A DNA stretch of 59,131 bases from NCBI GenBank assembly GCA_018812485.1, contig JAHJDO010000127.1, positions 1 through 59,131 on the forward strand. Direction: 5' to 3'. How positions within the stretch are numbered: position 1 is the first letter of the stretch; each line of letters begins with the position of its first letter. This document shows, in pieces, positions 1 to 59,131 of this stretch. This DNA is from a bacterium. Lineage in GTDB: Bacteria; JAHJDO01. The translations under genes were made by a program, and so were the position numbers. The notes under the pieces are model-generated. The model worked only from the letters and a program-made list of their open reading frames with translations, searched no databases and was not told where the DNA came from.

Positions 1-223
1 CCCGCTGCTTGCGGAATTAAGAGAAGTTTTGGTTTTGGAGACAGATTGGGATTAGCTACTCCGGGCCATATTAAGACCATTAAAGGCAGGGATATATTTC
101 CGATTCTTTCCCAGCAGTCAACGCACAGGTCGCAGTATGGAAATTGTCTTGGATGATGCTATGTGGGGAGTTTTTCAGGAAGGATACAGGAAAGGCTATG
201 GAGCAGATATTGACCACGTCAAA
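1..223 (+). pseudogene. Tagaturonate epimerase (UxaE-like) remnant, frameshifted
   Basis: The first frame, open from the window edge, encodes a stretch with the signature FGFGDRLGLATPGHI, which I recognise as the N-terminal region of the tagaturonate epimerase (UxaE) family of hexuronate catabolism. It stops near base 153. The continuation of the same family, DDAMWGVFQEGY and GYGADIDH, is found in the next frame from about base 137, so a single frameshift lies near bases 130-137. After about base 223 the similarity ends and another protein begins. No complete enzyme can be made. The 5' end is cut by the window. Confidence 0.6.
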
Positions 224-424
224 AAGCAGGAGGATACCTTCTGGACAGTAGAGATGGCTATCCCCTTTACATGTTTTAAAGAAGAAAAGCGGCGGGCTAA
301 CTTCAACCGTAATCGTCCTATATCAGAGGAGGCGGACAGATTAAGGGCGGAAATGAGAGGCTGGAGATATGTGAACGGCAGTAACCATAATGTAGATAAA
401 TTTGGTGTTATTTTATTTCAGTAA
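224..424 (+). pseudogene. CBM9-like carbohydrate-binding tail fused to the UxaE remnant
   Basis: In the same frame as the UxaE remnant the sequence changes abruptly to a segment with WTVEMAIPF, RANFNRNR and a C-terminal DKFGVILF, the pattern of the end of CBM9/DOMON-like carbohydrate-binding domains found on secreted sugar-binding proteins. Only about 66 residues remain, and no signal peptide or upstream part of such a protein is present. The in-frame join to an unrelated cytosolic enzyme points to a deletion between two genes rather than a working fusion. The family assignment is from recalled motifs only. Confidence 0.45.
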
Positions 425-454
425 TTAACGTCACATGTAGTGGAGCGGTGGTAG

Positions 455-758
455 TTGCAGATGGAAGAATTAGTTGAGATGATGGATAGAACGGGTGTTG
501 GTAAGGGTATTCTCTTGCCTGGAATAAGTCCTGAGTGCAGAAAACAATTCTCAACAGTGGAAGATACTATGGATGTTTGTGAGAAATACCCTGGTTCATT
601 CCTTTCTGTAATATTGATCCGAGAAGAGGCGATCCTTATCCATCCACAGATATCTTCCGGTATGGCATGGAAGTTCATTTTTGAAAAGTACAGTGATATC
701 CCAAAAGGCTTATGAGAAGATAGCGTGGAAGAATGCTGAAAAAATTTTACCAAAATAG
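455..758 (+). pseudogene. Amidohydrolase-family gene with internal deletion and frameshift
   Basis: The open frame 455-715 (86 codons, TTG start) begins with MEELVEMMDRTGVGKGILLPG, typical of the region just after the first metal motif of amidohydrolase_2 proteins, but the HxH motif itself is absent. Near base 707 the frame shifts and the other frame continues with AYEKIAWKNAEKILPK and a stop at 756-758, the usual C-terminal end of this family. About 150-200 residues of the barrel are missing. The piece is a remnant, distinct from the two amidohydrolases at 1806-3333. Confidence 0.6.
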
Positions 759-772
759 TTAGAAAGAATACA

Positions 773-1603
773 ATGCAAAGAAAATCACAATTGGTCCTAT
801 TGGGAGGACCAAAGGCTGTTCAATCTGACTATCGAGATATATTTAAATGGCCGATTATTACTCAGGAAGATGAAAGCGCCGTACTGGAGGTATTGCGGCG
901 CGGGGCTATGTCTGGGACTGATGTTACTGAACAGTTTGAGAAAGAATTTGCCACATGGCAGGGCACTAAATTTGCTTTAGCATTTAATAATGGTACTGCT
1001 GCCCTTCAGTCTGCTATGTTTGGTTGCAAAGTCAGTGTAGGGAATGAAATAATTTGCCCAAGTGTTACCTACTGGGCTTCTGCACTTCCTTGTTTTTCAT
1101 TGGGAGCTACAGTTGTTTTTGCTGATATCGACCCAGAAACTCTGGATGATGTAAAAGCCTTAGCAGTTGATTTAAATGTTGCAGGTAAGGTTCTGCATGA
1201 AGGAGGAAAAGTTTTTACCTATCACAATCACCAAATAGAATTTCGGCGATTTGAAGGTCGACTCATGTTGGAGGTTCTCTATGAAGAAACTGATCCCCGA
1301 TATCTGCAAGGGGAGATCGATACATATTGGGTGCAATATGGCGGTGGTGATCCTGTGGCGTGGTGCAAGCAGCTTAAAGATCGATTGCCGCTTCTACATA
1401 TGAAAGACTACATAATTACAGCAGAGAACAAGCCTGCCTTCGCTGAAATAGGTTGCGGCAATTTTATCTGGAAGGAGATTGTGACGGCAGCCGAAAAATC
1501 CGGTTGCGAATGGTTTATTATCGAACAAGATGTTTGTTCGGGAGATCCCTTCCAATCGCTTAAATTGAGCTTTGAATATGTGAAAGGATCCCTATGTTTC
1601 TAG
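773..1603 (+). pseudogene. Chimera: DegT aminotransferase N-terminus joined to sugar isomerase/epimerase C-terminus
   Basis: Residues 1 to about 124 match the start of DegT/DnrJ/EryC1 PLP aminotransferases (LLGGPKAV, GAMSGTDVTEQFE, NNGTAALQ, FADIDPETL) but end before the PLP lysine. From about base 1143 the frame continues without a break into the C-terminal half of an AP-endonuclease-2-like sugar phosphate isomerase/epimerase (TYHNHQIEF, EIDTYWVQ, LLHMKD, EQDVCSGDPF). Neither half is complete, so I read it as a deletion scar that happened to stay in frame. A functional fusion is unlikely because the aminotransferase active site is missing. Confidence 0.7.
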
Positions 1604-1805
1604 TTATGTTAATTTAAGTTAGTCACTTTTAGAGCTTATATTAAACGAGCCATTGCGACTCAGGAAAAGATGATATCAAAGTGCTAAGTTGCAGAATGTT
1701 TTCTTAATGAGACAAGCGAAATTAGAGAGTAAGACTCTGTCATGGTCAGAGTGGGAGAGGGAAAAATGGGTAAGAAACTATTAAGTGAAATTTAAGGAGA
1801 AAAAT

Positions 1806-2579
1806 ATGAGAGAGACCGAAAATGCATCAAAAGCACCTAGATATTTTATTTTTGACTGTAACGTGAGACTGGGTCATTCAAGAAAAGAAAAACTTCAACA
1901 CACACAGCCTCAAGATATCATTAATATCATGGGTGAACAAAAGATTTCAAAGGCTTTGTGCTGTCATATTTGGGCAGAGAATGGTGCAGTGATTTTTGGC
2001 AATAATCTCCTGATCGATATAACAGAAGAATTTCTTGATAGAATTGAAAGACAATTTGTTGTCCAACCCTTACTTATCAAAAATTATGATGTTTTACTAT
2101 CTGAGATGAAAGATAAGAAGGTGCGTTCTCTCAAGATATTTACAAATAAGTTTAATCTCGTTATGTGTGAAGAGATATTTGGTGATATCTTTACCTTTTG
2201 CCATGAGCACAAAATACCTGTATGGATTAGTGAATCGGAGATTGAATGGAGAGATTTATGCTGGGCGCTTAAAAATTATCCCGCTCTTAATTTTGTTATA
2301 ACAGACAGCGGCTATAATAAAAACAATATGATGGTCTCATTGATGCGAAACTATGCAAATTTATTTTTTGATATGTCGCATTACAATATCTTTGACGGAA
2401 TTGTCAGTATGGTAAATGAATTTGGAAGTAAGAGATTTATGTTCGGTTCCAGTTTGCCCAAATATTCGCCAGCAGCTCCAATCAACTTCATATTGGAATC
2501 TCGCATTTCCGAAACACAAAAAGCGGATATTCTTGGAAACAACCTTGAGAAATTACTTGGAGATATTAGATATGAATAA
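1806..2579 (+). CDS. Amidohydrolase-like TIM-barrel protein lacking metal ligands (predicted pseudoenzyme)
   Basis: 257 residues. I place the start at the ATG at 1806 because TAAGGAG lies 7-8 bases upstream; an open frame extends back to 1785. The protein aligns by eye with its downstream neighbour, but each expected metal position is changed: the DxHxH motif reads DCNVRLG, the SHTW position reads SESE, GHAGG reads TDSGY, and GSDTP reads GSSLP. It is therefore probably not a hydrolase, and may be a structural partner of the intact protein. The stop overlaps the next start (ATGAATAA), which implies translational coupling. Confidence 0.7.
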   Translation: MRETENASKAPRYFIFDCNVRLGHSRKEKLQHTQPQDIINIMGEQKISKALCCHIWAENGAVIFGNNLLIDITEEFLDRIERQFVVQPLLIKNYDVLLSEMKDKKVRSLKIFTNKFNLVMCEEIFGDIFTFCHEHKIPVWISESEIEWRDLCWALKNYPALNFVITDSGYNKNNMMVSLMRNYANLFFDMSHYNIFDGIVSMVNEFGSKRFMFGSSLPKYSPAAPINFILESRISETQKADILGNNLEKLLGDIRYE

Positions 2580-3333
2580 GAGAATTATAGATTTCCATAC
2601 GCATATTGGAGAATGGCAGGAGTATCTCAGGATAAATACGGTAAAGGATTTTCAACAAATATTGTCTGTTATGAATATATGTGGAATTGCAAAATTAGTC
2701 CTTTTTGTAGGTGGCACCAATGAAGAGGAAGTACAAAATCATAATGTGTATCAGCTTTACAAAAAATATCCTGATAGAATCATTCCATTCATGGGAATAA
2801 ATCCGCATTACTCTGATAATATCAGCGAACGGCTTGAAAAGTACGTCAATGAATATCAAATGAAGGGGATAAAACTTCATCCGAACGTCTTCAGACTTTC
2901 CGTTAAAGAAAAGGTCTACGACAAGATATTCTCTTTTGCGGATAGACATCAATTAACTGTAATCTCTCACACATGGGAAGGGTCACAATTTTGTGCGCCT
3001 GAATTTTTTGGGGAGATTTCCGATACTTACAAAAACGCGACTATTGTTCTTGGACATGCAGGTGGAAGCAAAAAAGAAAGTGCTGTTAAAACAGCAAAAA
3101 AACATAATGTCTATCTGGAACTTTGTACCAGTTTTACATTTTATGGTTCTCTTGAAAACATGATTTCAGAGATAGGAGATGATAGGATTTTGTTTGGAAG
3201 CGATACTCCTTTTATTGATCCGCGAACTACTATTGGCTGGATTAAGGGAACTAATATATCAGATGCGTCAAAAGAAAAAATATTTTTCAAAAACGCAGAG
3301 ACAGTTTTAAACATTAAAGCAAAGGAAGAATGA
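2572..3333 (+). CDS. Amidohydrolase family protein (metal-dependent hydrolase)
   Basis: 253 residues starting at the ATG inside the ATGAATAA overlap with the upstream gene; the longer open frame from 2416 lies inside that gene and is not used. Metal-site motifs of the amidohydrolase_2 (PF04909) family are intact: IDFHTHIG near the N-terminus, VISHTW, LGHAGG, and FGSDTPF near the C-terminus. The substrate cannot be told; relatives act as lactonases or decarboxylases in sugar-acid and aromatic-acid breakdown. The stop overlaps the start of the next gene (ATGA), so the three genes form one operon. Confidence 0.8.
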   Translation: MNKRIIDFHTHIGEWQEYLRINTVKDFQQILSVMNICGIAKLVLFVGGTNEEEVQNHNVYQLYKKYPDRIIPFMGINPHYSDNISERLEKYVNEYQMKGIKLHPNVFRLSVKEKVYDKIFSFADRHQLTVISHTWEGSQFCAPEFFGEISDTYKNATIVLGHAGGSKKESAVKTAKKHNVYLELCTSFTFYGSLENMISEIGDDRILFGSDTPFIDPRTTIGWIKGTNISDASKEKIFFKNAETVLNIKAKEE

Positions 3334-4313
3334 TGACAAACAAAAAAATACCATGGCAAATTGTCATACCTTCGGAAGTAATTACTGAATATGCAGGCAC
3401 TAAATTAGGTGAATATTATTCCAATCCTGATATCAGAGTTGCCAGCTGTATATCAGCGACGGAAAAGCTGAAAAAACTTTATGGACTGGATATAGGAATA
3501 GGTTTCCCTGGTCATGCCTATGCGGGTGTTTCTGCTTTTGGATCCGAAATATTATTTCCTGAGGATGATGCTCCGATGGTCAAAGAACCTGTATTCAAAA
3601 CAATGGAGTCATTGAAAAATGCAAAACTGCCTGATATGGGAAAAAGCGGTTTAATGCCTCAAATAATAAAAGATTATGAGTATGCAAAAGCAAAATATCC
3701 AAAAGGAAAAATAGGTTTAAGTTCAGGAGGAGAAGGACCAATGACCACTGCTGTTCTCCTTAGAGGGCAGGGATTTTTTGTGGATTTGTATGACCATCCA
3801 GAAATCTGTCATAGATTTTTGGACATTTGCGCACAAAGTTATATAGAATCTATCAGATTTATAGATAATTACTCAGGTAAAATTACAAGCAGGCAGAGGA
3901 TCGGTATTGCTGATGATTTTGGTGGAATGATGTCTGCTTCAATGTTTAAGAAATTTGTTCTACCTTATTGGAAAAAAATATATGAAGCATTTCCTGATGC
4001 AAGCCGTTCTCTGCACTGCGAAACTCTTACCAGAGAACACCTTAAGTTTCTGGATATATTAAAAATAACCGGCTTCGATCCGGGAACAGATCGGTATTTA
4101 ACGGTCAGTGATATTGTTGGCAGTACAAAAGCACGCTTTACATGGAATCTTTTCACTGTTAAAGATATGCTGCAAGGAACTCCTGCTTCCATAGAAGAAA
4201 TATATAAAAAGTCTGTTGAAGACGGCTCTCCAGCTATGATGACAGAATTATGCCGAGGTATACCACAAAAAAACATACATGCCTTTATAAAAATTGCTAA
4301 AAAATACGAGTAG
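3330..4313 (+). CDS. Uroporphyrinogen-decarboxylase-like (URO-D/MtaA fold) protein
   Basis: 327 residues; start ATG overlaps the previous stop, with a second ATG directly after it. The overall pattern (GIGFPGHAYAG, SSGGEGPMTTAVLL, ADDFGGMMS, FVLPYWKKIYEAF, GFDPGTD) fits the URO-D superfamily that also holds cobalamin-dependent methyltransferases. The zinc motif HxC of MtaA-type methyltransferases is not clear: the position reads LHCET. It lacks obvious heme-pathway neighbours, so true uroporphyrinogen decarboxylase is unlikely. URO-D-like genes of unknown role next to amidohydrolases are common in sugar-catabolic loci of uncultured bacteria. Confidence 0.65.
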   Translation: MMTNKKIPWQIVIPSEVITEYAGTKLGEYYSNPDIRVASCISATEKLKKLYGLDIGIGFPGHAYAGVSAFGSEILFPEDDAPMVKEPVFKTMESLKNAKLPDMGKSGLMPQIIKDYEYAKAKYPKGKIGLSSGGEGPMTTAVLLRGQGFFVDLYDHPEICHRFLDICAQSYIESIRFIDNYSGKITSRQRIGIADDFGGMMSASMFKKFVLPYWKKIYEAFPDASRSLHCETLTREHLKFLDILKITGFDPGTDRYLTVSDIVGSTKARFTWNLFTVKDMLQGTPASIEEIYKKSVEDGSPAMMTELCRGIPQKNIHAFIKIAKKYE

Positions 4314-5060
4314 TCAGGGAAAATATAAGGAAGTAAAAATATGCAAGTAGGGGTAACCGTAACATAGCTGCGATTTCACCCAATAAAACTTCCGTTTTTA
4401 TAAATGGAACTGGATTTGGCCCGCTGTCACCAGGGGCAAAGTAAGGCCTTTTCCAAGGCTAAAACCGCCTGTTTTTTTAGACGACAATTTTACCAATTGT
4501 AACTACGCATAAGATTTTTTGTATTAAATATTTATATTTCAGGAGTATCCCCAAAAAACGGGCATCAAGACTCATAAGTAGTTTTAGTTGAGTAAGATGT
4601 GTGAATCAAGAAGTGAAGCAACAATTCTTTTGCAAAAAACCCATATTATATGCGATTTGAATTTTATGACATTATAAGATAATTACGAATTTAGGTATGT
4701 TATGGACTCATCCCTAAAACCTATATAGAAATAAGAAAAAGAGGTAAAAAAAAGAAGTCTCCGTTGGAATAATGGTTATCCTTAAGAAATGTCCAGCAAT
4801 CTTTTTTGTAATCTTTTAACTGCTTGTATAACAGAATGTTATGGATAAAATTGCCGCTGAGAACAGGACAAAATTGGACAAAATTACAGGTTCAAGCATC
4901 GTCCGAGACGACAAATATCTTTATAAAATCATCTCTGATTTTGCTGGATCGATCAAGTGATTGGTGTATAATGACCTCATATGTAAGGGGCAGGCATAGG
5001 GGATATACGGAGATTTACCTGTTATATACTATGCAGGGGCGAGCTAAAAGGAGTTACGTT
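4314..5060. other. Long non-coding stretch with a possible 39-codon ORF
   Basis: About 750 bases between the URO-D-like gene and the formate channel. It contains a very short start after an AAGGAAG sequence (MQVGVTVT then stop, near 4341), a GC-rich patch at 4415-4480 ending in seven T (a weak terminator candidate), and a small open frame 4841-4960 (39 codons, ending DFAGSIK) without a convincing ribosome site. I recognise no homologue. The last 120 bases hold the promoter module described separately. Overall it looks like a decayed region plus a regulatory leader. Confidence 0.4.
4938..4990 (+). promoter_or_regulatory. Promoter module of the formate/nitrite channel, shared with purH
   Basis: A -10 hexamer TATAAT is at 4967-4972, preceded by a poor -35. 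The whole stretch 4938-4990 is nearly the same as 23373-23426 in front of purH: 46 of 54 aligned columns agree, with one gap and seven differences that are all transitions. Such conservation around a -10, including bases downstream of it, suggests a common regulator or a duplicated promoter. Confidence 0.6.
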
Positions 5061-5894
5061 TTGAAAGATACACCACCAAAGGGATATGATCCAAAATTAA
5101 GTCCTAAAGAACTCCAAACCCAAATATCATATCTGGGAATTAAAAAGGCAAATACAAAAATCTGGCAATTGTTTCTTCTAGGTATTCTTGCAGGATTATA
5201 TATCAGCATAGGAGGACATGCATTTCTTGTTGCGCTTGAGCAAGGTATGGGGAAGATTATCGCAGGTGCTGTTTTTAGTGTCGGACTGGTATTAGTTGTT
5301 ATTGCAGGAGCTGAGCTGTTTACTGGAAACATAATGATGATAGTAGGAGCCATATCAACATTCTTCCCAATTCGAAAAATGTTGAAAAATTGGACAGTTG
5401 TTTATTTAGGCAATTTTGTTGGCGCTTTTTTATTTGCATTTCTTATCTTTAAATCAGGTCTTCTTGGTACACACTTAGACATCAACAAGTTGGGACAATT
5501 AGCAATAAAAATATCTGCTGATAAACTGAATTTATCGTTTACAGAATGTTTTATTAGAGGGATATTCTGTAACATGCTGGTTATTCTTGCCATTATTATG
5601 GCATATTTCTCAAAAGATATTATTTCTAAAATATTCTGCTGTATATTGCCAATTATGGTGTTTGTGGCCTCAGGATTCGAGCACTGTGTTGCAAATATGT
5701 ACCTAATTCCAATAGGTCTTTTTGTAAAAGGCGTTCCTTTTTACAAGCAATACATAATATTCCAAAATCTTATACCTGTAACGCTAGGGAATATAGCAGG
5801 CGGATTGTTTATCCTCGTTATACATCCAAACAGAATAAGACAGCTTATTGCATTATTTTCTCACAAACCTTCTTCACGCACTAATACTAAATGA
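5061..5894 (+). CDS. Formate/nitrite transporter family (FNT) channel
   Basis: 277 residues, about six membrane segments, FNT family (FocA/NirC type). I choose the TTG at 5061 because AAAAGGAG lies 7 bases upstream; the open frame reaches back to 4824 but that part is promoter sequence. Recognisable features are GILAGLYISIGGHAF in the first helix, AGAELFTGN, WTVVYLGNFVGA, and the GFEHCVANMYLIP segment. FNT proteins move formate, nitrite or hydrosulfide; formate fits best here beside hydrogenase and folate C1 genes. The 3' end overlaps the convergent hydE by 34 bases. Confidence 0.88.
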   Translation: MKDTPPKGYDPKLSPKELQTQISYLGIKKANTKIWQLFLLGILAGLYISIGGHAFLVALEQGMGKIIAGAVFSVGLVLVVIAGAELFTGNIMMIVGAISTFFPIRKMLKNWTVVYLGNFVGAFLFAFLIFKSGLLGTHLDINKLGQLAIKISADKLNLSFTECFIRGIFCNMLVILAIIMAYFSKDIISKIFCCILPIMVFVASGFEHCVANMYLIPIGLFVKGVPFYKQYIIFQNLIPVTLGNIAGGLFILVIHPNRIRQLIALFSHKPSSRTNTK

Positions 5895-6883
5895 TTTGGT
5901 ATTAGTGAATGCCCGTGGTTTTGCGCAATCTTTCTGCCAATTTTCTTTACTCTGTTTTCCATACAGTATCTGCATGTTATGGGGTCTTCTCCTATGCATG
6001 GTTTATCAGGATAAAGCCTGTAATTTTGTTTGTATCTCTCGGGTGTAATGTTCGGCATTACGACATTAGCTCCTGACTGCAGTATTATTTCCCTGGCATC
6101 AGAGCGCAATACATCCATAGCTGTAGTAGCAGGCAGGAGAACCTTTGGACAGAGGATTCTAACCAATGCAATGAATTTCTGCACAATTGAAAAATCTCCA
6201 TTTTTACTGCCAGAGAGAGGTGTGTCATTATTTGAAATATAAGGACCTGCTCCTACCATATGAAAATTCCATTTTTTTATAAACAGAATATCATCTGCTA
6301 TATGCTCTATTGTTTGTCTCGGCAGGCCTATCATAGAACCGCTGCCAACCTGATATCCAAGCTCAAACAACCATTGGAGGCATTTTAATCTTTCATGGTA
6401 ATTGTCGTCAGGATGCAGTTTCATGAACAGGTTTTCATTACTTGTCTCAAACCTTAGTAAATATCTGTCTGCGCCAGAAGCTTTGAATGCCTTATACTCA
6501 TCAAAACTTCTCTCACCGATACTTAGAGTTACAGCCAGATCAGTATGCGTTTTGATGTCTTCTACTAATTTGGCTAATACCTTTTTTGTAAACCATATAT
6601 CTTCGCCTGACTGGAGAACGATTGTTTTAAGACCATGCTTATCTATCAGGACGGCTGTCCGGAGAATTTCTTCAGGAGACATCCTGTAACGAGGAATCTT
6701 TTTATTTGACTTGCGAAGACCGCAGTAAAGACAATCTTTTCTGCAAAAATTTGAAAATTCGCATATGCCTCTTAGATGAACCTCATCACCGACATTTGCT
6801 TTTCTTACACAATCAGCTTGCTTAACAATATCAGAGAAATCGTCCTTCTTTAATATCTCAGAAATATATGTCTCTTTCTCCAT
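5861..6883 (-). CDS. hydE: [FeFe]-hydrogenase H-cluster radical SAM maturase HydE
   Basis: 340 residues from the ATG at 6883 (AAGAG upstream); an earlier ATG at 6952 would lengthen the overlap with hydG. The radical-SAM cluster motif CX3CX2C is at residues 47-54 (CRKDCLYC). Other HydE marks are LQSGEDIW, GERSFDEY, RFETSNE, GSGSMIGLPRQT and the C-terminal CRYCMENR. HydE works with HydG and HydF to make the dithiomethylamine-bridged diiron subcluster of [FeFe]-hydrogenase; it lies in the operon with both, and the target hydrogenase is at 18308-22250. It is the last gene of the operon and converges on the FNT gene. Confidence 0.95.
   Translation of the reverse strand: MEKETYISEILKKDDFSDIVKQADCVRKANVGDEVHLRGICEFSNFCRKDCLYCGLRKSNKKIPRYRMSPEEILRTAVLIDKHGLKTIVLQSGEDIWFTKKVLAKLVEDIKTHTDLAVTLSIGERSFDEYKAFKASGADRYLLRFETSNENLFMKLHPDDNYHERLKCLQWLFELGYQVGSGSMIGLPRQTIEHIADDILFIKKWNFHMVGAGPYISNNDTPLSGSKNGDFSIVQKFIALVRILCPKVLLPATTAMDVLRSDAREIILQSGANVVMPNITPERYKQNYRLYPDKPCIGEDPITCRYCMENRVKKIGRKIAQNHGHSLIPNHLVLVREEGL
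5879..5907. terminator. Inverted repeat across the overlapping 3' ends of fnt and hydE
   Basis: CACTAATAC at 5879-5887 is matched exactly by GTATTAGTG at 5899-5907, an 11-base loop between them. It sits where the two convergent genes overlap, so it could stop transcription from both sides. There is no T run, so a Rho-independent terminator is not proven; an RNA-stability hairpin is equally possible. Confidence 0.4.
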
Positions 6884-8360
6884 TCTCAACTCTTTTATAG
6901 TATTCCATAAGTTTTGGGTAAAATTCGGGTATAAGCTTTTTAACTTCTTCAATCTCCTTGTTTATAATTTTTTCTCCTGCAATCTTAGTTTCTTTACTGC
7001 CAAAATCATCCAGCCATTCTCTGAAAGTAAGGACAGCGTTTAATTTACAAAAACGGCCTTCCTTTCCCGTTCTCAGAAGATCCATAATGCACTTGCCTGT
7101 TCTGCCGCAGCGATATCCTGCAGTACAAAATGAGGTAATATATCCCATTTCCGCAAATTCTCTTATTACATCATCAAGACTGCGTGTATCTCCCAGTAAA
7201 AACTGCTGGCGCTCTTTTTCCTGCTCGGTATATCTGTCGCTGTAGGCTCCGATTCCTATACGTGTTGAAGCATCAGTCTGCGTACATCCTAATGAAATTG
7301 CCTCTCTTCGCATTTGAGCGCTCTCCCTTGCAGTAATAATCATTCCTGTATAAGGCACTGCCAAACGTATCACTGTTACCAGCTTCTTGAAATCGTTATC
7401 ACTTACCTTATGCTTTGGATCCTGTGTAATCGGAGAATTTGACGCAGGTTCAAGACGCGGAAAAGAAATAGTGTGAGGACCTATGCCAAACTTTTCCTCT
7501 AATTCTCTTGCATGGTATAGAAGTCCCATAACTTCAAATTTCCAGTCATACAGGCCGAATAAAGCGCCTATTCCAACATCGTCAATTCCTGCTTCCATTG
7601 ACCTGTGCATACAGTACAATCTCCATCTGTAATCCGACTTTATTGTGCCTGAAGGGTGAACTTCCTGATATGTTTTATGATGATAGGTTTCCTGAAAAAC
7701 CTGAAACGTTCCTATCCCAACGCCCTTTAATTTTTTTAGATTCTCTATTGATAACGGAGCAGCGTTCATGTTAACTCTGCGTATACTTCCATATCCATTC
7801 TTTCCCTTTACCTCTACCTTTACCTTGTATATCTGCTTTATACTGGAAGTCATGTAATCTATATCCGTAGCCGGATGTTCACCACAAACAACTATCAATC
7901 TCTTGTGCCCGATTTTACCTGCCAAAACCTCTGTTTCTTTCTTGACTTCTTCCAATGTAAGCACTCTTCTTTTCTCATCCTTGTTTTCCTTTCTAAATCC
8001 GCAATAGAGACAGCTGTTCACACACAAGTTTCCAAGATAAAGAGGAGCAAATGTTACAATCCTGTTGTCATAAACCTTTTTCTTGACCTTAGCTGCTGTA
8101 CTTGCCATTTCCTCCAGAGTATCTTTGTCATTCACATTGAGTAGTATAGCTGTTTCCTCTGGCGTAAGTGTTTCAACAGCCATTGATTTGGCAAGAATGT
8201 CTCTTGTCTTTTTTGTGTCAACGCATTTATTATTCTCCAATTTCTCTGTAATCTCTTCATCATTTATAAAGTCATTGTCTCCATCCATATATTTTGTAAT
8301 CTCGTTTCTTTTAATCCTGTTATCTATCCACGATTTTGTATCGCTTATTTCTGCACACAT
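6858..8360 (-). CDS. hydG: [FeFe]-hydrogenase maturase HydG (tyrosine lyase)
   Basis: 500 residues, usual size for HydG. The enzyme cleaves tyrosine to give the CO and CN ligands of the H-cluster. The radical-SAM motif CX3CX2C is at residues 113-120 (CVNSCLYC), and the C-terminal second-cluster cysteines are seen in SFCTAGYRCGRTGKC and EGRFC. NMNAAPLSIE, VFQETYH and GALFGLYDWKFEV are typical. It overlaps hydF upstream by 16 bases and hydE downstream. All cluster ligands are present, so the enzyme should be functional. Confidence 0.96.
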   Translation of the reverse strand: MCAEISDTKSWIDNRIKRNEITKYMDGDNDFINDEEITEKLENNKCVDTKKTRDILAKSMAVETLTPEETAILLNVNDKDTLEEMASTAAKVKKKVYDNRIVTFAPLYLGNLCVNSCLYCGFRKENKDEKRRVLTLEEVKKETEVLAGKIGHKRLIVVCGEHPATDIDYMTSSIKQIYKVKVEVKGKNGYGSIRRVNMNAAPLSIENLKKLKGVGIGTFQVFQETYHHKTYQEVHPSGTIKSDYRWRLYCMHRSMEAGIDDVGIGALFGLYDWKFEVMGLLYHARELEEKFGIGPHTISFPRLEPASNSPITQDPKHKVSDNDFKKLVTVIRLAVPYTGMIITARESAQMRREAISLGCTQTDASTRIGIGAYSDRYTEQEKERQQFLLGDTRSLDDVIREFAEMGYITSFCTAGYRCGRTGKCIMDLLRTGKEGRFCKLNAVLTFREWLDDFGSKETKIAGEKIINKEIEEVKKLIPEFYPKLMEYYKRVENGERDIYF

Positions 8361-9619
8361 TCTTTAGCTCCTTTAGTTTTGCTGATTTCCTGCCTGAATA
8401 CATCCAGAGCAGCGGGAAATGGAGAAAGCACTCTTTCTAATACTCCGTGCAGGAAAGAAATACACACGCCGTAATTTGTTATAGAGACACCTTCCCGTTT
8501 AGCCCTCTGAACTCTAAACAGCATTTCTCTGCGGTTGATCATACATCCTCCGCAATGAATGATAAGCTTATAATCCTTCAAGTTTTCCGGATAATCGTGC
8601 CCTGAATATACATCTATATTTAAATTTATTCCTAAATATTCTCTTAGCCAGCGCGGGATCTTTACTCTTCCAATATCATCCTGCACCGGATGATGGCTGC
8701 ATGCTTCCTCGATAAGAACTTTGTCTCCGTTAACTAGTTTGTCTATCTCGCATACACCCTTTACCGCTTCAATTAAGTCTCCTTTATATCTGGCAAAAAG
8801 GATTGAAAAAGTTGTACATTTAACGTCTTTCGGAGTATCCGCTACCATCTTTAATACAACCTGAGAATCGCATACTGAAATGTCAGGTGGCTTCTTTAGA
8901 TTATTCAATACATGAGGGTACTCTCTCTCTTTAACGATTAATGCCGCAGCGTCATTATCTAAAGCATCTCTTATTGTCTGAACTTGTGGAAGAATAATCC
9001 TTCCTTTAGGAGCTTCCAGATCAATAGGAACAATCAATACTGCCAGACCTCCTGAATGAATAAGATCCCCTATAATTGGAGGAGGATTTAGGAAATCAGC
9101 AGGGCAGATTTTAATAAGATATTTTTTTAATTTATTTACATATATGTCTCTATTACCAAAATCTGTACTGGAGCAAAGGATAATTCTCTCTGTTTTATCC
9201 TTTAGCCTTTCTATAAACTCCAGCGAAGCTGATTTAAGGTCAATCTTATTTACAACAATAATAAAAGGGGTGTTTCTTTTTTCTGCTTCCTGCAAAATAA
9301 TATCTTCGTATTTTTCCCATATATTTGCTTCAATAAGCAGTAAAATAATATCTGCCCTGTCAAAGATATTTTTTGTTTTTTTTATTCTCAACTCTGAAAT
9401 GGATGAGACGTCATCTATCCCTGCTGTATCCAGAAACACAACCGGACCAAGCGGCAAAAGCTCCATAACTTTTTCAACCACATCGGTAGTTGTGCCCGGA
9501 ATAGGAGAGGTTATTGCCACATCTTGATTAGCAACAAGATTCAAAAAACTGGATTTGCCAACATTGGTTCTTCCGAATAATCCTATATGAAGCCGTAATG
9601 ATTTAGGTGCTTTTTTCAT
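8345..9619 (-). CDS. hydF: [FeFe]-hydrogenase maturation GTPase/scaffold HydF
   Basis: 424 residues. N-terminal Era/TrmE-type GTPase domain with P-loop GRTNVGKS at residues 16-23, FLDTAG and NKID; a middle dimerisation domain; and a C-terminal [4Fe-4S] domain with EACSHHP and HCGGC, the conserved cysteine/histidine ligands of HydF. It receives the diiron precursor from HydE and HydG and delivers it to the hydrogenase catalytic subunit. It overlaps hydG and the upstream regulator gene by a few bases, giving one tightly coupled transcript. Confidence 0.95.
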   Translation of the reverse strand: MKKAPKSLRLHIGLFGRTNVGKSSFLNLVANQDVAITSPIPGTTTDVVEKVMELLPLGPVVFLDTAGIDDVSSISELRIKKTKNIFDRADIILLLIEANIWEKYEDIILQEAEKRNTPFIIVVNKIDLKSASLEFIERLKDKTERIILCSSTDFGNRDIYVNKLKKYLIKICPADFLNPPPIIGDLIHSGGLAVLIVPIDLEAPKGRIILPQVQTIRDALDNDAAALIVKEREYPHVLNNLKKPPDISVCDSQVVLKMVADTPKDVKCTTFSILFARYKGDLIEAVKGVCEIDKLVNGDKVLIEEACSHHPVQDDIGRVKIPRWLREYLGINLNIDVYSGHDYPENLKDYKLIIHCGGCMINRREMLFRVQRAKREGVSITNYGVCISFLHGVLERVLSPFPAALDVFRQEISKTKGAKECVQK

Positions 9620-9873
9620 ACGTTTCTCTTTTTTCCAAGTGCTGATTTTACTGATACACCCTCAATAGCGCCCAGTTTCCCTGTTAAAGAGCCAAGCTCA
9701 TCTGTAGTAGCATCTACTACAAGTGTGATAACACAGCAATTCTTTTCTTTATAAGGAATACCAACGCGAGCTGCAATAATATCTCCGTATTCTGAAAGCA
9801 AACTGTTAATTCTTGAAGAAGCCTTTTTTCTATCCTCAATTATGATTCCAACGAATCCCAGTCTTTTATTCAT
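9616..9873 (-). CDS. TM1266-family iron-only hydrogenase system regulator (ACT-like)
   Basis: 85 residues, first gene of the maturation operon, overlapping hydF by 4 bases. The motifs RLGFVGIII, LSEYGDIIAARVGIPY and ITLVVDATTDELGSLTGKLG match the small ACT/NikR-C-like family annotated as putative iron-only hydrogenase system regulator and often found beside hydE/F/G. The biochemical role is not settled: no DNA-binding domain is visible, so it may sense a small ligand or assist maturation. Confidence 0.8.
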   Translation of the reverse strand: MNKRLGFVGIIIEDRKKASSRINSLLSEYGDIIAARVGIPYKEKNCCVITLVVDATTDELGSLTGKLGAIEGVSVKSALGKKRNV

Positions 9874-9889
9874 TGTATATATTCTCCCT

Positions 9890-10011
9890 TAAATAAAAAT
9901 TCCCGATCTCCATCCTGCAAAGAGACCGGAAAAACCTCAGCCCCTTGGTTTCAGGAAGAAAACCCCCTCCCCGCAGGAAACAAATTACAATTACATTTAA
10001 AATAGTATCAT
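9890..10011 (-). promoter_or_regulatory. Unusual leader region upstream of the hydrogenase maturation operon
   Basis: Read on the minus strand, the 5' region of the maturation operon contains a G-rich block (about 9945-9976) inside otherwise AT-rich DNA. TCCTGC near 9975 can pair with GCAGGA near 9915, and GGTTT/AAACC form a smaller internal hairpin, so a folded leader is possible. I compared it mentally with TPP, SAM, FMN, cobalamin, molybdenum-cofactor and c-di-GMP riboswitches and found no convincing match. No clear promoter could be fixed. Confidence 0.3.
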
Positions 10012-10170
10012 TTATTGCTCCAAGAAGCTACGAAATTCTGTCGTCCTCTCCATCGCAACCGCCTGCTTTATCTGGCGGTTATCTGTAGATTTGGTGAGAG
10101 TCGGGGAATCCGGGTGGTCGAGGTTTCTTTTTAGCTTAAAAAAATAATTATTGTTTTCCTTAGGAGGCAT
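10012..10170 (-). CDS. Possible small ORF downstream of the MNT gene (52 aa)
   Basis: An ATG at 10170 opens 52 codons ending at 10012, just after the nucleotidyltransferase stop. The protein would be polar and basic with no motif I know. The ribosome site is poor because GAGG directly touches the ATG. The region is richer in G+C than its neighbours and carries an inverted repeat AACCGCC/GGCGGTT at about 10057-10080, so it may be a repeat element or RNA structure rather than a gene. Confidence 0.2.
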   Translation of the reverse strand: MPPKENNNYFFKLKRNLDHPDSPTLTKSTDNRQIKQAVAMERTTEFRSFLEQ

Positions 10171-10181
10171 CCTCAAACCAT

Positions 10182-10760
10182 TTATTTCCACACCTTCAAC
10201 TGTTCAAACTGCACTTTGAATTTCTTGAAGAATTTTTCAATCTTCCCCATTTGCTCATAAGGAATCATTACACAACCCGCAGAAAGCTTCTGCCCGGCTA
10301 TTTCCTGCAGTAAACCTTTATACTTGTATCCTTTTCTTATCTGTTCGTAAAGCTGTCTGTTAAATCGCACCTTATCTTTTTGGAGTAAGTTGCTTATCTG
10401 AAAAGAATAAATCAGGTAAGGTTTCTGCTTCAGCAGTATAGCAGATGGTATGTCGGATGGCTCTCTCAGATAGAGAATCTTTCCTTCCTGAAAGATGTTC
10501 TGGAGCAAGCCTGTATCTGTCTTTTGCAATTCAACTATGGTTCTTATTGTCGGCTGGATATTTCTGCCTATTTCTGATTCAAGCTCTATAACTTTATCCT
10601 GCACTTCCCTCAGGCTCTTATCTTCGGTTGTAAGTATAAATAAATCAATGTCTGACCTTGAAGTAAATTCTCCTCTGGCAAGACTCCCATAAAGGATGAC
10701 AGCTTTTACATCTTCAATTTTTGAAAGCTCTTTTGATATCTTTTTAAGTATTCTTTTCAT
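10182..10760 (-). CDS. MNT-type nucleotidyltransferase domain protein
   Basis: 192 residues. The N-terminal half has the minimal nucleotidyltransferase core: YGSLARGEFTSRSDIDLFIL, i.e. GSx10DxD with two catalytic aspartates. The C-terminal half (about 90 residues) is helical and lysine-rich. It overlaps the HEPN-like gene by 17 bases, the usual arrangement of MNT/HEPN toxin-antitoxin pairs, in which MNT proteins AMPylate and so neutralise HEPN RNases. The longer C-terminal part is not explained. It could also be an antibiotic-type nucleotidyltransferase, but the neighbour argues for toxin-antitoxin. Confidence 0.75.
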   Translation of the reverse strand: MKRILKKISKELSKIEDVKAVILYGSLARGEFTSRSDIDLFILTTEDKSLREVQDKVIELESEIGRNIQPTIRTIVELQKTDTGLLQNIFQEGKILYLREPSDIPSAILLKQKPYLIYSFQISNLLQKDKVRFNRQLYEQIRKGYKYKGLLQEIAGQKLSAGCVMIPYEQMGKIEKFFKKFKVQFEQLKVWK

Positions 10761-11112
10761 AGATTTCTACTTCAAACCTTTTTTCAAAAAACTCAATTAT
10801 TATTTTAAGATTATCTACCACTGTCTTGGCTCTGTTGCCATTAATTCCGTCATAACCCAAATCACCATAGGCAAACCATATCTTACGCATTGCCTTGTTT
10901 ACTTCAGCAGGGAAATTCTTATTTGAGTATTCATGCCTGCTCTTATGGTCACCAAAATGCTCTCCATTTCTAGCAGCATCAGTTTCTACTAACTGCTCAA
11001 CAACCTTTGTGCCTAAATCTCCTACTACTGTGTTTTGTTTGTTGTTATAAGCATCAATTGCTGCTCTAAGTTTTTCTTTTGCCAATCCTAAATGTTTCTG
11101 AAAATCACCCAT
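10744..11112 (-). CDS. HEPN-like partner of the MNT protein (putative toxin)
   Basis: 122 residues, mostly helical, first gene of a two-gene unit. The arrangement (small helical protein followed by an overlapping GSx10DxD nucleotidyltransferase) is the main reason for the HEPN call. The catalytic Rx4-6H motif is not clean: the best candidate lies in RNGEHFGDHKSRH (R-x3-H and R-x7-H spacings). It could therefore be a divergent or inactive HEPN, or a substrate-binding subunit. A promoter with two direct repeats lies upstream, suggesting autoregulation. Confidence 0.5.
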   Translation of the reverse strand: MGDFQKHLGLAKEKLRAAIDAYNNKQNTVVGDLGTKVVEQLVETDAARNGEHFGDHKSRHEYSNKNFPAEVNKAMRKIWFAYGDLGYDGINGNRAKTVVDNLKIIIEFFEKRFEVEIYEKNT

Positions 11113-11125
11113 TTTTCATCCTTTC

Positions 11126-11180
11126 TTTTCGTTATTGTAACGAATTACACCTATTTTGTCAAGTTTTTCGTTATTGTAAC
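11126..11180 (-). promoter_or_regulatory. Promoter with two 16-bp direct repeats upstream of the HEPN/MNT pair
   Basis: The 16-base word GTTACAATAACGAAAA (minus strand) occurs exactly twice, at 11165-11180 and 11126-11141, 39 bases apart. Between them is TTGACA (11157-11162), placed 17 bases from TACAAT (11134-11139), which lies inside the second repeat. A protein binding the repeats would cover the -10, as in autoregulated toxin-antitoxin operons. The first copy also carries a TACAAT, so tandem promoters are an alternative. Confidence 0.65.
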
Positions 11181-11202
11181 ACGGTATTCTATGTGTAAAA
11201 AG

Positions 11203-11229
11203 AAAAAAGGGCGAACACGATGTTCGCCC
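11203..11229 (-). terminator. Rho-independent terminator after desulfoferrodoxin
   Basis: A perfect 9-bp stem GGGCGAACA/TGTTCGCCC (11221-11229 with 11209-11217, 3-base loop) is followed on the minus strand by TTTTTTCTTTTT. It lies 52 bases after the desulfoferrodoxin stop and closes the redox/stress block. Confidence 0.85.
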
Positions 11230-11280
11230 ATACAATACAAAAATCGGAGAATGCAAAGAATGTAAGGATAATATTTTTAT

Positions 11281-11664
11281 TTAACTTACCCACACTCCAT
11301 GGATATTACAAAATATTCTTGCCTTTAATCCTTCAGCATGTAAATGACAGAATTCAGCAACCGGTTTATCATTGTACTTCAATCTTTTTCCAGCAACAAC
11401 ATCATCACCTTTTATAAGCTGGATAAGCTCTATGTAATGTTTTTCTTCCATTGGATGAGGAATATAGCCAACTCTTACACGAATGCCTTTTTCAAATGAC
11501 TCTACTATAGGAACATGTTTTTCTTTGCCTTCCTGCTCAGCGGTTTTTTCTTCAAGAAGATTCATCGGCTGTCCACAGCATACAAGCTCTCCAGCGTGCG
11601 CTTCTAGAACAGATACAACATTCCCACAAATTTCGCATTTGTAGATTGCGTTTTGTTTTGCCAT
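11281..11664 (-). CDS. dfx: Desulfoferrodoxin (superoxide reductase, two-iron type)
   Basis: 127 residues. Superoxide reductase reduces superoxide to hydrogen peroxide without making oxygen, a typical defence of anaerobes. The N-terminal desulforedoxin-like centre has C10, C13, C29 and C30 (CEICG and VCCGQPM); the catalytic domain shows EKHVP, VGYIPHPMEEKHYIE and CNIHGVW with the His and Cys ligands of the active iron. A good GGAGGG ribosome site precedes the ATG. It follows rubrerythrin, which can dispose of the peroxide formed. Confidence 0.95.
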   Translation of the reverse strand: MAKQNAIYKCEICGNVVSVLEAHAGELVCCGQPMNLLEEKTAEQEGKEKHVPIVESFEKGIRVRVGYIPHPMEEKHYIELIQLIKGDDVVAGKRLKYNDKPVAEFCHLHAEGLKARIFCNIHGVWVS

Positions 11665-11687
11665 TTTTTTATCCCTCCTTTTTTTTA

Positions 11688-12227
11688 TTAATAATTCTTA
11701 TTCAACAGTTCAAAGTATGCCTTTGGATGTTTACATACAGGGCATTCCTCAGGCGCTCCGGTTCCTTCATGAATATATCCGCAGTTTCTGCATTTCCATT
11801 GTTCTTTGTTGTCTTTTTTGAAGACTTTCCCGTCCTCAATATTCTTTAGTAATTTTCTATAACGCCCTTCATGCTTTTTTTCTACTTTTCCAATACTATC
11901 AAACATCTCTGCTATTTCGTCAAATCCTTCTTCTCGCGCTTCTTTTGCCATCCCAGGATACATGCTTGTCCATTCAAAATTTTCTCCTGCTGCTGCTTCT
12001 TTTAAATTTTCAAGAGTATTGCCTATGCCATCCAGTTCTTTGAAGTGCAGCTTTGCATGTTCTTTTTCATTGTCAGCAGTTTCAAGAAATATCGCAGATA
12101 TTTGTTCATACCCTTCTTTTTTTGCCTTTGACGCAAAATAGGTATATTTGTTTCTTGCCTGTGATTCCCCTGTAAATGCCTCTAACAGATTTTTTTCAGT
12201 TTTTGTTCCTTTTATTGACTTACTCAT
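11688..12227 (-). CDS. rbr: Rubrerythrin
   Basis: 179 residues. The N-terminal four-helix diiron domain has [12 protein letters not shown] and NEKEHAKLH, and the middle repeats glutamate motifs; the C-terminal rubredoxin-like domain has [10 protein letters not shown] and [11 protein letters not shown]. It reduces hydrogen peroxide with electrons from rubredoxin or NADH systems. GAGGAG lies before the ATG. A TATAAT-containing AT-rich stretch 30-40 bases upstream may give it its own promoter within the block. It is followed 23 bases later by desulfoferrodoxin. Confidence 0.95.
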
Positions 12228-12301
12228 AATTAATCTCCTCTTTTACTGCATATATTTTATCTATATTATAATTACTTAGCAACTGTTTTTTTTAATTTTC
12301 T

Positions 12302-12952
12302 CTATTTGAATATGTACCCTGTCTGTTTTGCCCAAAACAAAAGATCAAGCTCATCCATTGGGATATCTATTTTTTTAGAAAACCTTCGCATCTTACTTTC
12401 AATATCTATATATACTTTCCTGCTTATAGTCTTTGGAAGTTCTTTTATGACTTTATATTTTACAAGATTACGCAGTATATGCACATCAAGTATGGCAAAA
12501 TCACCGCCAAAACCGATATTTCTCAGGAAATGGCTGGCTTCCTTAAAGCCCAATCCTTTAACATTACGGACAAACCACTGACGAGTTCCAAAAATATTAT
12601 TTTTATCAATCTTGTTTTTTATTCTAATAATACCATTCATGGTAAAAAGTTTACGCGCTTCCATAATATAACAAGTCTTGTTATTGGGAAAACGAACAGC
12701 TTTTAAACCTCTTCTTATCTGAGGGGTATTGCCCTTGAAAAGAATTTCTTTTTTCTCAAGAGCAGAAATAGCTTCGCCGCAATAAATTGCCTTTGATTGT
12801 GGAGTACATAGACAAAAACAAAGCTCGCTGAATATTTGCTTATTAGGCTGCTTCCAGACTTCCTTGAACTCCTCTAATCGTTTTCTTATTTCGGACTTTT
12901 TCTCCTCATAATCTAAAACAAGATTTAGGACTTCAGGAGTCAATCCTTTCAT
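12302..12952 (-). CDS. ogg: N-glycosylase/DNA lyase, Ogg2 type (8-oxoguanine repair)
   Basis: 216 residues, typical of the Ogg2 family. It removes 8-oxoguanine and nicks the abasic site. The helix-hairpin-helix-GPD region is clear: NVKGLGFKEASHFLRNIG carries the catalytic lysine and FAILDVHILRNL the catalytic aspartate. The early part has LCFCLCTPQS. Its place in an oxygen-stress block, just after a flavin reductase and before rubrerythrin, fits repair of oxidised DNA. Confidence 0.88.
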   Translation of the reverse strand: MKGLTPEVLNLVLDYEEKKSEIRKRLEEFKEVWKQPNKQIFSELCFCLCTPQSKAIYCGEAISALEKKEILFKGNTPQIRRGLKAVRFPNNKTCYIMEARKLFTMNGIIRIKNKIDKNNIFGTRQWFVRNVKGLGFKEASHFLRNIGFGGDFAILDVHILRNLVKYKVIKELPKTISRKVYIDIESKMRRFSKKIDIPMDELDLLFWAKQTGYIFK

Positions 12953-12969
12953 AACTTCTCAAATTTTAA

Positions 12970-13479
12970 CTATTTTTCTTTAATATACGTAGGAGCGTTT
13001 TTTGGAGAGTTTCCTTTCTTCACCTGGTGATAATAGGCATAAGTCATTGGTTCTCCCTCTTTAAGTACCTCGGCTTCTGCGACTTTACCGATAAAAAGAG
13101 TATGCGTTCCCACGCTAGTATTGCCGGTCACTTCACACTCTAAATAACCCAGACAGTTTTGAATAACCACCGGTGCCCCTGTTACTCCCAGCTTATAATC
13201 TATCCCTTTAAATTTTTCTACTTCTTTGCCGGATTTAAAACCAAAATGTCCTATGAATTCCATTGGCACATCGCGTTCTAAAATTGACACAGTAAAAACC
13301 TTGCTTTCCTGAATGAACTGATGAGTTAAATTATCTTTGTTAATGCATACGCTAATCTGAGGAGGCTCTGCAGTTACCTGAAAAACAGTATTAGCGATTT
13401 GCCCGTTAAATGCGCCGTCTTTTTTAGAGCTCACTATATACATTCCGTAACTTAATTTGAATAATGTACTAACGTTCAT
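12970..13479 (-). CDS. Flavin reductase-like FMN-binding protein
   Basis: 169 residues with the split-barrel flavin reductase domain: KLSYGMYIVSS, NGQIANTVFQVTAEPPQISVCINK, NTSVGTHTLFIGKV. It resembles the N-terminal part of the high-molecular-weight rubredoxin (Hrb) of acetogens, but the rubredoxin domain is missing. It probably binds FMN and transfers electrons from NAD(P)H to FMN, a rubredoxin or a flavoprotein in oxygen/NO reduction. The start overlaps the stop of the Rrf2 gene by 4 bases, so the two are translationally coupled. Confidence 0.8.
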   Translation of the reverse strand: MNVSTLFKLSYGMYIVSSKKDGAFNGQIANTVFQVTAEPPQISVCINKDNLTHQFIQESKVFTVSILERDVPMEFIGHFGFKSGKEVEKFKGIDYKLGVTGAPVVIQNCLGYLECEVTGNTSVGTHTLFIGKVAEAEVLKEGEPMTYAYYHQVKKGNSPKNAPTYIKEK

Positions 13480-13883
13480 TTTTGCCCTTTCAACAAATCC
13501 GTTATTGTGATGGATTTTAGTTTTATTATTAGTTCTTCTTCTATTTTATACATTTTTTTCTTAAGAGGACAAGTTTTTATTTCAGGGCATGCTTTCCCTC
13601 TGAAAATGTGTTCCATTAACTGGAATGGTCCCTGGAATATTTCTATTACGTTAAAAATCGTAATTTCCTCCGGTTTCACTGCAAGAGAGAAACCGCCGCC
13701 AGCGCCTCTGAAAGATTTAAGCAGCGCCTTATTGCTTAACAACTGCAGTATCTTTCTCAAAAAAGGTCTTGGCATATTAAGTTTTTTGGTCAGATCGGTT
13801 ACAGTAACCGTATTTTCTTTTGCTGCCGCAATACAGCCGAGAGTCCTGATAGCATAATCCGTATCCCTTGTAATAAGTTTCAT
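13476..13883 (-). CDS. Rrf2 family transcriptional regulator
   Basis: 135 residues. N-terminal winged helix begins MKLITRDTDYAIRTL and has the conserved GAGGGFSLA wing. Cysteines in the effector region (KACPEIKTCPLKK, CX5C) suggest an Fe-S cluster as in IscR/NsrR, but I see only two of the usual three. It lies directly behind hcp and overlaps the flavin reductase, so it probably senses NO, oxygen or Fe-S status and controls this block. No operator could be fixed. Confidence 0.85.
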   Translation of the reverse strand: MKLITRDTDYAIRTLGCIAAAKENTVTVTDLTKKLNMPRPFLRKILQLLSNKALLKSFRGAGGGFSLAVKPEEITIFNVIEIFQGPFQLMEHIFRGKACPEIKTCPLKKKMYKIEEELIIKLKSITITDLLKGQK

Positions 13884-13884
13884 T

Positions 13885-15519
13885 CTACTTGCCAGACATC
13901 ATAGCTTCAATATCATCTTTGACCGCACCAATGGGCTTGATGTCAAATTTCTCAACCAGGACTTTTATAACATTTGAAGATAAAAATGCTGGCAACGTTG
14001 GCCCCAACCGGATTCCTTTTACACCAAGGGAAAGAAGTGCCAATAGAACAGCAACCGCCTTTTGTTCATACCATGCAATATCAAATGAAATCGGAAGTTT
14101 ATTGATATCATCAAGAGCAAAGACTTCTTGTAGCTTAAGCGCAATAACAACAAGTGAATAGCAGTCATTGCACTGTCCTGCATCAAGCACTCTTGGTACT
14201 CCTCCTATATCCCCGAGACCTAGTTTGTTGTAACGATATTTAGCGCAGCCAGCTGTTAGAATAACTGCATCTTTAGGTAAATTCTTAGCGACTTCTGTAA
14301 AATAAGCTCTTGTAGTATGCCTTCCGTCACATCCAGCCATAACAATAAAACGTTTTATAGCTCCGGATTTAATGGCTTCAACAATCTTATCCACTAAAGC
14401 TAACACTTGATTATGCGCAAATCCGCCGATAATCTCACCTGTTTCAATCTCTGTTGGAGACGAGCATTTTTTTGCTAATTCAATTATTTTAGAAAAGTCT
14501 TTTTCTCCCGTTCCTTCTCTGTTAGAAATATGTTTTACTTCGGGATAACCAGCCGTCCCGGTAGTAAAAATCCTGTCCTTATAAGAATCTTTAACAGGTA
14601 TGATACAGTTTGTTGTCATTAGAATCGGACCGTTGAAAGATTCAAATTCCTTGTTTTGCTGCCACCAGGCATTGCCGTAATTGCCGACAAAATGATCATA
14701 CTTCTTAAAAGCCGGATAGGAATGTGCCGGTAACATTTCGCTATGCGTATAAACATCAACCCCTGTTCCTTCAGTTTGCTTAAGAAGCTCCTCAACATCT
14801 TTAAGGTCGTGACCCGAAATAAGAATTCCTGGATTGTTGCGAACCCCGAGATTTACTTTTGTGATTTCCGGATTACCGTAAGCAGAAGTGTTTGCCTCAT
14901 CAAGAAGCTCCATTGTTGTAACCGCAGTCTCCCCAGCCTTTAATACCAAGGCAACTAGTTCATCAGATGAAAGGTCTTTAGTGGTTGCAGCAAGTGCTTT
15001 AACCACAAAATCATAAATTTCCTGTTTCTTTTTGCCTAATATTGCGGCATGTTCAGCATAGGCTGAAATCCCTTTAACTCCATAAATTAAGAGTTCTCTT
15101 AAGGAACGAATATCCTCATTCTCAGTTGAGGGCACACTGACTTCTTTTGCTTTTTTGCGTAATTCACCTTCATTGTTAGAAAACCAAGTAGTGGCATCAT
15201 GTAAGTTTTCGTTAGAGTCCACACCGCTTTTCCCCTTTATATCTTCTCGAACTCGCAGCCCTTCTTTGATCAACTTTATAAAACGCTCATCATCAAAATT
15301 AACATTGGTGATTGTTGCAAAGAGTGCTTGCGTAATAAATAATCCAACTTTTTTATCTGTTACGCCTTTCTCCTTTGCTTTTTCAGCATAAATCGCAATT
15401 CCTTTTAATACATAAATCAACAAATCTTGCAAACATGCGGTTTCTTCGTTTTTCCCACAGATGCCTCTTACTGTACATCCTGAGTTTTTTGCTGTTTCCT
15501 GACATTGATAACAGAACAT
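13885..15519 (-). CDS. hcp: Hybrid-cluster protein Hcp (hydroxylamine/NO reductase)
   Basis: 544 residues from the ATG at 15519, chosen because AAGGAG lies 8 bases upstream; GTG/ATG codons at 15528 and 15525 are too close to it. The N-terminus [15 protein letters not shown] followed by GICG carries the cluster cysteines; [22 protein letters not shown]-like ([10 protein letters not shown]) and [13 protein letters not shown] are typical C-terminal hybrid-cluster regions. Hcp reduces NO to N2O and acts in nitrosative stress. The following gene is an Rrf2 regulator, 1 base after the stop, a common pairing for NO-responsive hcp. Confidence 0.95.
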
Positions 15520-15555
15520 TTCCATCACTCCTTTTTAGTTACATACTTTCTTTAT

Positions 15556-16605
15556 TTAAAAACACCTTTTCCCTGATTTCTTCTTACATTTATCACTTTC
15601 ACAGCGATAACAAATTTCGTTTTTCAAATATCCGCCTTTATAGAATTCGATAATATTATTCAAAGTTGTTTCTGCAATGTTAGTCAACGCCTCTCTGGTA
15701 AAAAACCCCTGATGTGAGGTGATAAGAACATTTGGGAAAGTCATAAGTCTTGCTAATACATCATCGCTGATAACAGTAGATGAATAGTCTTCAAAGAAAT
15801 ATTCACTCTCTTCTTCGTAAACATCAAGTCCTGCCGCTCCGATCTTTCCACTTTTAAGGCCGTTAATCAATGCCTGTGTTTTGATCAATTTACCCCTTCC
15901 TGTGTTTATTATCGTTATGCCGGGTTTCATCTGATCTATGCTTTCTTCGTTTATCATGTAATTTGTTTCAGGGGTTAACGGACAATGAAGCGATATAATA
16001 TCTGAAGACCTATACAGTTTGGAAAGTGTAACGTACTTAATTTCTGAAGCTTTTGCGTAAGCTTCATCAGGGAATGTATCGTATGCACATACATTCATGC
16101 CAAATCCCTTTAAAATTGAAATAAGGCATCTTCCTATCTTTCCTGTTCCGATTATGCCTGCTGTCTTACCGTGCATATCAAATCCCAATAAACCATTAAT
16201 AGCGAAGTTTCCATCACGGGTACGATAATAAGCCTTATGGGTTTTTCTATTTAAACCCATCATAAGTGCTGTTGCATGTTCAGCGACAGCGTACGGCGAG
16301 TATGAAGGTACTCGTACGACATGGATATTCTTGTATGCAGAATTTAAATCAACATTATTATATCCTGCGCACCGCATAGCAATAAGTTTTACCCCATTTT
16401 GTTTTAGAATACCGATTACCTTCTTATCGAGAATATCATTAACAAAAGCGCACACTACCTCATATCCCTGAGTCAGCCCAGCAGAATCATGGTTTAAATG
16501 GCCTTTGAAATACTTAATTGGGAAACCGTACTTATCATTTACCTTATCAAAAAATTCCTGGTCATACGGCTTTGTATCAAAAAAGGCTACTTTAATATTT
16601 TCCAT
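15556..16605 (-). CDS. D-lactate dehydrogenase / D-2-hydroxyacid dehydrogenase
   Basis: 349 residues, NAD-dependent. The Rossmann motif is GIIGTGKIGR, the catalytic Arg/Glu/His set is in NTGRGKLI, GAAGLDVYEEE and SHQGFFT, and RCAGYNNVD fits the D-lactate dehydrogenase subfamily. It would reduce pyruvate to D-lactate. An oddity is a C-terminal tail rich in cysteines (CYRCESDKCKKKSGKRC, spacing CX2CX4CX8C), which could bind a metal. It overlaps the permease gene upstream by about 19 bases and precedes hcp by 36 bases. Confidence 0.85.
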   Translation of the reverse strand: MENIKVAFFDTKPYDQEFFDKVNDKYGFPIKYFKGHLNHDSAGLTQGYEVVCAFVNDILDKKVIGILKQNGVKLIAMRCAGYNNVDLNSAYKNIHVVRVPSYSPYAVAEHATALMMGLNRKTHKAYYRTRDGNFAINGLLGFDMHGKTAGIIGTGKIGRCLISILKGFGMNVCAYDTFPDEAYAKASEIKYVTLSKLYRSSDIISLHCPLTPETNYMINEESIDQMKPGITIINTGRGKLIKTQALINGLKSGKIGAAGLDVYEEESEYFFEDYSSTVISDDVLARLMTFPNVLITSHQGFFTREALTNIAETTLNNIIEFYKGGYLKNEICYRCESDKCKKKSGKRCF

Positions 16606-17606
16606 TTTTTAACTCCGCTAAAAAGCCTGCTATAAAAAATGCACAATAATAAAACAATGCTTGCTGCTATTTCAATCCATGGAGGTATCATCCTGCCATG
16701 CTGCATCATGTGTGCTGTTACATCAACATTGAAGAATTGCCATGCATAGTTCAAAAATACTCCTAAACATATACTGCATATTATTATAGATCCCAGGAAA
16801 ATAATAACAGTCTTTATTCCAAATTCTTTCGTAATAACAGTTAATGCGGCTGAATTTGTTGCAGGACCGACCATAAGAAAGACAAATGCTGCTCCTGGAT
16901 TCAGCCCTTTTAATATAAGTGCTGCAGCTATTGGAATTGATCCAGAAGAACAAACATACATTGGTATTCCCACAATAAGCATTATTAACATAGACTGCCA
17001 CACAGAACCCATGTATTTTGCGAAAAAAGTTTCAGGAATAAAATATGATATAGCGCCGCCTGCTAGAATCCCTATAATAATCCATGCCCCGGTGTCTCTT
17101 AACAAATCAACAAATGCATATTTAAAGACTCCCTTGACCTTGTCATAAAAATTGTGGCTTTCCGTAGAATGCTTATGGCTATCGCATGCTTTGCACGTGC
17201 TTTTATTCTCTGTATTAGAAGAAGGTTGTTCTCCACGAAAGAATATATTCGCGACAATTCCTGCAAATACACCTGTGATAAAAGCAGCAATAACACGGTA
17301 AAACGCAAAAACTCCACCCAGTAATGAATATGTAGCAAAAATCGAATCAATCCCTGTTGTCGGCGTTGAGATCAGAAACGACAGGATAGAGCCTTTACTT
17401 GCTCCATCTTTTTTCAAAGATAACGCAGCGGGAATCACTCCGCATGAGCATAATGGGAGAGGGATGCCAAACAAAGATGCCTTTATTACTGACATTGTAT
17501 TATTTTTGCCCAAGTATTTTGCGATCATTCCTTCTCTTAAAAAGATATGAATAATTCCCGCAAAAAGAAATCCGAATAACAAATAAACAGACATCTTGTT
17601 CAGCAA
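16587..17606 (-). CDS. SO_0444-type Cu/Zn efflux permease (PF03773)
   Basis: About 339 residues with eight or so membrane segments. The twin motifs PLPLCSCGVIPAALSLKKDGAS and MYVCSSGSIPIAAALILKGL, each followed by a conserved glycine-rich helix, define the permease family often annotated as SO_0444 Cu/Zn efflux transporter. The cytosolic loop holds CKACDSHKH, a possible metal site. The start is uncertain: TTG at 17606 has AAAAGAG 9 bases upstream; ATG at 17594 and GTG at 17645 are other options. An open frame back to 17729 crosses a terminator and promoter and is rejected. Confidence 0.75.
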   Translation of the reverse strand: MLNKMSVYLLFGFLFAGIIHIFLREGMIAKYLGKNNTMSVIKASLFGIPLPLCSCGVIPAALSLKKDGASKGSILSFLISTPTTGIDSIFATYSLLGGVFAFYRVIAAFITGVFAGIVANIFFRGEQPSSNTENKSTCKACDSHKHSTESHNFYDKVKGVFKYAFVDLLRDTGAWIIIGILAGGAISYFIPETFFAKYMGSVWQSMLIMLIVGIPMYVCSSGSIPIAAALILKGLNPGAAFVFLMVGPATNSAALTVITKEFGIKTVIIFLGSIIICSICLGVFLNYAWQFFNVDVTAHMMQHGRMIPPWIEIAASIVLLLCIFYSRLFSGVKKWKILK

Positions 17607-17652
17607 AAAATAAGACTCTTTTAAAATTCCTAAAATAACATTCACATTATAA

Positions 17653-17680
17653 ATGATACCAATATGGTGTCTTTTGTCAA
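17653..17680 (-). promoter_or_regulatory. Promoter of the permease-ldh-hcp block
   Basis: On the minus strand TTGACA (17675-17680) is followed after 16 bases by TATCAT (17653-17658). It lies directly after the terminator of the acetate transporter gene and 47 bases before the proposed permease start. Confidence 0.5.
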
Positions 17681-17681
17681 G

Positions 17682-17706
17682 AAAAAAAAGCGAATGGAGA
17701 ATTCGC
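17682..17706 (-). terminator. Rho-independent terminator of the rex-hyd-acetate transporter operon
   Basis: GCGAAT/ATTCGC (17701-17706 with 17690-17695, 5-base loop) followed on the minus strand by eight T (17682-17689). It lies 27 bases after the acetate transporter stop. Confidence 0.7.
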
Positions 17707-17732
17707 CCTTTCGTTACTTTTAATAACAATAT

Positions 17733-18308
17733 TTAATTCTTTACAGGCCAAATGGGAGCGACGGTTTTTCCGTATACTTCGTTAATCACTTGAGCTAAAG
17801 CGGTATAAATCGCAGAGAAGCCGCAGAAAATTCCTTCGTAACCTGCAATGTGTTTTATAGTACTGCTGTTTGTAAAGTCTCCGAGGGCTAGTAAAAAGAA
17901 GAGCAACGCCAGGGAGGCGAACACGATTTGTAACGCTCGGTTCAATTTTAGTGTACCAATAAATAAAACTGCCGTAAAAATACCCCACATTATTAAATAT
18001 GCTACCATAGCTGATTTTTCCGGTGCTGCGATCAATCCCATTTTAGGCATTACAATCAACGCAACCAAAGAGAGCCAGAAAAAACCATAGGACGTAAATG
18101 CAGTAGTTCCAAAGGTATTACCCTTTTTCCATTCCATGATTCCAGCAACGACCTGGGCTAACCCACCATAAAAAATCCCCATTCCCAATATCATTGAACC
18201 CAACTCGAAAAGACCAGCATTATGCAAATTTAACAGCACTGTAGTCATTCCAAAGCCCATCAAACCGAGTGGGGCAGGATTGGATGTAAGATCCTCTTGT
18301 CTAGTCAT
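17733..18308 (-). CDS. GPR1/FUN34/YaaH (SatP-type) acetate uptake transporter
   Basis: 191 residues, six membrane segments, with the family signature [14 protein letters not shown] near the N-terminus and [20 protein letters not shown]. SatP-type proteins move acetate or succinate with protons. I choose the ATG at 18308, whose TAATG overlap with the hydA stop and AAGGAA 6 bases upstream are right; the ATG at 18314 is too near the ribosome site. It is the last gene of the hydrogenase operon, which suggests that H2 production and acetate movement are switched together. Confidence 0.88.
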
Positions 18309-20098
18309 TAGCATTCCTTTTTGGATAGGTCTTTTTTATTTGTATATGTTGTATGCAGAAGATGATGGGATTTTTCCCCGAGAGGTTTTATAAGGAATTC
18401 CTCGTAAATCTCCTTTACTGCAGGATTTTCATGAGATTTTCTGAGTTTTCTGCCTTCGTCTTCTTTGTATATTGCGTTTATTCTTGCCTGTCTTACTTCA
18501 TTAGTTGTCATTCTCGGCTGTCCGCCTCCGCCAATACAGCCTCCGGGACATGCCATGACTTCTATAAAGTGATAGGATTTTTTGCCGCTTTTTATTGATT
18601 CTATTAATTTCTTTGCATTTCCAAGACCATGAGCAACTGCAACATTCAATGTAACACCTTCAAGAAATCTCCAATCCTTTGTTGTGCCTTCTATCTTGAG
18701 AGACGCTTCCTTTAGGCCGTCAAGCCCTTGAATGGGAGTAACATGCAATTTATTAAACGGCAGCTCTTTCCCTGTAACAATTTCATACGCTGTTCTGAGA
18801 GCTGCTTCCATAACTCCGCCGGTATTTGCAAATATATCCGCAGCGCCAGTAGATATACCCAGAGGCGCATCCATTTCCTCATCAGGAAGATTCACGAAGT
18901 CTATGCCAGCCTGCTTAATAAACCTGCCTAATTCTCTTGTTGTCAAGACATAATCAACGTCCTTAACTCCGCTGGCTTTCATCTCCTCACGGTTACACTC
19001 AAATTTCTTGGCAGTACACGGCATGATAGATACCACTGTTATATTCTCTTTTTTCCTGCCAATTTTATTTGCATAGTATGTCTTTGCAACAGCTCCGAAC
19101 ATCTGCTGAGGAGACTTGCAGGTGGATAAATTAGGAATTAGTTCCGGATAAAAATTCTCCGTGTAATTTATCCATCCCGGAGAACATGAAGTAAACATAG
19201 GCAAAGCTATGGTTTTATCTTTATCAACCAGTGCCTTCTTCAACCTCGTAAGAAGCTCTGTGCCTTCTTCAATAATAGTTAAATCAGCAGTAAAGTTAGT
19301 ATCGAATACTTTATCAAACCCAAGCCTTTTCAGAGCTGCAGTCATCTTCCCTTTGATCAAAGTACCCGGTTTCAGGTCAAAACATTCTCCCAGAGCAGCC
19401 CGGATTGCAGGAGCAGTCTGAACAACCACAAACTTATTCGGATCATCAATAGCTTCCCACACTTTGTCAATATCATCTTTTTCACTTATTGCTCCGACAG
19501 GACAAACTGCAGCGCACTGTCCGCACTGAACACAAACAGCCTCTTCAAGCGTATCTCCTTGCCCGGGCGCAATGATTGTATCAAACCCGCGCGCTCTTGG
19601 AGCTAATGTGTCTACTCCCTGAACCTCATGGCACACACTAACGCATCTTCTGCAAAGAATGCATTTATTTGGATCTCTAACAATGCCGGGAGTGCTTTCA
19701 TCCAAAGGCATTCTCTCTCTTACGGACTGAAATCTGACTTCCTTAATACCATATTCATCCGCCAGTTTCTGAAGTTCGCAGCTCTGATTGCGGTCACAGG
19801 TATTGCATTCCCATGGGTGGTCGCTTAAAAGCAATTCCAATATTATCTTTCTGGCATCACGCACTTTTTTGGTGTTAGTGTGAATATTCATGCCTTCAGA
19901 AACCTTTGTTACACATGAGGGTTGAAGCGCTTTAGCTCCTTCTACTTCTACAACACACATCCTGCATGATCCGGGGCTCTGAAGATTATCCAGATAACAT
20001 AAAGTGGGTATCTTTATTCCGATCTTTCTAGCAGCATCCAGAATCGTTGTATTTTCTGATACTTCCAAGCGGGTATTATTTACTGTAATGTTCAGCAT
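18308..20098 (-). CDS. hydA: [FeFe]-hydrogenase catalytic subunit HydA (multi-subunit, NADH-linked type)
   Basis: 596 residues. Domain order: N-terminal [2Fe-2S] ([23 protein letters not shown]), His-ligated [4Fe-4S] ([18 protein letters not shown]), two [4Fe-4S] ferredoxin motifs ([23 protein letters not shown]), then the H-cluster domain with L1 TSCSPGW, L2 MPCTAKKFE and L3 [16 protein letters not shown]. All H-cluster cysteines are present. There is no C-terminal [2Fe-2S] domain as in the Thermotoga trimer. Start ATG 20098 has GGAG 7 bases upstream; the open frame from 20131 lies mostly in hydB. Confidence 0.95.
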
Positions 20099-20111
20099 CT
20101 CTCTTGTCTCC

Positions 20112-21782
20112 TTATTTATTTCCATAAACAAGGGGTTTAAACCCCTTGTTGCCCCTATAATTAGGGTTTTCTCTGGTTACAGGTTCTCGCTTCCTGTCAG
20201 GATTTACTCCTAGAGCGAGTTCCTTTCCAAAATACTTCAAAGCAGAAAGAATAGGTGAAGCAACAGACTGTCCCATAGGACAAAAAGCTGTAAGTTTAAG
20301 TTTCTCAGCAAGTTCTTCTATAATTTTAAGTTCATCACAATAGGCTTCCTGTTTTTCCAAGCGTTTGAAAGAATTATACATCTGTTTTGTACCAATTCTG
20401 CATACAGAACATTTCCCGCATGACTCATGAACAAAGAATTTCATGCAGCAGGCTAGGAAATCCGCAATTGAAACTGTCTCGTTCATAATCAATATTGCGC
20501 CAGAACCCAGATTATGTCCCAGTTTCTGAAGTTCTTGATATTCAAGCGGCACATCCAGAAGCTTTGAAGAAAAAATATCGCCGGCAGTTCCTCCTATTTG
20601 AGCCATTTTAAATTTCCCGGAAGACATGCCTCCTGCATAATCATAAATAATCTCTCTCAGAGTGATTCCCATAGGAACTTCAATTAAGCCGGGACGCTTT
20701 ATATGCCCCAATATGGTATAGACTTTAGTTCCAGGAGTGTTTTCTGTTCCAATCTTTTTAAACCACTCGGATCCATTTAATATAATAGGAGCTATATTGG
20801 CAAAGGTTTCGACATTATTTACGTTTGTCGGCTTGGATAAAAATCCTGATTCAGCAGGAAAAGGCGGCTTAAGCCTTGGCTCGCCTCTTAATCCTTCCAT
20901 TGAATTCAGAAGAGCTGTTTCTTCTCCGCAAACGTAAGAACCAGCTCCAATCTTAATCTTTACATTAAAATCAAAGTCCGTGCCGAAAATATTCTTACCC
21001 AACAGCCCTAATTTCTCAGCGTCTTTTATGGCTTTTGTTAATCTTTGAATAGAAAGCTGATATTCTCCGCGAATGTAGATATAAGCTGTATTAGCTCCTA
21101 TTGCGTATCCGCAGATTGCCATACCTTCCAGAACCTTATGCGGGTCTCCCTCCATAATCAGGCGATCCTTAAAGGTGCCGGGCTCTCCTTCATCCGCATT
21201 GCAGATAATATATTTTGGACTTTCCTTCGCTGCTCTGGCAAATGACCATTTCAAACCTGTTGGAAATCCTGCACCTCCTCTTCCTACAAGTTTGGAATCC
21301 TTTACTGTCTTAATAATATCTTCCGGAGTTTTTTTCTCCAAGGCTACACCTAACGCTTCATACCCACCAACACCGATGTATTCCTCAATATCTTCAGGAT
21401 TAATCTTTCCGCAATTCTCAAGAACAATCCGACCATAATGCTGTGTTTTTCTGGAGTCGCAATCTGTTGGATCTATTCCTGGGCTAAGTTTCTCCGATAG
21501 AAGTAATTTTTTATAAGATCTTCCCTTAATAAATCTTTCCTGAATAAATTCCACAACATTCTCTTCGGTCACATTTCCGTATATTTCTCCTGTAGGATAT
21601 ATCCCGAGAACGACTCCTTTATTAACAGGTCCAATACTTCCTGTCTCAACAACTTGAATTTGAGAGGAAAGATTATGTTTGTTTATTTCAGCAATCAACT
21701 TGCTTTTGATTTCCCTTGCCCCCAAAACAACAGTATTGCCATCGATACCAACTAAAATCTGAGCAATGTTTCCTTTTGACAT
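20112..21782 (-). CDS. hydB: Hydrogenase flavoprotein subunit HydB (NuoF-like, cluster-poor form)
   Basis: 556 residues. The NuoF core is intact: GRGGAGFPTGLKW (FMN/NADH site), CNADEGEPGTFKDR, GAGSYVCGEETAL, and SCGKCSVCRIGT plus a later FCPMG cysteine for one [4Fe-4S]. The N-terminal thioredoxin-like domain is kept, but the four [2Fe-2S] cysteines of the family are all gone (the usual CxGTGC position reads GIDGNTVV; TGCxGxC reads TGSIGPV). The usual C-terminal two-cluster ferredoxin domain is also absent. It oxidises or reduces NAD(H) in complex with HydA and HydC. Confidence 0.92.
   Translation of the reverse strand: MSKGNIAQILVGIDGNTVVLGAREIKSKLIAEINKHNLSSQIQVVETGSIGPVNKGVVLGIYPTGEIYGNVTEENVVEFIQERFIKGRSYKKLLLSEKLSPGIDPTDCDSRKTQHYGRIVLENCGKINPEDIEEYIGVGGYEALGVALEKKTPEDIIKTVKDSKLVGRGGAGFPTGLKWSFARAAKESPKYIICNADEGEPGTFKDRLIMEGDPHKVLEGMAICGYAIGANTAYIYIRGEYQLSIQRLTKAIKDAEKLGLLGKNIFGTDFDFNVKIKIGAGSYVCGEETALLNSMEGLRGEPRLKPPFPAESGFLSKPTNVNNVETFANIAPIILNGSEWFKKIGTENTPGTKVYTILGHIKRPGLIEVPMGITLREIIYDYAGGMSSGKFKMAQIGGTAGDIFSSKLLDVPLEYQELQKLGHNLGSGAILIMNETVSIADFLACCMKFFVHESCGKCSVCRIGTKQMYNSFKRLEKQEAYCDELKIIEELAEKLKLTAFCPMGQSVASPILSALKYFGKELALGVNPDRKREPVTRENPNYRGNKGFKPLVYGNK
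20127..20150. repeat. 24-bp perfect palindrome at the hydB/hydA junction
   Basis: The half-site AACAAGGGGTTT (20127-20138) is followed directly by its reverse complement to 20150. It lies in the last codons of hydB, about 30 bases upstream of the hydA start and just before its ribosome site. In RNA it could form a short-loop hairpin affecting hydA expression, processing or mRNA decay. Confidence 0.6.
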
Positions 21783-21785
21783 AAA

Positions 21786-22250
21786 TTATTTCCTTTCCTT
21801 TTCTTGAATTTGGTCCAATATTTTATATATTTTTTCTTCGTTTAAATTTCCGTAGGCTTCATCATTGATCATCATAGCAGGGGCAACTCCGCAAACTCCA
21901 AGACAACTTGTTCCCTCTAACGTAAAAAGACCATCGTCAGTTGTTTCTCCAACCTTAACCCCTAATTTTGATTCTATTGCTTCGAAAATAGTTTGCGCTC
22001 CTAAAATATGACATGGAGGGCTTTCACAAACCCTAATTATATATTTACCGCGCGGTGTAAAGCTAAACATGGTGTAAAAAGAAGCGGTTCCCTTAATCTC
22101 AGACACAGGCATGTTCATTTCTTTGCTTAATTCATAGATATTCTCTTCGCAAATATAGTTGTTTGGATTTTGATTTTGAATATCATGGAGAATCTGTAAT
22201 AAATTCTCTCTTCTATTTTCATGTTTTTTAATTATTTCTTTTATTGTCAT
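21786..22250 (-). CDS. hydC: Hydrogenase subunit HydC (NuoE-like [2Fe-2S] protein)
   Basis: 154 residues. NuoE/HydC family: N-terminal helical part (LPVSEIKG-like MPVSEIKGTASFYTMF) and a thioredoxin-like [2Fe-2S] domain with CESPPCHILG (CX4C) and CLGVCGVAPAMMIND (CX3C). All four ligands are present. It passes electrons between the HydB flavin and the HydA clusters, or forms the bifurcation site in related enzymes. The gene overlaps the upstream small ferredoxin gene by 4 bases and precedes hydB by 3 bases. Confidence 0.94.
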   Translation of the reverse strand: MTIKEIIKKHENRRENLLQILHDIQNQNPNNYICEENIYELSKEMNMPVSEIKGTASFYTMFSFTPRGKYIIRVCESPPCHILGAQTIFEAIESKLGVKVGETTDDGLFTLEGTSCLGVCGVAPAMMINDEAYGNLNEEKIYKILDQIQEKERK

Positions 22251-22606
22251 AGATTCCTCTCCTTTAAGAAAACATGTTCTTGCACAATTTTGTTGTTTAA
22301 AACATGTTTTTCAAAGATTTCTTTAGCAACCTTTGAATCAACCTTCCAATACACTACAGGATTTTTATCCTGTATATATACTTGAACCATAGGCTCCTCC
22401 GCACAAAATCCAGCACAACCTGAACTTGTGATTATAATATCTGTTTTATTACTCTTATTAATGAGTTCCACAAGTGTATTCATTGTCTGTCTTGCGCCTG
22501 CACCAATACTGCATGTGCCCATACAAATAACAATTCTGACTCTATGCTTTCTAGAACGCATCTGGACTCTATCTCTTATTTGTTTCAGTTCCTCTAAGTT
22601 CTTCAT
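22247..22606 (-). CDS. Small [2Fe-2S] thioredoxin-like ferredoxin (HndB-like)
   Basis: 119 residues. The motifs VICMGTCSIGAGA and SGCAGFCAEEPMVQVY give a CX4C and CX3C set for a [2Fe-2S] cluster in a thioredoxin fold, as in HndB of the NADP-reducing hydrogenase. This domain is homologous in pattern to the N-terminus of HydB, where here the ligands are lost. It may therefore supply that cluster in trans as a fourth subunit. It lies between rex and hydC in the operon. Confidence 0.85.
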   Translation of the reverse strand: MKNLEELKQIRDRVQMRSRKHRVRIVICMGTCSIGAGARQTMNTLVELINKSNKTDIIITSSGCAGFCAEEPMVQVYIQDKNPVVYWKVDSKVAKEIFEKHVLNNKIVQEHVFLKERNL

Positions 22607-22633
22607 GCTGATTCTCCCAATTAGTCTTTCTTT

Positions 22634-23269
22634 TCATAACATTTTCCTTTTTGATAAATAATAGGACAATATTTCAAGTTTTTCGCACAAAGCGACATTA
22701 ACTACAGTTATCCCTGATGGAACTTTAAGCTCTATTGGAGCAAAATTCAATATTCCCTTAATCCCTCCTTTAATCAGTTTATTTGCAGCGAACTGTGCTG
22801 CAGAGGAAGGTGTTGCAATAATACCTACCCTTATCTTCTTATTTTTAATTTCACTGCTGATATTCTTCTCATCTCGTATTTTTAGCCCATTTTTCATCTT
22901 TCCGACTTTCTCAGAATCATTATCAAAAATAGACTCTATTATAAAACCACGTTCCTTAAATCCCGGATACGATAATAATGCCTGTCCTAGATTACCAACT
23001 CCGGTTAAAGCTACAGGAATTTTTTTGTGCAAACCCATTATCTTTGTAATTGCCCTATGAAGCATTAAAACATTGTATCCCATTCCAGGTGTTCCGAATT
23101 GACCAAAATATACAAGATCTTTTCTCACTTGAGCAGAGTTGAGTCCAGCTCTTTCCGCAAGTTCGCGAGAAGAGACAGTTGTAAAACCTGCGTCCATTAT
23201 TCCCATTAAAATCCGCCTGTATATGGATAATCTTTCTACTGACTTTCTCGGAATTTTGTAGCTTTCCAT
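22634..23269 (-). CDS. rex: Redox-sensing transcriptional repressor Rex
   Basis: 211 residues from the ATG at 23269 (AAGGA upstream; an earlier ATG at 23314 lies in the operator and is rejected). N-terminal winged helix (IPRKSVERLSIYRRIL, SSRELAERAGLNSAQVRKDLVYFGQFG) and a Rossmann domain with GVGNLGQAL for NAD(H). Rex leaves DNA when NADH is high. It is the first gene of the hydrogenase operon and two matching operators lie upstream, so it should repress itself and the hydrogenase until NADH accumulates. Confidence 0.95.
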   Translation of the reverse strand: MESYKIPRKSVERLSIYRRILMGIMDAGFTTVSSRELAERAGLNSAQVRKDLVYFGQFGTPGMGYNVLMLHRAITKIMGLHKKIPVALTGVGNLGQALLSYPGFKERGFIIESIFDNDSEKVGKMKNGLKIRDEKNISSEIKNKKIRVGIIATPSSAAQFAANKLIKGGIKGILNFAPIELKVPSGITVVNVALCEKLEILSYYLSKRKML

Positions 23270-23277
23270 CTTATTCC

Positions 23278-23333
23278 TTGTGATAAATTTCACAAATCCC
23301 GTGAATATTATCACTAACTAAATTTGTTGTCAA
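23278..23333 (-). promoter_or_regulatory. rex-hyd promoter with two Rex operators
   Basis: Site 1 is TTGTGATAAATTTCACAA at 23278-23295, a full match to the known Rex consensus TTGTGA-N6-TCACAA. Site 2 at 23301-23314 has the core GTGA-N6-TCAC. The minus-strand promoter has TTGACA at 23328-23333 and, after 17 bases, TAATAT at 23305-23310, which lies inside site 2. Site 1 ends 8 bases before the rex start codon. Confidence 0.9.
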
Positions 23334-23372
23334 TATGGTGTCAAGCTAAAATAACCTGACAAAAAGGGCATT

Positions 23373-23426
23373 ATTTTGCTGGATTGATTAAATGATTGAC
23401 TGTATAATAACTTCATATGTAAGGAG
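23373..23426 (+). promoter_or_regulatory. Promoter module of purH, shared with the FNT gene
   Basis: TATAAT at 23403-23408 lies about 35 bases before the purH start. The stretch matches 4938-4990 almost base for base (see that entry). It is divergent from the rex promoter 40 bases away. AGGAGG at 23433-23438 is the ribosome site of purH. Confidence 0.65.
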
Positions 23427-23443
23427 TATACACAGGAGGTATT

Positions 23444-25129
23444 ATGCATAAGATTAAGAGAGCACTGGTAAGTGTGTCTGATAAAACAGGAATCGTTGAA
23501 TTTGCTAAAGAACTTGACAAAATGGGCATAGAGATGCTCTCGACAGGAGGCACAAAAAAGGCGCTTGAAGAAGCAGGAGTATCTGTAAAAGGAGTGTCTG
23601 AATTTACAGGTTTCCCGGAGATGCTTGATGGCAGAGTGAAGACGCTGCATCCTAAAATCCATGGAGGACTTCTTGCTCTTCGAAATAGTCCTGAACACAT
23701 GGAACAGGTTAAGAATTATTCTATTGAACTTATAGATATGGTTGTAGTGAATTTATATCCATTTCAGAAGACTATAGCTGAGGAGGGGACATCCCTGGAC
23801 GAGGCAATAGAAAATATTGATATTGGAGGTCCAACAATGCTTCGCAGTGGAGCGAAAAACTATAAGTATGTTGCTGTTGTAGTGGACCCTGATGATTATG
23901 CTCTCATTATTGATGAGCTTAAAAACTTGAGAGAAATATCTCTTGAGACAAGACAGCGACTTGCTGTTAAGGTGTTCAGGCATACTGCAGATTATGACAG
24001 CGCTATAGATAAATATCTAAGCGAAAACCTGTCTAAAGAAAAAATACTAAGACTTAAATTTACTCAAGGTGTATCTCTAAGATATGGGGAGAATTCGCAT
24101 CAGTCAGCTACTTTTTATATAAATAGAGATTGCGCAGAATCAAACCTTGCCACAGCAAAAATTTTACATGGTAAAGAGATGTCTTATAACAATTATGTAG
24201 ACGCAAACGGTGCTTTTGAAGCAGTAAAAGATCTCAAAGAGCAGATCGGAGCCGTTGTGGTAAAACATACAAATCCATGTGGATATGCGACAGGCAGGAC
24301 CTTGAAAGAAGCTGTTGAAAGAGCATGGATGGGAGATCCAATATCTGCTTTTGGCTCAATTGTTGCTGTTACAAGAAAACTTGATTTTGAGACTGCAAAA
24401 TTCCTAAAAGGAAAGGATACAAAGCACCTGACCTATGCGAAACAGGGTGATAAATATGTGCCAGAGGAGGTTAAAACAAAGCATGTGGAGGTTATAATAG
24501 CTCCAGGATATGATAGAGATGCTTTAGAGCTTTTAAAGTCTGAAGGCAAGGTATTGCGCATTCTTGAAGTAGCGCCTCTTGAGGCGGGTGAGCATGAAAG
24601 ATTTACATATAGAAAAATTGTAGGCGGTATACTTGAGCAGGGCAGAGACTTAAAAGTTTTTGATACATTTGATGTTACGACAAAAGCATTGTTTCCCGAC
24701 AATAAAAAAGAGTTGGCTAAGTTTGCATATAAAGCGTGCAAACATACTAAGTCCAACGCGATTGTTCTTTGCAGAGAATATATGCCTGGATATTTTCAGG
24801 TGTTGGGTATGGGCGCCGGTCAGCCAAACAGAGTCGATTCTTTGCGTAAGTTGGCAGTTCCAAAAGCAATGGAAAATCTACAGATTGAGTATGACATGCT
24901 GAAACCAGAAGGATCATTAGATGATTATATAAAAAGAGTAATGTCAGAACTGGTTCTTGCTTCTGATGCATTCTTCCCGTTTTCTGACACTGTTGAAGAA
25001 GCTGGCAGTTTGGGCATTAAATATATTATTCAACCAGGCGGGTCAAAACGGGATGATGCCTCAATATCCAAGGCTGACAAGCTTGGTATAGCCATGGTAT
25101 TTACCGGAATGCGGCATTTTCTACACTAA
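23444..25129 (+). CDS. purH: Bifunctional AICAR formyltransferase/IMP cyclohydrolase PurH
   Basis: 561 residues. N-terminal MGS-like IMP cyclohydrolase domain ([41 protein letters not shown]) and the C-terminal AICAR transformylase domain with [30 protein letters not shown] and DAFFPFSD. It catalyses the last two steps of IMP synthesis using 10-formyl-THF, which links it to folD and the C1 genes that follow. AGGAGG precedes the ATG. The next gene starts 15 bases after the stop, so it probably heads a long plus-strand operon. Confidence 0.96.
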
Positions 25130-25144
25130 AGCGCAAGATATTAA

Positions 25145-26179
25145 ATGAAACATAAAAATGTGCTGGTTATCGGAGCGGGAATAGCAGGCATTATTTCAGC
25201 TTTAGAGATTGCAGATAGAGGAATAACTGTTCATTTAGTAGAGAAAACATCTTCAATAGGCGGTCATGTTCAAAAATTTTGTTGTAAAGCGGTAGATGAT
25301 GTTTGCACAAAATGCGGGGCTTGTCTTCTAAAGGATAGGACAGACAGGATAAAGGTTCATCCTAATGTTAAAATATATTTAGATTCAGATATATCCGATA
25401 TTTTAAGGTCTAAAGCTGGTTTTTCTGGTCAAATAAAACACAATAATAAGATCATGCCTGTAGAAGTAGACGCAATAGTCGTCGCAACTGGTTTTACTCC
25501 ATTTGATGCAAGGGAAAAAGGCAGATTTGGTTACGGGAGAATTCCTTATGTTTTTACAGGTCTGGATATTGAAGAGCATTTCAAAAAAAAAGAAAAATTT
25601 AACCTCTTGGATAAAATTCCAAAGCAAGCAGCATTCATCCAGTGTGTGGGGTCAAGGGATGAACAATTAAATAAAGGTTATTGTTCAAGAGTATGCTGTC
25701 GTTATGCTTTGAGACTCGTCATGATGCTTAGAGAAACCTTCCCTGAAATTAAGGTAGATGTTTTCTATATGGATATCCAGTCTTCAGGCAAAGAATTCAA
25801 TATGTTATATGACCAATGTAAGGATGATTCAAGAATAGAGTTTATAAAAAGTATACCAACAAGAGCACAAGAAATTCCTGAGACTAAATCAGTAAGGGTT
25901 TTGTATGAAGATGTAACAAAGGCTAAGCTTGTTGAGAGGGATTATGATCTTCTTGTTCTTTCTATAGGCATGATGCCATCAGAGGAGAATAGGAAAATTG
26001 AGAGTCTTCTTGGAATTAATACAGACGAGTTCGGTTTTTTTGAACCTGTTGATAATTTTTCTACAAGAACAAATGTTCAAGGTGTTTTTCTCTCAGGTAC
26101 ATGTGAAGGGCCAAAGAGCATATCAGAATCTATTCGGCACGCAGAGAAAACTGCAATAGATGTGATGGGGTACTTATGA
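25145..26179 (+). CDS. HdrA-like FAD-dependent oxidoreductase, first of a pair
   Basis: 344 residues. FAD motif VIGAGIAGIISALEIADRG near the N-terminus, an early CTKCGAC Fe-S motif, and the flavin-proximal cluster region CVGSRDEQLNKGYCSRVCC that is diagnostic of HdrA (heterodisulfide reductase A). The long N-terminal and the C-terminal ferredoxin domains of full HdrA are absent. Electron bifurcation by HdrA needs such a FAD. The stop overlaps the next gene, a second HdrA-like protein, which has the parts missing here; the two may form one composite HdrA. Confidence 0.85.
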   Translation: MKHKNVLVIGAGIAGIISALEIADRGITVHLVEKTSSIGGHVQKFCCKAVDDVCTKCGACLLKDRTDRIKVHPNVKIYLDSDISDILRSKAGFSGQIKHNNKIMPVEVDAIVVATGFTPFDAREKGRFGYGRIPYVFTGLDIEEHFKKKEKFNLLDKIPKQAAFIQCVGSRDEQLNKGYCSRVCCRYALRLVMMLRETFPEIKVDVFYMDIQSSGKEFNMLYDQCKDDSRIEFIKSIPTRAQEIPETKSVRVLYEDVTKAKLVERDYDLLVLSIGMMPSEENRKIESLLGINTDEFGFFEPVDNFSTRTNVQGVFLSGTCEGPKSISESIRHAEKTAIDVMGYL

Positions 26180-27411
26180 ACATTCTTATAATTGGCGGTG
26201 GTATTGCAGGAATAACTGCTGCAATATACCTTGGGGAACAAGGGCATAAAGTAACTCTAATTGAAAGAGGGGAAATCCTGGGTGGCAGGTTAAATAATCT
26301 TTTCAGCGTGTATGGCATGGGTATATGTGCAAAAGATTTCATGTGTGAGCAAATAGCAAAATTAAAGAAATTTTCAAATATAACTGTATTTACCTCTGCG
26401 GAATTAGTAGAGGTAAAAGGATATGTAGGAAGCTTCAATTCAAAATTCAAAATTCAAAATTCAAAATTAATTAAAATCAAACATGGGACAGTTATTATTG
26501 CAACCGGAATTGATGTATCCACGCCAAAGATGGATTGCAATTCTCAAGGGATAATCAATCATACCCATCTTGAAGATTACATTGCAGATAGCAAGATAAG
26601 AAGATTGTCAAAAGTCGTATTTCTATGTGACTTTGACAAGGAAGATTCTCAAATAATAGCATTATCTACACTAAAAAATGCTTTGCTTCTCAGAGAAAAA
26701 TTAAGATGTGAGGTATTTGTAATATCCCGCAGTATAAAAGTTGCTGGTAAGAAATTTGAGCAATCATATACGGATGCCAGAGAAAAAGGAGTTGTATTTA
26801 TAAAGCCTCTTAAGTCTCAGATGAAAATATCTCCATATAACAACCTAATATTTGTTGAACTTAGCTCAACAGATTCTGCTGTAGAGGGAATAGACATAAG
26901 AAATCTTCAACTGAAGTGTGACTGGCTGGTAATTGGAGAGAATATTCTTCCCAGCCAGGGCACAGAAGAGCTCTCGGGTATACTAGGTGTTGAGAGAGAT
27001 AAACAAGGGTTTTTCCAGAATAACAATGTTCACTTTATGCCAAATTTGTCAAATAGGAAAGGCATATTCTTTGCTGGAGCATGTCATATTGATGCCGGGC
27101 TGAATGATATATTAGATGATTCGTTAACAGCTGCATATGCTGCTCATAACCTGATTGCAAAGAGTGCGATAGAAATTGATGAGAAGACAGCAGAAGTAGA
27201 TGAGGGGAAATGCGCGCTTTGTCTTACATGCATACGTTCATGCCCTCATAAAGCAATAGATATAGAGTTCTCTCGCGAAGCGGGCAAGAAAGCTGCAAAG
27301 ATTATTGAAGAGGCATGTTTTGGATGTGGAATCTGCACGTCGCTATGTCCCTCAAGAGCAATACAGCTCAGGGAATATGAGGATGAGAAGATACTTAAGC
27401 TTATAGGATGA
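26176..27411 (+). CDS. HdrA-like flavoprotein with C-terminal ferredoxin domain, second of a pair
   Basis: 411 residues. FAD motif ILIIGGGIAGITAAIYLGEQG is kept, and two [4Fe-4S] motifs are at the C-terminus (CALCLTCIRSCP, CFGCGICTSLCP). The flavin-proximal cluster region, which in HdrA reads CVGSRD...YCSRVCC, here reads FLCDFDKEDSQIIALSTLKNA, so those four cysteines are lost. A short satellite repeat encodes part of residues 88-98. It overlaps the preceding HdrA-like gene by 4 bases and precedes an MvhD-like gene, a usual HdrA neighbour. Confidence 0.82.
   Translation: MNILIIGGGIAGITAAIYLGEQGHKVTLIERGEILGGRLNNLFSVYGMGICAKDFMCEQIAKLKKFSNITVFTSAELVEVKGYVGSFNSKFKIQNSKLIKIKHGTVIIATGIDVSTPKMDCNSQGIINHTHLEDYIADSKIRRLSKVVFLCDFDKEDSQIIALSTLKNALLLREKLRCEVFVISRSIKVAGKKFEQSYTDAREKGVVFIKPLKSQMKISPYNNLIFVELSSTDSAVEGIDIRNLQLKCDWLVIGENILPSQGTEELSGILGVERDKQGFFQNNNVHFMPNLSNRKGIFFAGACHIDAGLNDILDDSLTAAYAAHNLIAKSAIEIDEKTAEVDEGKCALCLTCIRSCPHKAIDIEFSREAGKKAAKIIEEACFGCGICTSLCPSRAIQLREYEDEKILKLIG
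26436..26468 (+). repeat. Heptanucleotide satellite (CAAAATT)n inside the second HdrA-like gene
   Basis: Four exact CAAAATT units at 26441-26468, preceded by a partial unit. They encode part of the low-complexity segment FNSKFKIQNSK. The 7-base unit keeps frame only in multiples of three copies, so a change of one copy would break the gene. Confidence 0.85.
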
Positions 27412-27418
27412 TTTTGTA

Positions 27419-27829
27419 ATGACATATAAACCAAATATTACTGTCTTCTGCTGTGAGAATTCAGTTTACGAAACTGTGTTAAGTGTTTGTAAACACCACA
27501 GCAATATTCAAGTTATAAAGGTTCCATGTTCTGGGAAGATTAGTAGTATTCATATACTTAAATGTTTTGAATCCGGGAAGGATATGGTTATAGTAATTGC
27601 ATGCATAGAAGAAGCATGTCACTTTATAAATGGAAATATAAGAGTAGAAAAAGTTGTGGAGGCCACTTGTAACATGTTAAAGGAATTGGACATTGAGGAT
27701 AAACGCTTGCAAATTCTCAACTTTGCACCTAATATGGAAGAGAAATTTTGTAGTGCTTTTGAGGATGTAATGTTACAGGCTTCAAAGCTTGGGCCGATGT
27801 ATGAGGAACGATGGAAAGGAGGTGTTTGA
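27419..27829 (+). CDS. MvhD/FlpD-like [2Fe-2S] electron-transfer protein (divergent)
   Basis: 136 residues of the MvhD/FlpD family (PF02662), which carries electrons from a donor to HdrA. KVPCSGKI and ACIEEACHFINGN match the second and third cysteine motifs, but the first motif, normally CNWC near the N-terminus, reads CCENSVY, so cluster binding may differ. It follows the HdrA pair by 7 bases. A more usual copy of the family is at 39972. No ribosome site stands out; translation is probably coupled. Confidence 0.8.
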   Translation: MTYKPNITVFCCENSVYETVLSVCKHHSNIQVIKVPCSGKISSIHILKCFESGKDMVIVIACIEEACHFINGNIRVEKVVEATCNMLKELDIEDKRLQILNFAPNMEEKFCSAFEDVMLQASKLGPMYEERWKGGV

Positions 27830-27893
27830 AGGATAAAAAATAAATTACTAATGTGCATATAACTAAAAGTATGAATTAAAAAGGAGGAGTGAA

Positions 27894-28346
27894 ATGAAGA
27901 AGTTTTTAGCTGCGTTAATAGTAATAACACTAATTTTTTCTGCAAGTCTTGCTGTATTTGCTCAGGAAGAAGAATCGTTAATAGGGCAATCAAATCAGGC
28001 AACCAGGGAGTTACTCTTTATGCCGACATGGCTGCCGGCACCGGTTATTGCGCCGTTTGTATCAATCCCATGGAAGCTGTTTACATGGAGAGCTAAACCA
28101 GAGGATTATCCTCTAAAGCCTAATCTTTATCGTGAAAAAGATAAAAAGACTATATTTGAGGTTCTTATAGCTACTCCTATAATAGCTGCAGAATCACTTG
28201 TTACAGGTCTTGTGTGGGGCGTTCCGCTTGGCATATGGGAGATGATAAGATGGGGAAAACCAGGATATTTTGGACGCACTATCCAGGTTGCACACAATAG
28301 GTGCTATGAGTTTCATATAAGATATCTGAATCAAGCAGGATACTAA
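27894..28346 (+). CDS. Small exported protein of unknown function
   Basis: 150 residues. A clear signal peptide (MKKFLAALIVITLIFSASLAVFA, cleavage after AVFA) is followed by an acidic start (QEEESL) and a region rich in Trp and Pro (FMPTWLPAPVIAPFVSIPWKLF) with two hydrophobic stretches. AGGAGG precedes the ATG. I do not recognise the family. It stands between mvhD and folD, in a long same-strand gene row, so it may be co-transcribed with the methyl-branch genes without sharing their function. Confidence 0.75.
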   Translation: MKKFLAALIVITLIFSASLAVFAQEEESLIGQSNQATRELLFMPTWLPAPVIAPFVSIPWKLFTWRAKPEDYPLKPNLYREKDKKTIFEVLIATPIIAAESLVTGLVWGVPLGIWEMIRWGKPGYFGRTIQVAHNRCYEFHIRYLNQAGY

Positions 28347-28350
28347 ACAT

Positions 28351-29241
28351 ATGTCTGCAAAGATTATAGATGGTAAGGCGATTGCTGCCGAGATGCAAGA
28401 GGAGATGAAGATTGAGGTGGGGAGCCTTAAAGACAAATATAATCTAATTCCCGGGCTTGCTGTTGTGCTTGTAGGGGAGAATCCAGCTTCAAGGGTTTAT
28501 GTGAGTATGAAAAAAAAGGCATGTGCAAGGTTGGAGATATACTCTGAGGAGCATAAACTGCCGCGGGAAACTCCGGAACAAGACCTGCTGGAACTTATTA
28601 ATAAGCTCAATGCAAATGAGAAGGTTCATGGCATTCTTGTTCAGCTTCCCCTGCCGGACCATATTGATGAAGATAAGGTTCTTAACGCTATTGATCCATC
28701 AAAGGATGTTGACGGCTTTCATCCGGTAAATGTGGGCAATCTTGTTATTGGCAAGCCTTCCTTTCTGCCATGCACTCCATATGGCATTCAGCAGCTTCTT
28801 CTTAAAAGCGGTATTCAGATTGAAGGAAAACATGTAGTTGTAGTTGGCAGGAGTAATATTGTGGGAAAACCTGTTGCCCTAATCTTGCTTCAAAAAGCGC
28901 AAGGGGCTAATGCAACAGTCACCGTATGCCATTCACGAAGCGGGGACTTGTCTTACTATACAAAACAGGCGGATATATTGATTGCTGCTATTGGAAAAGC
29001 GGAAATGATAAAAAAGCATATGGTTAAACAGGACGCAGTGGTTATAGATGTGGGAGTTAATCGGGTTGATGATCCAAGCTCAGAAAGGGGATACAAACTT
29101 GTTGGGGATGTGGATTTCGAGGAAGTAAAAGAAGTAGCGAGCGCTATTACACCCGTTCCAGGCGGCGTTGGGCCTATGACAATTACAATGCTTATGCATA
29201 ATACCATAAAAGCTGCGAGAATGCAGAGATCGATAAAATGA
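28351..29241 (+). CDS. folD: Methylene-THF dehydrogenase/methenyl-THF cyclohydrolase FolD
   Basis: 296 residues. Typical FolD motifs: VGENPASRVYVSMKKKAC (with the catalytic Lys), VQLPLPDHIDEDKVLNAIDPSKDVDGFHP, VVVGRSNIVGKPVA (dinucleotide fold) and PVPGGVGPMTITML. It interconverts 5,10-methylene-THF and 10-formyl-THF using NAD(P), the second oxidation level of the methyl branch of the Wood-Ljungdahl pathway. It overlaps metV by 4 bases. 10-formyl-THF also feeds PurH in the same row. Confidence 0.96.
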   Translation: MSAKIIDGKAIAAEMQEEMKIEVGSLKDKYNLIPGLAVVLVGENPASRVYVSMKKKACARLEIYSEEHKLPRETPEQDLLELINKLNANEKVHGILVQLPLPDHIDEDKVLNAIDPSKDVDGFHPVNVGNLVIGKPSFLPCTPYGIQQLLLKSGIQIEGKHVVVVGRSNIVGKPVALILLQKAQGANATVTVCHSRSGDLSYYTKQADILIAAIGKAEMIKKHMVKQDAVVIDVGVNRVDDPSSERGYKLVGDVDFEEVKEVASAITPVPGGVGPMTITMLMHNTIKAARMQRSIK

Positions 29242-29909
29242 TAGTTGCTGATAGAAAGCCTATTCAAGAAATTCTTGATATGCTTGAAGATTGTGAGAAG
29301 CTGCTTATTGTTGGCTGTAACGCTTGTGTAGCCATTTGTATGGCAGGTGGAGAAAAAGAGGTTTCTGAACTAGCTTCTTTAATCAAAATAGCAAAAAAAA
29401 AACAAGGTAAGACCATAGAAATTACAGAACAGGTTACAGAACGTCAGTGTGAAGAAGAGTTTGTTAAAGAAATAGAGAGCGAAATTAAAGCACATGATAA
29501 AATTCTTTCCATGGCTTGTGGAGTAGGAGTGCAGCTTATTGGAAAGATGTATGAAGAAAAACCAGTTTATCCTGCACTTAATACAAAGTTTATGGGTTTG
29601 CCTGAGGAGCAGGGACAATGGACTGAAACATGTGCTGGATGTGGAGACTGCAAGTTGGCAGATTTTGGCGGCATATGCCCTATTGCCCGATGTTCAAAGA
29701 GCCTGCTTAATGGTCCATGCGGAGGATCAGTAGATGGTAAATGCGAGGTAGATCCGGATAATATTGATTGTGCATGGCAATTAATCTATGACAGAATGAA
29801 ACTCATTGGACAACTTGATAAACTTCTAAAAATAGAGCCTGCAAAAAGCTGGAAGACCTCAAGAGACGGAGGTCCCAGAAAAGTCATAAGGCAGGATGTA
29901 AGAGAATGA
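29238..29909 (+). CDS. metV: MetV, zinc/Fe-S subunit of methylene-THF reductase
   Basis: 223 residues, MTHFR C-terminal domain family. The N-terminal part has IVGCNACVAICMAGG; the C-terminal part is rich in cysteines (ETCAGCGDCKLADFGGICPIARCSKSLLNGPCGGS). In acetogens MetV is the partner of MetF and links it to its electron donor, which in Moorella is HdrABC-MvhD. It overlaps folD and precedes metF by 6 bases. Confidence 0.92.
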   Translation: MIVADRKPIQEILDMLEDCEKLLIVGCNACVAICMAGGEKEVSELASLIKIAKKKQGKTIEITEQVTERQCEEEFVKEIESEIKAHDKILSMACGVGVQLIGKMYEEKPVYPALNTKFMGLPEEQGQWTETCAGCGDCKLADFGGICPIARCSKSLLNGPCGGSVDGKCEVDPDNIDCAWQLIYDRMKLIGQLDKLLKIEPAKSWKTSRDGGPRKVIRQDVRE

Positions 29910-29915
29910 TAGTTT

Positions 29916-30833
29916 ATGAAATCAGGAAGTAATCTTGAGACTGTTTTAAATTCAGGCAAGTTCGCTATTACTGCAGAATTAGGGCCTCCTAAAAGCGCAA
30001 ATAAAGAGTTTGTTATAAAACGGGCGCAGATATTAAAAAACTATGTAGACGCAGCAAACCTTACTGACAATCAAACCGCAATAGTCAGAATGTCCAGTAT
30101 AGCCGCAGCTAGAATAATTTTAGATGAGGATGTTGAGCCTGTAATTCAGATAACCTGTCGGGATCGCAACAGGATTGCTATACAGAGTGATGTTCTTGGC
30201 GCAGCTGCATTAGGGGTGAAAAATATTCTCTGTATTACTGGCGATCATCAGTGTTTTGGAAACCATCCCGATTCAAAAAATGTGTTTGATATAGATTCCA
30301 TACAGCTTGTAAGTCTCTTGAAGATGATGAGGGATGAACAAAAGGTCTTAGGCGGTGATGCGATAAAAACGCCTCCCCAAATCTTTATAGGCGCAGCAGC
30401 AAATCCTTTTGCAGATCCTCTGGAATTCAGAGTTATAAGACTTGAGAAAAAAATAAAAGCTGGAGCGGATTTTATTCAAACACAGTGTATATTTGATATG
30501 AACAGGTTTTCTGAATGGATGAAAATAGTGGAGGATAAAGGCTTAGACAAGAAGACGCACATTCTCGCGGGCGTTACCCCCATTAAATCATATAATATGG
30601 CGAAACATATGGCTGAAAACGTATCAGGGATTAGTGTGCCTCAGGAAATCTTGAAGCGTATAGAGAGCGCTAATGACCCTAAGGAGGAAGGTATAAATAT
30701 ATGTATTGAAACAATAGAAGAGCTGAGAAAAATAAAAGGCATTCATGGTATTCATATAATGGCAGTTCAATGGGAAGAAGTAGTGCCCGAGATCGTAAAA
30801 AGAGTCGGATTATTTCCAAGACCACAAATATAA
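29916..30833 (+). CDS. metF: Methylene-tetrahydrofolate reductase MetF
   Basis: 305 residues, complete FAD-binding TIM barrel: TAELGPPKSAN, DAANLTDNQTA, IQITCRDRNRIAIQSDVLGAAALG, ILCITGDH and GADFIQTQCIFD. It reduces 5,10-methylene-THF to 5-methyl-THF. The gene is directly behind metV and before hdrC, so its electrons probably come through HdrA/HdrC proteins and not from free NADH alone. Confidence 0.95.
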   Translation: MKSGSNLETVLNSGKFAITAELGPPKSANKEFVIKRAQILKNYVDAANLTDNQTAIVRMSSIAAARIILDEDVEPVIQITCRDRNRIAIQSDVLGAAALGVKNILCITGDHQCFGNHPDSKNVFDIDSIQLVSLLKMMRDEQKVLGGDAIKTPPQIFIGAAANPFADPLEFRVIRLEKKIKAGADFIQTQCIFDMNRFSEWMKIVEDKGLDKKTHILAGVTPIKSYNMAKHMAENVSGISVPQEILKRIESANDPKEEGINICIETIEELRKIKGIHGIHIMAVQWEEVVPEIVKRVGLFPRPQI

Positions 30834-30866
30834 TTTTGAATTTTTGATTATGAATTTTAAATTAAG
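30834..30866 (+). repeat. Degenerate heptamer repeat between metF and hdrC
   Basis: The 47-base gap after metF is largely made of TTTTGAA-like words, the complement of the CAAAATT satellite inside the HdrA-like gene. Confidence 0.45.
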
Positions 30867-30880
30867 GGAAGAAAGGGCAA

Positions 30881-31360
30881 GTGAAAGATAAAATTAGTTC
30901 GGATGAACTTGATAAAAACTTTAAATATGAGGTAGGTGCACAGCCAGGCGGAGAAAATATTAAAAAATGCTTTTCCTGCGGCACATGCACTGCAGGATGT
31001 CCTGTGAGTGAAGTAGATGAGGAGTTCAATCCAAGAAAAATTATTCGCATGGTACTGCTTGGCATGAAGAAAGAGGTACTCTCCTCTAAAGTAATCTGGT
31101 ATTGCTGTAGCTGTTATACATGCTACGCGCAATGCCCGCAGAATGTTAAATTTACAGATATTATGGCAGCGCTCAGGTACCTAGCAATAAAGGAAGGTCA
31201 TGTTAGGAAGGATTTTTTAGATAAGGTGTATAACATTGATAATCTGGCACAAAAAATAAGACTTGATATTATTAAGTGTCTTACAAAAGAACAACCAGTT
31301 GATAAAGCAGGAGAGAATATAACAGCTAAAGTCAAAGAGTTCATAAAATCTCAGGGGTAA
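30881..31360 (+). CDS. hdrC: Heterodisulfide reductase subunit C-like protein (HdrC)
   Basis: 159 residues, GTG start with GGGAAGAAAGGG upstream. Two [4Fe-4S] motifs typical of HdrC: CFSCGTCTAGCP and CCSCYTCYAQCP. HdrC carries electrons between HdrA and HdrB. An HdrB gene with CCG domains would be expected next to it, but the next gene is a GAF-HD-GYP protein, and no HdrB is found in the window. In Moorella hdrCBA-mvhD-metVF encode one complex, so this is a reduced version. Confidence 0.88.
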   Translation: MKDKISSDELDKNFKYEVGAQPGGENIKKCFSCGTCTAGCPVSEVDEEFNPRKIIRMVLLGMKKEVLSSKVIWYCCSCYTCYAQCPQNVKFTDIMAALRYLAIKEGHVRKDFLDKVYNIDNLAQKIRLDIIKCLTKEQPVDKAGENITAKVKEFIKSQG

Positions 31361-31366
31361 AAAAAC

Positions 31367-33112
31367 ATGCCATTGCAGGTCATTATAAATTTCTTTTTGT
31401 TAGTAACATTAATTGCAATGATTGTAATAAATATATTCCTTTTATTGAAAAAGCGGGAGAATATTACAGAAACAAAATATCACGGTGTGCTTGAGAAACT
31501 TAATAAGGATCTTCAAGAACATGTTGATGAGCTTTCCAGTAAGGTTAAGCAGCTATCAGCAATACAAAGCATAAGCAGCGTTTTTGTATCATCAGGAAAT
31601 CTTGAACAAATTCTGAGTAAGGTTATTAATGTGGTAACAAAGGCACTTGATTGCAAAGTAGGAAGCATAATGATTTTTAATAAGGATAAAAACCTATTGA
31701 GCATAAAAGCGGCTGTTGGTTTAGGGGATGAAATAATAGAGAGTACCAGAATAAAACTGGGAGAAGAAAAAGAAATCTCTGGATGGGTGGCGCAGGAAAG
31801 GCAGCCTTTGCTTATAGAAGATATTGAAAAATCAAGATTTTCAGGAACAAATAATCCTATATACAAGGGAAAATCTCTATTATCCGTTCCTATGATTTCA
31901 AAAGGAGAGCTGCTTGGAGTTATAAACTGCACAAATAAAAAAAACGGCGAATCATTCACTCAGGATGAATTAGATTCTTTGATAGCTATTGCGAGTCAAT
32001 CCGCTATATTGGTTGAAAATGTTCGCGCATATCACAATATTACCACGAAAGCCAAAGAACACGCCACTCTATGCAGTGTTAGTGAAAAAATCAACCTTTC
32101 ACTTAATCTGCAGGAGACACTGGATTACATTGCAAAAATGGCAACAGAGATAACAAATACTGAGTCATGTTCTTTGAGACTGCTGGATGATGAGGACAAG
32201 AACAAGCTTCTGATTCGTGCCGGGCACAATCTGAGTGATGGGTATATGAGAAAAGGACCGTTGGAAATGGGAGAAGGTGTTGGAGGTTATGTTGCAGAGC
32301 ATGCGGAGCCAGTTGCAATAGGCGATATTCGAAAAGACAAAAGGGTAGATTATAATGAATTTCTAAAAAAGGAAGGATTGATCGCCTTACTTTCTGTCCC
32401 AATAAAATCTAAGATTCGAGTGATAGGATTGATCAGTGTTTACAAAAAATCCCCACATGAATTTGAGCAGAATGATATTGATTTATTGAGTGCGTTTGCA
32501 AATCATGTTTCGGTTGCCATAGAGAATGCCAAGCTTTACGATACCATTAAGAAAAATTATTTAGAAACAATAGAAACCCTTGCTCTTACGATTGAGGCAA
32601 GAGATCTATACACTCGCGGCCATTCAGAACGTGTTACAAATTATGCTATTGGCATAGCAAAGGAACTCAAGGTAGAAGAGGGACTATTAAAAATTATTAG
32701 ATATGCAGGGCGGTTGCATGATATTGGAAAGATTGCTATCCCGGACGGAATATTAAACAAGCCAGACAAATTAACCACTGCAGAGTTTGCAGAGATTAAG
32801 ACACATCCAACAAAAGGAGCAGAACTCGTAGAACCGCTGGAGTTCCTCAGAAATACAGTTCCAATGATAAAACATCATCACGAACGTTTTGACGGCAGGG
32901 GTTACCCTGATGGTCTTGAAAAAATGAACATACCGCTTATTGCAAGAATTCTGGCAGTTGCAGATTCCTTTGACGCAATGACATCCAGAAGACCCTACAG
33001 ACAGAAACCAATGAATGAAGATCAAGCTATTGAGGAACTCAAGAAGAATAAAGGAACACAATTCGATCCAGAAGCAGTAGACGCTTTCATAAAGGTAATT
33101 AAGCGGAGATAA
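31367..33112 (+). CDS. GAF-GAF-HD-GYP signalling protein (c-di-GMP phosphodiesterase type)
   Basis: 581 residues: one N-terminal membrane helix (residues 5-27), a coiled coil (about 40-65), two GAF domains (about 70-215 and 235-385) and a C-terminal HD-GYP domain with LHDIGKI, HHERFDGRGYPDGL and AVADSFDAMTSRRPYR. HD-GYP proteins split c-di-GMP to GMP; GAF domains may bind a small ligand or flavin/heme. It starts 6 bases after hdrC, so it may be expressed with the redox genes and link redox state to c-di-GMP. A PilZ protein is at 51080. Confidence 0.92.
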   Translation: MPLQVIINFFLLVTLIAMIVINIFLLLKKRENITETKYHGVLEKLNKDLQEHVDELSSKVKQLSAIQSISSVFVSSGNLEQILSKVINVVTKALDCKVGSIMIFNKDKNLLSIKAAVGLGDEIIESTRIKLGEEKEISGWVAQERQPLLIEDIEKSRFSGTNNPIYKGKSLLSVPMISKGELLGVINCTNKKNGESFTQDELDSLIAIASQSAILVENVRAYHNITTKAKEHATLCSVSEKINLSLNLQETLDYIAKMATEITNTESCSLRLLDDEDKNKLLIRAGHNLSDGYMRKGPLEMGEGVGGYVAEHAEPVAIGDIRKDKRVDYNEFLKKEGLIALLSVPIKSKIRVIGLISVYKKSPHEFEQNDIDLLSAFANHVSVAIENAKLYDTIKKNYLETIETLALTIEARDLYTRGHSERVTNYAIGIAKELKVEEGLLKIIRYAGRLHDIGKIAIPDGILNKPDKLTTAEFAEIKTHPTKGAELVEPLEFLRNTVPMIKHHHERFDGRGYPDGLEKMNIPLIARILAVADSFDAMTSRRPYRQKPMNEDQAIEELKKNKGTQFDPEAVDAFIKVIKRR

Positions 33113-33198
33113 TATACTAAAAAGATTTTATAAAAAATATGCCAATTTAGGGAGCATAGCCGAAGTAAGGTGAGATTTCAGCCAAAGGAGGATATGCG

Positions 33199-34278
33199 AT
33201 GAGGTTAAAGATATTAATGAAAAAATACATGATTAGTACTGTTGTATGGTTCATGCTGGTTTTATTTTGTTCATACATATCTGCTGAGCATGTAGACCCC
33301 TCTCCAATAGAAGGTAGATTTTCAATTTGGGGTGGTTTACCTGAAAATGCTCGAACGACGAAGAAAAAGATTAATGAGCTTACTTATGTTGAACTTTCAG
33401 AAAAAATTCCTAGGCAGTTGAGCTTGGATGAGGCTTTTTCCTATTGGTTGATTTGGCCAGTAGATGACTGGTCTTTAGTGGCTCCATTCGTTAAGCGGGC
33501 TACACATTTCGAAATGAGGGCAACAATACCAATAGGAACATTCCATTTGGGCGTTAAAGCAAATATCAGGGCAAAATGTGTTGAAAGGAAAGAAGAGGGG
33601 TTATTAACTTTACTTTGGTTTGATCCCGGGGAAAAAGGAGCTTTGGAATATCCTCTACCTGAAGTGTTTAAGGTTGCAGTGAAAAAAGGGATTCTTACGG
33701 CGATGCAAAAAGAGACCTTGGATGATTTACAAAAATTTTTCGAACAGCAGCGGTATCCGAAGCTGTTGCGAGAATGGGAGGATTTCACGGAAGGAACATA
33801 TGTGATGTATACAAGACAAAATTTTTTCAATGCATTGACATGTCTTTATGATTTGATGCCGGGAATGGCATCCGACACACTTATGCCTGAGAACTTTTTT
33901 GACAGCAATCAGCGTATTCAATTGAGGAGCTATGGTCACGCAATTTTAGGAAAATGTCTTTTTACATTTACCGCCAACAAATTTTCTATGCAGATCAAGA
34001 ATTGCCCGCTATCACAACTGGTTGATAGGTGGAATGGCGGGCTATTTGCAATAACGTCGGATATTAATAAGCAGCAACCTAAACTTAAGGTGGATGGAAA
34101 GCGACAACATGAGGAAGTTGATATAATTTTAAATGTTGAGGGAACATCTTTTGAAGAAGCATATAAAATCACTTTGGGAGTTTTACTTGGCATTCAAGGT
34201 GTTCAACTTGATGCTCGATGTCTAACAGCCATTCACCCAAATCGCCTTCGTCGGCTTCATATGCACGCGAGACGTTAA
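33199..34278 (+). CDS. Exported protein of unknown function, with a GRFSIWGG motif
   Basis: 359 residues, good AAAGGAGG ribosome site. An N-terminal signal segment (VVWFMLVLFCSYISAEH) suggests export. Near residue 38 it has IEGRFSIWGG, close to IDGRINVWGG in the next gene. Apart from this I see no known domain; cysteines are scattered, and the rest is mixed alpha/beta in character. The gene stands in a pair with the ankyrin protein between two Hdr gene sets. Confidence 0.7.
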   Translation: MRLKILMKKYMISTVVWFMLVLFCSYISAEHVDPSPIEGRFSIWGGLPENARTTKKKINELTYVELSEKIPRQLSLDEAFSYWLIWPVDDWSLVAPFVKRATHFEMRATIPIGTFHLGVKANIRAKCVERKEEGLLTLLWFDPGEKGALEYPLPEVFKVAVKKGILTAMQKETLDDLQKFFEQQRYPKLLREWEDFTEGTYVMYTRQNFFNALTCLYDLMPGMASDTLMPENFFDSNQRIQLRSYGHAILGKCLFTFTANKFSMQIKNCPLSQLVDRWNGGLFAITSDINKQQPKLKVDGKRQHEEVDIILNVEGTSFEEAYKITLGVLLGIQGVQLDARCLTAIHPNRLRRLHMHARR

Positions 34279-34310
34279 ATGAGATTTTGTTCCGCAGATG
34301 GGTGACGATA

Positions 34311-35297
34311 ATGAAAACAGTTGAAATCTTAACATTAGTAATCGTATTTATGCTTATTCGAGTACCCTTGGGATGCAGTGAGATAAAAACGCATGGAGTA
34401 GAAAGAATAGATAATGTTAATAATGAGAAGGTGAAAGAATTTTTAAGTCGAGATATTATCCTTCTCTCTCCTTCGGAGAAAGGAGTTCATATTATTATTG
34501 ATGGTAGAATCAATGTATGGGGAGGCGGCTGGCAAATGGATTCTGTACTGCAAAGAGGGGAGACATTTAATTCTCACTTAGATCATCATGCCAACTCTAA
34601 ATATACTATTTCAAAAATTGAGGACAGCGAAATACAAATTAAATATCATAATGAATTTGATCATCGTTCATTCGGTTCTAATCTTATAACAAGAGAAGAG
34701 GGAAACCTTAAATTAAAGTACACTCCACAGTGGATCCAAACTGTTTATTATGGAGATGTTGAGGAGATGAAGTTATTACTTAGGCAAGGGTTAAATGTCA
34801 ATATAAAAGATGCTTTCGATAGAACACCGTTGATGATAGCAGCATTTTATGGACATTTAGAAATGGTTAAATTGTTTATTGAGAACGGGGCAGATGTTAA
34901 TGCACAACAAAAAGAAGGTCTTACGGCATTGATGCTGGCTGTAAATTACTACTCGCAGCATCCCAAAATAGTTAAATTACTCATTGAAAATGAAGCCAAG
35001 ATCGATATTGTTGATAAAAATGGCAATAACGTTTTGTATTATGCCATAAAATATTTTGATACATTTGAACTATTACTTGATAATATATTATTTATCGACC
35101 CTAAAGAACTTGAGGAATTGTTGAGAGTTGCGGTAGTGGAGGGGTATTCAGATGTAGTAAGATTGCTTATTGATAGAGGAGTGAATGTTAATGCGACAGT
35201 GCGAGGTCAGTCAATATTGAAATGGGCATGCTTTTATCCCAATAAACCAAATACAGAAGTAATAAAGATGTTAAAGACAGTAGGTGCATGTGAATAA
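34311..35297 (+). CDS. Exported ankyrin-repeat protein
   Basis: 328 residues from the ATG at 34311, which gives a signal sequence (VEILTLVIVFMLIRVPLGCS, perhaps a weak lipobox); an open frame from 34218 overlaps the previous gene and has no signal. Residues about 60-140 are an unknown domain with IDGRINVWGG; the rest has four or five ankyrin repeats, e.g. DRTPLMIAAFYGHLEMVKLF and GLTALMLAVNYY. Such repeats mediate protein contacts. A terminator follows 18 bases after the stop. Confidence 0.8.
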   Translation: MKTVEILTLVIVFMLIRVPLGCSEIKTHGVERIDNVNNEKVKEFLSRDIILLSPSEKGVHIIIDGRINVWGGGWQMDSVLQRGETFNSHLDHHANSKYTISKIEDSEIQIKYHNEFDHRSFGSNLITREEGNLKLKYTPQWIQTVYYGDVEEMKLLLRQGLNVNIKDAFDRTPLMIAAFYGHLEMVKLFIENGADVNAQQKEGLTALMLAVNYYSQHPKIVKLLIENEAKIDIVDKNGNNVLYYAIKYFDTFELLLDNILFIDPKELEELLRVAVVEGYSDVVRLLIDRGVNVNATVRGQSILKWACFYPNKPNTEVIKMLKTVGACE

Positions 35298-35314
35298 TCT
35301 CGGTTCTGGGCGAG

Positions 35315-35341
35315 GAGTGCAGGTGACGAGGCGCTCTTTTT
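35315..35341 (+). terminator. Rho-independent terminator after the ankyrin gene
   Basis: GAGTGC (35315-35320) pairs with GCGCTC (35331-35336), including one G-T pair, followed by five T. It separates the preceding operon from the Hdr/Flox operon. Confidence 0.65.
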
Positions 35342-35409
35342 GTCATTCTCCGACTTGATCGGAGAATCCAGTGCCTTTATAGATCTTCCTGTCAAGCAGG
35401 AAGATGACA
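35341..35409. repeat. REPIN-like element: two palindromes in inverted arrangement
   Basis: Hairpin 1 is ATTCTCCG/CGGAGAAT (35345-35352 and 35360-35367); hairpin 2 is ATCTTCCTG/CAGGAAGAT (35383-35391 and 35397-35405). The element begins with TGTCAT and ends with ATGACA, so its ends are inverted copies. This is the form of REP doublets (REPINs) in intergenic DNA. A 63-codon open frame across it is not a gene. Confidence 0.7.
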
Positions 35410-35502
35410 GCAAGAGGACAATATATCTTAATATTGAAGTCCAAACTGACTACAATTGTATTAATAAGTGCCTACAAGATTTATGGATATTTTTAATTGG
35501 TA

Positions 35503-38500
35503 ATGGTAATGAGTTATCAAGAATTAGTTAAAAAACCTGTAGCTTCAGTAATGGTGGTTGGTGCAGGAATCGGGGGCATACAGGCATCTTTAGACCTGGC
35601 TGAGTCAGGGTTTAAGGTTTATCTTGTGGAATCGTCGCCGACAATTGGCGGAGTAATGGCTCAGCTTGATAAAACCTTCCCTACCAATGATTGCTCTATG
35701 TGCATAATGTCCCCAAAACTGGTTGAGTGCGGCAGGCATCTAAATATAGAGAATATCACATATTCAGAGATAGAAGATATTTCTGGTCAAGCTGGCAATT
35801 TTATAGTATGCATCAAGAGAAAATCCAGATTTATAGATACAACAAAATGTACTGGGTGCGCTGAATGTGAAGATGTATGTCCTGTAAAAGTTCCTGATGA
35901 GTTCAACCAGGAATTAATATCCCGTAAAGCTATTTACAGACCATTTCCACAGGCATATCCAAATGCGTATACAATTGAGAAGAATGATATTTCCCCATGC
36001 AGACTTGCCTGTCCTGCAGGGGTTAATCCGCATGGATATGTTGCGCTTATTTCTGCAGGCAAGTATAAAGAAGCCCTTGATCTTGTGAGAGAGAGGATTG
36101 CATTTGCTGCAGTATGTGGCAGAGTTTGCCATCATCCATGTGAAGCACAATGTAAAAGAGGAGAATATGATCAGCCAATTGCTATAAGATCTCTAAAACG
36201 CTTCCTTGCGGATTGGGAAGGGAAAAATAGGATTAAGGATTTAGGATTAAGGATTAAGGAAAAGCAACGAAGAAAGAAGGAAAAAGTTGCAATTATTGGT
36301 TCTGGACCAGCTGGCTTGAGCTGTGCTTATGATCTAGCACGAGAAGGATATCCTGTTACAGTATTTGAAGCATTGCCTGTTGCAGGTGGAATGCTTGCAG
36401 TAGGCATACCTGAATATCGCCTACCTAAAAATATATTAAACAAAGAAATTAGAATGATTCAGGACCTGGGCGTTGAGATAAAAACAAATATCTGCATAGG
36501 AGATAAAATCAGTTTTAGCGACTTAAAAAACAAAATGGGATATAAAGCTGTGTTCATTGCAGCAGGTGCTCATAAGGGGCTTAAGCTGGGTATTCCCGGT
36601 GAAGGGATGCGAGGCGTATTGGATTGCGTGGCATTTTTGAGAGAGGCAAATCTAGGCAAGCTCAAGCAAGTTAAAGGGAAAGTTGCCGTTATAGGAGGAG
36701 GAAATGCAGCTGTGGATTCTGCCAGAACTGCCCTGAGACTGGGAGCCAGTAAAGTGACGATCATATACAGGCGTACCAGAGTAGAAATGCCTGCAGATGA
36801 GGAGGAGATAAGAGCAGCAGAGAAAGAAGGAATTGATATTATCTATTTAGCTGCGCCATTGAGAATAGTTGGAGAAAGGGGCGAAGCTCGCAAGGTTGTT
36901 TGTCAAAAAATGAAGCTTGGTGAACCTGATGACAGCGGAAGAAGAAGGCCAGTTCCAGTGCCGAAAACTGATTTTGCTATTGAGATAGATATGCTTATAC
37001 CTGCTATAAGCCAATCTCCTGACTTATCTTTTATCTCAGGAGACCATGGCATAGTTATCAGTAAATGGAATACAATTGATGCTGATGCTGACACCTGCCA
37101 GACCGCTAAAGGAGGCATATTCGCAGGCGGAGATGTTACCAGCGGACCAGGCACGGTTATAGAGGCAATTGCAGCTGGGAAGAAAGCAGCTGTGTCAATA
37201 ATGGGGTATTTACAGGGGGCAAAATTAACGTACAAAACAGTTCATGGTAATCCGAGCGAGCCGGATGTTGGAGATTATATTGCGCTTGAAAACAGAGTGA
37301 GAATGCCAGAGCTTAATATTAAACCAAGGATTAAAAATTTCTCTGAAGTTGAGCTTGGATTTTCAGAAGAAGACGCAAAGAGAGAAGCGGAAAGATGTCT
37401 CAATTGCGGAATTTGTTCCGGGTGCGGTGAATGCGAAAAGACGTGTCAGGCAAATGCAATAGACCATAACATGAAAGATGAATTTGCACATATAAATATT
37501 GGCTCAATAATTCTTGCGCCGGGCTTTGAGGAATTTAATCCGCAATTGAAATATGATTATGGATATAGCAGATTTAAAAATGTAATAAGCAGTATTCAAT
37601 TTGAGAGAATTTTATCTGCTTCAGGGCCTTACGAAGGGCATCTATTAAGACCTTCTGACAGGAAACCGCCAAGAAGAATTGCTTTTCTCCAATGCGTTGG
37701 TTCAAGAGATGTTGACTGCAAAGCTGGATACTGCTCTTCAGTATGTTGTATGTATGCTATAAAAGAAGCAATTATAGCAAAGGAACACAGCAGGGAGAAA
37801 CTGGATATTGGTATTTTCTTCATGGATATGAGGGCGTATGGCAAGGACTTTGACAAATATTATGAAAGAGCAAAAGCTGAATATGGCGTAAGATTTATAA
37901 GATCAAGAGTTTCAGAAGCAGTTGAAAATAAAAACACAGGTAATATTACATTAAGATATGTCAATGAAGAGGGAAATATATTCTTTGAGGAATTTGATCT
38001 TGTTGTTCTTTCAGTAGGGCTCAAGCCTTCTAAAAAGATTTCCAATCTTGCAAGAAAAACCGGCATTAAGCTTAATCAATATAATTTTTGTGATACAAGG
38101 GACTTTCTTCCCCTGCATACCTCTAAACCTGGAGTATTTGTATGCGGCGCTTTTAGCGGGCCAAAGGACATTCCTGAAACTGTAATGGGAGCGAGCGGAG
38201 CTGCTGCCGCTGCTGCTGAGCCGTTATTTAGTGTGCGTGGTGCATTAGTAAAAGAGAAAGCATATCCAAAAGAGCTTGATATTCGTGGACAGGGACCCAG
38301 AATAGGTGTTTTTGTATGCCATTGTGGTATTAATATTGGCGGTGTGGTGGATGTTAAAGAGGTTGTTGAATATGCAAAAACACTTTCAAATGTTGTGTAT
38401 GCTGATGAGAATTTATATACATGCTCCCAGGATACTCAACAAATAATTAAGGATAAGATTAAGGAGCATGGCTTAAACAGGGTAATCGTTGCTTCCTGTT

Positions 38501-39960
38501 CTCCGAGAACACACGAGGCTCTATTTCAGGAGACAATTAAAGAAGCCGGGCTGAATCCTTATTTATTTGAAATGGGGAATATCAGGGATCAATGTTCATG
38601 GGTACATATGAAGCAGCCCAGAGAGGCTACAGACAAAGCAAAGGATTTGGTTAAAATGATTGTAGCAAAATCGCGCTTTAAACGTCCTCTTGAAAGAATT
38701 CCCTCAGATATAGCGCAGCAGGCTCTTGTTATTGGCGGGGGTGTAGCCGGCATGACTACTGCGCTGTCAATAGCGAACAATGGATTCCAAACACATCTTA
38801 TTGAAAAAGAAGCTGAACTTGGAGGAAATCTGAGAAATATCTATTTTGATATAAACGGACAAGAAATCAGGAACAAATTTGAAAACCTGAGAAAACAAGT
38901 TCAGAATAATAAGTATATAAAAGTCTACTTCAACTCACATGTTGAAGAAATTGAAGGATATGTAGGGAATTTTAATTCAAAAATTAAAGCGCAAAACTCA
39001 AAACCAGTTGAGGTTAAGCATGGAGTTGTTATTGTTGCGACAGGAGCAGAGGAATATAAGCCAAAAGAATATCTGTATGGAAGAGATAAACGAATTGTTA
39101 CACAAAAGGAATTGGAACATATGATATCCTGTTCCAATATTAACCTGGATGCCAAGCAGTCTATTGTAATGATTCAGTGTGTTGGCTCAAGAGATGACAA
39201 GAGACCTTATTGCAGTAGAGTCTGTTGCCAGCAGGCAATAAAGAACGCACTCCTATTAAAGAAAATAAATCCTGAGATTGAGATTTATATTCTGTACAGG
39301 GACATGAGAACATACGGGTTCTATGAAGACGCATACAGAGAAGCAAGGGATAGAGGGGTGATTTTTTTAAGATACAACGATGATGAGAAACCGGATGTTA
39401 AACTGGATAATAAAAAGAAATTGATTATTTCTGTTGAAGATATAATCGTTGGAAAGCAGCTGAATTTAGATACAGATTTATTGGTTTTGAGTGCAGGAAT
39501 TATACCTAATCCTGAAAATATAGAGCTTTCACAAATGATGAAAGTGCCGTTAAATGAGGACAGGTTCTTTCTTGAAGCGCATATGAAACTCCGTCCTGTT
39601 GATTTTTCAACTGAAGGTGTTTTTATGTGCGGTCTTGCTCATGGGCCAAAAAATATAAGGGAAAGTATTATTCAGGCATATGCAGCAGCAGGGAGAGCAT
39701 GCACTGTTCTGGCTAAAAAACAGATTTTTGCAGAGGGCACTATTTCTGTTGTTGATGAAACTAAGTGCGACGGCTGCGGATTATGCGTTGAAGTATGCGC
39801 TTATAAGGCAATAGAGATTGATGAGGAGCGCAGTATTGCTGTTGTAAATTCTACCTTATGTAAAGGATGTGGAGCATGTTCTGCATCATGCAGACCAAAC
39901 GCAATAACCGTTAGTGGTTTTACAGATGAACAAATTCTTGCGCAGATTGACGCGTTGTAG
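35503..39960 (+). CDS. Giant flavoprotein: HdrA interrupted by a GltD/NfnB-like module, then a second HdrA
   Basis: About 1,485 residues. Order: FAD site MVVGAGIGGIQASLDLAESG and CSMCIMSP; ferredoxin motif CTGCAECEDVCP; at about 160-600 a GltD/NfnB-type module (CRLACPAGVNPHGYVAL, CGRVCHHPCEAQCKRG, AIIGSGPAGLSCAYDLAREG, AVIGGGNAAVDSARTALRLG); CLNCGICSGCGECEKTC; first HdrA part resumes with CVGSRDVDCKAGYCSSVCC; at about 930 a second HdrA starts (VFVCHCGINIGGVVDV), with a second FAD site, CVGSRDDKRPYCSRVCC and two terminal [4Fe-4S] motifs. It heads an operon with mvhD and Flox-like genes. Starts at TTG 35497 or ATG 35509 are also possible. Confidence 0.88.
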   Translation: MVMSYQELVKKPVASVMVVGAGIGGIQASLDLAESGFKVYLVESSPTIGGVMAQLDKTFPTNDCSMCIMSPKLVECGRHLNIENITYSEIEDISGQAGNFIVCIKRKSRFIDTTKCTGCAECEDVCPVKVPDEFNQELISRKAIYRPFPQAYPNAYTIEKNDISPCRLACPAGVNPHGYVALISAGKYKEALDLVRERIAFAAVCGRVCHHPCEAQCKRGEYDQPIAIRSLKRFLADWEGKNRIKDLGLRIKEKQRRKKEKVAIIGSGPAGLSCAYDLAREGYPVTVFEALPVAGGMLAVGIPEYRLPKNILNKEIRMIQDLGVEIKTNICIGDKISFSDLKNKMGYKAVFIAAGAHKGLKLGIPGEGMRGVLDCVAFLREANLGKLKQVKGKVAVIGGGNAAVDSARTALRLGASKVTIIYRRTRVEMPADEEEIRAAEKEGIDIIYLAAPLRIVGERGEARKVVCQKMKLGEPDDSGRRRPVPVPKTDFAIEIDMLIPAISQSPDLSFISGDHGIVISKWNTIDADADTCQTAKGGIFAGGDVTSGPGTVIEAIAAGKKAAVSIMGYLQGAKLTYKTVHGNPSEPDVGDYIALENRVRMPELNIKPRIKNFSEVELGFSEEDAKREAERCLNCGICSGCGECEKTCQANAIDHNMKDEFAHINIGSIILAPGFEEFNPQLKYDYGYSRFKNVISSIQFERILSASGPYEGHLLRPSDRKPPRRIAFLQCVGSRDVDCKAGYCSSVCCMYAIKEAIIAKEHSREKLDIGIFFMDMRAYGKDFDKYYERAKAEYGVRFIRSRVSEAVENKNTGNITLRYVNEEGNIFFEEFDLVVLSVGLKPSKKISNLARKTGIKLNQYNFCDTRDFLPLHTSKPGVFVCGAFSGPKDIPETVMGASGAAAAAAEPLFSVRGALVKEKAYPKELDIRGQGPRIGVFVCHCGINIGGVVDVKEVVEYAKTLSNVVYADENLYTCSQDTQQIIKDKIKEHGLNRVIVASCSPRTHEALFQETIKEAGLNPYLFEMGNIRDQCSWVHMKQPREATDKAKDLVKMIVAKSRFKRPLERIPSDIAQQALVIGGGVAGMTTALSIANNGFQTHLIEKEAELGGNLRNIYFDINGQEIRNKFENLRKQVQNNKYIKVYFNSHVEEIEGYVGNFNSKIKAQNSKPVEVKHGVVIVATGAEEYKPKEYLYGRDKRIVTQKELEHMISCSNINLDAKQSIVMIQCVGSRDDKRPYCSRVCCQQAIKNALLLKKINPEIEIYILYRDMRTYGFYEDAYREARDRGVIFLRYNDDEKPDVKLDNKKKLIISVEDIIVGKQLNLDTDLLVLSAGIIPNPENIELSQMMKVPLNEDRFFLEAHMKLRPVDFSTEGVFMCGLAHGPKNIRESIIQAYAAAGRACTVLAKKQIFAEGTISVVDETKCDGCGLCVEVCAYKAIEIDEERSIAVVNSTLCKGCGACSASCRPNAITVSGFTDEQILAQIDAL
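36229..36256 (+). repeat. Heptanucleotide satellite (AGGATTA)n inside the giant HdrA gene
   Basis: Four AGGATTA-type units (one with a T for A change) at 36229-36256, coding for IKDLGLRIK in the linker just before the GltD-like FAD domain. Confidence 0.8.
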
Positions 39961-39971
39961 GAGATAATGGG

Positions 39972-40406
39972 ATGAGTAAACTCAAAATTAGCAACTGGCA
40001 GCCAAAGATAATTGCTTTTCTATGTAATTGGTGTTCATACGCTGGAGCTGATCTGGCTGGAATAAGCAGACTGCAGTATCCACCAAATGTGCGAATTATT
40101 CGTGTACCGTGCTCAGGAAGAATGAATCCTTTGTATATAATCAGATCTCTTCAGCGTGGAGTTGACGGGGTCTTGGTTTCAGGCTGTCATCCGGGAGATT
40201 GCCATTATCTAACGGGTAATTATCATGCTAGAAGAAAATTTGCCATCATAAACAGCTTGCTTCAGTATGTTGGCATTGAACCGGGAAGAATACATTTCTC
40301 ATGGGTGTCCGCTTCTGAAGGCGGCAAGTTTGCGGAAGTTATAAAACAAGTTACCGAGGATGTTAAAAAACTAGGCCCTGCAAAAAAAATGGTGAAGAAG
40401 ATATGA
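39972..40406 (+). CDS. mvhD: MvhD/FlpD-type [2Fe-2S] protein (FloxD-like)
   Basis: 144 residues with all cysteine motifs of the family: FLCNWCSYAGADLAG, RVPCSGRM and SGCHPGDCHYLTGN. MvhD carries electrons from a hydrogenase, formate dehydrogenase or Flox oxidoreductase to HdrA. It lies 11 bases after the giant HdrA gene and overlaps the next gene by 4 bases. Unlike the copy at 27419 it keeps the first CX2C motif, so this is probably the main electron carrier. Confidence 0.93.
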   Translation: MSKLKISNWQPKIIAFLCNWCSYAGADLAGISRLQYPPNVRIIRVPCSGRMNPLYIIRSLQRGVDGVLVSGCHPGDCHYLTGNYHARRKFAIINSLLQYVGIEPGRIHFSWVSASEGGKFAEVIKQVTEDVKKLGPAKKMVKKI

Positions 40407-41254
40407 AAGCTAAAAAGATACAAGAGATTGCTAAAAAACTCCTGAGAGAAAAGAAGGTAGATGTTGTTATTGGATTTGAAAAGGGGACACTCCCTTTGTG
40501 TGCAACACCGTGTTTTATAAAAACACCTGATCAGGTGGATAGACTTATATGGAACTCGTTCTGTGGAAATAATCTGGCAAATTATCTGCCAAAGCGCAAG
40601 GATAAAATTGCAATTGTAGCTAAAGGGTGTGATTCAAGATCCATAGTAGTTCTTATTCAGGAAAATCAGATAAAACGGGAGCAGTTATACATTATTGGCG
40701 TACCATGCGAAGGAATGACCGATAAGAACAATGTGCTTCATGATTACTGCCTTATATGCGAACATAAGAATCCCGTGATATATGACGTGCTTGTTGGAAA
40801 TAAAGTTGTAGAAAACAAGGCACAAAGACACAAAGGCACAAAGTGGCAAAAAATTGAAGATTTTGGAAAAAAAGCTTCTTCTGATAAATGGCAATATCTT
40901 GAATCAGAATTATCAAAATGCATAAGATGCAATGCGTGCAGAAATGCATGTCCAACCTGTTATTGCAAAGAGTGTTTTATTGATCAGGAAAAACCAAGAT
41001 GGGTTGGCACAACTAATAATCTCTCTGATATTATTTTCTTTCATCTTGGACGTATTTTCCATCAGGCAGGAAGATGTACGGATTGCGGAGCATGTGTAAG
41101 AGCCTGTCCAATGAATATAGACTTGAGGCAGTTCACACAGAAGATTACAAAGGACGGGGAAACACTTTTTGACTATGAAACAGGACTTGATATAGATATT
41201 AAACCTCCGTTTGCAACATTTAAAGAAGATGATACGCAGGATTTTATAAAATGA
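40403..41254 (+). CDS. FloxC-like Fe-S protein with two [4Fe-4S] clusters
   Basis: 283 residues. The N-terminal half resembles the FrhB-type fold (IVAKGCDSRSIVVLIQENQI, GVPCEGM); the C-terminal half has two ferredoxin motifs, CIRCNACRNACPTCYCKEC and CTDCGACVRACPMNID. With the next two genes it matches the pattern of the FloxABCD oxidoreductase of sulfate reducers, which feeds NADH electrons to HdrABC. An 8-base satellite codes for KAQRHKGTKWQK in the middle. It overlaps both neighbours by 4 bases. Confidence 0.8.
   Translation: MKAKKIQEIAKKLLREKKVDVVIGFEKGTLPLCATPCFIKTPDQVDRLIWNSFCGNNLANYLPKRKDKIAIVAKGCDSRSIVVLIQENQIKREQLYIIGVPCEGMTDKNNVLHDYCLICEHKNPVIYDVLVGNKVVENKAQRHKGTKWQKIEDFGKKASSDKWQYLESELSKCIRCNACRNACPTCYCKECFIDQEKPRWVGTTNNLSDIIFFHLGRIFHQAGRCTDCGACVRACPMNIDLRQFTQKITKDGETLFDYETGLDIDIKPPFATFKEDDTQDFIK
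40819..40850 (+). repeat. Octanucleotide satellite (GGCACAAA)n inside the FloxC-like gene
   Basis: Units GGCACAAA, GACACAAA, GGCACAAA and a diverged fourth (GTGGCAAA) in tandem at 40819-40850, inserted in the linker between the two domains of the protein. Confidence 0.75.
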
Positions 41255-42264
41255 AGAGCAAGATATTAGCAAAAAAGGATTTGTCAAAATTTATCAGTAA
41301 GCTTGTTAAAGAGTACGATGTCTTTGCCCCTGTAAAGAAAGAGGAAGGTATCCTTTTCTCGAAGATTGATAAAGTAGATGATATATGCCTTTCCTATTCA
41401 AATACAAAAAATTCTGTGAAGGAATTTTTACTTCCTCAATCAGAGGAGCTTTTCAGGTTTGTTAAAAAGGGAAACAGTAATGAGATTACAGATCTAAAGG
41501 AAAGAAAGAGAAAAAGTCTCCTATTTGGGGTTCGCCCTTGTGACGGGAAGGCCATTGCTATGCTGGATAAGGTATTTTTTGAGAATATACCTGATTCATA
41601 TTACAAAAGCAGGCGAAAAAACACTATCATTATAGGTATGGCGTGTAATGAACTCGATCAAACATGTTTTTGCACATCTGTTGGAGGAGGTCCTTTTTCA
41701 ATTGAAGGACTTGACGCTCTGTTTGTTGAACTAAAAGAAAAGTATTTCATTATCCCTGTAACAAAACAAAGTGAAAAACTCTTTGCGCATCTTGATACTG
41801 CTTCTCAGAAGGATATCAATGAAGCAGAGGAACTTAAAAAGAATGCATTAAAAGGGCTATGCCCTGTTTTTGAAATAAAAGATATAAATAAAAAATTGCA
41901 TGGAATGTTTGACTCTCCAATCTGGGAAGAAATTCACGAGAAATGCATAAAATGCGGTATATGTACATATCTGTGTCCGGCTTGTTATTGTTTTGATATT
42001 CAGGACGAAACTATAGGAGAGAAAGGTTGTAGGGTGAGGAATTGGGATTCGTGTATGTTCCCGAAATTTACATTACATGTCTCAGGTCATAATCCCAGAG
42101 CAACGCAGAAGGAAAGATGGCGGCAGAGAATCATGCATAAATTTGATTATTTAAAGACAAATGTAGGCGGCTATGGATGCACAGGCTGTGGAAGATGCGT
42201 GGAGTACTGTCCTGTTAATCTGGATATTCGAAAAGTACTAAAAGATATACTGGAGTCGAAATGA
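41251..42264 (+). CDS. FloxB-like subunit (sulfhydrogenase beta-type, 4Fe-4S dicluster)
   Basis: 337 residues. It resembles beta subunits of sulfhydrogenases and anaerobic sulfite reductase A: LLFGVRPCDGKAIAMLDK and GMACNELDQTCFCTSVGGGP in the N-terminal part, then CIKCGICTYLCPACYCFDI and CTGCGRCVEYCPVNLDIR for two [4Fe-4S] clusters. It would pass electrons between the FAD subunit (next gene) and the FloxC-like protein. Overlaps of 4 bases on both sides show a tight operon. Confidence 0.85.
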   Translation: MKSKILAKKDLSKFISKLVKEYDVFAPVKKEEGILFSKIDKVDDICLSYSNTKNSVKEFLLPQSEELFRFVKKGNSNEITDLKERKRKSLLFGVRPCDGKAIAMLDKVFFENIPDSYYKSRRKNTIIIGMACNELDQTCFCTSVGGGPFSIEGLDALFVELKEKYFIIPVTKQSEKLFAHLDTASQKDINEAEELKKNALKGLCPVFEIKDINKKLHGMFDSPIWEEIHEKCIKCGICTYLCPACYCFDIQDETIGEKGCRVRNWDSCMFPKFTLHVSGHNPRATQKERWRQRIMHKFDYLKTNVGGYGCTGCGRCVEYCPVNLDIRKVLKDILESK

Positions 42265-43106
42265 ATAATCCCTATTTGCCTATACCTATGATAATTAAAA
42301 ACATAGTAGATGAAACAACAGCTAAGGATATAAAAACATTTGAGCTTGCATTTACAAACAAGGAAGATGAGAAAAGTTTTTCGTATTTACCGGGCCAATT
42401 TGCAGAGGTGTCTGTTTTGGGTGCTGGAGAAGCGCCAATAGGAATAGCATCATCTCCAACAGAGAAGGGGATTTTAAAGTTCACTGTTAAGTGGTATCCA
42501 AAAGGAGTCCTAACAAGTGCTCTTCATAACCTGTTCATAGGGGATAGAATTGGAATTCGCGGCCCTTTTGGCAATAGTTTTCAGTCAAAGAATATTATAG
42601 GTAAAAGTGTCGTGGTTATAGGAGGCGGTTTTGCTTTTACAACTCTGCGTTCCTTAACTACATATATGATTCATCACAATAACAGAAGCAAGTTCAAAAA
42701 TATTACAGTCATCTATGGGGCAAGGAGTCCAGACGACTTAATTTATAAAAAAGAGTTGGAAGAGTGGAGTAAGAAAAAAGACATAACATTATATGTTACT
42801 GTCGATAAAGGAGATATAGACTGGAAGGGAAGAGAAGGATTTGTCCCAACTGTTGTGGGAGAAGTTCGGCCTTCTTCTCAAAACGCAGTAGCAATAGTAT
42901 GCGGCCCGCCTGTAATGATAAAATTTACGATCCCAAAACTTACAGAATTAGGATTCTCTCCTGAGAATATATTAAACTCACTTGAAATGAGAATGAAGTG
43001 CGGTATAGGAAAGTGCGGTAGATGTAATATAGGCAACAAATACGTCTGCAAAGATGGCCCTATCTTTTCTCTTGCTGAATTAAGTGATATGCCTAAGGAG
43101 TATTAA
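42261..43106 (+). CDS. FloxA-like FAD/NAD(P)-binding subunit (sulfhydrogenase gamma type)
   Basis: 281 residues. Ferredoxin-reductase fold: LPGQFAEVSV and PIGIASSP (FAD site), GGGFAFTTLRSL and IYGARSPDDLIY (NAD(P) site), CGPPVMIKF, and a C-terminal [2Fe-2S] motif CGIGKCGRCNIGNKYVC. It is the likely entry point of NAD(P)H electrons into the Flox/HdrA complex. It ends the operon; a tRNA gene on the other strand follows 10 bases later. Confidence 0.9.
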   Translation: MNNPYLPIPMIIKNIVDETTAKDIKTFELAFTNKEDEKSFSYLPGQFAEVSVLGAGEAPIGIASSPTEKGILKFTVKWYPKGVLTSALHNLFIGDRIGIRGPFGNSFQSKNIIGKSVVVIGGGFAFTTLRSLTTYMIHHNNRSKFKNITVIYGARSPDDLIYKKELEEWSKKKDITLYVTVDKGDIDWKGREGFVPTVVGEVRPSSQNAVAIVCGPPVMIKFTIPKLTELGFSPENILNSLEMRMKCGIGKCGRCNIGNKYVCKDGPIFSLAELSDMPKEY

Positions 43107-43115
43107 CTATATTAG

Positions 43116-43189
43116 TAGCGGTGCAGGGATTCGAACCCCGGACATAGAGATTATGATTCTCCCGCTCTAACCAGCTGAGCTACACCGCC
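43116..43189 (-). tRNA. tRNA-Met (anticodon CAT), elongator type
   Basis: 74 bases, cloverleaf read by hand on the minus strand: acceptor GGCGGTG/CACCGCT, D-arm GCTC...GAGC, anticodon stem GGAGA/TCTCT with loop ATCATAA, T-arm CGGGG TTCGAAT CCCTG. The anticodon is CAT. The stem lacks the three G-C pairs of initiator tRNA. A tRNA-Ile with a modified CAT anticodon cannot be ruled out. Position 1-72 is G-U, and CCA is not encoded. Confidence 0.88.
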
Positions 43190-43245
43190 GATTATCGTTC
43201 ACAGAGTATTTGTGATTATAGGTAAGATGAAAAATCCTGTCAAGT

Positions 43246-43274
43246 TTGATTTTGAGCAGCACTTACTCTATAAT
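43246..43274 (+). promoter_or_regulatory. purD promoter
   Basis: TTGATT (43246-43251), 17-base spacer, TATAAT (43269-43274), 25 bases before the purD start codon. Confidence 0.75.
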
Positions 43275-43299
43275 AAATTTACAAAATAGGGGATTTTTT

Positions 43300-44574
43300 A
43301 TGAAGGTTCTGGTTATCGGTAGTGGTGGACGTGAGCATACTCTTGCATGGAAGATTGCTCAGAGTCTAAGAGTTTCTAAAATCTACTGCGCTCCGGGAAA
43401 TGCTGGTACCAGTCAGAAGGCAGAATGTATTCCGATAAAAGCTGAGAATATTTCTGAACTTATCCGTTTTGCAGAAGAGAACGAAATTGATTTAACTGTG
43501 GTTGGCCCTGAAGCACCCCTTACAAAGGGTATAGTTGATGAATTTGAAAAAAGAAATTTAAGAGTCTTTGGACCGTCAAAGGATGCTTCTCAGCTTGAAG
43601 GAAGTAAGGTCTTTGCAAAAGAAATAATGCTTGAAGCAGGAGTTCCAACAGGTAAGTGCGAAATATTCGAAGATTCAGATAAAGCCACACAGTACATAAA
43701 ATCGCAGCCTGTTCCCATTGTTGTAAAAGCTGACGGACTTGCTGCTGGGAAAGGCGTAGTTGTTGCAAAAACAAAGGAAGAAGCATTAGAAGCAGTTGAG
43801 CTGATAATGGTTAAAAGGGCATTTGGAAAAGCTGGAGATAGAATTATGATTGAGGAATGCTTAGTTGGAGAAGAGGCGTCAATACTTGCATTCTGTGATG
43901 GAGAGAATTTTATTCCAATGGTCACGTCTCAGGATCATAAAGCAATCTATGACGGAGATAAGGGGCCAAACACAGGAGGAATGGGAGCATATTCCCCTGC
44001 TCCGGTTATTAATGAAGAGATGATGAAGACAATATCCTCGCAGGTCTTTCAACCCATAATAAATAAGATGGGAAAAAAAGGAATGTCATATAAAGGCGTT
44101 CTTTACGCAGGGCTCATGATTACAGAGAGCGGACTGAAAGTCCTTGAGTTTAATGTGAGATTCGGAGATCCTGAGACACAGGTAATACTGCCAAGACTAA
44201 AAACAGACTTAATTGATGTTATGGAATCCTGTATAGATGGAAAGCTGAATGAAGCAAGTATTGAGTGGAGAAATGAGACGGCAGTATGTGTTGTGATAGC
44301 ATCAGGAGGTTATCCGGGCGCATATAAAAAAGGAGAAGTAATAACAGGTATTAAACAAGCTGAGGAATTACAGGATGTAATTGTATTTCACGCAGGCACA
44401 GCCTTAGCAGGAGTAGATATTACAACCTCTGGCGGAAGGGTTCTTGGCGTAACAGCTCTTGGTGCTAATATTGAACAGGCTATTGATAAGGCGTATAAAG
44501 CAGTTGGAGAAATACATTTTAACAAGATGTATTTTAGGAGTGATATTGCAGATAAGGCACTGAAGTATTTATAA
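43300..44574 (+). CDS. purD: Phosphoribosylamine-glycine ligase PurD
   Basis: 424 residues, start MKVLVIGSGGREHTLAWK at 43300; an open frame from 43246 covers the promoter and is not used. ATP-grasp enzyme joining phosphoribosylamine and glycine, the second step of purine synthesis. Typical motifs: VGPEAPL, VKADGLAAGKGV, GGMGAYSPAP, LEFNVRFGDPETQ. It is followed by purE 15 bases later. Confidence 0.96.
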   Translation: MKVLVIGSGGREHTLAWKIAQSLRVSKIYCAPGNAGTSQKAECIPIKAENISELIRFAEENEIDLTVVGPEAPLTKGIVDEFEKRNLRVFGPSKDASQLEGSKVFAKEIMLEAGVPTGKCEIFEDSDKATQYIKSQPVPIVVKADGLAAGKGVVVAKTKEEALEAVELIMVKRAFGKAGDRIMIEECLVGEEASILAFCDGENFIPMVTSQDHKAIYDGDKGPNTGGMGAYSPAPVINEEMMKTISSQVFQPIINKMGKKGMSYKGVLYAGLMITESGLKVLEFNVRFGDPETQVILPRLKTDLIDVMESCIDGKLNEASIEWRNETAVCVVIASGGYPGAYKKGEVITGIKQAEELQDVIVFHAGTALAGVDITTSGGRVLGVTALGANIEQAIDKAYKAVGEIHFNKMYFRSDIADKALKYL

Positions 44575-44589
44575 GAGAGGAGACAAAAC

Positions 44590-45087
44590 ATGGCTAAACC
44601 ACAAGTGGGAATTGTAATTGGAAGTATATCAGATAAAGAGTGTATAACGGAGACATGTAAGATATTGGATTTTTTTGATATTAAATATGAATTAACAATA
44701 TGTTCTGCGCATCGTACTCCTGCTAAAGCGGCAGAGTACGCAAAAAATGCTGCAAAGAAGGGGCTGGAAATAATAATAGCGGGAGCAGGCGCAGCAGCGC
44801 ATCTCGGTGGAGTTATAGCTTCGCATACCCTTCTTCCTGTAATTGGAGTTCCAATCCCGTCTTCTGAACTAAAAGGCGTAGATGCTCTGTATTCAACAGT
44901 GCAAATGCCGGGTGGAATTCCAGTTGCCACTATGGCTATTGGCAAGAGCGGAGCAAAGAATGCAGGTATACTGGCTGCGGAAATATTGGCTCTAAAAACT
45001 CCTTCTCTTACAAAGAAGCTTAAAGAGTATAGAAAGGAGCTTGCTGATAAAGTTGAGAAGGATAATGAAAAGCTAAGAAGTTTCTAA
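44590..45087 (+). CDS. purE: N5-carboxyaminoimidazole ribonucleotide mutase PurE
   Basis: 165 residues, class I PurE. GSISDKE and CSAHRTP contain the substrate-binding residues, and GAGAAAHLGGVIASHT and MPGGIPVATMAIG are conserved. It moves the carboxyl group in AIR carboxylation. GAGAGGAG precedes the ATG. The 3' end overlaps the convergent polX by 15 bases. Confidence 0.96.
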   Translation: MAKPQVGIVIGSISDKECITETCKILDFFDIKYELTICSAHRTPAKAAEYAKNAAKKGLEIIIAGAGAAAHLGGVIASHTLLPVIGVPIPSSELKGVDALYSTVQMPGGIPVATMAIGKSGAKNAGILAAEILALKTPSLTKKLKEYRKELADKVEKDNEKLRSF

Positions 45088-46794
45088 GAATTTTTGCAAT
45101 TCATCTATATTAAGACAGTTTATAACATCTTGTTTTTCGAGCCAGCCCCGTCTGGCGACTCCAATGCCAAATTTGGCGAAATCTAGTTGTAAAATACTAT
45201 GAGCATCTGTATTAATTGCGAATTTAGCGCCTTTTTCTTTTGCTTCTTGAAGATAGACATCAGCTAGATCCATGCGTTCAGGAAAGGCATTTATTTCAAG
45301 TGCAGTTTCTGTATCTCCCGCGGCTTTTAGAATTGCGGGAATATCTATTTTATACCCTTCCCTTTTCCCAAGTAAGCGGCCAGTAGGATGGGCAATAATA
45401 TCAACATTTCTGTTTTCCATAGCTTTTATAATTCTGGCTGTATTTACCTTTTCATCCTGGGAGAATCCAGTATGTATTGCGCCAATTACAACATTCAGGC
45501 TTTCCAATATATCATCGCTGAAATCAAGTTCTCCATTGATATGTATCTCCAGCTCAATACCTGATAATATCTGAAAGTTCTTATATTTATTATTTAATTC
45601 ATCAATCTCCTTTTGTCGTTCTATGAGCTCTCCTTCGTGTAGCCCTCCTGCAATCTTCAGACTTTTGGAATGGTCACATATCGCTATATACTTATATCCT
45701 CTTTTTATTGCAGCTTCTGCCATTTCTTCTATAGAATTTGTTCCATCACTCCAGTTTGAGTGAATATGTAAATCTCCTCGCAAGTTATCAATTTCTATTA
45801 ATTTTGGGAGTGTCCCTGAAAGTCCTGCCTCAATTTCTCCGCGATCCTCTCTTATCTCAGGACAGATATAAGGCATGCCAATACTTTTAAAGACATCAAT
45901 CTCCTCTCTTCCAGCGATTTTCTTATCTTCTAGAGCACGTTTAAAAACACCATATTCATTAATTTTAAGCCCCTTTTTAATACCTAATTCTCTTATTCTT
46001 ATGTTGTGAGCCTTTGACCCTGTAAAATAATGAAGCGCCGCGCCAAAGGAATCTGTTTCGACAACTCGTATATCTACCTGTCTTCCACCCTCAATTCTAA
46101 CACTTGAACGTGTGCTTCCTTTTGCCAGTATTTGCTTAACCTGAGGCAATGTTGTAAAAGCATCCATAACCTTCTCTGAGTTTTTAGAGGCGACCAATAT
46201 ATCGATATCTCCTATTGTCTCCCGCTGTCTGCGTAAGCTGCCTGCAATACTGATTTTATCTACAGCTCTTAGCTTTTTAAGCTGGTTAATTATCTCCTGT
46301 GCAATTACCTCTGCCTCATATATGGGAATTCTTTCCTTAGTCTCCCGTAAGATTTTAATTCCACGGATAATATTTTCTTCCTTTTTCTCTCCCATTCCCG
46401 AGAACTTTGCCAGTTTATGATCTTTAGCTGCTTTCTCAAGCTCTTCAACACTTGTTATACCCAGTTCCTTGTAGATAAGAGCAACTGTTTTAGGCCCAAC
46501 ACTTGATATATTCAACATCTCCAGTAATCCGGAAGGCACACTTTTCTTAATTGTCTCATATTCAGCAAGTTTTCCTGTTTGCACAAGCTCTGATATTTTT
46601 CCAGCAATTCCCTCTCCAATGCCCGGTATGTTTGGCAACTTGCCATTAGTATAGATATCTTTAATAGATTGAGATAGTTCTTCGATTACCTGCGCAGCTC
46701 TCCTATAAGCCCTTATCCTAAATGGATTTTCAGCCTTAATCTCCAGAATATCGGCTATAGAATGGAATATTTCGGCAATTTCTTTATTATTCAT
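45073..46794 (-). CDS. polX: DNA polymerase/3'-5' exonuclease PolX
   Basis: 573 residues, full length. N-terminal helix-hairpin-helix and family X palm (IPGIGEGIAGKI, SIAGSLRRQRETIGDIDILV with catalytic aspartates) and a C-terminal PHP domain (GDLHIHSNWSDGTN, ICDHSK, AHPTGRLLGKR, NTDAHS) that gives exonuclease activity. It acts in base-excision repair. The start overlaps the stop of ispF by 4 bases. Confidence 0.95.
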   Translation of the reverse strand: MNNKEIAEIFHSIADILEIKAENPFRIRAYRRAAQVIEELSQSIKDIYTNGKLPNIPGIGEGIAGKISELVQTGKLAEYETIKKSVPSGLLEMLNISSVGPKTVALIYKELGITSVEELEKAAKDHKLAKFSGMGEKKEENIIRGIKILRETKERIPIYEAEVIAQEIINQLKKLRAVDKISIAGSLRRQRETIGDIDILVASKNSEKVMDAFTTLPQVKQILAKGSTRSSVRIEGGRQVDIRVVETDSFGAALHYFTGSKAHNIRIRELGIKKGLKINEYGVFKRALEDKKIAGREEIDVFKSIGMPYICPEIREDRGEIEAGLSGTLPKLIEIDNLRGDLHIHSNWSDGTNSIEEMAEAAIKRGYKYIAICDHSKSLKIAGGLHEGELIERQKEIDELNNKYKNFQILSGIELEIHINGELDFSDDILESLNVVIGAIHTGFSQDEKVNTARIIKAMENRNVDIIAHPTGRLLGKREGYKIDIPAILKAAGDTETALEINAFPERMDLADVYLQEAKEKGAKFAINTDAHSILQLDFAKFGIGVARRGWLEKQDVINCLNIDELQKFLETS

Positions 46795-47270
46795 AGTTCT
46801 TTAACATGCAGACTAACGATTGCCTGTGCGCCAACAGCTTTTCCCTCTCCTATTGGTCCGAGTTGTTCATATGTTTTAGCTTTTATGCTTATTTTATCCT
46901 TTTTAGTATTTAATGCTTTTGCAATGTTCAATTTCATACTATCAATATAAGGAGCCATCTTGGGCTTTTCTGCAAATATGATGGTATCAATATTGTTAAT
47001 TTCGAGATTTTCCATTCGTAGGATAGGATCCATTTCTTCAAGGAATTTAAGGCTGGAGATGCCTTCAAAAAGCGGGTCATCATCTGGAAAATGTTGTCCA
47101 ATATCACCTCTATTTATTGCGCCAAGAATCCCATCACATATAGCATGAACCAGAACATCTCCGTCAGAGTGGCCTTTTAGTCCAAATATAAAAGGAATCT
47201 TCACTCCACCTATAATAAGATCACGGTTTATAACTAATCTGTGTATATCATAACCTATTCCAATCAGCAT
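46791..47270 (-). CDS. ispF: 2-C-methyl-D-erythritol 2,4-cyclodiphosphate synthase IspF
   Basis: 159 residues, complete. Metal site GYDIHRL and GHSDGDVLVHAICDG; FAEKPKMAPY and AKTYEQLGPIGEG are typical. It makes MEcPP in the MEP isoprenoid pathway. It overlaps ispD by 7 bases, the order ispD-ispF being usual. Confidence 0.96.
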   Translation of the reverse strand: MLIGIGYDIHRLVINRDLIIGGVKIPFIFGLKGHSDGDVLVHAICDGILGAINRGDIGQHFPDDDPLFEGISSLKFLEEMDPILRMENLEINNIDTIIFAEKPKMAPYIDSMKLNIAKALNTKKDKISIKAKTYEQLGPIGEGKAVGAQAIVSLHVKEL

Positions 47271-47941
47271 TTGTAATTCCCTCCAAGTAATTTAAATTGT
47301 TTTTGGTCTGTAATTTTTATATTCTCCTCAGAGCCCTGAACTATCCTAACAGAATGATTTAGTTGTTCCACTAATGAAGCATCGTCCGTTCCTGAAAACT
47401 TGTTTTTATTAGCTTTTTGGTATGCAGTTTTTATAAGGCTGTATCTAAATACCTGAGGAGTTTGAACTCTCCATAAGTTATTTCTATCAACAGTTCTTTC
47501 AATACAATTATCTTTAACCAGTTTTATTGTGTCAAACAAAGGAAGCCCTATTACAGCAGCACCATACTTATAAGCAGCTTTTATTGATTTATTAATAAGT
47601 TCTTGTGTAATAAATGGTCTTACTGCGTCATGGATTAGTATAATATCAGGCGTGTTTCTAATACTCATAAGTCCCTTGTAAACTGATTCCTGTCTTGTTT
47701 TGCCTCCACAGACAATTCTTGAAACTTTTTTGATATTGTATTTTTGAATCAGCAAACGCGACTTTTCTATGTATTTTTTATCTGAAATCAGGATGATTTC
47801 ATTTATGCATTTCGCTTTATCAAGTATGTTCAGTGTGTGAATGAGGACAGGTTTGGTATCTAAGGCAAGATATTGTTTTGGAAGGGCAGTTTTCATCCTT
47901 GCCCCAGACCCAGCATTAGGGATCAGTGCACATACTCTCAT
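47264..47941 (-). CDS. ispD: 2-C-methyl-D-erythritol 4-phosphate cytidylyltransferase IspD
   Basis: 225 residues. ALIPNAGSGARMKTALPKQYL is the CTP-binding loop; ILIHDAVRPF, TVDRNNLWRVQTPQ and GTDDASLVE are conserved. One change from the usual AAGxGxRM is PNAGSGARM. It starts directly where the V-ATPase D gene ends. Confidence 0.95.
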   Translation of the reverse strand: MRVCALIPNAGSGARMKTALPKQYLALDTKPVLIHTLNILDKAKCINEIILISDKKYIEKSRLLIQKYNIKKVSRIVCGGKTRQESVYKGLMSIRNTPDIILIHDAVRPFITQELINKSIKAAYKYGAAVIGLPLFDTIKLVKDNCIERTVDRNNLWRVQTPQVFRYSLIKTAYQKANKNKFSGTDDASLVEQLNHSVRIVQGSEENIKITDQKQFKLLGGNYKC

Positions 47942-48561
47942 TATTTTGCCCGCGCAATATCCTTAATCTTCATTAGTCTGACAATGTTTGCAAGCTCAAG
48001 TTCGCTGAGCTTCATTGTAATGTAGGTTATTGTTTCTTCCAGATTTGGTATTAAGATATATTCCAGTGCATTGACTCTTCTTCTGGTTTTTTTTATCTCA
48101 TCTGCTACCAGATGTATGAGCTTTTCTGTTTCTGCCAGCTTCAGCATTTCAGGAAGAAGCGCGCTCAGCATGCTTAATGCAATGTCCACGTCTGGGGATG
48201 TATCCTTAAATCCATAGGAAAAAGGATTCCCTGGTTTGCTTATTTCAATGTGTGGTGCTTTTATATTGAGAACTGTTAGTTTTGATGAAAGAAATTCAGG
48301 TATCTCCTGAGGGTATTTTATTGCAGAGTATAATGATTCTTTATTTGTCCGGGAACATACCCCCAAATACAGATTAAAGATTTTTTTTAGTTCCTCGTCA
48401 ACTTTTTTACGAAGCTCTTTGTTCTGCTCTAAAAATATCATGAACCTGCGCATGAGTTCATCCTGTTTATCTTTAAGCAGTTTGTGCCCACGCCTTGCAA
48501 GTGCAAGTCTTCGCCTAAGATTTAACACCTCCATTCGCGTTGGATTTACCTGAATTCTCAT
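47941..48561 (-). CDS. V-type ATP synthase subunit D
   Basis: 206 residues from the ATG at 48561 (GGAAGGG upstream); an open frame from 48597 is longer. RIQVNPTRMEVLNLRRRLALARRG (start) and KKTRRRVNALEYILIPNLEETI are diagnostic of the central-stalk subunit D (NtpD/AtpD of V/A-type ATPases). The protein is predicted as a long coiled coil. No other V-ATPase gene is in the window, so either the rest is elsewhere or this is a separated copy. It overlaps ogt by 4 bases. Confidence 0.92.
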   Translation of the reverse strand: MRIQVNPTRMEVLNLRRRLALARRGHKLLKDKQDELMRRFMIFLEQNKELRKKVDEELKKIFNLYLGVCSRTNKESLYSAIKYPQEIPEFLSSKLTVLNIKAPHIEISKPGNPFSYGFKDTSPDVDIALSMLSALLPEMLKLAETEKLIHLVADEIKKTRRRVNALEYILIPNLEETITYITMKLSELELANIVRLMKIKDIARAK

Positions 48562-48896
48562 GTTATCCCTTCCAGTTCCAATAGTTTCTTCTTCCATTCC
48601 AATCCCATAGTGAATCCACCAAGACTGCCATCTGATTTTATGACCCTATGGCATGGAATTAATATTGGAGTTTTGTTCTTAGCAAGAGCATTGCCTACTG
48701 CCCTGGCAGCTTTTGGTTTTCCAATTGCTTTTGCAATGTCAGAATAATTTTTTGTTTTTCCATATGAAATTTTCCGGGTTTCTTTCAATACGGATATCTC
48801 AAAATCCGTGTAGCCTGTAAAATCAATTTTGTAATTATCCAATACAACTTTATTTATCGGCATGGGTTCAATTTTTTTTTGTTGTGCTTTCCACAA
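48558..48896 (-). CDS. ogt: Methylated-DNA-protein cysteine methyltransferase (Ogt type)
   Basis: 112 residues, only the DNA-binding/alkyl-acceptor domain. ILIPCHRVIKSDGSLGGF holds the acceptor cysteine; YSDIAKAIGKPKAARAVGNALAKN is the helix-turn-helix. It repairs O6-alkylguanine. The start is unclear: TTG at 48896, just after the ORF6N stop, or ATG at 48863. No ribosome site was found, so coupled translation is likely. Confidence 0.88.
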   Translation of the reverse strand: MWKAQQKKIEPMPINKVVLDNYKIDFTGYTDFEISVLKETRKISYGKTKNYSDIAKAIGKPKAARAVGNALAKNKTPILIPCHRVIKSDGSLGGFTMGLEWKKKLLELEGIT

Positions 48897-49400
48897 TCAT
48901 ACAAACCCTATTCTTCCTTTAGATTTTTCTGGTGGTGGTTCTAATAACTGTCTTATAGCTTCAAAAACAATATTGAACTGCTTATCGTATTTGCTTTCCA
49001 TATCTTCTATTTTTCGTTGCAAATCTTTGTGAGTTGCAAGTATTTCTCTGAGTTTCGTAAATGTTCTCATAATCTGAATATTTACTTGAATGGCTCTCTT
49101 GCTGTTAAGAACAGAGGATAGCATAGCAACGCCTTGTTCTGTAAAAGCGTAAGGAAGTTGAGGCGAAAACTTAAGTGTTTTAAGGCGGTCGCAATTTGCG
49201 ACCACCTCTGCCTTCTCTCTTTTTGTAAGTTGAAACATAAAGTCTTCTGGAAAGCGTTCTGTGTTTCTTTTTACCTGCTCATTAAGCCTTTTAGTAGGCA
49301 CTTCATAAAGCAAAGCCAAATCCCTATCAAGCATCACTTTCTTGTTTCTAATTAAAAATATTTTATTTTCTATTGTTTTTTGTAACGCTAAACTCATCAT
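48897..49400 (-). CDS. ORF6N domain protein (phage-type DNA-binding domain)
   Basis: 167 residues. The N-terminal half (KIFLIRNKKVMLDRDLALLYEVPTKRLNEQVKRN and RFPEDFMFQLT) is the ORF6N domain known from phage and mobile-element regulators; the C-terminal half (LREILATHKDLQRKIEDMES) is coiled coil. In candidate-phylum genomes single ORF6N genes are frequent, and their role is unknown. It may be a relic of a mobile element. Confidence 0.8.
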   Translation of the reverse strand: MMSLALQKTIENKIFLIRNKKVMLDRDLALLYEVPTKRLNEQVKRNTERFPEDFMFQLTKREKAEVVANCDRLKTLKFSPQLPYAFTEQGVAMLSSVLNSKRAIQVNIQIMRTFTKLREILATHKDLQRKIEDMESKYDKQFNIVFEAIRQLLEPPPEKSKGRIGFV

Positions 49401-49452
49401 GAGATTAACTCTACTTCTATATCTAACACATTGGAGGTCTTAATTTGTGACT

Positions 49453-50505
49453 TCAAATCTTTCCTATCATTCTGATGTAGGAATTGTAGTTTCGCTTCAT
49501 CTCTTTAATGCTGTCTCCGCCAAATTTTTCACACATAGCGTTCGCAATTTCAAAAGCTACGACTGCTTCTCCTACAACGCTTGCTGCATGAACTGCGCAA
49601 ACATCAGAACGTTCTACTTTTGCTTTAACAGTTTTTTTTGTAATTATATCTACTGAGTTAAGAGCCTTTTTAATAGTGGGAATTGGTTTCATTGCTCCGC
49701 GAATAACTATATCCTCTCCATTTGAAATACCTCCTTCAATTCCACCGGCATTATTAGTCTTTCGTTCAAAATTGCAGTCATATATTATTTCATCATGAAC
49801 CTTTGAACCTGGTTTTCTTGATGCAGCGAATCCAAGACCTATTTCAACACCCTTTATTCCTTGAATGCTCATCAAACATTGAGCCAGTCTTCCATCCAGC
49901 TTTCTGTCCCAATGCACATGAGATCCCAATCCTACAGGAACATCCTTTACTGTTATTTCAAATATGCCTCCCAGACTATCGCCATTTTTTCGTGCTTGGT
50001 CTATTTTCTCTCTCATTAGTTTCTCATTTTTTTTCACACCACCAATTTCACATACACAACTTATAATCTCTATACCAAATTTATTAAGCAGCGTTTTAGC
50101 AATTGTGCCAACTACAACTCTAGCTGCCGTTTCGCGAGCACTTGAGCGTTCAAGGATATTCCTTATGTCCAGTTGATTATATTTCATAATTCCAGCAAGA
50201 TCAGCATGTCCTGGCCTGGGATTTGTTATAGGAGGTTCATTTTTCCAGTTCTGCCAATCCTTATTCTCTATGGTCATTGTAATCGGCGAACCGAGTGTTA
50301 ATCCCATGCGTAGTCCAGAGGTTATTTGAACAGTATCATGTTCAATCTGCATCCTTTCACCTCTGCCATATCCGGATTGTCTTCTTGCAAGTTCTCTATT
50401 TATCTCTGCCCTATTTATCCTCAATCCAGCTGGCATGCCTTCAATGATAGCTGTAAGACCTGGCCCGTGTGATTCACCTGCTGTAAGATAACGCAACATA
50501 TACAC
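49453..50505 (-). CDS. aroC: Chorismate synthase AroC
   Basis: 350 residues. [21 protein letters not shown] and [12 protein letters not shown] near the N-terminus, [24 protein letters not shown] are conserved. It makes chorismate from EPSP with reduced FMN. AroD is at 56751, on the same strand but not adjacent. AGGAGG precedes the ATG. PyrE ends 4 bases upstream. Confidence 0.96.
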
Positions 50506-50508
50506 CTC

Positions 50509-51096
50509 CTAAACTTCTATTTTTTCTCTGCTTCCTGGTTTTACTAAAGGAATTTTCCCCTGTTTGCATATTAAACAATTGTCAGAGTTATAATTTTCAA
50601 GATTTAACTTGGCAAGGCTCTTAAATTCTGTGGGAAAGTTAATTTTTTTCTCACTTCTGTCAATTATTGCACCAATGCCAACAATACAGCCTTTGAAACT
50701 CTCCACAGTTGCAATAACTTCCATAGTCGAGCGGCCTGTAGTGATGATATCTTCAATAATAAGTACGCGTTCTTTTTTTTTAATTCCAAAACCTCTCCGA
50801 AGAATCATCTTTACCTCTTTTCTTTCACAGAATATAGCTCTAATACCTAGGGCTCTCGCAACTTCCTGCGCAATAAGAATTCCTCCAATTGCAGGAGATA
50901 CAACTACATCGCATTGTATATGTTGAAAAAGCTCTGCAATAGCTTTTCCAAGTTTAGTTCCACACTCTGGATACTGGAGAATCTTAGCGCATTGAATATA
51001 TTGACTGCTATGAAGACCTGAGGAGAGCAGAAAATGGCCTTCAAGAAGAGCGTTGCATTTTCTAAAAAGACCTAAAACTTCATCTTCTTTCATCAT
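50509..51096 (-). CDS. pyrE: Orotate phosphoribosyltransferase PyrE
   Basis: 195 residues. The PRPP site is VLIIEDIITTGRST; SSGLHSSQYIQCAKI and VVSPAIGGILIAQEVA are typical. It makes OMP from orotate. The start is not certain (ATG 51096, 51093 or 51114); the first two follow the stop region of the upstream gene. A C-terminal CLICKQGKIPL segment adds a CX2C, as in some PyrE proteins. Confidence 0.93.
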   Translation of the reverse strand: MMKEDEVLGLFRKCNALLEGHFLLSSGLHSSQYIQCAKILQYPECGTKLGKAIAELFQHIQCDVVVSPAIGGILIAQEVARALGIRAIFCERKEVKMILRRGFGIKKKERVLIIEDIITTGRSTMEVIATVESFKGCIVGIGAIIDRSEKKINFPTEFKSLAKLNLENYNSDNCLICKQGKIPLVKPGSREKIEV

Positions 51097-51985
51097 TATA
51101 TTTAATCTTTCCATGTAAGTATAATATGTTCTCTAAAGACTGCTCTACTCTCCTGATTATATCTCGTTGATCTTTTAACTTTCTCTGCCCAATTAATATT
51201 GAGCTTACAGATCTTGCCCCCTTACCTTCCAATATCTTCTTAACAATTTTCACAGCTCTGCTCTTTCCTGTGCCGCTTCCATATGTATAAAACACTACGG
51301 TCTTTTTCCCCTCAAGTCCATAGCATTTTTCCAAATAGGTATTCAACGCTGGTGCTGGACTGAAAGCCCAGACAGGTGAGCCAAATAATATCAGGTCATA
51401 CATGCTTAGGGCAAAATTAACATCACCAATATTCACCCTTTTCCTTTGCAGGGCTGTCATACCCTGGCCAGCAAATGTCTTTGCTCCGTCAGCTGGTTCT
51501 AATCTCACTAAATCAACGTCAAAGTTCTTGTGCTTTAATCCTTGTGAGATCACTTGGGCTAATTTGTGTGTATTTCCTGTTAATGAAAAATAGATTATAC
51601 ATGCTCGCATTTTCTTCTCCTCCAATTTCATTTTTAAGAATTTATTTAATCTTCTCCTAAAACGCGGATAAATTTTCTTGAATTCTACTCCTGTTAGATA
51701 CATATCGTTCGCTGTTTTTTTGATTTGCTTAACCTCTGATAATGCATAAAAAGAGCGGGTTTCCTCTTTTGCTCCAAAGTCTTGTGGAAATTCCAGCTCA
51801 AGTTCCAATTCACTCTTTATAGGATAGAGAATATCTGTTTTAAAACATAGTCCGGTTTCACTAATATCTATAACATTACTATCACAAAGATCCATTTTAT
51901 ATTCATGCTTGGCGCAGATTTTTAAAACTACATCAACTCTTGCGTGTTTTCGTTTCAATCTTTCTCTGGACTCTAAATTGGTCAT
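51080..51985 (-). CDS. PilZ domain fused to flavodoxin
   Basis: 301 residues from the ATG at 51985. Residues about 8-120 form a PilZ domain (RERLKRKHARV with the arginine motif and DISETGLCFKT), which binds c-di-GMP. From about residue 126 a flavodoxin domain follows (IIYFSLTGNTHKLAQ, LFGSPVWAFSPAPALNTYL, YTYGSGTGKS), which binds FMN. Just before the flavodoxin there is GGAGGAG (51617-51623) and an in-frame ATG at 51610, so the flavodoxin may also be made alone. Sequence before 51985 is intergenic repeat, though open to 52072. Confidence 0.78.
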   Translation of the reverse strand: MTNLESRERLKRKHARVDVVLKICAKHEYKMDLCDSNVIDISETGLCFKTDILYPIKSELELELEFPQDFGAKEETRSFYALSEVKQIKKTANDMYLTGVEFKKIYPRFRRRLNKFLKMKLEEKKMRACIIYFSLTGNTHKLAQVISQGLKHKNFDVDLVRLEPADGAKTFAGQGMTALQRKRVNIGDVNFALSMYDLILFGSPVWAFSPAPALNTYLEKCYGLEGKKTVVFYTYGSGTGKSRAVKIVKKILEGKGARSVSSILIGQRKLKDQRDIIRRVEQSLENILYLHGKIKYNDERR

Positions 51986-51994
51986 ATATCTACC

Positions 51995-52061
51995 AAAATC
52001 CGAAATCATAAATCCGAATACTCGAAACAAATTCAAAATCCAAGTTTTCAGAATTCTAAAC
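51995..52061. repeat. Heptamer-type intergenic repeat before the PilZ gene
   Basis: AT-rich words such as AATCCGAAATC, CGAAACAAATTC and AAAATCC follow in near 7-base steps. The same style is found at 58753-58817. The open frame through it gives the false start of the PilZ protein. Confidence 0.6.
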
Positions 52062-52793
52062 ATTGTCTCCATCTATTCCTTGCTCATTAATTTCTTTTAT
52101 GAGCATTTTCATTGCATGCTTAGGGCTGGAAGCTTTAGTAACAGATCTTCCAATTACTATTAAATCAGCGCCTCTATTTATAGCTTGAGCAGGAGAAGCT
52201 ATTCTCTTTTGATCGTCTTTATCTGAGTCTCGAAATCTTATGCCTGGTGTAACGATCAGAAAGTCTTCTCCGCATGTTTGTCTAATATATTTTATTTCTT
52301 CTGAAGACGCAACAACACCATCTAAACCTGCCATCTTCGTCATTTTTGCGAGGTGTGAAACATGTTCTTTTATAGAAGCACTTATATGTAGATCATTTTT
52401 TAGAATTCCCTCATCTATGCTGGTGAGAACTGTAACACCTAAAAGAATGGTTTGGGAGCGCGCTGCTTCATATGCAGAACGCATCATCTCTATTCCACCA
52501 GATGCATGCACTGTCAGCATAAAAACACCCTTTTTAACTGCATTACCAATTGCTGATGAGACTGTGTTAGGTATATCATGAAACTTTAAGTCTAAAAATA
52601 CTTTACAGCCCCTCTCATGAATGAAATCTATAATACCAGGTCCCTGACTTGTGAATAACTGGCTTCCTACTTTGAAAACAGATACATAACCCTTAAGCTC
52701 TTGTATGAGTATTTCTGCTTGTTTCAGGTTATCTACATCCAGTGCTACAATTACGGGAGATTTTAAGGAGTTTAGTTCTTTTTTAGCTGTCAT
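52056..52793 (-). CDS. pyrF: Orotidine 5'-phosphate decarboxylase PyrF
   Basis: 245 residues. VIVALDVDNLKQAE, FLDLKFHDIPNTV (catalytic Asp-Lys-Asp), TPGIRF and GADLIVIGRSVT are clear. It converts OMP to UMP and lies in the same strand block as pyrE. Confidence 0.96.
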   Translation of the reverse strand: MTAKKELNSLKSPVIVALDVDNLKQAEILIQELKGYVSVFKVGSQLFTSQGPGIIDFIHERGCKVFLDLKFHDIPNTVSSAIGNAVKKGVFMLTVHASGGIEMMRSAYEAARSQTILLGVTVLTSIDEGILKNDLHISASIKEHVSHLAKMTKMAGLDGVVASSEEIKYIRQTCGEDFLIVTPGIRFRDSDKDDQKRIASPAQAINRGADLIVIGRSVTKASSPKHAMKMLIKEINEQGIDGDNV

Positions 52794-52821
52794 ATGGCCT
52801 TAAATTTTATCACAACAATTC

Positions 52822-53376
52822 TTACTGTACAACTTCAAATCTCTGGAGAATATATTTTTCTAGTTTCAACGCCCCCAATCCACAAAGTATTCCAACAACT
52901 GCACCTGCTAAAACATCAAATGGATAATGTACTCCAACGTAGATCCTTGATGTACCTACGACTAGCGCAACAGAGAAGAAATAAAATCTAAAACTCCTGT
53001 ATTTGTTTGACAATATGGTTGCCAACGCAAATATGTTGGTAGCATGGGATGAGGGGAATGAGTATGTGGTTGAAGTTGAGACAAGAGTACGAACATCAAG
53101 AAGCACATTGCATGGACGCGGTCTTGCAAAAAGAAATTTCAGAGGATAGCTATTGAAGAGATCTATAAGTATAATTGATACAACAAGCACTATTCCTGTT
53201 ATTCGTCCCTTTTTCCCGCCAAATATCATCAAGCATAGCCATGCAGCTAAAAGAGGAATTTCCCAATATCCTATGTCTGTTATAATTGGCATTATTATGT
53301 CAAGGAACTTGTTTTCTAAACCATGATTTATGGCATAGAACAAGGCAGTATCCATACTTGAGAAAAACCTACACAT
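52822..53376 (-). CDS. PAP2-family membrane phosphatase
   Basis: 184 residues, five or six membrane helices. The three phosphatase motifs are intact: KFLFARPRP, FPSSHAT and SRIYVGVHYPFD. Such proteins act on phosphatidic acid, undecaprenyl diphosphate or lipid A; which one cannot be told. It lies between pyrF and an aldo/keto reductase. Confidence 0.9.
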   Translation of the reverse strand: MCRFFSSMDTALFYAINHGLENKFLDIIMPIITDIGYWEIPLLAAWLCLMIFGGKKGRITGIVLVVSIILIDLFNSYPLKFLFARPRPCNVLLDVRTLVSTSTTYSFPSSHATNIFALATILSNKYRSFRFYFFSVALVVGTSRIYVGVHYPFDVLAGAVVGILCGLGALKLEKYILQRFEVVQ

Positions 53377-53387
53377 TTATATAGTTC

Positions 53388-54356
53388 TCATTTTAAAAGG
53401 GAAAGATGCCGTCGTAAATTCTTATAGTCCCCACCTGATTCTTCTTTTACCCCAGTATCAAACATGTTCGTTACTTCTTTATACTCTTGATCTGATAGGG
53501 TAAAGTCAAATGCTTTTATGCCTTCTTTCAGCTGATTAAGGGAACTAACTCCAACAATTGGACAGGTTACAGCAGGAGATTTACACACCCATGATATGGC
53601 TAGTTGAGCAGGTATTATATCATGATCTTTGGCAAATTGAAAGAATCTCAAAATTCCATCCTTATATCTTTTAAGCCATGCTGAAATCCGCCAATCACCA
53701 TATCCTCGTGAATCATCAGGGATAGGCTCTTCAGGCTTATATTTCCCTGTTAATAGTCCAATTGCCAGAGGTCTGTAAGTAGTTAGTGCTACGTTTTCCG
53801 CTATTGCCTGCGGGAGCACTTCAACCTCAATTCCTCTCTCAATCAGATTATAGCAAACCTGATGATTGATGAATGTTTTCCATCCTCTCAGTTTAGCAAT
53901 GCAGTTAGAGTATGCAAAAAGCCATGCTGGATAATTAGAACAGCCTATAAAGCGCGTTTTTCCGCTTTTGGTAACCTCATTAAGCGCCTCCATGATTTCA
54001 TCAGGATTCATTCCTTCCTTTGGCCAGTGAATCAGATACAGGTCAACATAATCTGTTTGAAGCCTCTTGAGACTCTCATCTATGCTTGCAAGAATGCTTT
54101 TACTATCTATGCCTTTGTGAACTTTTGTGGTTAGAAAGAATTTCTTTCTCCTGTTTTTCATTATATGTCCAAGTATTTTTTCTGTCTCTCCTTCACCATA
54201 CATAGCAGCAGTATCAATAAAATTAACTCCATTATCCAAAGCAAATGATAATATTCTGTCTGATTCTTTTTCATCGCACCTTCTACCAAACATCATTGTC
54301 CCAAGACACATCTCGGAAACTTGTTCCTCTGTGCTTCCAAGCTTAACCAGTTTCAT
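53388..54356 (-). CDS. Aldo/keto reductase
   Basis: 322 residues from the ATG at 54356, which has AAGGAG 8 bases upstream. NADPH-dependent reductase with the catalytic Asp/Tyr/Lys/His set: FIDTAAMYGEGETE, FLTTKVHKG and DLYLIHWPKE. The C-terminal PIVGVSSLNQLKEG is the coenzyme site. The substrate is unknown; the sequence is of the sugar-aldehyde/YajO type. Confidence 0.9.
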   Translation of the reverse strand: MKLVKLGSTEEQVSEMCLGTMMFGRRCDEKESDRILSFALDNGVNFIDTAAMYGEGETEKILGHIMKNRRKKFFLTTKVHKGIDSKSILASIDESLKRLQTDYVDLYLIHWPKEGMNPDEIMEALNEVTKSGKTRFIGCSNYPAWLFAYSNCIAKLRGWKTFINHQVCYNLIERGIEVEVLPQAIAENVALTTYRPLAIGLLTGKYKPEEPIPDDSRGYGDWRISAWLKRYKDGILRFFQFAKDHDIIPAQLAISWVCKSPAVTCPIVGVSSLNQLKEGIKAFDFTLSDQEYKEVTNMFDTGVKEESGGDYKNLRRHLSLLK

Positions 54357-54446
54357 GTACACATCTCCTTATTACCCAGCCTACTTTAGTCTATGAAGTT
54401 TAGCTTCTGGTTTGTGATTTGTCAAACTAACAGAAAAATCTAGTTT

Positions 54447-54495
54447 TTGACGCATATTTATTTTGTATGTTATCATACCAAATAGAGTGATAACA
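54447..54495 (+). promoter_or_regulatory. Promoter and inverted repeat upstream of the PP-loop gene
   Basis: TTGACG at 54447-54452 is followed after 18 bases by TATCAT (54471-54476). The -10 lies in the left arm of an exact inverted repeat TGTTATCA (54468-54475) / TGATAACA (54488-54495), 12 bases apart. This placement suits an operator. Confidence 0.55.
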
Positions 54496-54508
54496 TAAAG
54501 AAGGTGTT

Positions 54509-55504
54509 ATGAAGGCAGTTGCTTTGATGTCTGGTGGGCTTGACAGCGCTTTAGCAGCAAAAATAATAATGAAGCAGGGTATTGAGGTGTATGGATTTAC
54601 TGTTGCGCATATTTTTTCAGAGTCAACAAAAACCGCGACATTTTCTTATGCAGAAAAAAGTGCTGACGAACTGGGAATAACATTGCATTCTCATAAGGCA
54701 TCTCAGGATTTTCTGGATATAGTTAAATATCCTAAATATGGTTATGGCAAGAATATGAATCCATGTTTAGACTGTAGAATCTATATGCTAATAAAAGCTG
54801 GCCAATATATGAAAAAGATAGGAGCGTCTTTCCTGATTACAGGGGAGGTTCTTGGAGAAAGGCCAATGTCCCAGCACAGGGATGCGATGAATATTATAGA
54901 CAGGGATTCATGTTTAAAGAACTTGATACTTCGTCCTTTATCTGCAAAGCTGCTTTCTCCTACTGTTCCTGAAATAAAAGGATGGATAAGTAGGGATAAA
55001 TTGTTTGATATTCAGGGTCGATCAAGGAAACCTCAATTTATGCTGGCAAACCAGTATGGAATTCGGGAATTTTCAGCCCCGGCTGGTGGATGTTTGCTTA
55101 CAGAGCCTAATTTCGCAAAGCGTATGAAAGATCTAATAAAATTCAAACTGGATTTTACATTAAAAGATATTGAATTATTAAAAATCGGCCGTCATTTCAG
55201 ACTTCCATCAGGCACAAAAGTAATAATCGGAAGAAACGAGCAGGAAAACAATAAATTGCTTAAGCTTGCTGGGGATAGGATGATGCATCTTGAACCTCAA
55301 AACGTGCCTGGGCCAGTGGTTCTGATTGAGGCTGAGACAAATGATGAAGATATCAGAACAGCGGCTTTATTATGCTCAGCGTACTGTAAAAAAAAAGGCT
55401 CATCCATGTGTATTGATATGCTAAAGAATAAACATTCTCGAATAATCAGACTTGGACAGGAAGAATATGTTCTTGACAAAGATATTGCAGATTGGAGAAT
55501 ATAA
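54509..55504 (+). CDS. PP-loop ATPase, ThiI/MnmA-like tRNA sulfurtransferase family
   Basis: 331 residues. The ATP-pyrophosphatase loop is SGGLDSALAAKI; NPCLDCRIYML (CX2C) and LITGEVLGERPMSQ are typical of tRNA-thiolation PP-loop proteins. The C-terminal half (from about 215) is a separate domain with LPSGTKVIIGRNEQEN. It is shorter than MnmA and lacks the THUMP domain of ThiI, so the tRNA position it modifies is not known. AAGAAGG precedes the ATG. Confidence 0.78.
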   Translation: MKAVALMSGGLDSALAAKIIMKQGIEVYGFTVAHIFSESTKTATFSYAEKSADELGITLHSHKASQDFLDIVKYPKYGYGKNMNPCLDCRIYMLIKAGQYMKKIGASFLITGEVLGERPMSQHRDAMNIIDRDSCLKNLILRPLSAKLLSPTVPEIKGWISRDKLFDIQGRSRKPQFMLANQYGIREFSAPAGGCLLTEPNFAKRMKDLIKFKLDFTLKDIELLKIGRHFRLPSGTKVIIGRNEQENNKLLKLAGDRMMHLEPQNVPGPVVLIEAETNDEDIRTAALLCSAYCKKKGSSMCIDMLKNKHSRIIRLGQEEYVLDKDIADWRI

Positions 55505-55530
55505 GATTAAATACATTCAGGAGATATTCA

Positions 55531-56754
55531 TTGTTAACATACGATTATGAGTCCCAATCACAGCATATCTTTACTGTAAGCGAGCTTACTTCAAAAATAA
55601 AGAATTTGCTGGAGGAGAGTTTCCCAAGTGTGTGGGTAGAAGGAGAAATATCAAATTGCAGGATGCCTTCTTCAGGCCACATCTATTTTACGTTAAAGGA
55701 CGAGCAGTCCCAGCTTAATGCTGTGTTTTTCAGAGGAGCTAACCAGAAAACAAAATTCAAAATAGAGGATGGCTTAAAGGTGCTGGCTCTTGGGAATGTA
55801 AGCGTGTATCAGCGCAGGGGAGACTACCAGCTCATTGTAGAGATTCTTCAACCTCGAGGAATTGGAGAGCTTCAACTCGCTTTTCTGCAACTTAAAGAAA
55901 AGCTGCAAAAAGAGGGGCTTTTTGCTCCTGAACATAAAAAACCAATTCCTCTGTTCCCAAGAAGGATTGGGATTGTAACTTCTCCAACAGGCGCTGCAAT
56001 CAGAGACATTATTAATGTTATTAACAGACGTTTCCACCAAATAGAGATTCTCATTAACCCTGTCAAAGTTCAGGGAGAGGGTGCTGGGGAAGAAATAGCT
56101 AAAGCAATAGATGAGTTCAATGAGATGAGGGACATGGATGTTCTGATTGTTGGAAGGGGCGGCGGGTCCATGGAGGATCTGTGGGCATTTAATGAGGAGA
56201 TTGTTGCAAGAGCAATATATAATTCAAAGATTCCTGTTATTTCCGCAGTTGGTCATGAGATAGATTTTGTAATAAGTGACTTTGTTGCAGATCTGCGCGC
56301 ACCAACTCCGTCTGCAGCAGCTGAACTTGTTGTTGGAGAAATGGAGCAAATCACTCAAAAAATCAGAGATTTTCAAACAAGGATTACTGCAGCACTTACA
56401 AATAACTTAAGTTTAAAGAAGGAGAAATTTTTCAGTTTATTGTCTTCCTATGCCTTAAGACATCCAGAGGAAAGGTTGTTCCAATATAAACAGGAGATTG
56501 ACGATTTTTCCGAAAGGATGGATAGAACATGTTCCCATATATTGGAGCTTGCTATACAGAGAACGGGCAATCTTTCAGGAAAGCTGAATATGCTTAGCCC
56601 GCTTGCAACCCTCTCCAGAGGATACAGCTACACTTTAAAACTACCTCAGAGAACATTAATTACTGACACTCGTCGGGTAAAACCTCATGATAAGGTAGAA
56701 GTCAAGCTTGCAAAAGGGACAATGATTTGCGAAGTAGAGAAAACAAAAAACTAG
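55531..56754 (+). CDS. xseA: Exodeoxyribonuclease VII large subunit XseA
   Basis: 407 residues from the TTG at 55531, with AGGAGAT upstream; a frame back to 55492 overlaps the previous gene. OB-fold domain (FTVSELTSKIKNLLEESFPSVWVEGEISN, HIYFTLKDE) and the nuclease domain (RIGIVTSPTGAAIRDI, VGRGGGSMEDLWAFN, SAVGHEIDFVISDFVADLRAPTPSAAAE). It degrades single-stranded DNA with XseB, which is not found nearby. Confidence 0.94.
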   Translation: MLTYDYESQSQHIFTVSELTSKIKNLLEESFPSVWVEGEISNCRMPSSGHIYFTLKDEQSQLNAVFFRGANQKTKFKIEDGLKVLALGNVSVYQRRGDYQLIVEILQPRGIGELQLAFLQLKEKLQKEGLFAPEHKKPIPLFPRRIGIVTSPTGAAIRDIINVINRRFHQIEILINPVKVQGEGAGEEIAKAIDEFNEMRDMDVLIVGRGGGSMEDLWAFNEEIVARAIYNSKIPVISAVGHEIDFVISDFVADLRAPTPSAAAELVVGEMEQITQKIRDFQTRITAALTNNLSLKKEKFFSLLSSYALRHPEERLFQYKQEIDDFSERMDRTCSHILELAIQRTGNLSGKLNMLSPLATLSRGYSYTLKLPQRTLITDTRRVKPHDKVEVKLAKGTMICEVEKTKN

Positions 56755-57467
56755 GGATAAAGGATGTGATAATATTTAACCAGGTCCTTTACACTTAATT
56801 GCCCGCAAGCAACAGGCTGGTCAATGAATCCATATGTAAGACAGGATCCAAATAGAAACCCAGCTAGTCTGGACATTGCGCCTAAATGGCCCATTGACAT
56901 AACTGATATCTTTGTTTTCTTCCAGTTGGAGCAAAAATTCAGTAATCTTCTTGCTTCTTCCACATTGTTTGCCATTGCTGCAATTTTTAGAATATCACAT
57001 CCCAACGCACATGCTTTTTCTGCCTGATTTTTCAAGTAAGGCAATGTAGGTGTCTTCTTAAAATTGTGGTAAGAAAGAATTAACTTTTTATTCCGTGTTT
57101 TGGCAAGTTTTATCACCTTAGAATTTATGCGATCTGAACTAATTTCAATATCTACTAAATCTGTTTCTGAAATAGCTTCCCTGAAAATATCAAGACGTCT
57201 GCCATCAGCTATTTTCGCCATACCTCCCTCCTTTGAGGAACGTATAGTAAGAATAACAGGTAATTTAATTTCTTTTTTTAATTGTCTTATAACAGAGCTT
57301 ACTTTTTCTCCAGTATGATAACAGCGCTCCAGCATATCAACACGAAGCTCCAGGATGTCTGCGCTAAGTTTTTCGGCTGATTGAGCAGTTTCTACAGAAG
57401 CCTTATTAAGCACTGCTACAACATAGGGTCTAGTCCCTAAATTTTCTAGTAATCCCTTATTCCTCAT
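56751..57467 (-). CDS. aroD: 3-dehydroquinate dehydratase, type I (AroD)
   Basis: 238 residues. ILELRVDML, LSYHNFKKTP (catalytic His), CDILKIAAMANN (Schiff-base Lys) and SVMSMGHLGAMSRL are the conserved sites. It catalyses the third step of the shikimate pathway. It is convergent with xseA, overlapping by 4 bases. Confidence 0.94.
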   Translation of the reverse strand: MRNKGLLENLGTRPYVVAVLNKASVETAQSAEKLSADILELRVDMLERCYHTGEKVSSVIRQLKKEIKLPVILTIRSSKEGGMAKIADGRRLDIFREAISETDLVDIEISSDRINSKVIKLAKTRNKKLILSYHNFKKTPTLPYLKNQAEKACALGCDILKIAAMANNVEEARRLLNFCSNWKKTKISVMSMGHLGAMSRLAGFLFGSCLTYGFIDQPVACGQLSVKDLVKYYHILYP

Positions 57468-57542
57468 CGCTAATTATATACCCTCATTACTCCACAGTAA
57501 GTATATTTGAATAATTTAAGTTAAGTCAAGTATATTTATTGC

Positions 57543-57606
57543 TTGACAAGAAATAAACAATGTTTTATACTTGTATTAGATTTGTAATATAATAATGCAA
57601 ATACAA
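57543..57606 (+). promoter_or_regulatory. Promoter and putative operator of the GntR/LacI regulator
   Basis: TTGACA (57543-57548), 17-base spacer, TATACT (57566-57571). Downstream an inverted pair TTGTATT (57571-57577) and AATACAA (57600-57606) encloses a second pair ATTTG/CAAAT. Such sites suit autorepression by an AraR-like protein. Confidence 0.65.
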
Positions 57607-57627
57607 ACCAGAAAGCGGGAAAATGGT

Positions 57628-58737
57628 ATGACATCAGAAATTAGAGGATTATTAAAAAGCAAGGAACTAGAAGAGCGAATTGCTGAGCTTATATTAAAGG
57701 AAAAATTGCAGTCTGGAGAGCCTATTTTATCAGAAAACAAACTTGCTGAAAGATACAAAGTCAGCCGTATTACAGTAAGAAGGGCTATTTCAGAACTGGT
57801 TAGTAAAAATGTGCTTTTTACAGAAAAAGGCAAAGGAACTTTTGTTACAAATCGTCATAATTTAAAAAAAAAGAATACGGAACCTCTTTTAACCAGGACA
57901 ATAGGTTTAATTGTACCTACAATAAATAACTCTTATTCTTCCGATATTGCCCGTGGAGCAGAGGATGTGGCAAATGAAGAAAAGTATTATGTAATTTTTT
58001 GTAATTCAGATGGCAGATTAAAAAAAGAGGAAGAGTATGTCCGGCGACTCACGGGAAAAAAGATAGATGGATTCGTAATATTAGCAACTTCTCCAGCTAG
58101 TACATACTGGAGGGGATTAATAAGGAGTAAGGTTCCTTTTGTTATTGTCAATCTTATCGTGAATGGCATAGATGCTGACTATGTAATTACTGATGATGTG
58201 GGCGGTAGTTATAATGCAGTAAAGCATTTAATCAATCTTGGACATAAAAGAATCGGGCATATCAGGGGCACAAGAAATACTTCTACTGGTGACGGACGGA
58301 TGGAAGGATATAGGAAGGCCATTTCAGACAGCGGTCTTGAGTTTGATGAGAATTTAATACAGGGTAACAATTTTAGCAAAAGCAAATATGGTTATTTGGC
58401 AATGGAGAAATTTCTTAAGATGAGCCAAAGACCAACGGCAATATTTGCCGCTAATGACATTCTGGCATCGGGAGCATATGATGCAATAATAAACGCTGGT
58501 TTAAGAGTTCCTGAGGATATTGCTTTGGTTGGATATGCAGATTTGAGAGAAAGTGCAAGAATGGATGTTCCTCTAACTACTGTACATCAGCCAGGTTATG
58601 AAATGGGAAAAGCAGCGTGTGAGCGACTTATTGAGAAGATAAAAAATAAAAAGCATGGTGATATAAAAAAGATAGTATTTAAAACTGAACTTATAATTCG
58701 GAGGAGTTGTGGAAGTAACAAAATAAAAAAAGCATGA
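57628..58737 (+). CDS. GntR-LacI hybrid transcriptional regulator (AraR-like)
   Basis: 369 residues from the ATG at 57628 (GGGAAAA upstream); ATG 57595 is also possible. N-terminal GntR winged helix (ILSENKLAERYKVSRITVRRAISELV, KGKGTFV) and a LacI/periplasmic-binding sugar domain (TIGLIVPTINNSYSSDIARGAE, HLINLGHKRIGHIRG, TAIFAANDILASGAYDA, DIALVGYADL). Proteins with this order sense sugars (AraR). It may once have controlled sugar genes like those broken at the start of the window; no intact target is seen near it. Confidence 0.9.
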   Translation: MTSEIRGLLKSKELEERIAELILKEKLQSGEPILSENKLAERYKVSRITVRRAISELVSKNVLFTEKGKGTFVTNRHNLKKKNTEPLLTRTIGLIVPTINNSYSSDIARGAEDVANEEKYYVIFCNSDGRLKKEEEYVRRLTGKKIDGFVILATSPASTYWRGLIRSKVPFVIVNLIVNGIDADYVITDDVGGSYNAVKHLINLGHKRIGHIRGTRNTSTGDGRMEGYRKAISDSGLEFDENLIQGNNFSKSKYGYLAMEKFLKMSQRPTAIFAANDILASGAYDAIINAGLRVPEDIALVGYADLRESARMDVPLTTVHQPGYEMGKAACERLIEKIKNKKHGDIKKIVFKTELIIRRSCGSNKIKKA

Positions 58738-59131
58738 AAATGATAAGAGAAAATTCTGAATCCGAAATACTAAACTCTAAACAAATTCAAATGATCAAAA
58801 CACAAAATTCAAAACAGCCCTTTATGCCTGCAACTCATGAGATGTCCATAAAAAACAGCCATATTACTACTGGATATTAGTTGAAAAATGATATTATATA
58901 CCAAGGTCAATCAAGGCGGGAAAGGAGGTGCAGGAGAGTATACAAAAAAGGTTAAAAAATTAACTTTTAATGACTAAACTGTAACCTAATATAGAGTCCT
59001 GCAAAATGGGAAATTAAAGAAAGATAGAAGAAGAGAAGTAGAATAAAAAAAGATAAAAATGCACATTGAAAGCAGAAAAAAGGATTTGGAGAGAATTTCA
59101 GAAGAAATTGGGCGGATTAAGACATAGTTCG
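58738..59131. other. Non-coding end of the window
   Basis: About 390 bases without a recognisable gene. It contains the repeat at 58753-58817, a strong AAAGGAGGTG ribosome-site-like word at 58920-58929 that is not followed by a long open frame, and a 22-codon open frame at 59059-59127 of charged residues. A gene starting beyond the window end is possible. Confidence 0.4.
58753..58817. repeat. Heptamer-type intergenic repeat after the regulator gene
   Basis: Contains AATCCGAAATAC, CTAAACAAATTCAAA and CAAAATTCAAAAC words, of the same family as 51995-52061 and the CAAAATT satellite at 26441-26468. Confidence 0.6.

Follow-up and report, generated by a model that had tools for sequence, protein, structure and literature searches.

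The window (the whole stretch of DNA analyzed, 59,131 nt) contains one gene cluster in which metV, metF, hdrA, hdrC, and mvhD genes all occur (Table 1). Two of its genes, P1 and P2, encode HdrA-like proteins; both reading frames are intact, and they overlap in the sequence ATGA. The P3 protein has four conserved cysteines, and its CxxC motif lacks the second cysteine. The tandem HdrA retains the E, the K, and the proximal-cluster cysteines in both of its halves. The three genes that follow its [2Fe-2S] subunit presumably correspond to FloxC, FloxB, and FloxA, which they resemble.

Table 1. Genes of the cluster that contains the P1–P2 pair (window coordinates).
Feature	Position	Strand	Description
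P1, HdrA core subunit (putative)	25145..26179	+	344 aa; FAD/TrxR domain, proximal [4Fe-4S] motif
P2, HdrA arm subunit (putative)	26176..27411	+	411 aa; FAD/TrxR fold, C-terminal 2x[4Fe-4S] ferredoxin domain (C346-C391)
P3, MvhD-like [2Fe-2S] subunit	27419..27829	+	FlpD, PF02662
FolD-like methylene-THF dehydrogenase/cyclohydrolase	28351..29241	+	From reading of the translated ORF; orthologs in sister loci
MetV, iron-sulfur subunit of MTHFR	29238..29909	+	PF12225
MetF	29916..30833	+	PF02219
HdrC	30881..31360	+	Two [4Fe-4S] motifs; member of the HdrC clade accompanying P1
Tandem HdrA	35497..39960	+	1487 aa; GltD/NfnB-like insert
MvhD/FloxD-type [2Fe-2S] subunit	39972..40406	+	Downstream of tandem HdrA
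Three genes	40403..43106	+	4Fe-4S proteins and NAD/FAD-binding subunit

A gene for a GAF-GAF-HD-GYP signaling protein (31367-33112) lies between the HdrC and tandem HdrA genes; at the same position, genome G003 has a 581-aa ORF and G002 a shorter one. Upstream of the cluster, on the minus strand, is a HydABC-type [FeFe]-hydrogenase operon (18308-22606), assigned from ORF reading.

Complementarity of P1 and P2

For residue-level comparison, 11 P1 and 10 P2 sequences were aligned with both domains of 12 tandem or fused HdrA proteins, an ordinary HdrA, and two sequences each of QmoA and QmoB. On Methanothermococcus HdrA, the matching segments are residues 145-232 and 314-555 for P1 and residues 146-234 and 399-644 for P2. 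The preliminary description had proposed that P1 keeps the proximal-cluster motif without the C-terminal ferredoxin domain, and that P2 has this domain and a FAD fold without the proximal cysteines. Both statements are correct. The four proximal-cluster cysteines of P1 (C167/C180/C184/C185, in CVGSRD...YCSRVCC) are present in 11/11 P1 and all absent in 10/10 P2. Within the pair, the C-terminal ferredoxin domain occurs only in P2, and its eight cysteines are all conserved across lineages. The residues and domains of the two proteins are thus complementary, in the way that one would expect of an HdrA heterodimer. However, the claim that the pair together holds all parts of a tandem HdrA cannot stand as worded, since three parts are missing from it: the GltD insert, the N-terminal domain, and the inserted ferredoxin domain. 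The last of these spans about 69 aa; it is retained in P1 of the relatives and is missing from both P1 and P2 in the window, where P2 also lacks the N-terminal HdrA domain.

The E356/K409 pair has been used to separate bifurcating from non-bifurcating flavins (PMC9430772). The E356 equivalent (E143) is invariant in P1. At the K409 position (R190), 11/11 P1 sequences have arginine, whereas all tandem, Qmo, and HdrA domains compared have lysine. Among P2 sequences, those of the window genus and G191 alone keep both E and K, and these retained residues suggest that the P2 flavin of the window genus may still be active. Neither chain of the window pair combines both residues with a clustered flavin: P1 has E and R with the cluster cysteines, and P2 has E and K without them. 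As the preliminary description had proposed, the pair has a single complete flavin site, which lies in P1; its description of this site as bifurcating is doubtful given the combination of E and R. P1 also carries the only flavin of the pair with a complete high-potential outlet.

Four further cysteines of P1 (C47/C54/C57/C60) are invariant around the site of Cys197 (Methanothermococcus numbering). They include the CSxC motif, which has cysteine at both positions in all P1 and in which the first position corresponds to C194 and the second, C60, is the Cys197 equivalent; Cys197 is absent from all P2. Four cysteines would be enough in number for a cluster of their own, and such a cluster might stand in for that of the lost N-terminal domain. 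An N-terminal domain with four cysteines is present in P2 of five relatives (G268, G289, G290, G291, and G191). The corresponding region lacks these cysteines in G331 and has been lost in G046 and the window genus, and the P2 of G105 begins with an N-terminal domain. In the ANME pattern, one partner has Cys197 and no N-terminal domain, and the other has this domain and no Cys197; the window pair shows the Cys197 part of this pattern (C60 of P1).

AlphaFold models of P1 and P2 were built as single chains on shallow alignments. The P1 model (pLDDT 80.8, pTM 0.77) matches HdrA structures with TMq 0.85-0.87, and its best overall match is sHdrA 6tjr (TM 0.87/0.88 over the whole length); confidence is below 50 for residues 45-55, which include C46, C47, and C54. 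The P2 model has low confidence (pLDDT 61.8); its best match is still HdrA. A TrxR-type FAD domain is therefore indicated in both proteins by sequence, and by fold confidently in P1 and weakly in P2.

Purifying selection acts on both genes, with dN/dS between sister species of 0.17-0.20 (P1) and 0.14-0.24 (P2). When lineages are compared, identity in the proximal-cluster loop is 53% for P1 versus 23% for P2, and identity is 44% in the P2 ferredoxin domain, 28% in the P2 flavin domain, and 37% in the P1 core. One could read P2 as a degenerating HdrA half, given its fast-evolving flavin domain and a 25-residue deletion in that domain shared by two sister genomes. Nevertheless, such decay is extremely improbable in view of the dN/dS values, the unbroken frames of every complete P2 copy, and the conservation of the ferredoxin cysteines; a pseudogene was rejected on the dN/dS values.

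Phylogeny, distribution, and metabolic setting

In the flavin-domain tree, P1 forms a clade (100/100) that is sister to the first halves of tandem HdrA (94/82). The P2 clade (100/99) and the tandem second halves lie on one side of a branch with support 100/98, and P1, the first halves, Qmo, and HdrA lie on the other. The P1 and P2 subtrees contain the same three lineages. This topology indicates homology of P1 with the first halves of tandem HdrA and of P2 with the second halves. Qmo proteins form a separate clade (100/100) that does not include the pair, and identity with QmoAB is ruled out by this phylogeny. A simple split of a Sporomusa-type HdrA was also rejected, as both halves of the fused and tandem HdrA retain E, K, and the proximal cysteines, and these halves form clades separate from P1 and P2.

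The single HdrC of the window cluster groups (100/100) with the HdrC of MetVF clusters in the G268 phylum, with P1-adjacent HdrC elsewhere, and with one homolog from G178. This clade stands apart from the tandem-side and ordinary HdrC. G178 has a double-length HdrC (L051 7953-8648) of the P1-associated type with two units per chain, and its gene lies between two tandem HdrA genes.

A survey of 385 sampled relatives, extended to the phyla in which P1 was encountered, found P1 in 12 genomes from four phylum-level groups. These are 4/5 genomes of the window phylum, 4/9 of the G268 phylum, 3/4 of the phylum that contains G191, G046, and G331, and G105; the phyla of G105 and G191 are represented by 1 and 4 genomes, respectively. 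A contig search with one protein as query matched a single near relative. P2 directly follows P1 in 12/12 genomes. Separate occurrence of the two genes, named in the preliminary description as evidence against a heterodimer, was not seen at any of the 12 P1 loci (in G002 and G105, P2 is cut by a contig end). The constant order of P1 and P2 in 12 genomes, together with purifying selection on both, indicates that the pair is a product of neither chance nor decay.

Clusters in the G268 phylum have the order P1-P2-MvhD-MetV-MetF-HdrC-tandem HdrA-MvhD-FloxC-B-A. In G290, a few additional genes lie between MetF and HdrC, and the G291 cluster ends inside the tandem HdrA gene at a contig end. A second, divergent metVF copy is found upstream of P1 in clusters of this phylum (L044, L077, and L081). 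In G191, G046, G331, and G105, the order is HdrC-HdrB-P1-P2, followed by MvhD and tandem HdrA where the contig reaches; CCG domains at the HdrB positions were verified in G191 and G046. Across these groups, the pair lies beside a tandem HdrA in three phyla. The pair cluster of G331 directly follows a gene for a 650-aa protein that reads like a member of the aldehyde ferredoxin oxidoreductase family (L115, L048), and G046 also has a 650-aa ORF upstream. These proteins recall benzoyl-CoA-reductase-type Hdr complexes.

Co-occurrence with metVF, which had been suggested as a check on the pair, is seen in the window cluster and the G268 phylum but does not extend to the sister genome G004, where the pair, P3, and FolD are present and neither MetV nor tandem HdrA was found. 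Because G004 has the pair without MetV, the link is strong yet not absolute, and MetVF is not an obligate partner. Another sister genome, G001, has neither the pair nor MetV. Instead of MetVF, the G004 locus (L042 7834-8997) has, after the pair, P3, and FolD, a ThyX-like gene and a gene for a conventional MetF-like protein (31% identity to MetF).

HdrB was not found in the genome of the window itself with TIGR03288, and a search for its CCG domain (PF02754) gave no match in the five genomes of the window phylum, which are drafts with 62-96% completeness; the same CCG search was positive in 12/14 control genomes. In the G268 phylum, HdrB is absent from the MetVF-linked cluster; the HdrB of G268 itself is located with a separate, ordinary HdrABC. 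In addition, searches for CdhC were negative in all five genomes of the window phylum, and Fhs is present in the lineage. Methyl-THF in this lineage is thus apparently not destined for the usual acetyl-CoA synthase, and a role in acetogenesis is unsupported.

A candidate electron path through the pair

In published HdrA complexes, the MvhD homolog and two domains of one HdrA, the N-terminal and the C-terminal, make up a mobile arm that serves the partner HdrA' at its FAD', HA4', and HA5' (PMC12350162). Such a cross-dimer arm makes it possible to predict which sites are free to decay when the two partners differ. The reading that we favor, with a probability of roughly 0.55, is that P1 and P2 form a heterodimeric HdrA with one arm, which acts as a conduit to HdrC and MetVF and is most likely non-bifurcating. 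P2 and the MvhD-like P3 would constitute the electron-delivery arm. P1 would be the sole working core, with its flavin fed by P3 and the C-terminal ferredoxin domain of P2. Through the proximal cluster of P1, electrons would reach HdrC and, from there, MetV-MetF, which would occupy the place of the missing HdrB and reduce methylene-THF; the simplest reading of the P1-type HdrC is that it passes electrons to MetV-MetF. Since P1 has no arm, the flavin domain of P2 would receive no electrons and would persist as a scaffold and dimer partner, and its HA4 would serve no purpose, which would explain the decay of its flavin site. The lower identity of the P2 loop and flavin domain is in agreement with this. 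The low-potential ferredoxin outlet (the inserted ferredoxin domain of P1, with HA5/HA6) and the N-terminal domain of P2 are both gone in the window lineage. These losses make a non-bifurcating conduit most likely, and, together with the K409 to R replacement, the anatomy favors a plain conduit; the neighboring tandem HdrA would then carry out classical bifurcation. Domain content, residues, conservation, gene order, phylogeny, and the failure to detect HdrB are observed directly; from them we infer a dimer, the route of the electrons, contact between HdrC and MetV, and the lack of bifurcation. A broader version is put forward tentatively, as somewhat less than an even chance. In this version, a half-of-sites HdrA, in which one subunit serves only as arm and scaffold, is joined by a dedicated HdrC to MetVF and forms an HdrB-free MTHFR in two phyla, and relatives use the pair with HdrB for other reactions.

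Alternatively, the pair may still bifurcate at the single P1 site, with R190 functionally replacing K409 and a C47/C54/C57/C60 cluster passing low-potential electrons directly to free ferredoxin. The invariance of E143, the proximal cluster, and these four cysteines is consistent with this possibility, which is anatomically feasible in the relatives, whose P1 retains the inserted ferredoxin domain and whose P2, in several cases, retains the N-terminal domain. Nevertheless, we consider it unlikely, because arginine has replaced lysine in every P1 while all tandem, Qmo, and HdrA domains compared keep the lysine, and because the window genus has lost the inserted domain. Another proposal, in which P1 pairs symmetrically with itself in the manner of sHdrA and P2 serves separately as an adaptor that connects P3 to another protein, would fit the close agreement of P1 with sHdrA 6tjr in length and fold. 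It is improbable given the strict P1/P2 adjacency, the matching trees, and the complementary domain loss, and such a homodimer would have neither an arm nor contact with P3.

The one-armed heterodimer is compatible with a higher-order version, in which P1 and P2 are partners of the tandem HdrA instead of each other and the whole cluster, with the pair, MetVF, HdrC, tandem HdrA, and Flox-like subunits, is one large NADH-dependent methylene-THF reductase whose pair and tandem HdrA use a single HdrC in common. Conservation of the cluster in two phyla, adjacency of the pair to tandem HdrA in three, and the presence of only one HdrC in the window cluster are in line with such an assembly. However, G004 has the pair while tandem HdrA was not found there, and the window HdrC belongs to the P1-type rather than the tandem-type clade. 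As an explanation of its own, this assembly appears very unlikely.

Among characterized systems, the closest parallels are the complementary HdrA partners and fusions of ANME archaea (HdrA5/6, 12/13, and 3/4), which have been proposed as heterodimers and to which Moorella HdrA was noted as similar (PMC9012536). As in the P1–P2 pair, the N-terminal domain, Cys197, and the C-terminal ferredoxin domain are distributed in a complementary manner over two paralogs or halves. One ANME partner keeps the N-terminal domain, whereas the window pair has lost it. The window pair further differs in lacking the inserted ferredoxin domain in P1 and the proximal cluster in P2, and in being bacterial, linked to metVF, and from a phylum in which HdrB was undetected. 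Hdr-type MTHFRs with HdrB and HdrC are known (PMC9430772, PMC5736913, PMC7325909). In the MetVF-HdrABC-MvhD systems of Moorella and Sporomusa (PMC9430772), metVF is clustered with HdrA, HdrC, and MvhD as in the window, and the 1487-aa tandem HdrA equals the published Moorella HdrA in domain layout and length (PMC9430772). Unlike these systems, in which both flavin domains are on one chain, the window has an additional two-gene HdrA pair and lacks HdrB.

QmoA/QmoB also comprises two HdrA-like chains. In QmoA, the Cys197 site holds a cysteine and the inserted ferredoxin domain is present; QmoB has the N-terminal domain, the C-terminal ferredoxin domain, and an MvhD part. In contrast to the pair, QmoB keeps the proximal cluster, MvhD is fused, QmoC comes after them, and the proteins belong to their own clade. 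The sHdrA of Hyphomicrobium (6tjr, 349 aa) resembles P1 in being short, with FAD, one cluster site, and no ferredoxin domains. Its system uses HdrB and is not known to have a P2-like arm. Its gene context (HdrB1/C1/B2/C2 and a lipoate-binding protein) also differs from that of the window, in whose genome HdrB was not found.

The pair looks like an unusual yet recognizable variant of known electron-transfer machinery. As far as the literature searched shows, the conserved bacterial two-gene HdrA family, the loss of the proximal cluster in P2, the K to R replacement in P1, the cross-dimer-arm explanation, the association with an HdrC type of its own, and a MetVF-linked arrangement in which HdrB is absent are new; a 2025 survey of archaeal HdrA had no matching text on heterodimers. 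Structures of symmetric complexes have been the basis for deducing the cross-dimer electron path of HdrA. A naturally occurring heterodimer in which one subunit supplies the arm and the other the core, with decay where the path predicts no electrons, would provide independent evolutionary support, and the pair would be a simple system for testing this path. The arrangement also suggests that HdrB can be replaced on HdrC by another substrate-reducing enzyme, which bears on the wiring of Hdr-type methylene-THF reductases.

Finally, P2 contains a repeated 7-base unit, TTCAAAA (26439-26470), that encodes FNSKFKIQNSK. The tandem HdrA holds a similar stretch, FNSKIKAQNSK, and this likeness suggests that a short repeat has been spreading inside coding sequence.
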